The notes under the pieces were generated by a model that was given only the letters and a program-made list of their open reading frames with translations, made no database searches and was not told the origin of the DNA. Below are positions 1-64,000 of a stretch of 64,000 nt of DNA, in pieces. Each line of letters opens with the position of its first letter. Positions within the stretch are counted from its first letter, which is position 1. This DNA comes from Watersipora subatra (Eukaryota; Bryozoa; Gymnolaemata; Cheilostomatida; Watersiporidae). The position numbers and the translations under genes were made by a program. The DNA is taken from positions 5,642,001 through 5,706,000 of the forward strand of contig NC_088708.1 in assembly GCF_963576615.1 (NCBI RefSeq), written 5' to 3'.

Positions 1-211
1 AAGACATAGACAAAGACAAGATGACGGCCAGTGTGACGACATGGTGTTCTGGGAGGTTGTATGTCCATGATAGTTGTCAAGTTGTTTTGAAATGAAATTC
101 AAAAGGTCAATTATGCAAAACAAAAGGTTGTATAAAAATCAGACCTAATCTACTACTATCTCAAACCTATGTTTTACAACAATAAAATAAACATTAATTC
201 AAGCTGTAGGC
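1..211. other. AT-rich sequence, nothing recognised
   Basis: No coding exon, RNA gene or known repeat was identified here. It may be a KANSL2 intron, since the first recognisable exon of that gene lies downstream at 1385 and the encoded protein clearly lacks its N-terminal zinc-finger half. Confidence 0.4.
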
Positions 212-1265
212 CTAACCTACTGTACGTAATTTAACTAACAACAGCAATAATGAAATATATTTATTATATCTCTGAAATGCAATATTAAAAGTAAAAAGGC
301 AAGCTGCCGTGTAATATACACAGTTTGAAAGTTGTGTTGGAAAGTTGAAAGTTGGTTTTTTTGAATGTAGAATGGTTTTGACAGCGATATGTAACAGAAA
401 GCAAGCATTAGCATTAACGCGTATAGAAGATTTTTGTAAACTGGAGTAAAATGAAGAAATATTCTTGTCACAAGGGGGCATTGTAGTTTGGCCATAGCTT
501 GTGGATAAGATGTAAAGAAATCTGGCTAATGTTCCTATTACCTTCGGTAATTGGACAAAAAACATAGGCTGATAAACTGTGTACTACACTTTCGTACCTG
601 TAAATCGGTCTACGCCTCAAACTGTCTACGTTAATTAAAGAAACCTTCTGCAATTAGACAATGCAATCATTATATACTTCGATGTTGTAAATTCTAACGA
701 TTATTCTTATAATTAAATATTATAATAATTTTTTTATAAAATCAAGTAATTCGAATAATAACATCGGCAAAAAAGAAACGATAAATTTTCAGTACTTTTA
801 TGTTAATTACAGAAACCTTTGGCAATTAGACAATGCTATAGACTGGTGAAATGTGCACGTTTTCTCATGAAATGCGCACGACTTACTAGTTCTACTATTT
901 GTCGCACGGCCTTATTGACGTTTCGTTGGCCGGTCTTAAATTTGATTAGAACAAGCTTGTCAAGTTTTTATCGCAATCTTTGGCCAAATTAATCTGTCTA
1001 TTTATGTATAATCCGATCAGATGGGTTAGTTTTAGGGTCTTGCGGTAACCTTTCAAAGACTTGGTAACATATTTAATTAGGTTTATATGTGTTTTGAATC
1101 GTTATTATATTTATACGACTCTACACAAAAATGGTTAAATTTGTTGAGATTTCGGAACAAGGGTTTGCAACGGCCGTTAATGAATAATTTTCGGGGGTTG
1201 TGTGCACATGTGCATTTATCATAAATCTCCCAAACCAATCGCTTCGCTCGTGTTTGGTCGTGGGA
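212..1265 (-). mobile_element. Helentron-like non-autonomous element, copy 1
   Basis: Bases about 836-1265 match 20664-21094 along their length and match 35598 onward in inverted orientation. Weaker similarity extends left to about 230, around the AACAGCAATAATGAA and CAGTTTGAAAGTTG segments. On the - strand the element begins TCCCACGACCAAA, as do the other two copies. The far end with CTAG is not clear in this copy, so the left limit is approximate and the copy may be truncated. It encodes no protein. Placing it in the Helitron/Helentron class rests on the better preserved copy at 19560-21094. Confidence 0.45.
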
Positions 1266-1266
1266 T

Positions 1267-1336
1267 TACTGCTATCTCTGTTATAGTTCATATATTATAA
1301 TTACTACTATCTCTGTTATAGTTCATATATTATAAT
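1267..1336. repeat. 35-bp tandem duplication
   Basis: Two adjacent 35-bp units (TACTRCTATCTCTGTTATAG...) differ at one position. They abut the end of the Helentron-like copy, just upstream of the first visible KANSL2 exon. Confidence 0.8.
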
Positions 1337-1384
1337 TTCTACTATCTGTGTGCTAACCATTGCTAGCCCATGTTATTGTAGTAG

Positions 1385-4300
1385 TCTTTGTCTTCAACAC
1401 ACAACAAGAATTAACCGAGCGAGGCGCGCTGCTGCTAAGAAGCGGAAGTCTTGCCTTTCCTTAACTTGTCAATCAGTGCTGAGGGAGTTGGGTGATTATG
1501 TTGAAGAAGGTTCTGCGCCAAGTGTTTTAGCTGATACTGGGCAATCTTTATTAGCTGGTTAGTACATTTACTGATAATCCGTGAATAGTACAAGGTCTGA
1601 TCCAAAAGTTCCCGGAATGGAGTTGTATTCTCGTGCATATTCGCACGATAGAAAAACCCATTGCAGGGTTGGCTGGGAAACACCTCTGGAGTGTTGTCAC
1701 AAAATTTCAAGCTGCTATAACAACGCGTTCTCATGTGAGCCGACGATATGTCAAGGTCTGTCAGGTGCTTTCGTCGAATAAAAATTTTTTTTATCGTCAT
1801 GTCTAATAAACCAGAATAGCCATTTGCATTAAATTTTGGGTGAAATTAGGGAAAACAAGGATATTACGACCTTTGAAATAAAGTTTTGATCATACCTGAA
1901 AGCTTCCTTAAAATCGTTGCAAGCGTGCATCCTGAGCTCGTTTTGGTCATCAGTTAGCAAGCTTGGCACGAACTTCGCTGCAGCTCGTTTAAATTGTTAA
2001 AAAATTGTTTAAATTGTCAGTTGAAATTTTTTAAACAGTTCTAAAACTAAGTCTAGTCTCTCCAGATATCTCTAATGGTTAAATGTCGATCTGGCATAAC
2101 TAGTGACCTCACACTGTCAATTTACGAGCAGGTTCTTGCCGACGCTGTTCTGCCAGACCTCGCGTCATCTTCAGTGCTGTCTCTACCTTCACAAAAACGT
2201 TTGTACCACTCAAAAATTTGTGTTTTCTTTAGACCAGCATCTCCAAAAGCAATAGTTAACATTTCAACTGTCTGAGTACTTGTTTTCCCTAGTTTCGCAC
2301 AAAACTTAATGCAAATACGCTGTTCCGATTGATTAGACATGACGATAAATTTGTTAAAAACTCGACGGAAGCACCGGACAGACCTTGTCATATCATCAGC
2401 TCACATGAGAACGCATTGTCATAGCAACCTAAAATTTTTTGACAACACTCCAGAGGTGTTTCCCAGCCAACCCTGCAATGGGTTTTTCCATCATGCAAAT
2501 ATGCACGAGAATACAACTCCATTCCGGGAACTTCTGGATCAGACCTCATATAGCACATCAGTTGATTTTCCCTTTCAACTCATAAACCACAAATCATTTT
2601 ATGTCACTTCATGGCAGGTTTTTTCAATCGCTTCGACAATTTGAAAAAAAATTTAATTTCTTGTTGTGAGTTGCGCACATTCTTTGTTGATTTTTGAAAT
2701 TATCTAGCTTGAAAGCTGACTGGTTAATGTGCCAATTTTTACGCTGATTTGCTTGTTTGATAATGTAATGAGAGAGGATCTTTTGCGAACTGGGATTTCT
2801 AAAATTCAACGTAGCTCTATCACTTTGGTATAAAAATGCATTCGGGCCTTGGCAGTTGAATGTTAGCAATGACCAAACTTGTTGGATACTCTGTTTGCAT
2901 GTGCTGAGACTCCTAAATTGTGAAATGTACCCATAATCTCTGAACATTAGCTTAAGACCTGTAGGAATATTGATAGCTAAATTAGGTGAGTTGCCGTGGT
3001 AAACTCTATGCACATGTAGGTTGCTGTTATCCAATTTCTTCCAAACAAAAAATCTTTGCTATAATAAGAGCCGTGTCCTTTCATCTGTCCGAAGTCCTGT
3101 TAAAAGTGTTTAGAAAAATAGATTGCCTCGCACGGGAATCAAACCTGGGCATCAGATTTAAAGGCAAGCACATTTCCACTACACCACTCGGTCACTACCA
3201 TTTCTTGGAATGATCATACGCATTACTCATGACGGTCTCTCACTGTGCACGGGACTGGCAAGCAAACTAGTATGGATAAAAGTAGTAGCTACACAGGAAT
3301 GTTTCAAGGCTCTGATTTTTAACAAGGGACATCAAAGGCATGTATTAGGGACTGGATTATCAAGTGCTAATTAACTGGCCATTGCTTGCAGAACTCGCGA
3401 GCTCAGACAACTCCGACATAGAGGAGCGAAGCTATCCTTCAGATGGCATGCTCTGGCAGCCAGACTCTGACTCAGAAAGTATAGACAGCGAAAATGAGGA
3501 CATATTCAAGTAGGAAATTATCCCCTAAAGCTTCTCAATCCGTATTAATATGCATTATGGTTTATGGTAATGTGATTAACTAAGATCAGAATGTATTTCG
3601 TGATTCATATTGTAAAAACACAATTCAAAACTTGCTTAGATATCCTTAAAACAATATACAGTGGACTCCGCTCAATGTGATCACTTTTGTTAGCACCAAA
3701 AAATTATGAATATAGCCGATTGATAATGTTAACCAAAACAATGAAATTTTCATTTTATCGTTCATTAGGTGTCGCTAAAGTAAACAAATAAACGACGTAT
3801 TTAATAACCATTTAAATAAAAGAATTAATGTATTTAATCTATATATATATAAATCTCAAAGTTTGTGTGTGTTTTGGTTTGTCCAGCTATAGCTATTAAA
3901 ATTTAGGAATGAAATATCCATTTCATCTGGATTTGATCTCAGAACCTTCCATTCGCCAAGCAAATATCTTACCAATTAAGCTACACGAAATGCATCGCAT
4001 TCTGAGGTGATATGAGCCGTTATGTCCGTTAAAATAGGCACAGCATTCTGCGTTACGCAACGTGACTAAAGCTTGCTCTCACGGCTCATTGGTAAGATTA
4101 GCAATACGGATAGTAGCGTACTCAAATTAGTCTTTGGCATTGTGCCAGGCAAATGGCAAGGGCAGGTAACTACATTACCTGCAACTGTTTATAAGCTGTT
4201 TTTAATATCCATGCAATGCCTAGCATTCATCTAGTAAGCAACAAAACTTACAACAGACACAGGACATGATCTATTTAGGAAATTGTCCAGCTTTGTCTGC

Positions 4301-7300
4301 TTGATAACTTTTTGCAGCAAATCATTTATAAGGGACTCATAGAGGCAGTTCAAATAATTTATAAGGGACTTATAGAGGCAGTTCAAATAATTTATAAGGG
4401 ACTCATAGAAGCAGTTCAAATCATTTATAAGGGACTCATAGAAGTAGTTCAAATCATTTATAAGGGATTCATAGAGGCAGCTTAAATCCTTTATAAGGGA
4501 CTTATAGAGGCAGTTCAAATCATTTATAAGGGACTCATAGTGACAGTTCAAATTATTTAAAAAGGACTCATAGAGGCAGTTCAAATCATTTATAAGGGAC
4601 TCATAGAGGCAGTTCAAATCATTTATAAGGGACTCATAGAGGCAGTTCAAATAATTTATAAGGGACTCATAGAGGCAGTTCAATTTATTTATAAGGAAGA
4701 AGAATTCCGATAATATTAACAGATTGATAACATTATCCGTGATTACATGAAGCGGCTTCCACTATGTTTGCAGCCACATGGAGGTTATTGTCCACCGCCG
4801 TCCACTCCTGAACTTGTTTTGTGTCATGTTACTTAGTTTTTTTTAGCAACAATTGTTCTCTATTGTAGCAGCTTGTGTATTTTGTTCATTCAGCCGACAA
4901 GCTATTATAACAGCTCGCCCTCATTTCTTTACCAAAAAACATTAATTACGGGTCGCAGAGTTAACAAATCTTTCTAAAACTCTCCCGCAATAATTTTTAG
5001 AAATTGGCCTATTATTTTGTCACAATTTTGATCTATTTAGGAAATTGTCCAGCTTTGTCTGCTTGATAACTTTTTGCAGCAAATCATTTATAAGGGACTC
5101 ATAGAGGCAGTTCAAATCATTTATAAGGGACTTATAGAGGCAGTTCAAATAATTTATAAGGGACTCATAGAGGTAGTTCAAATCATTTATAAGGGACTCA
5201 TAGAAGCAGTTCAAATTATTTATGAGGGACTCATAGAGGCAGTTCAATTTATTTATAAGGGAATCATAGAGGTAGTTCAAATCATTTATAAGGGACTCAT
5301 AGAAGCAGTTCAAATTATTTATGAGGGATTCATAGAGGCAGTTCAATTTATTTATAAGGTACTCATAGAGGCAGTTGAACGTGCAAAATGAAGCAGTTAC
5401 TTTCTTTTTTCACAAAATTAAAATCATAATATTGGAAAAAATGGACAACAATAACCGATATACTGATTACAGTAAGCAGGATATTTGTAACGCATATTGT
5501 ACATTCGGGGGGGGGGGGGGGGGGGGGGGGGGGATCAGAATTCCGATAATATTAACAGATTGATAACATTATCCGTGATTACATGAAGCGGCTTCCACTA
5601 TACATGAATTGAGATGCTCATGGGTAACACGCAAGTGCTACCACAGTCGGTAAGCCAACGATTACGATTGCCCAGGTGTATAAACCATGCGTTTGTGAAT
5701 AAAAAGCATTAGTCTATTGTGCCTGGTTGTAGATATGCTGAGGTGTTCACAGCAGAGGAAGTGACGAGAATCGCAAGAGACAAACTTATACGACTGCAGT
5801 CGCTCTACATAGAGCAGTTCAAGTGGCTGCACAATGTGCTGAAGGAACGGAGAAGGGAGTATCTGCAGGCAACAGATGGAGTAGAAGATTTTCATTGCAC
5901 AGGTTTAGTTGCATTCATAATTATTTGTGCCACATGCTCAGTGAAGTGTGACACACGGATAGCATTATATAAGTTGCTTTAAAATTATGGAGTTGATGAC
6001 AGTTTGTATTTAATAAAAATACTTACGAGTTTATTTAAATGACTGCCTTAAAAAAGGTGTAGCACAAAAATATTACAAATTAATTTGTAAATGGATTTTC
6101 ATGGTTGGGTTTATTAAAACCATTTATGGCTTTGTCTTTCTCTGTCTGCCTTTTATGCAATGCAGCATTCAAATGCTGCACACTAAACAGTTTTATTGCT
6201 GCTTACGCAATACTTTAAATTGAAAAAGGAAAGGTATGTTAAATTGCTGTTGCAGTTAAATGGAGAGCTTTTGTAAATAGGTTTCATAAATAAGTTTTTT
6301 GTAATATTGAAAGAATTTTCATGCTGGGTTCTCAGAAATCGACATGGTTAACTTTTGCTGATTTTTGAAATAGTCAAATATCAACTTTTGCATTTCAATT
6401 TTTAAATTGAGATTTAGAATTTGAAAGAATTTGTTCTTGACATGTGAAGTAAGTTCAACATCCAAAATTTAATCCAATGAATATACCTAAAATAGCTAAA
6501 TTTTAATGACATCTAATGTAAGTTATGATGAGTCGTGCCATGTATTTTTGTCGCTCTGATGAAGTACCTATGCATTGCTATGCTTACACTTCAATAAAGT
6601 GTCTTTAATGTAAAGTAACAACAAAAACTGATTTATTGATTATTACATCATTAATTTATTTTTTACGTATAATTTAGGTTTTTACATAGTTCTTTATGAT
6701 GCGTTTGTTCTATCCCATATATGAGTACTTGAAGTATTTATCATTGTTGTTTATGCTTAAAATATTAGGAATTACATTGTTTCCACATATCAAGCAAATA
6801 TCAGTTGAATTAATTCAGTATGTTGTGGTTTGACTGTATTACAATGGCAGTATAATGCTGCCTGTTATGACAGACAGCATTATGTATTAGACCTAAAGTC
6901 CTTGGCAATGCCTACTTAGACAGTAAGTTCCATCACGGCGCAACTCAAATTAAAATGGAAGTAGGATCATTTGTTTCTGTGATGAATCTCAGGCTATCTT
7001 TAGTATCACAAGAACCGTGGGTAATAAACATGAGGTAGCAATATTGCTTTGTATTTGCGTAAACTATTCATGATTGGTTGAGTTGGTAATTGGCTACGTG
7101 GCTATACTGATAATGATTCGCATTTATTATTGACCTGCGCATTTATTATTGACCTGCGCTGCAACTCATGAGCAAGTGAAATGAGTGATTATAATTTATG
7201 ATCTGAGGAGATAACTCCTACTTCAAGCTACGTCATATGTTCTGTAACAATTTTTTGAATACATTAACTTTGTTAGTATCAAGCTGCCTTTAAAGTTGCT

Positions 7301-10300
7301 CAGAAGTTAGAGCTCTGTTCAAGAAGAATTTAAGTATTTATTGTTGACTGGCAAGCAATTGCTTGTCGTCTGTACTTACCTTAACACATGAATATTTATA
7401 GCTAAGGTTGGCGACTCTCTACGTGATGAGGAAACACACAAGCAATACAGAGCCATGAAGAAGTATCATCACCGCTATGGAAGGGTTAGTTTTGTAGTTT
7501 TCAATCACTGGATTGCTTCATCTCCATAGACATATGATAAATTAATACAGTTGTTCGACCCTTTCTTGCTTTAAATGTCCAAAGAAACAGTGAATTGCTA
7601 ATTTGTGTTTTGTTCTTTACGCTGTTATAATCCACACCCGTTTTAACCACAATTATACTCTAAAATTGAATTATTGAAGGAAGCTCTGCTGTACATGAAG
7701 TCGCAAGAGAGGAGGAAGGCTGCAGGTAGTGGCTCATCTACAGACATCGGTCATCACAATCGTTTCAGAAATGCTTTCAAGCATGGAACCAAATATTGCT
7801 CAGCAAGGAGTGCCAAGTGCCATGAAAAATCTCTCCCTTTCACTAAATTCTGTCTGAGACGTATCCTTTCTGGCAGCCATTGCAGTATTTGCAGTACTAA
7901 TCTATTGACCACTTTTCATTTTTTACTAATTTCATGTAGAATACCCCAAGAAAATTGTCTTATTCTCCTTAGAAACTGTTGCACAGACATTGAAAACGAT
8001 TCAAAACAAGCCCTGTTTAAGCGATGTGGTTTCAAAGCTGTAGATGATGGCTTACGATGCGAGAGAGTGGTAGTTGGTGTCGATTCAGATTCACGATGTC
8101 ACTATCATGCAAGCTTAGAGAGAAAACTTTCAGATCCCACGGTCGGTATAATTCTTGATTAGTGTTTGTCAGCTGATACTATTAGTTTCCAAATTTTTGA
8201 CAGAACACCAACCTTTTGATGACACTATGCTTGGTCTTTGCATTCGCCAAGCACTGCTCTCACTGTAGCTTTGTATGTGTCAAAGGGAAGGTTATGTAAA
8301 TACGCCTGAGAGCACACCAGCGTGTGAGATGTCATATTGGGAATCAGTCACCAATTTAAATATCTTAAATGGTATAACATGAATTATTGGAGCATTATCC
8401 AGGCAATAATATGACCTCTTGCGAATAATAGTTTTATCAAATTATACATATTAGCACGAGAATGTTAGTAATACAAGGTGAGAAAATGTAAGCATCTAAG
8501 ACTTTGCCAATTCAATATCGGGAAAGGTTATCGGTGGTCTAACTAATCAAAAGACAAATTGGGTATAACAATACACTGAGGGCTGAGATAGCTAGCCGCC
8601 TGTACAGTAATAGGACTTGCATTTCATCTCCAATTTTACACTGTTGTCCTGGGTGCAGCTCTGAGAACATGAATGACTGGCTTGTTGGGAGGGTGCTCCA
8701 CGAGTTGTATAATGGAAACAATTCCATGATAAGATACTCCTTTACAATCCTGCTTGCACAACAGTTAGTTGAAAGTCTCCTCTATTTGATCGCCACTATA
8801 GCGGAAGAGTTGAAAAATAGAGCGCCACTTCCATTTTACCACCACTTTGACATCTTAACGAACCCATAATAGCAAGTGATAATTAAAAAACTGTCCACAA
8901 AATTGTACTAATAATGACTCGGTTACATCAATAACAATTAATTCTTTCGTCGTTTATGTTCGTATCGAAGTCCGTTTTCCAATTTTAAAGTTTTTAGTTT
9001 TTTTCGTTAAAACCTTGAAAGCAGCAGCATATAAATCATCAAACTGTCTCAGGCTAATAGCAGTTCCTTTGCTAACACGGTTTTAATATTTCGACGTATG
9101 TGAAAAACGTTTAACATTTATGACGGGATATAAACGACTAGTTTTAGGTTAAAAGTTGTGCTAAGCGCCCATGCGACTAAAATTGTATCATTTTTATGCA
9201 AAATGCAATGCGGAAATGTTTTACTCTGCTAAAGAAATTGTTTGGACGATAATAAATCAGAAGTGCAGCAGAAGAGTTGAGGTCAGAAGACATTGTGAAA
9301 GGTATTGAACAGCGAGAAAAGGAAATGATTCCATACGAGAGCAATGATCAGAATGCAACCTGCTGAGCAAACAGTGCAAATATTTTTGTTTCAAAAATGT
9401 CAATCTTTGTTTCTGTGTATATTATAAGTATGGTTTGTTTATGTCACTTGTTCCTGAATCTATATTAGTAGCATTTGATAGATTATCATTATATAACTTA
9501 TAAATTTGCAGATTTATAGTACATTATTTGACAGCATCCATCTTAACTTGGCTTACAATGGATCAACGCTCATAACTCCTCTTCTATTGCACATAAAAAG
9601 CCAGTTTTGTTGCCAACGTATCAATGAGTGCAATAAGCTTTTTCGTAACATAGGTACAAAATAAAAATATCCCATCAAATTTAAAAGGAAATAAAGCACT
9701 AAATTGAAAACTCCAACAAATTGCAATGCAGGGCGCAAGCAATAATATCATTGCAGATTAATTGCAAGCAATGTAGTATATCAACTGGTAGTGATATTTT
9801 TCAGTTTCCCAATGCATATTTATTTAGAGATCTACGACAAGTTGTAAATACGTTACCAGCTTTCTCGTATCTAAAAGGGTTAATGCTATTCTGCCCGACG
9901 GAAAATACAAAATATAGGCGACATTCACTTCACCCGTGAAAGGTTAAATTTATCTTGCCAAAATTCTGATCAGCTATTTGGAAAATACAACCCTAGCCTC
10001 TATTTGAACGCCACCTCTATTTCACCGCCACTATAGGAAAAGGGTTGGAAATAGAGCGCCGTAGTATTCAAATAGAGGTTTTACGGTATATGAATATCTA
10101 CCTATTAAAGAATAGAGAATCGTTACCTTTGCAACCTGAGTGCAAGTGTGTGTTTTTATCTTGAAGTTATCGCTTATAAATATGCTGCTCAGGGGTCAAA
10201 CTGCTATGAGGAAAAGACAGCACCAGCAGGGTTAGTAAATGAGACCGATGAGCAGAATTGTGACGAACACTCTGGGTTGCTTGCGGATATCTGCACAACT

Positions 10301-10645
10301 GAGAATTCAGCTGAAACAAGTAAGAACCGCTGCACAATTTTTCAATTTATCCACATTTTGATGTGATATGTGTTACCATCACTAATACTAATGTTCAATT
10401 TACTGACTGATATGATAGATTGCCTGATCCCATTTAAAACTTAGCCTAGCCACTGAACTCATGTCTTACACCCATTTGCTATACCCATTTGTTATACCCA
10501 TTTGTTATACCCATTTGTTACACCCATTTGTTATACCCATTTGTTATACCCATTTGTTATACCCATTTGCTATACCCATTTGCTATACCCATTTGTTATA
10601 ACCATTTTAATTTTAGGTGCTGTGCAAGATGAGCCCGAACTGTAA
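1385..10645 (+). CDS. KANSL2: KAT8 regulatory NSL complex subunit 2 homologue, multi-exon, N-terminus missing
   Basis: Known role of the family: a subunit of the nuclear NSL histone acetyltransferase (KAT8/MOF) complex. Proposed exons are 1385-1557, 3392-3509, 5733-5902, 7402-7484, 7680-7860, 7987-8141, 10193-10319 and 10617-10645. Each is bordered by AG and GT, and phases agree at every proposed join. Human KANSL2 resemblance includes the acidic [13 protein letters not shown] segment in exon 2 (human DSEADSIDSDQED), the helical [20 protein letters not shown] segment in exon 3 (human [20 protein letters not shown]), and the Cys/His-rich C3Hc3H-type segment in exons 5-6 ([20 protein letters not shown], then ALFKRCGF). 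The first visible exon carries an LCLQH that fits the end of the first zinc finger, so the upstream half is missing. The join 8141 to 10193 is least certain: another exon may be skipped and a donor at 8146 is an alternative. The last exon is very short and acidic. Introns contain mariner, SINE and minisatellite insertions. It converges on TRAM1. Confidence 0.85.
1591..2548 (-). mobile_element. Mariner-like element with duplicated, inverted 5' ends
   Basis: Two inverted arms, about 1591-1850 and 2290-2548, share the terminal AGGTCTGATCC motif and are flanked by TA. Both arms contain a mariner 5' leader and the same start codon (ATGTCTAAT, at 1799 on + and 2341 on -). On the - strand the transposase runs from 2341 through an HTH_48-type N-terminal domain ([17 protein letters not shown]) to an [17 protein letters not shown] segment near 1960. 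It breaks off near 1860, before the catalytic domain. The right end of a normal mariner is replaced by a second, inverted left end. The element cannot encode an active enzyme. It lies in a KANSL2 intron. Confidence 0.75.
2122..2391 (-). pseudogene. Mariner transposase N-terminal fragment
   Basis: The mariner frame starts at the ATG at 2341; the open frame upstream to 2391 is the element's leader. The fragment shows the helix-turn-helix segment typical of mariner/SETMAR transposases ([20 protein letters not shown], then [18 protein letters not shown]). Recognisable transposase similarity continues in broken frames to about 1870. No DDD/DDE catalytic residues are present. Confidence 0.8.
2550..3114. 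other. KANSL2 intron sequence, no feature recognised
   Basis: Open frames at 2624-3034 (-) and 2986-3213 (+) show no recognisable domain and lie between two KANSL2 exons. Nothing further was identified. Confidence 0.5.
3115..3205 (-). repeat. tRNA-derived SINE or tRNA pseudogene
   Basis: Read on the - strand, the segment has an A-box-like GACCGAGTGGTGTAGTGG followed about 30 nt later by a B-box-like GGTTTGATTCC. This is the split internal Pol III promoter of tRNA-type genes. The arms do not fold into a clean cloverleaf, so a SINE head or pseudogene is more likely than a working tRNA gene. Confidence 0.5.
3840..4000 (-). repeat. tRNA-derived SINE with TA-rich tail, copy 1
   Basis: On the - strand a tRNA-like head (GTGTAGCTTAATTGGTAAGA, with a B-box-like segment near 3940) is followed by a body containing AATTTTAATAGCTATAGCT. 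It ends in a TATATATA tail at 3840. The same head-body-tail order recurs at 63099-63310, so this is a dispersed SINE family. Confidence 0.55.
4310..4690. repeat. 33-bp minisatellite, block 1
   Basis: About eleven units of ATCATTTATAAGGGACTCAT plus AGAGGCAGTTCAA (33 bp). Because 33 is divisible by 3 and the unit lacks stops in several frames, it gives long repetitive open frames on both strands that are not genes. Confidence 0.9.
5082..5380. repeat. 33-bp minisatellite, block 2
   Basis: About nine units of the same 33-bp sequence as at 4310-4690, with the same left flank (GATCTATTTAGGAAATTGTC at 5031 and 4269). The second block arose by duplication of the first together with its flanks. Confidence 0.9.
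5507..5533 (+). repeat. Homopolymer run of 27 G
   Basis: An uninterrupted run of 27 G lies inside the right copy of the TIR element. It could form a G-quadruplex, and its exact length is vulnerable to sequencing error. Confidence 0.85.
8142..9996. other. KANSL2 intron(s), possible unresolved exon near 9269-9301
   Basis: About 1.85 kb without a secure exon. A short stretch at about 9269-9301, after an AG and before a GT, reads [11 protein letters not shown]. It could be a skipped KANSL2 exon, but its phase does not fit the following exon. A fragment at 8779-8826 resembles the fold-back at 9997-10078. Confidence 0.3.
9997..10078. repeat. Small fold-back repeat
   Basis: CCTCTATTTGAA at 9997-10008 is the reverse complement of TTCAAATAGAGG at 10067-10078, with partial pairing between. 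A related sequence lies in direct orientation at 8779-8826, so the piece is repetitive. Confidence 0.65.
10469..10604. repeat. 13-bp tandem repeat
   Basis: About ten units of TACCCATTTGTTA with few substitutions. It fills most of the last KANSL2 intron, between the donor at 10320 and the acceptor at 10616. Confidence 0.9.
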
Positions 10646-10839
10646 GAAACACATTTGTTAGAAAGGGACAGAAAATGTGTTGTATAAATTCTGACAATCA
10701 AAAACAATAATTAATCAGACTGACTATAAAACAGGTCTAAACCTATATGCTACGTATGCAGATCATTCATGCAATACTGGTTATATTAGCTGAATACTAA
10801 TTAAGATAATGTTCATCTCCTCTCTTTTCCTGTCCATCA

Positions 10840-19309
<8,470 letters not shown>

Positions 19310-19559
19310 AAGGTTTTAGCTTGCCTACAAAACAGTTATAGTTTTTCTTCTAATTACAATACAAATTCGTACCTGACTTGACAGCAAGTATCAGTTTAGC
19401 TACAAAACAGTTATATTTCTAACAAATACATATTACACCCTGACTTGGCAGCAATTATCAGCCTAGCTACAAAACAGTTACATTTCTATTAAATACATGT
19501 TAGAACCTGACTTTTCAGCAAATATTAGCTTGGCTACAAAGCAGTTATATTTCTATTAA
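19310..19559. repeat. Satellite array of ~62-bp units, left part
   Basis: About four units each contain TTAGCYTGGCTACAAAACAG, a T-rich linker, TAAATACATG and an ACCTGACTTTTCAGCA segment. The array continues at 21095 after the inserted Helentron-like element. Confidence 0.85.
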
Positions 19560-21094
19560 CTAGAAATTCCCCTGTCATACAGCCCACGACCAAAGTGATA
19601 TTGGAAAAAAAAGGATACTGCTGGTTGAGAAATGCAATATTAGCAGTCAAATAGCACTACAGTGCAATAGGATAACTGCAATAGTAGCTGTAATGTACTG
19701 GGTATTATTATGTACAACAAACAGCAATAATGAAAGGAAAAGATTATATGTTTATATCTCTCCTCTGCAATAGGAGAAATGCAATATTAGAAGCCAAATG
19801 GCAAGCTGCTGTGTAACATACACAGTTTGAAAGTTGGTTGTGTTGAATGCAGAATGGTTTTGACAGCGATCAGTAACCAAAGTGAAGAAATGGGTCATGA
19901 TTACAGAAACCATGGTTAAGTCGAGTGTGTGACATTTAAAGTTATCTACACTAGCAGAAGGAGAAAATTCTGTTATTTTGCAAAAAAAATTTGATTCCAG
20001 CTTAATTACAGCAGATTTTATGGTCAATAAACTGAATGCATGTTTACCAATAGTGCGAAAACATAGTTTTGAGAAAACTGGTGTTAAAGTTTGAGAAACG
20101 AAAACCAATGCACAATTTTGTTTACATTTCAAAACGTCGTAGCGACCAATATCAAGAAGCTGTGATATTCATCTAGATTTTTGTATTTATATGCAAAAGA
20201 TTATGCTAAATTTAAAAATCTAAACAGATTTTAGTTGGTTGTCATAGAAATAGCTGTATATCTATAAGAAAGTGAAGGCCTATAACTTAATTTTGCAGAT
20301 ATTACAAACAGTTTGGCAGTACCGCGATATTGGGCACAGCCGTAGCATCATCAACAAAATCTTTAGAAAAGTAATAACAGTAACATATTGCCCAACATCG
20401 GTCACTATATACTTCGATCTTGTAAATTCGAATGATCATTCTTGTAACTAAATCTTATAACAATCTTATAAAATCGAATAATTATTCTTATAATTAAGTA
20501 TTGTAATAATCTTATAAGAATCGTTAGAAAAATATTGTTATTTCCTTTACGTTCACTGCTTTGGACATCAGTTAGAATACCAAAGTACTCATTGTAAGTG
20601 TCCAAAATGTCAGTTACTTTGAAATCAACAAAAAAACCGATTACTTTTCAGTACTTCTACAATGCCATAGACTGGTGAAATGTGCACGTTTTTTTGTGAA
20701 ATGCGCACGACTTAATCGTTCTACTCTCTGTCGCACGGCCTTATCGGCGTTTCGTTGGCCGGTCTTAATTTTGATTAAAAAAGGCTTGTCAAGTTTTAAT
20801 GGCGATTTTAAGCCAAATTAATCTGTCCATTTATGTATAATCCGATCAGATGGGTAAGGTTTAGGATATTGTCTACAAATTTCAAAGACTTGGTAACATA
20901 TTTAAATAGGTTTATATGTGTTTTGTATCATTATTATACTAAATGACTCCATTGAAAATGGTTAAATTTGTTGATGAGATTTCGGTACAAGGGTTTGCGA
21001 CGGTGTGGATGAACAATTTTTGTGAGTTGTGTGCACATATGTATTTATCAAAAAGCTCCCAAACAATCGCTTCGCTCGTGTTTTGGTCATGGGA
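19560..21094 (-). mobile_element. Helentron-like non-autonomous element, copy 2 (full length)
   Basis: 1535 bp inserted in a satellite. Removing it rejoins the satellite unit exactly (CTATTAA plus ATACATG), so there is no target-site duplication. On the - strand it starts TCCCATGACC and ends TTTCTAG, with insertion between T residues. An inverted GGTCGTGGG lies 3'-subterminal while its partner CCCACGACC is terminal in the family. TC start, CTAG end, no duplication, T-T target and asymmetric inverted repeats fit published Helitron/Helentron descriptions. No Rep-helicase is encoded. Frames at 19752-20132 and 20405-20605 are non-coding. Confidence 0.55.
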
Positions 21095-21335
21095 ATACAT
21101 GTTAAAACCTGACTTTTTAGCAAGTATTAGCCTGGCTACAAAACAATTATATTTTTACTAAATACATGTTAGAACCTGACTTTTCAGCAAGTATTAGCCT
21201 GGCTACAAAACAGTTATATTTCAAATAAATACATGTTCAACCTGACTTGGCAGCAATTATTAGCCTGGCTACAAAACAGTTTATCTTATTTGAACTTCAT
21301 GGACTTGAACAGCAAGTATTAGCATGGCTACAAAA
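21095..21335. repeat. Satellite array of ~62-bp units, right part
   Basis: About four more units of the satellite at 19310-19559, in the same orientation and register. This shows that the array existed before the Helentron-like insertion. Confidence 0.85.
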
Positions 21336-21666
21336 TGTTTTACGACTTCATACAAACTAAAGCTTAGAGTTATGAGAAGGTATTATCATTGTATGCAAAA
21401 GTTATATATTATTTAGATTTACATCGTATCTCTCAACGAAACATAATATGCATCAAATAGAAAAACCATTTAAAAAGTTAAATACACCAAGTTGCAAAAT
21501 TGTATAAAGAAAAAGTACACACTGAGTACTCACTGCCTTGATGCATATTCCACTAATGCAAATAAACTGACTAGAAATACAGGATGGCTAAACTATATAA
21601 ATGTGTGCAACATAAAAATTAATAAAAAAGTAGTTACTACTGGATCAGAGCATCAAATAGTTATTA

Positions 21667-22843
21667 CCCTAGGACACTTATATTTCGCTAGTATTTAGTT
21701 TCGTGAGTAGCATACAGAGTAAAATTTCGCTGGAACTTAATTTCGCAGCTCTGATGAGTGCAAAAATATAGTGATGTGAAAATAAATGCAGTGGAACAAA
21801 CATTAGATTCCTCAGGTCCAGTTCACTGGTACGAAATATTTTTCAATTTGAGACTATATATACGCACCTCTATATAAGCTACATGTGCTTTATTTTCCAA
21901 AAACGATAATAAAACAATACATAAGCCGCACCTTACTATAGGCCGCAGAACTAAGGACTGTGCTTTTTAACGCGGCAGCAACTTTGCCATTTAAAATGGA
22001 ACAGTGCAGAACAGCACAGTTTCGTATTATCCGACGCTTTTTAAGTTAGTGCCTAACGGGACAGTATCGTGAGGCATTGTTTCGTATTTTCTTTCACAGC
22101 TAGAAGTGCACTAATTGGAGATTCCTGTTAGTGCGTCCTAGCGGTGAAAGAAAAAGCCACAGAATAAGCCACAGTGATTAGCCACACCCTTGTAGGCCTA
22201 CCTATAAGCCGCATGGCTCCAAATCATCAGAAAAAAGAAGCGGCTAATTGTCCGAAAAGTGCGGTAGTTTGTATTTGTGAACCGCAGGTAGAAATGTGTA
22301 GGCGAGATCAATAATGCAATTTGATCGCTTGCTGCAGTTTGTCTCCTGGACTATCAATGACGTCAAGGTCCCTGCAGCAGTGACTGATGTTGTACCAATA
22401 TTAGAATTCAAGTATTTATAGCACTTTTGGTTGGTAATAAAATTCATCACCACAATAGTTATTATTCAATTTTATGACTTTCCCTACCAGACTGTCATCC
22501 TCATCAGTTACAAATTTAATGACTAAACTAATATCATCTTCTTCATTTGTCTAGGCTTTTCCAAAAAAAATTTATTATCTTAGTTTGTTTTGCCAAGCTG
22601 CTCAGTCGGTGTATTAGCTATAATGAGTTTAGCAAAACTTGCCCAATGAGCCAACCAGACACGAAAATTGCCTGCATTTCTAATATGACGATTTTATTGT
22701 GAATATCAATGAAGAAAGCCATTTATTTTCGCGTTTTCGCTCGTTCATTATGATAGTTTAGTTTCGCTCATGAAATTTTCGCGAGAGGCTGTTGCCGCGA
22801 AAACGCGAAAGTTAGATGCCGCGAATACATAAGTGTCCTAGGG
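21667..22843. mobile_element. TIR element with CCCTAGGACACTTAT ends
   Basis: Perfect inverted repeats of 15 bp (CCCTAGGACACTTAT; 19 bp including the palindromic flank) bound 1.18 kb and are flanked by TA. The subterminal parts are rich in TTTCGC motifs. No transposase frame is visible, so it is non-autonomous. The TA flanks suggest the Tc1/mariner group, but this is an inference. Confidence 0.65.
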
Positions 22844-22992
22844 TAATGTGACAGGTAATACACTATAATAGTCCGGTGTGAACAAACAATAAAATTGTTT
22901 TAAAACATTGAAGATATGCCAGTTATCCGCATACATGTGTACATTGGAAAGCATAACAGGAAAACATATGTTTAGCTATGCGTTATGGATTT

Positions 22993-24403
22993 TTACATAC
23001 CATAATATACTGCAGTAGGCCTACTATTGTCATCTTCTGCAGTCAACTCCTTACACCATGACTCGTAAGCTTCTAGTACAGCTAGACTCAATCTAATAAG
23101 TCGCCGACTAATGACCTGATAGTCACAGTTACTCTCTTTGACAAGATAATATAAAATGGTCTCATTTACCATCTCAATACCATCGTACATGTCCAGATAT
23201 CCCTGTCGACAATGTTCATAATCTTCGGCTGGAACTATATTAAAATATCATAACGAGTATAGTATGTTTTATAGCACTTCAGGTACTTAATTTTATAATA
23301 TGTCAGCTGGGTATCTAGTGAGACAGCAGGAAATTTCAGAGGGTTTTCTGTAAGCTCCTTGCCATTCCAGTTGGTAGGTTCATGATATTCAGTTGTCGTG
23401 AAACACTTCACTGCTCCTTCTCTTGTGGATTCTTCCTTGGCTATTACACAAATAAAAAAATAGAAAACGTTACAGACTACTTCATAAAGTTTTGATCTAG
23501 TTGAGAACATGCATTAGATATATACAAAGCAGGTAATGTCTGTAGATACCAACACAATACTATTTAAGATATATCAGAATAGTATTCTCATGCTCTAGAT
23601 TTGTGAACACAGTAAAATAATTTTTATGTATTAACATTATATAAATATAAAACTTGTTAGCCTGTATGAGGCTTACATCTTCAACCTACCTGCTTCAATA
23701 GAGAGCTTGATATCGGCCAATGCTCGAACATCTTCCTAACATAAATAAAGACAACTGGTTAAAAACGAAATTCAATGCAAAAGTGTTAAAAGGTTGTTAG
23801 TTCAGGTTGAGAAAATTAAACCAAATAAGTGAGGAAGTGTCTTTACATACATGTATCATTACATACAAGATATACAGATGCGCTAAATCTGCTGGAAATA
23901 GTTATTGTTTCGCATACCTTTATATTTGCCAATAATTATTTACGGTATGTGGAAGGATTTATAAACATATTACCATCTTTTCTATTTTCTAGCTCAAATG
24001 ATTCAACATATCGCTGCGCACGCTGATAATATTATAAAAATAGAGATTCTTAGAATTATTCTTTATTAAATTTACAAAAAAAATGTGCCGAATATCTAGC
24101 AAGTTCAAGATTATTGCATAACCCCTACAAGAAATCACACTAATTTTGCTGGCAAAACGTGGTTAACAGTGCAAATTGACAGAATAGGACTGGGTTCCCT
24201 AGTAATATTTAATGTGTAGATAAATAATCCAACCAGACATTTTCTACTAATAATTGTTGAAGTCTTGAGACCTCTATGAATGAGAGTGTCACTCACCTTG
24301 ATAACATAGTCCACAGCTTACACAATCTTTCTGTTGCATAGCAGCCATCTCACTATCTGTCACAGCATAATCAGCAAACCTCTCATCAACAGAAACAAGC
24401 TTC
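22993..24403 (-). CDS. Unrecognised multi-exon gene (partial)
   Basis: Exon-like segments in coding order: 24297-24403 (acceptor TTTGCAG, donor GTGAGT; contains VDERFADYAVTDSEMAAM and CVSCGLCYQ), 23690-23735, about 23290-23440 and about 22997-23233 (donor GTATGT). The pair 23690-23735 and 23440 joins in phase. The joins at 24297/23735 and 23290/23233 are not resolved, so at least one exon is missing or misplaced. The last segment is helical and acidic (CRQGYLDMYDGIEMVNETIL, then LIRLSLAVLEAYESW). I do not recognise the family. The 5' part would lie beyond the TTAA element at 24585. Confidence 0.5.
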
Positions 24404-24584
24404 CTGCAAATATTGTTGCTAACAGTGAGTTTTTGGATTAAACCATTTATGCTAGAATGTAAAGGCTATAACTTGCTTTTTGTAAGATTTACCGACAAAC
24501 CTAGTGAAGTATTTCATGCTCACCCTTTTTCAATGGTCTGTTCTCCTTTATAAGAAAGAGAGCCCATTAAATGGATTTTCTTAA

Positions 24585-25464
24585 AGGTTGACTTGCAACA
24601 AAATTCACATTACCGTTATTTGATATGAAAAGATCCACCATGTCTTACTCTGTTGTGTTGTAGGTGCAAAATATGTGGAAATGTGATTACAAGCTCTTAA
24701 AAGCTCAAAAGCGAACAGAAAATCGCAGCCATACGAGACCGCCCTAGTTTGGATTCCCTTTCCAAAACGGCTCAAATGTGATGTACTGTAGTTGTGAGAG
24801 ATGGTTTTTGTTTACACTTTCTTGCAACCTTATTCGTCGAAATATTTTCACAAATATATTTCACGCATTCAATAAAACTATGTCTATTAATCTTACGCGT
24901 CTGTTTTATCGTCATCGTAATGCAGTCACTTTTAGCACTAATATCTTATAACTTACCGTAAAAAATCGTTAAACTTTCTAACCTTACCTCGAATGACTAC
25001 ATATCATTGTCTGATAATCATGACGAGCCTGTTGGTCACCTGTGCTAATCGAAAAGTGCTGCAAAAATTATTTGCAAAGTATTGGGTCACATGATCAGAT
25101 TACGACTTGACGATTGAATAATGCCGAAACAAAACTGTAAAGTAGCGAGCATCTATATTTGATATGGGGTCTTCGGTAAAACCCGAAGTGTTTGTCATAA
25201 ACTAGTGCTACGATAAGTTTTATATTGAGCTTTGTATTGTCTTTCAATTCACGTGAGAATATGCGTGACAAGACGATAACCAAATTTCGTGGTTACATCA
25301 TCGAAATAAAGATATTCCAATCTACGGCGGCTTTTCGTTTTTGAGCTTTTAAGAGCTTGTAATCACATTCCCACATTTTTGGCGTTTACAACACAAGAGC
25401 GTAAGACATGGTGAATCTTTTGATACCAAATAACTGTAATGTGAATTTTGTTGCAAGTCAACCT
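24585..25464. mobile_element. TTAA-flanked MITE, copy 1
   Basis: The ends AGGTTGACTTGCAACAAAAT and its inverted partner near 25445-25464 are flanked by TTAA at 24581-24584 and 25465-25468. The long inverted ends continue for about 100 bp and include AAGAGCTTGTAATCACATT. TTAA duplications are typical of piggyBac and Kolobok; without a transposase the choice is open. A second copy is at 54723-55620. Confidence 0.75.
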
Positions 25465-25566
25465 TTAAGTTTCCCTTCTACAAACTGCAAACAGATTACC
25501 ATATACAACTTATATATAAAGCTATGCAAGCTGCATGTTATATGTACACGCAGAGCAAGTATTCCC

Positions 25567-25917
25567 TGTTGAGAGTTGTTTATGATGCGCACTGGCAGCC
25601 ATTTATGCGTGGGTGCCGCACTAGGACAGTATAAACATTGGAGTTTACAGCAGCAATTTTATTATATGGAACGCTTGACGCTGCATCGAACAGAAGAAAA
25701 TAAAAAAGGATATGACGTAATGTATCATAACAGCTATGTATGTAGTATAACTAAATATGAGTTGTCATCCCGTGGTGCACATAACTCTCAGTTCGGTGTA
25801 CACAATATTCAGTAAAACGCATAGACTAGCAAGTGTAACAGGAGTATTGATATGAGTATTTAAATATATACATGTATATAGCAGATTGTGCTACATGATA
25901 ATGATTGTATGTCAACA
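25567..25917 (-). repeat. Copia 3' LTR
   Basis: 351 bp bounded by TGTTGAGAG and GTCAACA, flanked on the left by TTCCC (25562-25566). It differs from the 5' LTR at roughly fifteen or more positions plus small indels, so the insertion is old. Confidence 0.95.
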
Positions 25918-26887
25918 TGCTCCCTCAAGCATTAGCATGTCTACAGCCTGGCGGTGGCGTATCTTGTCAAGTGATTTTGTAAGTACGTCGGCTACATTGT
26001 TAGCTGTTGCAACATGTCTGTATTCGACTGGTGGCTGATCTTTGATAAAAATTTAATGATTTCGTATGTCAATATGTTTCGTGCGACTGCTGGCTGCTTG
26101 TGTTGCTGGCCAGTGCGATAGTCCCTTGATTGTCACAGTAGACAGGAGTTTTACCGTTGAGCGTTTTACCAAGTGCTCCGAGAATGTTTCTCAAGTAAAG
26201 TGTTTCCTTGACAGCGTCTGTCAGTCCGAGATACTCGACTTCACATGACGAGAGAACCACTGTCGCTTGCTTACATGTATTCCAGCTAATTGGTGCTGTG
26301 CCTAACGTTGTGAGGTAACCACTTGCCAAGCGGCGGTCTTCAATGTCACTGGTCCAATCAGAGTCAGTAAACATGGTCAGCTCGTCTTTTGGTTTAGCTG
26401 AGTATTTCAAGATATAGTGTTTGGTTCCCTTCAAGTAGTGAAGAAGGCGTTTGGTGGCTTGTACGTATGTGGTGTTGGGTTTTTCGAGAAACTGAGAGAG
26501 CTTTGACACGGTCCAACTGATATCTGGTCGCGTACCAGTCATAAGATAGATGAAACATCCAGCGGCTTGACAATACGGAAACTGAGTGTCCTGATTGTTC
26601 TCTTGTTTTTCAGCGCTAGCTGTCAGAAGACGTGTGTTCGTGTCGGTGGGCGTTGCGGCTGGGTTACAGTCGGTCATATTGAATTTTGATAGTATGGCAT
26701 TGACATAACGTTCTTGGCTCATACAGTAGCTGCCATCAGGTTGATGTTGGAAGTCAATACCCAGAAACCATTTTAGTTGGCCTCTGTCATCCATCTCGAA
26801 AGCAGTGTTTAGCATTTCCTTTACAGTGTTGACTTGTTTTATGTCACTGCTAGCAGCTATGATGTCAGCAACCCGAAATAGCACGTA

Positions 26888-28004
26888 CAGTCAAACATGG
26901 ATAACTCGAACTTCACGGGACCGAGAAAAGTGTTCGAATTATTAGAGCGTTCAAGTTATCAGAGCACTGTCACAAGTCCATGTATTTACTTATTTATTAG
27001 TAGATACATGTACATATACAAACAATAATATAAATCAAAAGCACAAATGGCTTGTTTCAAATTAAATGCTTCTAATGTAAAGTTTAAAACGTTTTTATCA
27101 AAAAGTATAGAGATTTTTCTATCACTCGAGATTGGTTTGCTGTTTGAGGTGATGTTATTGCCAGGACGTTTTTTAGATTGACATTGGCAAAACTTGATCG
27201 TTGTTGAAATGCTCAAAAGAAAAGACATCTTTTTCTTTTGAGCGTTTAATCCACGATCAATTTTGCCGATTTTTCTTGAAGTTTATGCAAGGATTACCTT
27301 ACTTTACCTGGGATTGGTTAAGAGCAACACTCCGAGGTAGTTCAATTAGAAGTTTTACGAGGTTTTACGGTACATTGTATATCACTCACGCTTTTTGAAT
27401 GGATACTTATTGAATGTGCACACGTATTCTGTGTTTAGGTCAAACGATGAATAGTTTTTTTAGCAACAATTTTTTTACAACAATTTTTAAGACGTTTTAA
27501 ACATTCAACATTCCGACGTTGATTCAACACGGAACCAACGTCGGAAAACTATTCATCACAGGCTAGCCGGGTCACACACTCAAGGATTTTCGCCACGCAC
27601 ATACAAAACAAAAACAACATGCTGTTTTTGTTTTGTATGTGCGTGGCGAAAATCCTTGCGCGCGTGACCCGGCTAGCCCGTGCTATTCATCGTATAGCAG
27701 TATAAATCAAATTTCACCAAACCTTTAGAAAAGTCGTTGACAAAAATATTTTGCCGATGGTGGTAATAACGTCGCTTATGAATTACGAAAAGTTGAGATT
27801 TACCTCTATGGCTTGAAATAAAGTGATTTTCTAAAGCGATAGCAACCATTTCGGTAGCCGTTGGGCAAAAAACAGTTCGAATTAACAGTGTTGAGTTCAA
27901 GTTATATAGAGCCATTTATCATTGCGTGGGAACGGACCAAGCAAATCCATTCGAGTTAACCATGTGTTCGCTATATCCGAGGGCGAGTTATCCATGTTTC
28001 ACTG
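26888..28004. mobile_element. Pogo/Tigger-like TIR element inside copia RT
   Basis: The ends CAGTCAAACATGGATAACTC and, reversed, CAGTGAAACATGGATAACTC differ at one base. TA is present on both sides (26886-26887 and 28005-28006). Removing the element and one TA leaves the copia reading frame continuous across the site, which proves a simple insertion. CAGT-starting TIRs with TA targets are typical of pogo-like Tc1/mariner elements. No transposase domain was recognised in its 1117 bp. Confidence 0.8.
27561..27678. repeat. Long near-perfect palindrome
   Basis: Two arms of almost 60 bp meet near 27619. Left arm parts GGCTAGCCGGGTCAC and CGCCACGCACATACAAAAC pair with the right arm with only a few mismatches. 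Outer ATGAATAG/CTATTCAT sequences (about 27447 and 27684) extend the symmetry, suggesting a small fold-back element nested in the pogo-like one. Confidence 0.85.
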
Positions 28005-30953
28005 TATATATAATTTGTGTCGGTGTGTTTCTTGTATACACAGGCGTCCCTATTATATGATGTGAATCCGTTTGATTTTAGGAATTCTGTCAATAGTTGG
28101 TGCCAGTTCTTACCACTTTGTTTACCACAAGTCTATACAATGACTTGTTTAGTTTACATGTCAGGCGTGCGTTGTTTTTGTGTGTTACGTACCCTGGTGG
28201 TTGTTGGACATATATTTCCTCATCTATCGGCGCGTTCAGATATGCCCCCTTAACATCAAGTTGGTGTAGATGTAAGTTGGAGTTTGCGGCCAGCTGGAGA
28301 ATCGTATGAATAGATGTGAATCGAGTGGTTGGCGAGTATGTTTTGTCGAAGTCTTGGCCTGGTATTAGTGAATATCTTTTGGCTACATATCTAGCCTTGT
28401 ACTGAATTTGTCCATCAGCGCTTCCTTGTTTGTATGTATACACCCACTTCCTTTTAATCTCGTGCTAGTGAGGTGGTAGTTCTGTTACTTCCCAGGTGTG
28501 ATTGTCACGTAACGAATGAATTTCAGAACCAATTGCTGCCTGCCATTTGTCGGTGTTGTTGGCCTTTAATGCTTCATCATATGTTGTAGGTAGTGTGGGC
28601 TATGCAACACATGCGTGGTCGACGTTAGTCAGTACTTGATAGTCGTCAAGATACGACGGAGGGCGTCGAGCTCTCTGTGATCATGTTGATGTTGGCTCGG
28701 CGTTAGTGATGGTATCAACTGCACATTGTACTGGTGGTGGTATGGAAGTTGTGCTCTCATCATCTGAAAAAGAGTCAACTTCTGGTTCGTTGTGTATGTA
28801 CACGTTACGGGTAGTGATCACGTAGTTATTGGTGTTGAGAACTAAATAGCCATTGTTAGTCGGGTTGATACCTAGGTACTTTCCACGCTGTCCTCGAACA
28901 TCCAGTTTCTGTTTGTGGGTTTCGGTGTAGAACGTACAGTTTGAACCAAATTTGTGTAGGTTCCTTATATCTGGTTTTCTATCTGTGAATAGTGCGTAAG
29001 CAGTCAATTTTGACTTTTGCTGGAACGATAGGTTACGTAGGTGTTGAGCATAACGTATAGCAAATGTCCATTATGATTTGGGGAGCTTAGATTCGTTTAT
29101 GAGACATCTAGCCGTATCTAGTAGGCTATGCCAAGCTCTTACGGATTGGCCATTTTGGAACGGCGAATATGGAGTGGTTGTCGAGTGTTTTATACCATTG
29201 TTTCGTAGGATATTAGCGAATTCATTACTAGTGTATTCGCCACCATTGTCTCTGTGTATTTCTAGAATGTTTTCTATCGGAGCTGTGTCAGCAATGAATC
29301 ACTTGAGTGTGGCTGGCACTTCATCTTTAGATCGAATTGAGTATACAAAAATCATGCCCGAGTAGTCATCACAAAAGTTTACTATGTATCTGTGTCCATC
29401 ACGTGAAACGGGTTCTATCGGTCCACATACATCAGAGTTCACGTGTTCTAGCGGTTTTGTCGCACGAGGCAGTGTGTCGTCACATCATTTTGGACTTCGA
29501 CTCTGTTTTCCTTGCATGCGTTGCATATCTTTACTGCCTTTGTGTTGCGGACGGTCATGTTTTTAGTCACTGTCGGTAGTTTTATGATATCATTGTGATT
29601 CATGTGTCTGAGTGCTCGGTTCCATTGCTCAATTGTACGAACATTGAATGATGTGTGTACATTGCATGTCGGTAAAAAGTACAATTGTCCTTTCCGTGTA
29701 ACAGTGAATGTTTTATTTCTTGATATAAGACGTGTCTCTTTTTTTACAGAATGTCAGACTGGAACCTGTGTCGATAGCAGCGCGCACAGAGAACAGGCAC
29801 ATCGAAAATGATGGGGCTAGTAGTGCTTCAGTGAGCAGTATCCTTTTAGGATTACCGTCGGTGTCGTATACATGGAATTCAGCTGTTCCTCGTGCGGTTG
29901 CCATTTGATTACTTTGAGTACCGTCGGCAAGTTGAATATAATGGTTGTAGGCTTTAAAGTCCAGGTCGAATAAAATAAAGCGTTCAGCCTTGTTTACAAT
30001 GTGTGTAGTGGCACCGCAGTCCACTAGAAAAGAAGGGCTGTCGTCGGATTGTTTTTGATTGGCGTTACTCTGAGCAATTGTGGTGTCTATTGCGAATGAG
30101 TATGTTCCTTCAAATTCGGAAGCAACATTGTTGGCGTTTTACTGCTACTGATCTTTCTCTTAGCGAAGCATATACTCTCAACATGTCCAGATTTTTGGCA
30201 GAAGCTACAGCGTAATTTCGAACGTTGATGGCACATTTTTGTGCTGTGCCCAGTTTTTCCACACGAGAGACATACCTTACTGCTGCTAGGTTTTGCTTTT
30301 GCGTTGTAGTGACTGTTGTAATTGTTAGTATTACTGCGGTTAGCAGACAGCTTATACGTTTTAGAGCTCATGGCGGTTGTGTATGTGTAGGAGTGCGGAT
30401 AGCTTCTGTATTTGAGTGGTTTGTCAAAGTGGCCTTTGACTCAGTGAGTGTTTTGACAGAGTCGGTTTGAGTATGTACTACTACGAACGAATTAAACAAA
30501 GCAGGTAAACCCTTTAAGAGCATAGCTATAATTAAATTTTCTCATAATGTCTCACCTGCAGAGCGAAGACCAGTTGCGACTCTCTCCGCTCTTATTAGGT
30601 AGTCGGTGACATCTTCAGTTTCTTCCATTAATATTGTCGTTAGTTCTTCATATAGAATTATTACTCTGGGCTTCTCTGTACTGACATAATGTTTCCTTAA
30701 TGCTGCTAAAGCCTCATGTCCATTGTTAGAAGCGTCATTTACCATTAATTGCAGTGATCTGTCGCCCAAAACTTGGACAAGTTCAGCAAAGGTTCTTCTG
30801 TTTTTGACATTAAAGTCCTCATCATCTTCTACGCCAGTTGCTAGCGGGAGTATAGCTTTGTGTATTGAAATGTCCAAAGCGTATAGATAGTTAATAAAAT
30901 GCGTTTCCCATATGCTGTATATTTCTATATTACCATCGAAGTGCAATCTGTTC

Positions 30954-30967
30954 CTGGACCCATAACC
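30954..30967 (-). promoter_or_regulatory. Copia primer binding site
   Basis: Directly inside the 5' LTR the - strand reads GGTTATGGGTCCAG. This complements the anticodon region of initiator tRNA-Met (GGGCCCATAACC) rather than a tRNA 3' end, as known for Drosophila copia, which is primed by a half-tRNA. Confidence 0.7.
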
Positions 30968-31310
30968 TGTTGAGAGTTGTTTATGATGCGCACTGGCAGC
31001 CATTTATGCGTGGATGCCGCACTAGGACTAGTATAAACATTGGAGTTTACAGCAGCAATTTTATTATATGGAACGCTTGACGCTGCATCGAACAAAAGAG
31101 AATAAAAAAGGATATGACGTAATGTAATATAACAGCTATTGTATGTAGTATAACTAAATATGAGTTGTCATCCCATGGTACACATAACTTTCAGTTCGGT
31201 ATACATAATATTTAGTAAAACGCATTGACTAGCAAGTGTAACAGGATTATTGATATAAGTATTGATATATATATCAGATTGTGCTACATGGTAATGATTG
31301 TATGTCAACA
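30968..31310 (-). repeat. Copia 5' LTR
   Basis: 343 bp, the partner of 25567-25917, bounded by TGTTGAGAG and GTCAACA and followed by TTCCC at 31311-31315. The gag frame begins in this LTR (Met at 31003 on -) and reads through the LTR end and primer site. Confidence 0.95.
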
Positions 31311-31827
31311 TTCCCGTGCCTACAAAACAGTAATCTTATTCAAGTTACACGCTATATAAAAGATGTGCTGTTTTAAATTTTTAATACAATTATTATAACT
31401 ATGCACAGTCATGCAACACTAATTGTTCTCAAAATTAATATCTTGACATAGTCTTTTAGTATAAAAGTGCAGTACAGTATAAGAATCACAGGTGTCCTTT
31501 AGTGGGATATTGCCGAAGGCAAGGCCGAGCCGTAGGCTACACACACACAAAAACAACAAAGGTCAACGTAGTTATGAGCAAAAATAAAGTTTGCATCCAA
31601 ATATCTCACCAATTCGATGAGCAGCACACACAAATACTGAACCAATCGACAGGACCACCCATCATGTCAAAATATTCCAAGTCATGTCTTGTACAACACA
31701 CTTTACGGTTTCTCAAAACTTGTCCCTAAGTCCCTACTAACTTGAGACCGCCTGATTGTTGTTTTTAAAACGGTCGCTGCTAGCCTAGCGTCCTGCTTCA
31801 ACACCTCAGTAACTATCAGGGCATCCT

Positions 31828-32757
31828 TAAAGCACATAAATTACATAATTTTTTTATTGTATATTTCAATACATCAGAGTCTTGGCTTTCGAATGCGCTA
31901 TTGTTTGCCATGGTGAGACAGACATTGGTTGGTGTTTATAGGATCTCCCCAGAGCTCTACCTCGAAAAATTTTACTGGCATAGTCTCGAAAATTGTGACG
32001 TCACAATTCTCATATTCGTTGTTGTGTGCTCTTACTGCTTATTTATCAACTACGAAAGTGACGATAATGATGTTAGTGGCAGACGAAGGTAGGACAACTC
32101 CAGAGAATGAATAAAGATGATAAAGGAATCAGTGTCATTAGTTCTCCATGTAAATATCATTTCTATGGTAAGTACCTCAGACTCCAAGAACCATACTATA
32201 TTTTCTCGATGATATCATGCCCTAGCTCTTTATTTTTAATGCGATGTTATGTTGAGGGGCACGACTGAGACTAATTAATTTCAAGCATTGCGTGATCTCG
32301 CGAAAGTGCGATTGACATTTAGTCCTAAGGCCACGCAACCGCAGGTCATAATTCAATCGATGTGATTTCATTACTTTTATCAACGACTACATTTATTGAA
32401 GCATAATTAATTAACCCAGAACATGTGTTTGTATTGGTCGGGCGTTAGCACGATCGCGGGCATTGTTGATTATCTAGAATCTTAGTTTATTATTAGTGCT
32501 CTCCGGGTTTAACAGCACCGATTGTCGCAGAAAAACGCAGCCTCAATGGCAGCGAAAGGGATCAACGACCTAAGGCTAAATGAGAATTATGACGCCACAT
32601 TTTGAGTATCTGAACCAAGTGTTTTTTTTGCAGGATGTACTTTTGACACCCCGTTTTTCATAGTTCTATTATTCTTTGTGTATTGAACATAAGCTCATTC
32701 GAAAGCCAAGACTCTGATGCATTGAAATATATAATAAAAAAATTATGTAATTCATGG
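31828..32757. repeat. Inverted repeat pair, ~70-bp arms
   Basis: The segment around CAGAGTCTTGGCTTTCGAATG (31876-31896) reappears inverted around 32694-32714. The arms include the A/T-rich TTACATAATTTTTTTATTG. About 800 bp lie between. It may be another small element inside the P-like transposon or a secondary subterminal repeat. No gene was identified between the arms. Confidence 0.7.
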
Positions 32758-34590
32758 GCTTCAAGTGTTCCCGAACTTTTCAATTTTCTCTTGAGCTTGC
32801 AAAAACCAATCAAAATCGGGTTAACACTATTGTAAACAAAACCATGTGCTTTTCTACCCAAGCGCACGGGAAATACAATGCACGCTTGTTAGCATGGCTG
32901 AAGCAGTACTAAATCTAATTGCGCACCTGATGCTGAAGTAGTGAAATGGTATGATCTTATATTAATCAATGGTTCATATTATAAATTGGGTACTGTACAT
33001 CATGGTGATATGATTGAAATGGTTGCCTAAAGCGGTCCTCATTTATACATCAGGAACAAAGATGAGTGAGGTGATTGTGATCATTGTTTTGTATAAATAA
33101 TAGGAATTATAGCATGGATAGATGAATATTCTTTTGTTTTGGCTCTTTTTAAACAAGTATACATTGTATACCTTTGGTTCTATCCATAGATTGTTTTTGG
33201 ATTTATGCAAAAAAACATGCCACACTCTGCCTTTCAACCTTGACAATAGTTTCACAGATCCAGAACACCTTCAGCTGATAATTAACGCAGTGTGTAACCT
33301 TATAGAATGCAACAAGCAATGCTCTTCTGTATGTGAACTCGTATCTCTTTACCCAACATGCTCCAAATGTAGTCGTTATGAAACACAACAAAGATTTCAG
33401 GTGAAAAAGGAACACTACACCGATGCTCAGAGCCAGCTGTTAGATCAGCTTGATGCTATATCTCTTGAGTTTAGGGAGTATGTCTGGCAACAGTTGAAGC
33501 GAGAAGGTCTGAAACCAAATAATCATATGATGACAAGTGAGTATTCACCCATACTTATTTCTTGACGTTCAAAACCAATATCACAACCCAATGAGGTTGC
33601 CTTCTCTCACCTAACATGTTGCTAACAGCCACTGTAGGTGTAAACAAACATGAACATTATTAACATATTATGACCACATAATTCTTTTGATTTAGGACAA
33701 TGAGCACTATGCTAAGACTATTTATAAAGAGTCCAAATGCTTATAAGAACCTCAGAGGGAGCAAGATAATTGGTGTTGTACCCGCTGAGAGTACAGTAAT
33801 CAAACGTAAGAACCAGATAAAGCAAAGTCCAGGCATAAATATTGATTTATTAGCTTGGCTACGTGGAGAGGCCAACAAGAGAGGGTTGGCAGGTGTAGAA
33901 GGTCGACTAGCTGTTGACGAGATGTCAATATAGGTAAATTTTGTTTCATGGATGAACACTGAGATGCAATGGGACCTTTGAGACAGTTTTCTTAGTTTAT
34001 TAACTGCTTCTTCAAAAGATGGGCTAAATTTTATAACATCGACTCTCTGGGCTTATCATATTAGTGGTTTGTTTGGTAGAAAAAGTTAGAAGTGGCTCAT
34101 GTCGGCAGTGGTAGTGGCTTACATGAGTTCATTGGCTTTGAGGAGCTGGATCCAGTAATAACAGATCTGAGAGATGAGAAGGATAGTATGCTGACCAAAC
34201 ACGTCCTTCAGTTCCACTTCAACGGGCACGGTGGCTTCAGGTTTCCGTTTTGCCATGATACTGTAAAGGCCTATACAGCGGAGGAACTGAACCATCTTAT
34301 CCAAGATTTTATCTACTATCTATATGTCTATAACTTCAACGCAAGTAATTAATAGATAAAACATGACCCGTCTTTTGGTGGAGTTGTCTGTCCATGATAG
34401 TGAATCAACCAACAGAGCCCGAAGGAGATCTATCTGATAACTCTATAAAATGATAGTAAGATGGTTCAGACATTGATTTAAGTAATTAAACCATTATATT
34501 GTTGTTAGCATTGAAATAATCATGTTTTGCATTACAAAGTTTTGTGATTTGAAGCTACTGTATAACATAGTACATATACATTATCCAAAG

Positions 34591-34629
34591 CCAAGACACT
34601 TGGCCCCCAAAAGCCAAGTGTCTTGGCTA
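34591..34629. repeat. Perfect hairpin, 16-bp arms
   Basis: AGCCAAGACACTTGGC and GCCAAGTGTCTTGGCT are perfect reverse complements separated by about eight bases (CCCCAAAA), within the transposase region. Its role is unknown. Confidence 0.85.
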
Positions 34630-35971
34630 CATTATCCATCAAGAATTGAAAGGATCATCGATATAATAATCTATGGAGGGAATGAATTTAAACATCCTCC
34701 CCACTCAAAATAGAAATTAGACACCAGAAAGCCTGCGCTTTTATTTCCTTCTAGTAATGAACTTTTCACAAAACAGGTTGATTATGTTAATCTTGATGGA
34801 GCCGCTGTTAACAGAAAAGTTTTAAAATTCAACACTACACACCCAATCAGATCGTACACATATACTAGCCGCAACATGAATAATAGCAAATCTACAATCT
34901 CATGGACTGGAAATCAAACTTTTCGGTTGTTTAAAATAAGTTATTTATACAATATTTTAGTAAGATATTCCATGTCACATGATATGTTTTTCTTTGGACA
35001 TTGTGTGAAAAAGCTACAAAACTCTTTATATGGATGCAGGCTGGTGGGACCAAGAGCAAGATTAAGAGCAGTAACACTAAGTTAGTGTCATCTGTGACAA
35101 CATGTCCAATAGTACAATTATCTATTTTATTCAATGATGTTGTTTTATCTGTCGATTTAGGATATCCGGTGTGGGACCACTATCTTAATCTGTACAGATG
35201 GTCTAATTAAACTGAAGTCAGTATTGCCAGAGGATTAACTAATAAGCATCTCTTCCTCACGACTAGCCTAAAAATGAAGAATGACCTGGCTGAGGCTATG
35301 CTCGATAGGATTATGCTGAACAGTTTCAAGGTTGGTTTCACATTGCACAACAATCAACATGATTGGTAGCTATTTTTCCAAGTGGGTAGGCTTGATTACC
35401 ATCATAACAAAATTAACGTCAAGAATCATTCATATATCTCATCATTTTATATCACTGATTGACCAATAATCTATATTGCTGCTAAGACAAGCTCAATCCA
35501 GGGGTTCTTATTGAATATAATGCAGGTGACCTAAAACAGGCAGAGGCAGCTCAATGGGATTGTCATATCCTTATTGATATCACATCTTTGTTCATGGTCC
35601 CACGACCAAACGAGCGGGAGCGAAGTTTGAGAGTTTTTATGATAAATGCATGTACACACAACTTACGAAAATTATTCATCAACAATGAGACGAACCCTTG
35701 TTTTGAAATCTCATCAACAAATTTAACCATCGTTTTGTAGAGTCGTTAAAGTATAATAACGATACAAAACACATATAAGCCTATTTAAATATGTTACCAA
35801 GTCTTTGTAAACCGTCGGCATTATCTTAAAACTTACCCATCTGAACGAATTATACACAAGTAGTCAAATTAATTTGGCTGAAATTCTTCACAAAACACTT
35901 GACAAGCTTGGTTTAATAAAAGTTAAGACCGGAAATTGAAACGCCGAGCGACAGAGAATAGAACAATTAAG

Positions 35972-37559
35972 CAGGGATTACGTGTTTGTCACAATTTCCA
36001 TTTCCATAACATTTCCATAATTCATTTTCATATTATTTCCATTTCCATAACATTTCCATAATCTATTTCCATATTATTTCCATTTCCATAACATTTCCAT
36101 AATTCATTTCCATATGATTTCCATTTCCATAACATTTCCATAATTTATTTCCATTTCCATAACATTTTCATAATTTATTTCCATATTATTTCCATTTCCA
36201 TAACATTTCCATAATTCATTTCCATATTATTTCCATTTCCATAACATTTCCATAATTCATTTCCATATTATTTCCATTTCCATAACATTTCCATAATTTA
36301 TTTCCATATTATTTCTATTTCCATAATATTTCCATAATTCCTTTCCATATTATTTCTATTTCTATAACATTTCCATAAATCATTTCCATATTTTTTCCAT
36401 TTCCATAACATTTCCATAATTCATTTCCATATTTTTTCCATTTCCATAACATTTCCATATTTCTAAAATAAAATTTCCATATCGATTTCCATAAAAATTA
36501 TGGAAATATTTATGTTTATGGAAATGGAAAAGTAAACATTTCCATAATATGTTTAGCGATCCCTGGTGTGTACGTATGTGTGCGCGCTTGCGTGTCAAAT
36601 GAGCGTGTGTGTGCAATCGTCAACTCTTCCCGAATATGTGATTAATTTATACATAATATGAATATGATATTTGCTTGCTAATATACTTTATTTAGGGTCC
36701 AGGCAACATCAAAACTGTATGCTACCATTGCCTATAACTAAGCCAGAGACGATTTGAGATGTTTTGAGAGTTTCTTTCAGACTCCCTTAATAGTTTCTGT
36801 AATACCACTGATGTTAGCTGGGTTTGTGTGCTACCATTGTCCGTACATGTAGCCAAGTCCAGAGACAATTTGAGTTAATTTCTTCCAGACCACTTTAATA
36901 GTTTCTGTAATACCACGGATGTTAGCTGGGTTTGTGTGTTACCATTGTCTATACATGTAGCCGAGCAAGAGACAATTTGAGTTAGTTTCTTCCAGACCCC
37001 TTTAATAGTTTCTGTAATACCACTGATGTTAGCTGTTTGTGTATTACCATTGTCTATTCATGTAGCCTAGTCTATACAATATAACTCCCCTCTGTTTATA
37101 TCTTGGATTACGTGTATGTTACAATTTCCATAATTCAATTCTATGTTATTTCCATTTCCATAAAATTTCCATAATTCATTTCCATAATTTCCATATTATT
37201 TCCATTTCCATACCCTTTCCATAATTTATTTCCATTTCCATAATATTTCCATAATTCATTTCCATATTATTTCCATTTCCATAATTCATTTCCATATTTT
37301 TTTCCATTTCCATAACATTTCCATAATTTATTTCCATATTATTTCCATTTCCATAACATTTCCATAATTCATTTCCATATTTTTTCCATTTCCATAACAT
37401 TTCCATAATTCATTTCCATATTATTTCCATTTCCATAACATTTCCATATTTCTAAAATAAAATTTCCATATCCATTTCCATAAAATTATGGAAATATTTA
37501 TGTTTATGGAAATGGATATGGAAAAGTAAACATTTCCATAATATGTTTAGCGATCCCTG
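35972..37559. mobile_element. hAT-type non-autonomous element made of minisatellites
   Basis: It begins CAGGGAT and ends ATCCCTG, with identical 8-bp CAATTAAG duplications at 35964-35971 and 37560-37567, diagnostic of the hAT group. The interior holds two large arrays of TTTCCATTTCCATAACATTTCCATAATTCAT-like units (about 35996-36550 and 37120-37545) around a ~105-bp tandem repeat at about 36721-37075. The last 80 bp pair with themselves (TTCCATAAAATTATGGAA). No transposase is present. Confidence 0.85.
36721..37075. repeat. ~105-bp tandem repeat inside the hAT-type element
   Basis: Just over three units, each with TACCATTGTCTATACATGTAGCC, an AGAGACAATTTGAG segment and TTTCTGTAATACCACTGATG. It lies between the two TTCCAT-rich arrays. 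Confidence 0.8.
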
Positions 37560-38829
37560 CAATTAAGTCGTGCGCATTTCACGGAAAAATAACGTGCACA
37601 TTTCACCAGTCTATAGCATTGTCGAATTGCCCAAGGTTTCTGTAATTAACGTAGGAGTACTGAAATCATTTCATTTCAAGAAAGTTTCTTTTTTGCCGAT
37701 GTCAAAGTAACTGACATTCTAGACACTCTTGAGTGCTTTGGTATTCTAACTGATGTCCAACGCAGTGTAAGTAAAGGAAATGACGATGATTTCTTTTCCA
37801 ACGATCTTTGTGAGGTAATTACAATATTTAATTATAAGTTTGGATGACTACAGAACAATGACTACCTAGTACAGATTTTCTAAAAATCTATATAAATATC
37901 ACAACTTCTTGATATTGCTAGCTATGACGTTTTGAAATGTAAACAAAATTGTGCATTGGTTTTATATTATTACTATATTAATAATATTGGTTATTCTAAT
38001 AATATCAGTGCATTTTACTTCTAATATTGGCCAATATTGCATTTCTCCTATTGCAGGGGAGAGATATAAATATATAATCTTTTTCTTTGATTATTGCTCA
38101 TTTGTTGTATATAATAACACCCACATCCAGTACATTACAGCTACCATTGCAGTTATTCTATTGCACTGCAGTGCCATTTCACTGCTAATATTGCATTTCT
38201 TAACTACCAGTACCCTTTCTTTTTTTCAATATCACTTTGGTCGTGGGCTGTATGACAGTGGAATTTCTAGTATATTTTGTTTTAGATGTACAGAAGAATC
38301 CTTAGCAATACCACTAGTGTTGATGGCCTGATTGAACTGCTTGAAGTTAAATGTGATTTGATTGAAGTTTTCAATGATCAGAAACCAGTGAGCTCCCTTG
38401 GTGATCCGAGGATAAAGACAATACAAAGGGCATTAGATTACTTTAAGACATTACTGGATGCAAAGAGGTATGAAAGCTTCACCGCAGAATGCACATGGGA
38501 CATGGTAAATTGTCTAACCACTATTCTGGAACTTACCATACGGGTAACATCAAAGAAGGGCACACTTATAATTGGACTCATCAACTCGGATGTTATAGAG
38601 AACCATATACAGAAAGCCAATAGAAACCCAACATATAAGACCTGTTGCTATATACAGAACAGTGTTCTTTTGACACAACCAGTGTCTTTATCTAAAAAGC
38701 GAAATGCACATGTCAAGTTTCTGACATTTTAATAACTTTATGCATTCACCTTACAACACTGCCATGGTGACTTTATTATAAGTTGGTGTTTTGGTAAACC
38801 ATCAACCTACATAGATACAAATATTCATA

Positions 38830-41260
38830 TCACATTTCTTCACAAAATGGGCACTCCCACTCAGAATCGCCTATCCTTCGAAACTCTGATGGTTCCATCC
38901 CAGTGCATATTCTGTGGTACCAATCATCACAACTGTAACATACATGTTGATAAATAATAATAATAATAATGTAATCGTTATAAACTAAAATAAACAATGA
39001 TTCAAGGATTAGATTGTGGATACCATTCAAATTGACATTGTTGACATAATTAGCAACAGCCAGGAGGCCATTTTCCAAGATGAAAACAGATGATATATTA
39101 GCAAACCAGGACCAAAGCCCATATACTTGTTGTTTCGTATGATGTTTCTACTATAAACGCATGTTTGTTATTACTGCTTTGCAAGTTCTGTAGTACTTCA
39201 ATGATTAAGCACTTATTATTACATTTTACAAATGTTGGCCACTATGTGTCAACTGCTGAACATACGGTTAGCTTTGAAATACGTATGTTTGTCTCACCCA
39301 TCGCATTGAAGCCAATCAACATCACCACCATCGCTATCAACAACTGTTCCTGCACAAAGTATGCATGTATCATTCTCCACTGGCTCGAGAGCAGCAGGCT
39401 GGTCAGTTAATTCAACGGGAACAGCAGTCCTGCGCTCGACCTGCATTCGGCGGGTGAATTCCTTCTTCAGCTTTCTATTCACCATCTTCCTAGCCTCCCA
39501 AGTCCTTGTTCTTATTATCCTTAGCAATACCATAGCATACAACTCTACAACGATGATAACTGTGATGCCTGGATGGTCTGTACACAGCCTTCATTGGGTC
39601 AGGAGGTCAGTGGGGAAGTTGATGTTGCTGATTGACTGCTTTTTTCCTCCATGGCCAATTAAAAGCATCTTCAACTCAAAACATAGCATGGGCGTGGCGT
39701 TTTTGAGATGCACAGTGGGAACCATCCCCTCCCTCACTCTAGGGGAGCCATGTCAGGCTACACAATCAGACCTTTTTTAAAAACTATATTGGCTGACCGC
39801 CCCAACCATACACCCACCTTTTGTTGCCTGTGCACCAATAGAAACTTCTTCAAACAAACACTGCCATTGATGAGTAAGCGCCTGGCTATTCTCTGCAGCA
39901 CTGTTAGCATTAGATGGTGTTCTCCTGGTTAATCTTCTCTCTTCAGCGAACCATGGGGTGAGAAAACACCAAAGACTGAGGAAAAACCGGAATGCATCAT
40001 CGCTGATGTATGTCAGGGAGGAGCCCTCATTCTCTTTGGGCAGACAGACTTGAAGTGAGACTTGGTCATTAATATCTACCGGCAACCGATGTTTGTTAAC
40101 CTTTATTGTTCTCAGTGCTAGCAACATCTCTTTACACTGCTTGGCCTGTTCAATCTTACTGTAGGAAAGTCTCATTTGGCGTGCTTCTAGAGCTTTTGAA
40201 ACAAGTCTTATTGCTGACCCAGCTATATATCTAAAAATAGAAATGCTAGCATGATGTATTCTAGATTATGACTGGTCCTTTAGTTGTCATATACCCAGGC
40301 CCTGTAGTTGTCATATATCCAGGCCATATTATGTTAATTGTGATACAGAAACAGTCTGGTAATTGATTCCTTCCTGGTAAAGCAGAGATGAGGTTTTTAA
40401 ACTCCACTGATGAGCTTACACTAGCTTAAGTTTGTGCTGGTAGTGTAAATAGTGCAACTTAGCCCAACCATTAGGCCAAAAATTTGGTGATGGGTATTGG
40501 GCGATGGGTAGTGCAACTGTGCAAATAATGTATGTTCTTGCTCCATTCTACTGAACTTAACATAGAACACTGCGTACAATGACTAGTCTGTGCACAGGGC
40601 TATAGAGTCAAGCTTTGCATTCAATCGTTTAACAAACCTGATTCTGGCTCTGGCTGGATCACTGAGAGATAACACGTCACTACTAAATGTCTGTGCTCTG
40701 CTGTCTTTATTATTCTTATCTTCAGATACTTTTTTCAAACATTGTTTGAACACTGCAACAGCTTGTCTATCTGAACTGCCACGTGCAAGTAATCTTTTCC
40801 CTTCTAGGAAGACATTAGAGCTGGCAAACTGATACACCCTACAAGCAGTCATTGCTACAATCAAACAACTACATAAACACTATATTTGGCACCAACCAAC
40901 CCTCTGCCCTCATTATTATCTTACTCATGTTTTCACTTTGGATAAGGTCCATGGTATGTCATTGGTAAATTTCAAAGAGCTCTTCTCAATTTAACAGTAA
41001 GCGACTAAACATTGTCACTTTTGCCTTCCTGCATTTTCATGCATGCTGTTACCTTGACAAGAATGCTGTTCTTGGTATTTTCTGTGTCTGCACTATGTTC
41101 CAAATCATCAGAAGCGCAGCAACAACAAACTCTCCAAAGCTGTCTTTTGGTTCATCTATTTGGTTTACAGCAATAAACTCATCAACTTCCTGCTTCGTAA
41201 ATAGCCACTCTGTATCATCCTCGCGTGTCAATGAACTTGCCTCACTTGATCTATTTGTTT
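38830..41260 (-). CDS. PHD-finger protein, five exons, apparently intact, inside the P-like transposon
   Basis: Exons in coding order: about 41054-41260, 40638-40838, 39818-40230, 39298-39544 and 38830-38932. Every intron is GT-AG, all four joins match in phase, and the combined frame has no stop until TGA at 38830. The first exon's own start is not located; coding may extend to about 41330. The C-terminus is a complete C4HC3 PHD zinc finger split by the last intron: CILC, WLQCDG, then CDDWYHRICTGM and WECPFCE. The upstream ~270 residues are mostly helical and charged and I do not recognise them. PHD fingers usually bind histone H3 tails (family knowledge). The gene runs toward the transposase gene, with 97 bp between the two stops. 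A captured host gene is the alternative to a true transposon partner. Confidence 0.75.
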
Positions 41261-41748
41261 CCTGTGTGACAAAGTTATATGTAAGCTGTAGGTAAGATTT
41301 TATCTTCTCACGGAAACAAGCACGATGGTCAATATTAAAGGGACAGTATAGTTATCTGGAGATTCTGACCCCCCTCTATTTGGAATAGATGTGATTATTA
41401 TAGTTGTTTTCATCTGAAAGATAAGCTTTTTAGCTTTCCAATGATGTTTGTTCATCATTGTCAGTCAATAATTGTGCCCAGTAGCCCCATAACAAAACTC
41501 CATGCTCTGGGGCCAAAATGAAATCGCTGTAGGAATTGCCTTCTCCCTTACCAGAGTTTTTACATCCTCACCATAATATTGCAATTGGCCGCGCGGGGAG
41601 TGGTTAGGGTTTCAGGTTATCGTTTAGAAATTTGTTAACTCTCGCTGCCCAAATACCCCAGTCCCGGCAAAAGATATTACATATTGTCATTGTTTAACTA
41701 TCTTTGGTCTAATATCCGGCATTGGTGTTGTTTTTGTGAATGTGCGCG

Positions 41749-41805
41749 CGCGCGTGTGTAGCCTATGGCTCGGCTTCGGCAATATCCCACCAAAGGACAC
41801 TTGTG
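41749..41805 (-). repeat. Right terminal inverted repeat of the P-like transposon
   Basis: Reversed, it reads CACAAGTGTCCTTTGGTGGG, then ATATTGCCGAAG and an AGGCTACACAC segment, matching 31487-31548 apart from a small gap. It is followed by ACAAGAAT, the putative target duplicate. Confidence 0.8.
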
Positions 41806-41813
41806 ACAAGAAT

Positions 41814-42741
41814 ACTAACCATTAGGTAGTAGTGACTTCACTCAGAATCATGTATTGGTACTGTGAACTGTTTCAGCCCAGATTGTGAAGAATTCAACTG
41901 GCGCTTTTACTTGTTTTGTATTGATATTTAATAAGCACCGTAAAAACTACAATAAAATGCATATTATCTGAGATATTAATTTCTACAGAATAATGAAAGG
42001 CTATAATTGATATACATATATACTATAATACAAAATAACTAACAGTGTTGCTTGTAGTTAGACAAACAATACATGAAACATAGTAATGAATAATACTGAA
42101 TAATGAACAGAATAAAAACAATACCTTGTTTGACTCTCAGGGGAAACAGTTATATAATATAAATGAATGTCTTCTTGTAGTTGCCTCTCAATTAATGCGA
42201 GTAAATATGTAGCTGTTTGATTATGTAAGGCATATAATCAGGAGCTAGATATGATAGTATAATATATGAAAGTTTGTTGTAGAGATATGTAAATCCTATA
42301 TGTTACTAGTTCTCCTGTTGCCTAAGGAATGAATCAACAACCAGGGTGAATACCTGTTAGGTTAGTGGTATCATTGGCCATCATAGAGCAATAAACAGCT
42401 ATGGGGTCACCAAAACTGATGACAAAAAACAGTTAATTACAAAAAGGATTACGTGCCAGGTCAGAGCAGTGAGAGTATAGCCTAGTGAACCTTACAGGTA
42501 TTGCAAGAATGTCAGCAGGCTGGTCTAATGCGTTAGTGAAACTATCATGGATTAGTAGAGCATGAAACTGAAAATAAACTTTTGATAAAGATGAAAAAAG
42601 TTTGAGAATAATACAATTTTCAAAGAGAAGAGTTTTGAATGCAAGCATGCAGCACAATGCTGGTCATACAATGCTGCTTGTTTGAGAAATGCACAAATAT
42701 TGCACGCTAGAACAGGACATCCAGGTTTTAAGATTTAGGTT
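41814..42741. other. Intergenic sequence, nothing recognised
   Basis: AT-rich, with one 74-codon open frame on - (42433-42657) lacking any recognisable domain. No repeat ends were seen. Confidence 0.4.
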
Positions 42742-43111
42742 CAGACCTGCCAACCCAAGAGTGGGGCAATGCGTGAGATTTGGTTTTGGGGCAATTGATG
42801 TACAAACCTGCCAAATCTCGCGCATTGGGCGTGAGACTCACGCAATCACCCAAAAAAAATGAAAATGTGTGAGAAATACGTGAGATTTGTGCCCCAATTT
42901 CCAAAATTTTATATATGCTATCATTGATACATCAATTGCCCCAAAATTAAATCTTACGCATTGCCCCACTCTTGCGTTGGCAGGTCTGTTGATGCATCAA
43001 TGATAGTATATATAAAATTGTGGAAATTGGGGCAAAAATCTCACGCATTTTCATTTTTTCTTTGGGGTGATTGCGTGAGTCCCACGCCCAATACGTGAGA
43101 GTTGGCAGGTA
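42742..43111. mobile_element. Fold-back MITE with CAGACCTGCCAAC ends, copy 1
   Basis: It begins CAGACCTGCCAACCCAAGAG and ends GAGAGTTGGCAGGT. Inside are repeated, mutually inverted TCTCACGCATT and CCCCAATTTCC segments, so the element looks like a head-to-head dimer. A related monomer lies at 63348-63517. It has no coding capacity. Confidence 0.7.
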
Positions 43112-43203
43112 TGTTTAGGCTTCAAAGGCTCCTGCTCAATTACTAAAACCAATCAAGAGCCAAAATTTTACTGCCGTATGTAAACCTGTTTGGGAAAAAA
43201 AAT

Positions 43204-44705
43204 TCGCGGCCGGGCCGTAGACTACGCACACAAAAAACAACAAAGGTTCACGTAGTTATGAGCAAAAACAAAAGTATCCACCTAAATATCTCACCAATCC
43301 GATGAGCAGTCCACACAAAAACTAAACCAATCGACAGAGCCACCCATCATGTCAAAAGATTCCATGTTTCAAGTCATGTCTTACACAACTCACCTTATGG
43401 TTTCTCAACACTTGTCTCAAAGCCCCTATTAATTTGAGACTGTCCGATCGCTGTTTTAGAAATGGTGGCCGCTAGCCTAACCCAGTGTCGTATAGTTTCA
43501 CAGAGTCCCGCGACTAACAGAAGCGTATACGGGAGCTCGCTCGATTCCAAACAAACAGGCCACGCCTACTATTTTTATATAAGTTATAATAGAGAGGTCG
43601 CAACATTAATCAACAAAAACTACTCCCATTAGCAGTCACTTTAAAATTGATTGTTGTATCATGAACCATTTGAAAGAAAACAAAATTTCCTACAAAAAGC
43701 TGCTAATAACGTTTTTGTAAAAACGTAAAGTAAATGCAAAAAAGAGCGGTATTGACAGCGAGGTATGAATATTCCATTAGAGATCAGTATGTCGATCCGG
43801 TTTGTTTGGAATCCGACGTTTTTGTTTCCGGTTTTGGTCGCGAGACTTTTTAAAGCTATATGACTCTGCCAGTACTGAGCGGTATAACTTCACAGAGTTT
43901 CGCTGCTAACGGATGCGCATATCGGAGCTCGCACGGCTCCAAACAAATAAGCCGCGCCCACTATTGTTTTATATAAGTTATAATGGAGAGGCCGCAACAC
44001 TAACCAACAAAAATTACTCCCATTGGAAGTCGCTATAAAATTGATTGTTGTATTATACACCATTTGAAAAAAGACAAAATTTTCTACAAGAAACTACTAG
44101 TGATTTTTTGTAATAACGTCAAGTAAATGCAAAAGAGTGAGATTTTGAGAGCGAGGTAAGAATATTCCATTAGAGATCAGTATGTCGATCGGGTTTGTTT
44201 GGAATCAAGCGTTTTTGTTTCCGGCTCTTGGTCACGGGACTCTGTGAAACTATACGGCTCTGGCCTAACCTAACGTCCTGGTTCAACATCTCACTAACTA
44301 TCGGGGCATTGTTAAAAGAGGGAATCAAAAAGTTCGGGAGCACTCAGCAATGCCCCGATAAGTTACTGAGATGTTGGATTAGGACGTTAGGTTAGGCTGA
44401 CGGCGACCATTTCTAAAACAGCGATCGGACAGTCTCAAATTAATAGAGACTTTGAGACAAGTTTTGAAAAAACCATAAGGTGAGTTTTGCAAGACATGAC
44501 TTGAAACTTGCAATATTTTGACATGATGGGTGGCTCTGTCGATTGGTTTAGTTTTTGTGTGTGCTGCTCATCGGATTGGTGAGATATTTGGGTGGATACT
44601 TTAGTTTTTGCTCATAACTACGTGGACCTGTGTCGTTTTTTTGTGGGTGTATACTACGGCCCGGCCTCAGCTTCGGCAATATCCCGCTAAAGGACACCTG
44701 TGTGC
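43204..44705. mobile_element. Fold-back derivative of the P-like transposon
   Basis: The left arm (43204-43475 plus 44264-44325) and right arm (about 44341-44705) are inverted copies of the first ~340 bp of the P-like element at 31487. They share GAGCAAAAA, CAATCGACAG, CCACCCATCATGTCAAAA and CCTAACGTCCTG segments. The right arm ends AAAGGACACCTGTG, the family TIR. The left arm lacks its last ~35 bp. There is no coding capacity, so it would need a transposase in trans. It is split by a nested element. Confidence 0.75.
43482..44263. mobile_element. Nested TIR element, tandem dimer, 6-bp duplication
   Basis: The ends CCAGTGTCGTATAGTTTCAC and, reversed, CCAGAGCCGTATAGTTTCAC are flanked by CCTAAC on both sides (43476-43481 and 44264-44269). 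Removing the element and one CCTAAC restores the sequence of the opposite arm of the host fold-back. The 782 bp consist of two tandem, ~380-bp diverged copies (second from about 43880). Confidence 0.8.
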
Positions 44706-44944
44706 CGCACACTGCGGAACAAATAAAAATGGGGTGATTAAAACCGTAAACTGCTACTTTAGCCGTTTAGTTTCAGTTTGTGAAGCTACCGTACCTGTAA
44801 TACCTTTATTCTGATTCTGATTAAAAAGAGTCTCGAGACCTCAGAAGGAGGAAGTGGAGACCGTTTGCATAGATTGTATAAGAATAAAAATTTATCTATT
44901 TGAACAAGTGAATTTAAAACATCAATTAATAAAACTTTCCTGTT

Positions 44945-45520
44945 CTAATGATCTCCCAATCTAATATCCCGAGAAGTTCGTGGAATGAAGCTGTTAAAAT
45001 ATGTGTTTGTGTTGCAGGCGATTGCCTTTGGAGCGTTAGACCGAGATGATCTGGTGTCATACTGGTGTGGTTGGGACATTAAAAAATTAAAACTTTCAAT
45101 TAGCGCTGAGTGTGTGCTATTAGATAAAATGTTTATTAAAAGGTTGAGTCTTGCTCGTTTTCTTCTGATCTCTAAAACTTCCAACTGGATATTCTCTCGA
45201 GCTTCCGTTACACTAGCAACTCCTTTCAAATTACATATAAATCTCACGGCTCTTCTTTGTATAAATTCAATTTGAGATATGTGTTTGACTAAAAAAGGGT
45301 CCCAGACCTCACAAGCGTACTCCAAGGCGGGTCTACATAAAGTCAAATATGCGATTTTCTTTACTTTATTAGGAGCATTAAAAAGAACCCGTTTTATCAT
45401 TCCCAAGGTTTGTAATGCTTTGGTACAAATCGATGTTATATGGTGGTCCCAGCTCAATGTATTTGTAATAATCACGCCCAAATATTTAAAGCTATCCACA
45501 ACTTCCAGATTGGTATTATA
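44945..45520 (-). pseudogene. LINE reverse transcriptase C-terminal fragment
   Basis: A frame of about 184 codons carries the conserved thumb/C-terminal region of non-LTR retrotransposon RTs of the CR1/Jockey-like kind: YLGVIITNTLSWDHHI, CRPALEYACEVWDP and IQRRAVRFI. The catalytic RT core and endonuclease are missing. The - strand 3' side carries TCAGAATCAGAATAAAG near 44805-44822, as in LINEs with short tandem tails. This is a 5'-truncated copy, the usual form of dead LINEs. Confidence 0.8.
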
Positions 45521-46389
45521 AATTTAGTATTTAGTATAAATGGTATTTATAGCTTTGCAACCGCCACCAAAACCTCTGGAATGGCAACCACGTGACTTTT
45601 TCATTGATAGCGATACGTATTGCATGCGCCATATTGGGAAGTTAATCATATATTAGTTACGTATGTAAACAAACAGTGAAAAATGACAGGAGCCGAGACT
45701 ACAGGAGCCGAGACTACAGGAGCGTACTTTTGAATGGTTATTTGCCACTTGGGTGTTAATGAAAATCTTCTACACAACGTTTAGAGTGGGCGGATAAAAG
45801 AAAACCTATTTATAACATATGGAGTAGGATATAGTAAATGATAAGTAGAAGCAAAATAGGTTTTAGTCCCGTTTTAGTGGATCATATTACTCATACAAAC
45901 TGTTGTCTTACAGATGCATAAACTTAGCAAATGATATATTCAAGCAAATAACAACTGTTATATTATATTACGGATTATATTACAGATACATGTGTTATAG
46001 CTGAAAATCATGTTTTTGAAATAGCTGTATATTAGCAATGTTCCCACAAACGTAAATGTCAAGAGATTAGTTAATAGGTAGGAAACTTAGCAGTTACAAT
46101 ACATTCCTACAGCGTATATTATCTCCCACTAACGGCAACAAGTATGCATCAACAACCATTGCTTACATGCTGCATACGTGTACAATATTCTTACCATTTG
46201 ATTGTGGAGTGGGGAATTATTTACTCAGTCCATAGCAACACTATAGTAGGAACACAACTTCTATTCAGTCTATCCATTTATATAGAAGTAGCTTTATAGT
46301 TACATGTATATTCATTCCATGTCTAGCAACTAAGGAAGCAACATCATTTAATTGTATACTAATAGTTGATCGATCAACATGTATATTAT
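45521..46389. other. Intergenic sequence before the gypsy element
   Basis: AT-rich. It contains a short tandem duplication GGAGCCGAGACTACA at about 45690-45722. No gene or repeat end was recognised. The last five bases (ATTAT) are the gypsy target duplicate. Confidence 0.5.
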
Positions 46390-46477
46390 TGTTGTATTAT
46401 ACTCATGTTTGCGTGCTATTTTGTATTGCGCATGAATCTTGGTGTGTTCAATAAAGACAGTTCGGCGTCACGCAACA
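46390..46477 (+). repeat. Gypsy 5' LTR, 88 bp
   Basis: It runs from TGTTGTATTATACTCATG to GGCGTCACGCAACA (TG...CA ends) and contains a TATTATAC segment and AATAAA at 46450-46455. It is identical to the 3' LTR and is unusually short for Ty3/gypsy, whose LTRs are typically a few hundred bp. Confidence 0.97.
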
Positions 46478-46495
46478 TGGTGGCCAGTATGAAAT
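46478..46495 (+). promoter_or_regulatory. Gypsy primer binding site
   Basis: TGGTGGCCAGTATG starts immediately after the 5' LTR. TGG complements the CCA end of a tRNA, so priming uses a tRNA 3' end. The tRNA species was not identified. Confidence 0.75.
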
Positions 46496-46530
46496 AATTG
46501 TGCTTGCGTTGTGAAAATTAATTTCGAGGG

Positions 46531-49500
46531 ATGCCGAAATTTAACCCCCCTGATGGGTTCGACTTTTTCTCGGAAAAATGGGCAGAGTGGTCTAGAAGGT
46601 GGGGCAGATATCGTAATATCTCCAAACTAGACCAGGATGAACAAGAGGTCCAAGTTGACAGTTTGCTGTATTGTATGGGACCTTCTAGCGAAAGTATATT
46701 CAACAGCTTAGGCCTTTCAGATGACGATAAAAAGGACTATAAGAAAGTGCTAGAGGGATTCAACCAGTACTTCTCTCCTAAGAAGTACGTGATATTTGAA
46801 AGGGCGAAGTTTTTTAAGCGAGACCAAATGCCGGGTGAGTCAGTGGAACAGTATATACGTGCTCTTAATGAGCTCGCTGACAAGTGTGACTTTGGCGAAA
46901 AACGGTCAGAGCAGATACGAGACCGGCTGGTAGTCGGCATTACTGACACGGACTTGAGCAGAGAGATGCAGAAGATGGACATTGAGAAACTGACTGAAAG
47001 TACAGCTGTGGCAATGGCTAGACAGGCCGAGCAAGTCGATAGAAACGTACGTGAACTAAACGCAACTGCCGGTGACACCAAAGCAGTGGATGCAGTAAAG
47101 CGCGGTACCGATAATCGTGATACTCAGCAACGACCCAAACCTGATACTTATAGTGGTAGTAGCAAAACTCCAACGGGTCAAGCATCTGTGAGACAGTGTG
47201 GGCGATGTGGTCATAACTCCCACACATTCGGAAAATGTCCGGCCATGAATGCAACATGCCACAAATGCCACAAGCAGGAGCACTTTGCTCGTTTATGTAA
47301 ATCCAAACCTAGTGCAGTACATGCCTTGGAGGAACAGGATCAGCAGCCGAGTAGTAGTAGAGGTTCCTCTGATAATCCCGGACATTTTTTCCTCGGAGAA
47401 ATCAACGACCGGACCGCTGATGTTGAATGGACTAAGACAGTGAAAGTAGACAAAATACCCATACCTGTACGCTTCAAACTGGACTCAGGTGCAGATGTCT
47501 CCATTATTCCCCGTAAATTGTGTGGATCAGTGCAATTGAACTTACCAGACAAATCCTTGTTTGCCCCTAGTAATGCTGAAATACCTGTGTTAGGATGGTT
47601 TGAAACCACTTTGTATGTAAACAATCGCAAGGTAGTAGAGAAACTCTATGTGGTAGCGCATAACAAAGCTTTGCTTAGTAGAAAAGCATGTGTTGATCTA
47701 GGCTTGATTGCATGTAATACTAGCATTGACTATGTATCAGAACCGTGTTCTTTTGACAGGTTTAAATCTGAGTTCCCTAGTCTGTTTTCAGGGCTGGGTA
47801 GAATGAGTCAAGAGGTTGAGGTCAGGTTGAAACCGGGTTCCACTCCTTTTGCAATAAATGTGCCGCGGTCTGTCCCTTACCCTTTGTTAGACAGAGTAGA
47901 GTATGAGTTAAAGCAGATGGTTGATTGTGGAGTTATATTTTCAGTAAGTGAGCCCACGGATTGGTGCTCTCCGATGGTGGTAGTGCCCAAGCCCAACAAT
48001 CGAGTTCGCATCTGTGTAGACTATACACGACTAAACCTGGTAGTAAAAAGGGAAGTGTATCCTATGGCACATGTTGATGCTAGTTTGGCAAAGCTAGGTC
48101 GTGGGAAGGTATTCAGTAAATTGGATGCTAACTCCGGGTTTTATCAAATTCCATTGTCTAAGGAAAGCAAGCTGCTTACTACATTCCTGACCCCCTTTGG
48201 TAGGTTTGCGTATCATAGACTTCCTTTTGGGTTGTCCTCTAGTCCCGAGATCTACGCCAAAGTTGTTTCCCAGGTTCTTTCAGGTCTTGAAGGAGTTATT
48301 GTCCACATGGACGACGTCTGCATCTGGGGTTCCACCAGTGATGAACATGATAAGCGAGTGAGGTTGGTTCTGAAGCGTATGGCGGAGGCAGGAATGACGT
48401 TAAACAGTTCCAAATGTGAGTTTTCTAAGAGCTCCATAAAGTTCTTAGGTCACGTGATATCGGAAGAGGGCATCAGAGCTAGTCCTGAGACAATGCAAGG
48501 TATTCAGGATTTCACTACACCGAAAAATGTCTCAGATGTGCGTAGTTTTCTGGGCATGGCTAACCAGTTTAGCAAATTTACCCCAAACTTGGCAGAAATG
48601 TCCAGGCCCTTGAGAGATCTGTTGTGTAAGGGCTCTCAGTGGTTTTGGGGTGATTCCCAAAGTAAAGCCTTTGCCCGGATCAAGGGTGAACTGTCTAGAG
48701 AATTTGTTCTTGCAGCGTATGACCCTAAAGCTGAAACAATAGTACAATCTGATGCTTGTCGAAATGGCATCGGGGCTGCATTGCTCCAGATTCAGCCTGA
48801 TGGTACAAAACGAGTTGTAGCAACTGCCTCTCGTTCTTTATCCGATACTGAAAGACGATATGCCACAATAGAGCAGGAGGCACTTGGTGTAGTGTGGGCA
48901 TGTACCAAGTTCAAGGATTACATCACGGGTATGACAGTGCGAATTCAAACCGATCATAAGCCCCTTATCCCACTCCTTAGCACCATCGAGTTGGACAAGT
49001 TGACAGCACGCATTCAAAGATTTCGTATGCGTCTGATGAGGTTTTCGTACGTGATCGAGTACTTGGCAGGGAAAGACAACACCTTGGCAGATGCATTATC
49101 CCGTTCTCAAGCGTTGCCCACAGTTGACGAGGTGTGTTTTGTTGAAGAGGTGGAACTTGTTGCTAAACAAGCCCATCAGATGTTCGCTTCTAGTGGAAAA
49201 TTAGCTCAGTTGGCCAAGTTGCAAAAAGCAGATGAGGTTTTGTCCCAGGTCATACAGTTTGTTGAGACGTCATGGCCGGCTTACTTGACCAGCCAGGATG
49301 TCCTTCTCCGTCCCTACTTTGAGTCCAGAGCATGGTTGTCTATTCAAGATGGTTTGTTAGTCTTAGGAGATCGCATTGTTATCCCGCAAGTTGAAAGAGT
49401 TGGCGTGTTAAGGACCCTCCACCAAGGTCATTTGGGAGTCTCCAAGTGCCGCGCTAGAGCAAAGCAGGCTGTTTGGTGGCCCGGAATATCCCAACAGATC

Positions 49501-50445
49501 GCTGAGATGGTGCGTCAATGTAACACCTGCAGATTACATGCCAACACAGTCCAGGAGCCTTTGATGGTAGCTGAACTTCCCCAAAGACCGTGGGAGAAGT
49601 TAGGCAGTGACTTGTTTTACCACCAGAGCCGATGGTATCTTGTGCTAGTAGACTACTATTTTAGGTTTGTGGAGGTTGCCCCCCTGTCCGAACTCAGTAG
49701 TAGAGAAGTTGTGGATCACTTGCGTAGTATTTTTGCCAGACATGGTATCCCAGAGCTGTTGGTTTCAGACAATGGCCCCCAATATTCTAGTTCAGAGTTC
49801 AAGCATTTTGTTTCGTCTTACGGGTTTGTGCATGTTACTAGCTCGCCAAAACATCCCCAGGCAAACGGTGCTGCGGAGAGAGCAGTTCAAACGGTTAAGG
49901 CGCTGCTCAAGAAGGAATCTGATCCGTATCTGGCCTTGCTGGCATACCGGTCTTCACCCTTAGAAAATGGGATGTCCCCATCAGAGCTGTTAATGGGTAG
50001 AAAACTCAGGACCACAGTTCCCATCTTGTCTAAGTTGCTGGACCCTCAGACACCGCAGAGGTCTGTAGTCAGGGAAAGAGAGGAGTACAGAAGAAGTCAG
50101 ACAAAGATCAGTTTCGATCAGAGACATAAAGCAGTGCCGCTATCTCCCCTTAAGGTTGGAGACAGAGTGGTTATCAGAGACTTAAACAGAGAGGCCAAAG
50201 TATCTCAGGCGACTTCCCCTAGGTCCTATGTTCTCAGAGATGCTAACGGCATGGAGTTGAGGCGTAATCGTAAAAGTCTGGTGCAGGTAGTTCCGGATAG
50301 TGAGTTGAGTTCATCTAGTCAAGTAGTTGTTGAGCCTAGAGAGAGTCCCCAGGCAGGTTGTAATACACCCATCAAGTCAGATGTACCCCAGTACACGACA
50401 CGTTCTGGCCGCGAAGTAAAACCTCCAGTAAAACTTGACCTGTAG
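46531..50445 (+). CDS. Gypsy Gag-Pol polyprotein, single intact frame
   Basis: 1304 residues, start codon 53 bp after the LTR. Gag includes two CCHC zinc knuckles (residues about 223-236, CGRCGHNSHTFGKC, and 243-256, CHKCHKQEHFARLC). The protease has DSGAD at 318. RT has the first catalytic Asp in SKLDANSGF (about 532) and HMDD at 592-595, a variant of YMDD/YVDD. RNase H has Asp 741, Glu 783 and TDHK (808). Integrase has an HX2H plus CX2C zinc segment (964/967, 997/1000) and a D1027, D1080, E1116 triad (DX35E). All catalytic residues are present. Gag and Pol are fused without frameshift or stop, so their ratio must be set by processing or another route. Family knowledge: reverse transcription occurs in particles formed by Gag, and integration is by Pol. 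Confidence 0.97.
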   Translation: MPKFNPPDGFDFFSEKWAEWSRRWGRYRNISKLDQDEQEVQVDSLLYCMGPSSESIFNSLGLSDDDKKDYKKVLEGFNQYFSPKKYVIFERAKFFKRDQMPGESVEQYIRALNELADKCDFGEKRSEQIRDRLVVGITDTDLSREMQKMDIEKLTESTAVAMARQAEQVDRNVRELNATAGDTKAVDAVKRGTDNRDTQQRPKPDTYSGSSKTPTGQASVRQCGRCGHNSHTFGKCPAMNATCHKCHKQEHFARLCKSKPSAVHALEEQDQQPSSSRGSSDNPGHFFLGEINDRTADVEWTKTVKVDKIPIPVRFKLDSGADVSIIPRKLCGSVQLNLPDKSLFAPSNAEIPVLGWFETTLYVNNRKVVEKLYVVAHNKALLSRKACVDLGLIACNTSIDYVSEPCSFDRFKSEFPSLFSGLGRMSQEVEVRLKPGSTPFAINVPRSVPYPLLDRVEYELKQMVDCGVIFSVSEPTDWCSPMVVVPKPNNRVRICVDYTRLNLVVKREVYPMAHVDASLAKLGRGKVFSKLDANSGFYQIPLSKESKLLTTFLTPFGRFAYHRLPFGLSSSPEIYAKVVSQVLSGLEGVIVHMDDVCIWGSTSDEHDKRVRLVLKRMAEAGMTLNSSKCEFSKSSIKFLGHVISEEGIRASPETMQGIQDFTTPKNVSDVRSFLGMANQFSKFTPNLAEMSRPLRDLLCKGSQWFWGDSQSKAFARIKGELSREFVLAAYDPKAETIVQSDACRNGIGAALLQIQPDGTKRVVATASRSLSDTERRYATIEQEALGVVWACTKFKDYITGMTVRIQTDHKPLIPLLSTIELDKLTARIQRFRMRLMRFSYVIEYLAGKDNTLADALSRSQALPTVDEVCFVEEVELVAKQAHQMFASSGKLAQLAKLQKADEVLSQVIQFVETSWPAYLTSQDVLLRPYFESRAWLSIQDGLLVLGDRIVIPQVERVGVLRTLHQGHLGVSKCRARAKQAVWWPGISQQIAEMVRQCNTCRLHANTVQEPLMVAELPQRPWEKLGSDLFYHQSRWYLVLVDYYFRFVEVAPLSELSSREVVDHLRSIFARHGIPELLVSDNGPQYSSSEFKHFVSSYGFVHVTSSPKHPQANGAAERAVQTVKALLKKESDPYLALLAYRSSPLENGMSPSELLMGRKLRTTVPILSKLLDPQTPQRSVVREREEYRRSQTKISFDQRHKAVPLSPLKVGDRVVIRDLNREAKVSQATSPRSYVLRDANGMELRRNRKSLVQVVPDSELSSSSQVVVEPRESPQAGCNTPIKSDVPQYTTRSGREVKPPVKLDL

Positions 50446-50699
50446 CCTCTTGACTCCTACCCACATGCCCCCCCCCCCCGATACTCATATACTCATTTGA
50501 GAATACTCCTTTATCATGCTTATGTCTTAAGCTGGCTCGTATGCTATTTTATCTCACTTATATTCCAAACCGAATTGGTATCCACGTCGGTAGAGTCATG
50601 TTACTGGTTTTTCAGATAAAGGTATTAGATGTGTTATTTCTCAGTTCATAGCTTTCATACACGTTCCAGTATTATCCCCGTTGCACTTAAGTCACTGTT

Positions 50700-50711
50700 G
50701 GAAAGGAGAGA
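50700..50711 (+). promoter_or_regulatory. Gypsy polypurine tract
   Basis: GGAAAGGAGAGA directly abuts the 3' LTR, the position of the plus-strand primer in LTR retrotransposons. Confidence 0.9.
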
Positions 50712-50799
50712 TGTTGTATTATACTCATGTTTGCGTGCTATTTTGTATTGCGCATGAATCTTGGTGTGTTCAATAAAGACAGTTCGGCGTCACGCAACA
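50712..50799 (+). repeat. Gypsy 3' LTR, 88 bp
   Basis: Identical to 46390-46477, followed by the target duplicate ATTAT. The internal AATAAA (50772-50777) would serve as polyadenylation signal. Confidence 0.97.
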
Positions 50800-50804
50800 A
50801 TTAT

Positions 50805-51758
50805 ATCATAATATCTTACATCTAAACTGCTAATCTAACCCCAACCCTGTCTTTAGAGGGTTGGTTGGAGGTGTACATACATTAGCGTATATATGAGGCA
50901 TCGTTACATGAACTATAACATTGGATTAGCCTTGTTGTAGAACCGTAACCTGACCATCACTAGACTACCTCCCACCTATCGGCATCGACACTCACATAGA
51001 CGGTGAATAACACTATGGCACCAGCTAACCAGAGTCCTCTGCACCTAACGACAAACACAACTGAAGTGAAGACTATCCATATATAAGGAGATTTGGACTC
51101 ATACTAATACTGAAGGTAGATAGCTCATTTACAACAAAGTAAGCTACAACACATGAACCATAATGGAAAAACTTAGCACATGAAGCATTTCCATAGAAAC
51201 AACCCATATGCTGCCAAAACAGAAACTATTTTCAGGATTTAGGAGATAATAGCTCATGAATGTATGATACAGTATCTGTAAAAGATGAAATAAACTACTG
51301 CAACAACTAAATAGAAATTAAAAACAGTTGTAATAGTGGGTAATCAAAATAATGCAAACAAAGAAATGCAGCAAGTAGTGTAATCTGATGATTAAACCTA
51401 TACATAGATGTTACAAAAACTGTGTAAAAGGAGATTTGTATATCACTGGATATTGAGCCAAGGTGCATCAGAGTTTCTTAGAACTAAATCAGATTAGAAA
51501 TAGCATTACAACAGCAGCTACAGATTAATATTACAGTGATTACATTGTCACTGACCTTTTTAAAAAATATTGCTTTTATATTTTATACCGCAAAGATGCG
51601 CCTTGCTGTTTGAATGCACCATTTTTAGCATAATGATGCTGTCAGAGATCATAAAACGACTGAATGAGGTTTTTTATCAATGAAGCACAGTGGTTGGATA
51701 TGCCATCTGCTGTGTTCGTAAGGTGTTTCCCACGGCATAGCACATCACTAGATCTTAC
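50805..51758. other. Intergenic or intronic sequence, nothing recognised
   Basis: AT-rich with no open frame of note and no repeat ends identified. Confidence 0.4.
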
Positions 51759-51914
51759 ACTACTGATAACAAACACTACGCAATGGAGTGGATCTGGCTT
51801 TGCATTAATACAAAAGTATTGATCTTCAGCTAGCAGGATTCTGATGACACCGTCTGATGGACGTTCCAATCCTTCATTGTTTTGTAGCACGAGTAGAGTA
51901 TAGAGATGTCGGTA
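51759..51914 (-). CDS. Candidate exon of an unrecognised gene
   Basis: A 156-nt open exon (52 codons, phase 0 at both ends) with an AGTATCTAG acceptor and a GTAAGA donor. It encodes a mixed helix/strand segment including LLVLQNNEGLERPSDGVIRI and DPLHCVVFVISS. I do not recognise the family, and no partner exon was secured in the window. Confidence 0.35.
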
Positions 51915-52068
51915 CTAGATACTTGACTTAGTGGTAACCAGCGACTGATGGCAAATGTCACGTGACAACACTTCAATTAGTTTTTGCACAATGTAGCCAG
52001 CTATATAGACTACTGTTACCTATAACAGAAGTTTTAACATTTGAAATCATTGTAGGATCCACAAACTA

Positions 52069-52214
52069 TTAACTTCTAGAGTAGCCTGTATCGTGAGAAT
52101 TTTGAGCAGTAACATTACCTGTCTTATCAGCATCTGATTTTGCACCACATCTGCTGATAAGTTTGCAAAAGGCAGCATTAAACTGAGTAACAGTAGGATT
52201 ATTATTCCAACCGC
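52069..52214 (-). pseudogene. THAP9/P-like transposase C-terminal exon
   Basis: It follows a TTTCTTTAG acceptor and reads GGWNNNPTVTQFNAAFCKLI before a stop at 52069. The NNNPT.xQF motif is characteristic of the C-terminus of THAP9/P-element-like transposases. Its sequence differs from the P-like transposase at 33-38.7 kb, so it is a second lineage. A further exon-like piece at about 52538-52680 (-), rich in Ala and Lys, may belong with it. The catalytic core was not found. Confidence 0.5.
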
Positions 52215-53289
52215 CTAAAGAAAACCATCGATTATAACAATTACATAAAATCAACAAAAGTGAACGTTTTGTTCCCAAAAAAGTACCCTTAAGATACAAC
52301 AATACAACTAGGATCATGACTACAGCTAAAAACTGTATTCATGATCCTAAAAATAAAGTAAGTCAAAATGCTACCATATCGCTATGTAAAATGAAAAAGT
52401 GGCTATTTTCACTGGAAGTCATTCACACATATCATAGGCATAACTTTCTTTATTTTTATTTATTCCTTTATCAAGCATGCAAATGGATTGCGTCCATGAG
52501 ATTATTTCAACAGAAATAACAACAAACAAATTGCAGAAATACTGAAAGAAGTACTAAACATTGGCACAAATGCATTACTAGAGACATTCACATCAACATC
52601 TTTTGGTAAGCTGCAGACATCATTTTCATAAGCACTGGCTGTCGTAGCTGCTGCTGTTTTGCGTGCTGTTTGAGGTTTCTAAACAAAATTTAGTTATACC
52701 TACTTTAAGTTGAACAACCTAGTAGCCCTGCGCTTGACAAAATTGTTTTGAATTCAATCATTGAAAAGCACAATTCAACATTGAAACAAAACCTTTAAAT
52801 GAATTGATAGTGTGGGCACAGCATCTGGTTTCGGTTGAACATTTTAGCCTGTTCTGTCAAAACAAGGATCATTGAAATTTTCGTTGTAGACAAGTGCCCA
52901 AGGACCAGGCTTATTTACTTTTCTGCAGTTGCGATACCATTATAAATAACGAGAGTTTTCATTTACTTCATTTGGAAATCTAAAAAGTAAAATGAAACTA
53001 TAATAGTTAGTTAGCAACAGTAGTACTAGCAATAGTATTATTACTCTCACCTCCTTACTGCTAGCTAGCTATATATATAGGTACAACAATAAATAATATA
53101 ATAGGCACTACAATTTTTTTTTCAAATATTGATTTAGAAATAAAGCGATAATTTGTAGATCCTAAATATTACAACAATAAAAATTTCAAATTTGAATAAT
53201 AAAAACCTTTGTGTTGAAAGAGAAAAAAGTTTACTCACTAGCTTACAAATTCATCTAATCACCGACAACATGCAGCCATACTCGCACAC

Positions 53290-54460
53290 TCAGTAGTGAC
53301 ACCAATGATATAAACCCCCACCCCCATCAACATCCTTGAGACAATCTACCAGCTGCCATGAGCCCTTTGGGACTGCTTGCAACAATGCTGCTCCCAAAAA
53401 ATGCGTACTGGTATCAGACTTCACCCTATCCCTGCATTCATAATTGAACAGCAACAAAACTGGAGACCTCGCTTTCGCTGCTTTCATTACTTCAAAATCC
53501 TTCTGCCGGTTTTTTGTGTAACACCAACCATTCTTCTCCAACTCCCTCACAGGAACCTCACGTTCCGAAAGCTTGGGGCTATACCTGCTTAAATAATTGC
53601 CAAAAACCTTAAATTTTTCGAGTTGTTTTTTCATGGGCCGGGATTTGTTTTATTGTTTTTTCTTTATCTGGGTCCACTTTAATACCTTCCCTACTCAAGG
53701 CATGACCAAAAGGATTCACACTCCTCTTTTTAAACTCACACTGGTCCTTATTCAATGCCATACCCCACACTGGCCAACTTTTCTAACATCACTCTAAGTC
53801 GCTCACTGTGTTCCTCATTGATACGTCGTACTACCAGAACATCATAAATAGAGGACACCCTTTTCATCACCTTAAATGGCATTTTACAATACTAAGATCT
53901 ACCAAATGGTATAATAAAAGCAAAAATTCCTTTGACTCCTCTGCCAAACCCACCGGCCAAAACCTCAAATTGGCATCCATCTTGCTAAAGACTGTACCGC
54001 CCATAAGCTACACAAGCGAGCTCTCTAAAGAAAACAGAAAAAATTATTCTTTAAGAACGCACTTATATGATCGAGTTAGATCTATGCACAACCTCACCTC
54101 GCCATTCGCTTTAGAGGCCACCGCTATTCTTGAGTACCAAATAGTTGGCAGTTTTATTTTCCCTATCACTCCTAACCTCTCTATATTCTCATTCATACCT
54201 GAAATCATCCCTAAGCCCAACGGGTGCGTGTCTGGGCAAGTTCAAATGTAGGGAACTTGCCCAGACATGCACCCAGGCTCGCCTTTTCTTCCAAATTCAT
54301 CCTTAACACGTTTTGGAGCACACCAAGTTTACCAAACAACTGAGGATACCTATATTTCATCTTTGGTAACTAGTTACACAGTTTTCCCTATACCTAGCCT
54401 CAGTACCTATGATTTACCTAACAAATTATTACTCTGGCTCCCTCTCAGCACATAAAGCAC
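53290..54460 (-). pseudogene. Decayed Ty3/gypsy pol fragment
   Basis: On the - strand, broken frames show RT traces (a DVLV-like box and EEHSERLRVMLEKL near 53750-53850), then a connection/RNase H segment at 53290-53634 (FKVFGNYLSRYSPKLSE and SDTSTHFLGAALLQ). Several stops and frameshifts interrupt it. No LTRs were identified. It is clearly distinct from the intact element at 46.4 kb. Confidence 0.7.
54222..54274. repeat. Hairpin, ~22-bp arms
   Basis: GGGTGCGTGTCTGGGCAAGTT pairs with AACTTGCCCAGACATGCACCC with one mismatch across a ~10-bp loop, inside the decayed gypsy fragment. Confidence 0.8.
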
Positions 54461-54722
54461 AGCTTCAATCAAGCTATTTTTTTCGAAACCGGAGGCACCT
54501 TTGTCTTCCTCATAACATCTTATCTCTTGAGATCCACCTCAGTACAACTATTTTAAGTTCTCCTAACAAACACACCTAATCACTTTTCTGAGTCACCATA
54601 TACATAACACACCTTAAATGAACTTAAATGGTGGCGCTATCTTACCATCACAATCAATCATCTGCCACTGTAAGAAAATGAACAAAAATGGATGACTTAT
54701 CGCACAGTACTGACTAATTCAA

Positions 54723-55620
54723 AGGTTGACTTGAAACAAAATTTACATTACGGTTATTTGGTATCAGAAGGTTCACCATATCTTTCTCTGCTGTGTTGCA
54801 GGTTCTAAATATTTAGGAATGCGATTACGAGCTCTTAAAAGCTAAAAGACGAACAGTTAATCACAACCATCATGAAAATGGCAATAGGTTGAAATTCCTC
54901 TCAAAACGGCTCAAATGTGACGTAGTTGAACAAGATGTGCTTTTGTTTACACTTTCATGCAACCTCATTTGTTGAAATATTTTTACAAATGACCTTCACG
55001 CATTCAATAAAACCATGTCGATTGTCCTTACGCGTCTACTGAATTATCATTGTAATGCTGTTACTTTGAGCACTGATATCTTAAAACCTAGCTTGAAAAT
55101 CAGTTTAATTTTTTAATCTTAGCTCGAGAGGGTACATATCATCCTCTGATAAACATGAAGAGCCTGTTGGTCACCTGTGATGGTCGAAGAATGCTGCAGA
55201 AATTGTTCGCGGCATTTGGCTGAAAATATGGGGCACATGATCAGATTATGACTGGATGATTAGACCAAGCTGAAACAAAACTTTAAAGTAGCAAGCATCT
55301 CTATTTAATAAGGGCTTTCCGGTAAAACCCGAAGTGTTTGTCATAAACTAGTGCTACAAGACGTTTTATGTTGAGCCTTCTATTGACCTTTCATTTCACG
55401 TGATAACATCACGTGTCAAAACAATAACCACGTCGAATTGAATACGTCATCAAAATAAGGGATTCCAGCCTACAGCCATTTTTGTGATGACTTCGTTTTT
55501 GAGCTTTTAAGAGCTTGTAATCACATTTCTACATTTTGAACCTGCAACACAGCAGAATAAGACATTGTGAACCTTTTAATGCCAAATAACCGTAACGTAA
55601 ATTTGGTTTCAAGTCAACCT
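54723..55620. mobile_element. TTAA-flanked MITE, copy 2
   Basis: The ends AGGTTGACTTGAAACAAAAT and AAGTCAACCT match copy 1 at 24585-25464 along the length. TTAA is intact on the right (55621-55624) and decayed to TCAA on the left. Confidence 0.75.
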
Positions 55621-55624
55621 TTAA

Positions 55625-57450
55625 GATCGAGCATCTCAATATCCATGGATTAACCAGTAAGATAGATCAAGTGAGAGGTATACTATCTAGACACAAATTT
55701 AAAATTCTCTGTTTATCTAAAAGATTTTTTGAGGAAGGAATTTATCAACAGTTATTTTGTCATTCCCGGAGATAACTTACTATGGAAGCATAGGATAGAG
55801 AAGAGAGGCCGGAATCAAATGCCCAAACCCCTAAAGCAGAAGCTCATGTACACAAGTCTCATATTTGGATTATTCATCCCTCGCTACGAGAAACATTAGC
55901 AATGTGTTTACAAGTGCGTCTTGGAACAAGCTTCTACGCAAAGATGTCAATGCAATGCTTTATAACTTTAATTTGACTTACTAATCAAAAATGATTTGCA
56001 AACTAGCACAATATGTAAAATGTGAAATACCCCCTTCATGCATGGATAAGGAAGTACAATCATATATTAGTAAGCTGAATCGCTTAAAGCATGACAGGAG
56101 GCTGGGTAGCTTAAATGTTAAAAAGAAATCTTGTCACAAGTTTGATTCGCTCAAAGAGGAACCCTATTGACCCTACTGATGTAAGTTACAACCCTACAAG
56201 ACAAATATGAAATTCTGTAAGGGTGAAGCTAGCAAAAGATCATAATGCTATCAGCAGAAGATTTGAATAGTCGCTTCACATTAGTTGCACTAAAACAGTG
56301 CTCAGCGCCTCCCAACAGATTTCTTGAGAACGTTACAACTAACATAAACTTCATGCTAGAAATGTTTCCTTGGTTCGCACTCAAGCTATGTCTGAGATTT
56401 CTTTATTCCACGTATATCAGAAAAGCTACTGACCCAGATGGCATATCTGTGAGAATGTTGAAAGCTACGCTCCTTTACATTAGCCATATCATTACAGACA
56501 GGTTCAACAGCATCTGACTAGATGGGATATTTCTACACTGCTGGAAAATAGCAAGGGTACTTCCTATGTTCAAAACAGTAAATCGTGAAGAGCTTAACAA
56601 ATATTGTACTATATCAGTATTGCCGATATTATTAGAAATATTTGAGAAACATTTAAATGAATGCTTCCAGGATTATATGTTGAACTCTAATCAGCTTCAT
56701 CACCTACAATCCGGTTTTACATACGGACATACGTAAGACAGTTATGTCTTTCAGTCAGTAATATATTATTGCGCCTGAAGACGAAATTGAGGTGGTTCCA
56801 TTGCTTTGATGTTTATTGACTTGAAGTAAACTCTCGATTTGTCAACCATGATATTCTAATGCTAAAGCTTAAGGTGATTGGAACCACGAGCTCTTCAGTC
56901 ATATTGCTTCTTTCCTTCTTATAAGACCAAAAACAATTTTCAAGTTTTAAGAACATTCAATCCAGTAGTTTTCGAACCTCAGTTCCAGTGCTACAGGGCT
57001 TCATTCTTGTTCCTACCCTTTTTTGATATACATAAATGACTTCTTTACAATGATGCCCCTGTTGAGTATCGTGTATGCATATGCTGATGAAACTGTTTTT
57101 GTCTGAAGCAACAATGACATTATCTTGATGAAATGTGTGATTCTGATATCAAAAAACCTTCAATGGTTTAATGCCAGTAGTACAAAGATCAATTTGCAGA
57201 AGTCACACTTTTTTTTGATAAGCCATCTCAATATAGATACTGTATCCATCAATTTACATGTAGGGATTAAAATTCTGTCATGGAGAAGACAAACAAAACT
57301 ACTCGGCGTCTTCATAAGCGATGATCCCAAATGGTCTAAACATATTGATCATGTTTTTGCAGCAAGTTTTCATCAAACATGTTTCTTTTGAAGCAATACA
57401 GATATTTCATAAACAAAAAGACAGCCTTGTTATGTTCCTTTTAATTTATG
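55625..57450 (+). pseudogene. Decayed LINE (endonuclease and RT remnants)
   Basis: Broken frames on + retain an endonuclease-like start (LNIHGLTSKIDQVRGIL, near 55630), RT domain motifs (KATDPDGISVRMLKATL at about 56420, CWKIARVLPMFKTVNREELN and SVLPILLEIFEKHLNECF at about 56600) and a late RT segment (KLLGVFISDDPKWSKHIDHV, 57290-57350). Stops occur throughout. The family resembles CR1/Jockey-like LINEs. The start abuts the TTAA element. Confidence 0.8.
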
Positions 57451-57796
57451 CGTTGTCATCTGACCAATGGCTTTGATAATACTGTATATTTCCTCATACA
57501 CAGAACAGCAGGAAAAAGGATACAGATACATATCCTCATACAGAAATCTACACTATGACTTGTGTACTCCTGATCACGTATTTCAGCTCAACACACTCTC
57601 ACCAACTACATCATAAAATTTTTGAACACAAGGCCCTATCAAGTGCTTAATTCTACATTTTTGTTACAGGTTTCAAAATCCTGCATAAACTATGCCTAGA
57701 ATATTTGTATTTATCCTTCCACATTTAGGACAAACATTGTTGTCTATTCCTTGACATCAACATTCTACATCCCCCATTATATGTTTCAGTTTATGA

Positions 57797-57905
57797 ACTT
57801 TCTGTTATTACAACCTTCAATTCATTACACAGACTCCGCAATACCATTCACTTTCTGTTATTACAACCTTCAATTCACTACACAGACTCCTCCGCAATAC
57901 CATTC
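57797..57905. repeat. 53-bp tandem duplication
   Basis: ACTTTCTGTTATTACAACCT and the rest of a 53-bp unit occur twice in a row, ending in CCGCAATACCATTC. Confidence 0.8.
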
Positions 57906-59575
57906 ATTTACCAACTTTAAAAACAGTTGTGTTCAACTCACTCAATAATTCCTGATTTCTGTCTTTTCAATTTTGTTTATGTAGAGAAGAACCTCATATT
58001 GTTGAGGATTACTAGCGTGAATAAGAAGTTATCCATGCTAAACGCTGCTTGTGCTTTGATGAAATAAAAAGTGGTTAAAATTAATCTATAAACCACATAG
58101 CAACATTGTATTACATTGTAAGATAAACTTTCAGTTTCTTTTTTAAAATACTGACATATTGTTACTCTTGTATATTTGAAAGCTAAACAGCAACTGGCTT
58201 ACTACATAAGTGAGACAAGAAAGTAAAAGGATTACTACATAAGAATTACATAACAGATGAGCAAGTCAATATGAACAAAGAGTCTGACAACAGCTATATA
58301 CAAATACAAAATAATGACTGTGGTCAATGTCAACAACTAGTACATATTCAACACATATTCTATAACAAACATAATCCTAAATTCTATATCTTGTAGACTT
58401 TCGCTAGACATATGATTCTTCTGGTCTGCATATTCCCAAAATCGCATAATTCACAAATGAAAGCAGAAAAATGTACAAATATGTAGTGATGGTAACAATC
58501 ACTATCATGACTGTATATTACTGCGTCACTCTGATGTTTTTGTTTAAGGCACTATGTATCTTTTGAAAATAACTGCACTATCTAGAAATCTGTAGCTAAT
58601 TCTAAACTTGCTTCCTCTAACAAATATAAATGGCTATTTTGGTATGAGTCAATCAGTGTTTCTGTGGCTCACATAATGAAATGTATTATTTGTACATTAC
58701 AAAAAATCATTTCTATATCCTAAATTATTTCTTGTGTTGGTGTAACTAGTAGTAGTTTACTATCAACTGTTTTCACATAATCTGTTTAATCGGCTCTCAT
58801 ACGGGTTGTAATAGTATACTAGTGGTCCACTATCAGCTTTAGTCACCTTTTTGTATTATTGGTTCTTGCATGAGTGACACTGGTACACGGGCGCTCTGCT
58901 GTCAGTTCTGTCCAATGGAATTTGTTTTATCAACCCTTGGATGATTGTGTTTGTATAATAATAGACTGTTATCAATCGTTATCGCGTTGTTGAATAGCTT
59001 GAGCTAATGAGCCCGTAATCTGTTTTAAGCTGGAGTCATTTCAACTTGTATTATCAGTTCATGCACGAGTTGCACTAGTATATGCCATAACATTTAGAAA
59101 CAGAAAGCTTTGCTATTTGTATGAGGGGTTAATTCTTAGATTACACAACAAGCTATAAGCAATAGTCCCACTTTGAGTGAGGTTTAAATTCTCGTCATGA
59201 TAGAGTGACGAGCAATATTTTTGCCAATTCTCTTATACAATGGTTGAAGTGTTTTTAGAAGTAGAATAATACTTTGTTGCAATGTACATTTACTGGCCTT
59301 TATCATGCTATGACTAATTATGAATAGAAGATTCTAATACTCCAACGATGATTGAGGTCTTAAGTTGGAAAAGTTAGTTGCCTTATTGAAGAAAATTTTT
59401 CTGCTCAAATATGAATAGGTTTATAATTGATACTTTTTATATGAAACATGTCAAGGTAATAATTGAAAATTTAACACTAAGTTAATACCGAACCATTCAT
59501 CAAATGATTTGGGTCTCTCTTAACTCACAGCTTCCAATCACTCAGTATCTTCTTTTGTATCAAATCAATTCTGAC

Positions 59576-59693
59576 ATCGTTCGCACCAAGCTGCAAGCCA
59601 GCATGATTTGAGGTATCGTTCGCACCAAGTTGCGAGCCAGCATGATTTGAGGCATCGTTCGCACCAAGTTGCGAGCCAGCATGATTTGAGGCA
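59576..59693. repeat. 39-bp tandem triplication
   Basis: Three units of ATCGTTCGCACCAAGTTGCG followed by AGCCAGCATGATTTGAGGC, with only a few substitutions between units. Confidence 0.9.
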
Positions 59694-60671
59694 TCTTTCA
59701 AACTGCTGATAGAAAATTTTACAGTTTTATCGGTACTTTTATCAGTAGTATCCTACTACACTATGCAGGACTAACCTTGACAAGAAATTATCCATTTAAT
59801 TTATCTAGTTAGCCAGGTTTAATCTCCCTGCGCGACTTGTGACACAATGTTAAATAGGCTTCATTGAAATACCGTACCAAAAGGTATTTGCTAATTGACG
59901 GTTTATCGGAGAGTCCTGTATCATGATGAAATTTGCATTCCCGTGCTGAGTGGTCAACTTCTGTTAACGTAGTGCTTAGAGGTTCAACCGAGTCATGTAA
60001 ACGAAATAGAACGCATCGGTGTTGCGATTCGTGTGTCATGTTATATCCATATTATTGCATCGTCTTAAAACAAACTTTTCAAATACGTATCCCTACATTG
60101 GGTCCCTTAAAAACCTTATTCAACATCTCGTAATCAACCACCTTCTATCAAAAAGACAAACCGTATACCAAATTTGACTTGAATATAGCAAGTGAGTTTG
60201 TGCAATTTCTAATTACGCGTACATAGCCGTCAAGTATATTTGGTTTGATAATACAGGTGCAGTACTAGAATGTAAGAATAGATAGAACAAGGAAAAAGAA
60301 CAGAAAATGATTGGGGAAAACACCAACATGAGATGCATGTGTAAAAATTTAAATGATTATTACTTTTAACGAGATCTATATATTCAAAATTATCATAGCC
60401 CACATTATTTGTTTTCAAAATCGCGTACTTTTTGTTGCAATTGACGTGGGGAAAAATGCACATTAGGTACGAACGTACGGCTTTTCTCAGTCTTTATCGC
60501 ATCAAAAAGGAACTCATGTTACGGGCATAAGACAATCATGACGATGGTCCCTCAACTGTTATTGGTCAATTAATAGTTTTTTGTTATTGGCTAGACATTG
60601 CTTTTCCAAAATACTAGCGCCATGCCGCTGATGTGGTTTATGCATCGCCGTGCGTGCGTGTGGGTGCGTGT

Positions 60672-60720
60672 GTATGACATAGCACTAGGTTGTTTACATC
60701 AACCTAGTGCTATGTCATAC
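60672..60720. repeat. Perfect hairpin, 21-bp arms
   Basis: GTATGACATAGCACTAGGTT(G) and its exact reverse complement flank a 7-nt loop (TTTACAT). A third partial copy, ATAGCACTAGGTT, follows at 60721. Confidence 0.9.
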
Positions 60721-62049
60721 ATAGCACTAGGTTTATGAAACCAAAGCACAGACAACCTACCTGACAGCTCGAACTGAGTGGCCAATCAACAAGTGGCTGT
60801 GCGCATTATTAGACACTGATGAGATTAGGCGGTCAATTAAAGTCAATTCGGATCAATTGTGGATCAATTGTGGATCAATTGCCAGTAAAGATCATTTAGT
60901 GAACAAACAAATTAAAATATGAATAAAAAAAACCATTTCACTGCTAGAAATGCTTGAAAATTGGTAACTAGCAGTTCACTTTCGTCCCTCTACGTGTCAT
61001 CACATCTATATTATACTGTCACCCTACGTACCGATGCGTATCTAACACCTGTGTGTCCGCATCATTAAGTTCGATCAAAAGTGGCTCACATTCAAAGAGT
61101 AAATAATTTGAAAGCAGTTCAAACTATTTCTCGTAGCAGTTGTTACAAATACGTTCACGAATTTATAGAAGTTTTATCAGCTTAACAACAGAAAATTAAT
61201 TCACTGTACATAAAGTCCTAATAATTCAACTGTTTAGGTAATTTAGACTTGGACATATACAAGAGCAATTTGGGATTTAATTTGTCAATTTGAAAAAAAA
61301 TGAAGTAACTTAGCTTTTAAACAGACACAAATCAAAGTTTTAAATGGTCATTGTGCCTATGTTAAAGGGACAGCTTCTCCGTTATGAAGTGTAAGTAAAA
61401 ATTAACCCCACCACTTAATTCTGTAACTGTGAAGCTACATTTGATGACATGGTAGTATGTTTGTTATAAAAAGTAGGATTTGGCATAGTGAAAACTACCA
61501 TGCACTGTCAATGATATTGTCAGGCCGTGTACACAAGGCTGACGAGATTCGCGGAATGGCAGACGACGATGGCACAAGTCTTTGTGTTTAATTCTTTATC
61601 TTTCACTTGTGGCATGTCCAAAAAACTATTTTGATACTTTCAGATTTTAATCATATAATTTAATAATTAATATACATTCAGACTTCAGCATCCGATGTTA
61701 ATCGATATTTTATAGCAAATATTTACATAAGTGGTATTTTGTTTGATCAATTTCCAAGTATGGTATTTTGCTTGAAAAATTCCAAAACTCAATTGATATA
61801 ATTATATCGATAAGTACCTAAAGTACTTACAGCATTGACAAGAAATCATTTTCTTTTTTAAAACTATACAATCTAAATGCAGAGACCCAATTCATATGTA
61901 ATGTTAAATGTTTATAAGCGACTTGAGGTTAAGTGAATGTGAGCCAGTAATATTAGAGCAGAAATTGTCATATTTGCAACAGTCAGCCAGACAAGAAACA
62001 ATAATCTCCCTTTAACTCATGAAGAATGTCATGCTTGCTTCAAATATGC

Positions 62050-62330
62050 TTGTGGTTCCATGTTCATTTTCTTCAGACCCGCAGAACTTGGTGGAAGAAC
62101 AAGGTGCCTCTTCCCATGACTGTTTCTTCAGCTCCCATGTCAAGTTTAAAAGTAGTTTTTTGTTTCTTTACTACTTCTACCTGAGCCTTCAATGATTCCA
62201 TCTGACTTGATCTTCATTTTTAGATTTAATCACTTCAGCTATTGGGTTGGACCCACATATCATTGCATAATGTCCTTGCCTATGACACTGCACTCTTTAC
62301 CAGTACGGTCTTGTATATAAGTGGTGTAAT
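62050..62330 (-). pseudogene. Gypsy gag-protease junction remnant
   Basis: On -, a CCHC-knuckle remnant (CHRQGHYAMIC) is followed about 35 codons later by a protease-like FKLDMGAEETVM. There the DSG/DTG catalytic motif has become DMG. Frames are interrupted by stops. No RT or LTR was recognised nearby. Confidence 0.5.
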
Positions 62331-63098
62331 CAAACCTCTCAGCACAAAGCACTTCTTAGAGTAAATTGTGAAGAATATCTTGATGCTACATTGACTCACA
62401 AAGTTCTGTAAGTTATTTGCTCGCCTCTGCTGATTATCACTACATTTTGCTTTCAACATTTCACCTCATCGGCTGCCAGTCTTTTCTCACCACAAATTTG
62501 ATCAATGAAGGAATGTTTTGACCTCTCCATTCAGATTTATAACTTATCCCTTGCTTGTGAAGGCGCACAACCACAGCTTTTTCACTGTCATCAAGGTGCT
62601 TAGCGATTTTTGTAAAGAAAATTGGCATAAAAAATATTCAAATGCAGACCGAATCTATATTACTCAAAATGTTTTTGTTAATCCCAGGTGTGGTATGTTA
62701 TGTCTTCCCCTGTCGTGAACATGAAAAATATTTGTCTGACGGTTATTTTATATTAATATGCATGTACATAATAATTTTTAATTATCAGACGTAGTCAAGT
62801 TTGCATGTCCTCAGAAACTTTGGTGATGACTTTTGTTTCAGATAAATGTTTTCAACAAATAGAAAATCTTATGAGGCATCATTTGATATGTATGTTTAAA
62901 GGTCAGGGCAGTAAAAAAAGCAAAAACCCACTGGATGTGACAATATGATGAAAAGTGTTAATACTGATGTCAACGATTCTGTGATTGTATTAGAAGGCAT
63001 TTAGAACTTGCTCAGACGATAAACTTTTTTGGCCTCATAGCATTGATAGAATCTTGGTTACACAGGAAGTAATGAAACTTGGATTTCTTTTATCTATA

Positions 63099-63310
63099 AT
63101 ATATATATATGTCTTAAGCTTGGGTGCCGTCTGTGATTCTGTGAATTGTGTGTCTTAGCCTAAGACACACCAATTCACAGAATCAAGACTCTTAGGTGTG
63201 AATTAGCTATAGCTATCAAAATCTTGGAATGAAAAGCTCGATTTGAACTCACAAAAATTGTGATCGCAAGAGCAAGTTTATAACCATGCATTTAACCACG
63301 GAGCAACAGT
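63099..63310 (-). repeat. tRNA-derived SINE with TA tail, copy 2
   Basis: Shares the tRNA-like head (B-box-like GAGTTCAAATC on -), the AGATTTTGATAGCTATAGCT body and a TATATATAT tail with the copy at 3840-4000. A hairpin (63135-63184) sits between body and tail. Confidence 0.5.
63135..63184. repeat. Hairpin, ~24-bp arms, almost no loop
   Basis: GATTCTGTGAATTGTGTGTC...TTAG and CTAAGACACACCAATTCACA...GAATC are reverse complements except for one extra C. Confidence 0.85.
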
Positions 63311-63347
63311 CCTTAGAATTCTATCACTCTTAACATATACCATGTAC

Positions 63348-63517
63348 AGACCTGCCAACCCAAGAGTGGGGCAATGCGTGAGATTTGGTTTTGGGGCAAT
63401 TGATGTATCAATGACAGTATATATGAAATTGTGGAAATTGGGGAAAAAATCTCACGCATTTTCATTTTTTCTTTGGGTTGATTGCGTAAGTCTCACGCCC
63501 AATGCGTGAGAGTTGTC
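63348..63517. mobile_element. Fold-back MITE with CAGACCTGCCAAC end, copy 2
   Basis: Matches 42742 onward (CAGACCTGCCAACCCAAGAG, GGGGCAATGCGTGAGATTTG) and ends TGCGTGAGAGTTG. It represents the monomer of which 42742-43111 appears to be a dimer. Confidence 0.7.
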
Positions 63518-64000
63518 GATTGCACAAGCTAAATGACGTATTTACTGAACATTGCGCCTATGCGTTACGATACCCCTGTTATAAAACATTTGTTCACATA
63601 ACTCTATGAAACATGCTTTTTCGTCTTCACCATACTAGGGCAAATTTGTTTTCCGCCATATGACATCAACAATAAATTTTCTCGCAATTAAAATTTGGTG
63701 ATTGTATTTCAGTTCAGTGGTATCCGTTATGATAAAAACGGGTTGACAAACAGATAAGTGATAAAATTTTAGTTCAGTTTGAAGTTTATTAAAATGCATA
63801 CTGAAACTTCCTTCACGTATATGTTTAGTAAGCTAAATTCATTTAAGTTATAATCAGTGTTTACGTTACACGTCTGTCTCAAAGGTAAGAACTCTGCACG
63901 TAGTACATTGTAATGTTACATTTTCTTGCGGATCATAACCACAAAATGCGCTAGTTATTGTAGGCAACTATAGTTATTAAGGTTAACATATTGTTTTGTT
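63518..64000. other. Intergenic sequence, nothing recognised
   Basis: AT-rich end of the window without exons or repeat ends that could be identified. Confidence 0.4.

Follow-up and report, generated by a model that had tools for sequence, protein, structure and literature searches.

The P element is the textbook example of a cut-and-paste transposon with one protein. According to PMC7776569, a THAP-domain transposase is the only protein that known P elements encode, and members of the P superfamily, such as the Drosophila P element and the zebrafish P-like elements, have a P-type RNase H transposase, terminal inverted repeats (TIRs), 8-bp target duplications and short, internally deleted copies. 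The element described here, from the bryozoan Watersipora subatra, resembles them in each of these latter features, and its long inverted ends recall those of Galileo. It differs from the P elements of PMC7776569 in that a second, convergent gene is present and no THAP domain was found. The fuller members are about 12 kb long, with TIRs of 0.3-0.44 kb, 8-bp duplications and two genes lying tail to tail. The first gene encodes what its motifs and domain matches identify as a P-type DD(E) transposase, and the second is predicted to encode a Pif1-type helicase linked by a middle domain to a C-terminal PHD finger. The best explanation of the locus as a whole, which we consider very probable, is that it holds an internally deleted, non-autonomous copy of this P-superfamily cut-and-paste transposon, and its layout and family assignment are close to certain.

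The copy occupies positions 31487-41805 of the window, that is, of the whole stretch of 64,000 nucleotides analyzed (contig NC_088708.1, 5,642,001 to 5,706,000), and has inverted ends, a target duplication, transposase exons on the plus strand and a five-exon PHD gene on the minus strand. TIRs of about 60 bp and a near-perfect 8-bp flanking duplication had been proposed in the initial annotation, and both were borne out. Positions 31486-31544 and 41754-41806 are 84.7% identical over 59 columns (E 2e-12), CACARGTGTCCTTT is exact at both tips (with up to two mismatches it occurs 5 times in the window versus 0.95 expected), and ATAAGAAT (31479-31486) and ACAAGAAT (41806-41813) are identical at 7 of 8 positions. 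The left TIR (31487-31544, plus strand) is the outer part of a longer arm (31487-31824) that is homologous to the 443-bp TIR of the copy at C7:48266801 (C1 to C11 are contig labels of the 784-Mb genome searched). The right TIR lies at 41754-41805 on the minus strand, and beyond 41727 the copy has lost its helicase exons together with the remainder of its right arm. Across the genome, the TIR tip with at most one mismatch occurs 575 + 530 times, versus 277 + 191 for a control pattern, and many of the 100 places listed are plus/minus pairs 0.1-1 kb apart, which points to short non-autonomous copies.

Two nested insertions interrupt the window copy, and other copies of its family, hereafter family 1, have empty sites for both. 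The first (31826-32763), with 80-bp inverted ends (31826-31905 and 32686-32765, 90% identical), is missing from the C5, C7 and C9 copies, and the second (35599-38269), which interrupts the transposase gene, has empty sites in the C7, C5:2226k and C9 copies. The second contains 41-bp and 108-bp minisatellites and has relatives at 19559-21094 and 882-1265 of the window; it may be a non-autonomous Helitron-like element, judging by its ends and by the absence of a clear duplication. The window also holds a separate non-autonomous relative at 43208-44702, both ends of which match the element's left arm in opposite orientation, a 1307-aa open frame (46522-50442) that on reading resembles an intact Gypsy-type retrotransposon polyprotein, and broken minus-strand frames (26072-31003) that on reading resemble a Copia-type retrotransposon. 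The segment 41334-41648 is single copy in the window, and its homologues in the C5 and C7 family-1 copies are followed by an inverted copy of the same segment.

The P-type transposase that had been proposed for the plus strand stands, by way of homology. Single transposase exons of the window gave no significant transposase match in Pfam, and the assignment follows from their 56-90% identity to a fuller copy, the joined exons of which match TNP-like_RNaseH_N (E 1.3e-12). The first coding exon (33214-33538) is a remnant, as about 600 bp of upstream coding sequence, found in other family-1 copies when the copies were compared, has no counterpart in the window and is gone at 33210-33213. The exon at 33697-33933 contains the first catalytic Asp (VDEMSI) followed by a TAG stop, and the exon at 34080-34340 covers part of the RNase H region, both by motif reading and homology. 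The exons within 34777-35330 (34777-34912, about 34999-35080, and 35160-35330) contain the second catalytic Asp (NLDGA) and the LTNKHLFLTTSLKM motif, and the last exon (38286-38732) has the NSDVIEN motif with the proposed catalytic Glu. A homologue of the last exon, from the C7 copy at 34.71 Mb, matches TNP-like_RNaseH_C at E 3.5e-4, which is below the Pfam cut-off, and the catalytic D, D and E residues were assigned by eye. The sequence ILTDVQRSV (37.66-37.82 kb) might be taken for a transposase exon but lies inside the nested insertion, and this reading was ruled out. Given its internal deletion and two nested insertions, the window copy cannot count as full-length, and with the helicase exons and most of the right arm lost and a stop after VDEMSI, it cannot be autonomous.

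The convergent gene on the minus strand was likewise as first described. Its five exons correspond exactly to residues 2-391 of an annotated W. subatra protein of 391 aa ('uncharacterized protein isoform X1'), and its C-terminus is a complete C4HC3 PHD finger (Pfam 3.5e-7). Exon 1 (41053-41261) is the one that Pif1 helicase exons precede in fuller copies. Exons 2 to 5 were placed by translation match to the annotated protein: exon 2 at 40638-40838, exon 3 at 39818-40230 with the middle domain (RYIAG...), exon 4 at 39298-39544 with the first half of the PHD finger, and exon 5 at 38830-38932 with its second half and the stop codon. The nearest solved structures to the PHD finger are those of KDM5B (E 1.3e-7) and KDM5A (E 9.4e-7), which we take to be third PHD fingers that bind H3K4me3. 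The precomputed Pfam list of the annotated isoform X2 (P0002) includes PF27108, which our Pfam scan did not recover.

When the genome was searched with the PHD protein, 29 matches were found at 11 loci, namely seven of family 1 and four weaker ones that were later assigned to family 3. The family-1 loci are the window, C5:34868k and its duplicate C5:34982k, C7:34713k, C7:48272k, C5:2227k and C9:3424k, the last two being last-exon fragments only, and the parts of the C9 locus are rearranged. This number of loci rules out a single-copy host gene, and transposase sequence is present at all seven. Beyond the point that corresponds to the right end of the window copy, two C7 copies align with each other for kilobases further, and this extension has minus-strand frames with Pif1 motifs, among them VSGTGKSLL, DVIIIDECSML and TVHRAQGLTL. 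The copy at C7:48266801-48279037 (12.2 kb) has 443-bp TIRs that are 96.6% identical, CCTAAACT on both sides as a perfect 8-bp duplication, and a transposase gene that meets, tail to tail, a PHD gene preceded by Pif1-helicase exons. It is not intact: of the PHD gene, exon 1 is missing and exon 3 has lost its start. The C7:34713k copy has the helicase and all five PHD-gene exons, with stops and frameshifts, and the fact that no family-1 copy that we read is intact counts against our explanation. Joined family-1 exons match PIF1 (3.8e-19) and Pif1_2B (2.9e-5) in Pfam. At the end of the last helicase exon of the C7 copies stands CAG/GTAGGA, a plausible splice donor that could pair with the acceptor of PHD exon 1 as seen in the window, and we infer that the two would be spliced together. 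Since helicase exons lead into the PHD gene in other copies, the transposon would encode a Pif1-PHD protein, of which the 'PHD gene' supplies the C-terminal part. The suggestion that the PHD protein is a second gene of this transposon family thus holds as regards membership in the family; that it is a gene on its own does not, the helicase exons having been lost from the window copy, and the annotated 'uncharacterized protein' would be a fragment of a transposon gene. Five further places with a family-1-like helicase also count against our explanation, though they may be deletion derivatives: genome searches gave no PHD or transposase match at C1:9646867, C3:45252992, C3:45244978 and C9:37098120, and a transposase match without a PHD match at C11:13938827.

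The pairing of the two genes extends beyond family 1. Searches of the genome with the helicase and transposase led to family 2, in which the copy at C2:40988206-41000096 has 323-bp TIRs (97.8% identical) and GTACTGCC on both sides as a perfect 8-bp duplication. In this copy and in that at C7:48266801-48279037, both genes lie within the inverted ends, which supports the initial annotation in assigning the PHD gene to the transposon family. Copy B of family 2 (C5:25257914-25267688) has 328-bp TIRs (98.5%) and no matching target duplication at its ends. In matching pieces, families 1 and 2 are 36-51% identical in the transposase and 36-42% in the helicase, with the same layout, and the intron in the PHD finger is at the identical codon and phase in both; the stop codons of the transposase and PHD genes are about 30 bp apart in family 2 and about 100 bp apart in the window. 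Family 2 matches TNP-like_RNaseH_N (5e-12), PIF1 (4.7e-28), Pif1_2B (4.3e-6) and PHD (2.5e-7), its C-terminal RNase H half (0.062) falling below the Pfam cut-off, and the pieces compared have no stops and no indels between the two copies. Order, strand and splice signals make it probable that splicing joins the helicase and PHD finger in a single protein in families 1 and 2 alike.

Family 3, more diverged than family 2, comprises four closely similar loci on C4, C9, C10 and C5, and at all four the last exon of a P-type transposase lies tail to tail with a PHD exon. This transposase exon is 25% identical to that of family 2 (E 1e-13) and has no Pfam match of its own, C-terminal RNase H included. 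At the C10 locus, Pif1 motifs, the middle domain and the PHD finger can all be read, and a single open frame of 474 aa covers the middle domain together with the last helicase motif; the Pfam matches of the family are PIF1 2.2e-9, PHD 1.9e-6 and, for Pif1_2B, 23.7 bits versus a cut-off of 23.9. A search with family 3 found one outside protein, P0082, in which the last helicase motif (Pif1 motif VI) is joined to the family-3 middle domain (33% over 491 columns), with no PHD finger in the sequence examined. P0082 thus indicates that the fusion of helicase and middle domain exists elsewhere and, coming from an outside source, that the lineage extends beyond this genome. A search of viral contigs with P0082 led nowhere, and with the joined helicase-PHD sequence as query, 79 Pif1 proteins were retrieved from the 8000 candidates with most words in common, the PHD accession PF00628 being given for none of them.

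These families bear on two other readings of the helicase. Pif1 helicases are typical of Helitrons, and with 101 Pif1 matches in the genome, a Helitron or other mobile element might have inserted beside the PHD gene and made a fusion only apparent. We regard this as extremely improbable, because one open frame runs through helicase and middle domain both in family 3 and in P0082, the order is identical in three families, and both genes lie within inverted ends in two. The recurrence in three families likewise rules out the helicase as a chance neighbor. Alternatively, a P element may have captured a host gene for a Pif1-PHD or PHD protein and carried it as passive cargo. Transposons do pick up genes, most of the P-type transposase matches compared here are without a helicase neighbor, and the PHD genes of old copies drift. 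Passive cargo should, however, be lost over divergence such as that of these families, whose transposase pieces are only 25-51% identical and which nonetheless keep both genes in identical tail-to-tail order. Families 1 and 2 also have the PHD intron in common, and no host homologue was found either in the genome search with the PHD protein or in a protein search across other species with the PHD half as query, where the only two matches were the window's own gene. Cargo capture is therefore improbable, though less so than insertion of a separate helicase, and we favor a two-gene transposon, the layout of which recurs in three diverged families and is enclosed by inverted ends and perfect 8-bp duplications in two.

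As for superfamily membership, the TIRs and 8-bp duplications are P traits, and the P-type split RNase H is represented by its N-terminal half above the Pfam cut-off in families 1 and 2 and by its C-terminal half below it. The GTP-binding insertion domain gave no Pfam match at E up to 1, and the region is there by position, as small exons. For families 1 and 2, the 5' regions contain no C2CH pattern, and Pfam scans gave no THAP domain. The P superfamily is usually placed by its RNase H core, and we therefore keep the element within it. The partner gene has a PIF1 core in families 1 to 3 and a C4HC3 PHD finger above cut-off in all three, with Pif1_2B exceeding its cut-off in the first two. The genome has at least 175 matches to the P-type RNase H domain (PF21787), and 4 of the 150 listed have one of the best 29 of the 101 helicase matches no more than 50 kb away, in none of the 4 cases tail to tail, a comparison that helicases too diverged for our helicase search would escape. 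As the 150 include no transposase of families 1-3, the comparison is a control on other P elements and not a rate, and the helicase looks like a trait of one lineage. Eighteen of the 150, many with stops, form a P-derived cluster on C8 (7.8-19.0 Mb).

Did the PHD gene of the window become a host gene after the element died? It is annotated as a gene with two isoforms, and the splice sites and frame of its five exons are intact although the transposase of the same copy is broken. Window-specific changes number 10 synonymous to 17 non-synonymous, versus 9 to 48 in three other copies together (Fisher p 0.049), and the window branch looks slightly less relaxed than the other family-1 PHD genes. 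This p value is marginal, the window-specific changes may include some from the active phase of the lineage, and dN/dS between the window and other copies is 0.70-1.13, which is not low. We rejected domestication, for which p 0.049 was the only statistical sign, and consider it very unlikely, if somewhat less so than an inserted helicase. Across the family-1 PHD genes, dN/dS is 0.70-1.92, which gives no sign of constraint after insertion. Between the family-2 copies, dN/dS is 0.42 for the transposase and 0.83 and 0.88 for the helicase-PHD gene (each of the latter with one misframed fragment), with too little divergence to tell. Long-term function is argued instead from the fact that families 25-51% identical have the layout in common and their motifs intact.

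What might a P element do with such a protein? The P-type transposase would excise and insert the element by cut and paste, and the Pif1-PHD protein, working together with it, probably takes part in transposition. One possibility, which we put forward tentatively and hold somewhat less likely to be right than wrong, is that the PHD finger docks the complex on histone H3 of active chromatin. Such docking would fit the preference of P elements for promoters and replication origins, which PMC7776569 explains tentatively by open chromatin. The Pif1 helicase may open strands or aid in copying the element back into the excision (donor) gap; the same text describes a host Bloom-type helicase that acts on P-induced breaks.

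Each half of this arrangement has precedents in other transposons. Helitrons likewise carry a Pif1-type helicase and, to our knowledge, have no inverted ends or target duplications. They differ in their HUH nuclease, as given in PMC12730594; here inverted ends and duplications are present, and Pfam scans of the pieces examined from families 1 to 3 gave no HUH nuclease match. KolobokH and AcademH are DDD/E transposon lineages with an added helicase, as here (PMC9587614, PMC10045372). According to the excerpts of these two sources, which do not mention a PHD finger for either lineage, they belong to other superfamilies with other duplication lengths, and the KolobokH helicase is of the RecQ type. 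RAG transposons (TransibSU, RAG1-like and RAG2-like) pair a transposase with an oppositely oriented PHD-finger partner gene (PMC4411706). They differ in their Transib/RAG1 transposase, 5-bp duplication and Kelch-PHD partner, in place of which our element has a P-type transposase, an 8-bp duplication and a Pif1-PHD partner, and that source words the gene orientation as head-to-head, whereas here it is tail to tail. Thus, DDD/E transposons with a helicase and the pairing of a transposase with a PHD protein are already known, and a P-superfamily element with Pif1, PHD or both was not found in the open-licence PMC literature, as far as its accessible text goes. The main doubt on novelty is Repbase, which lies outside that scope and may hold such families. 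With a P lineage that carries a Pif1 helicase and PHD finger of its own, the role of a transposon-borne chromatin reader and helicase in target choice and copy-number gain would become testable. More speculatively still than the docking of the PHD finger, the families described here may represent an old, separate P lineage in which the transposase depends on a chromatin-reading Pif1-PHD helicase, an obligate partner that picks active or replicating chromatin and helps to copy the element back into the donor gap, a partnership like that of RAG1 and RAG2 that would have been reached independently.
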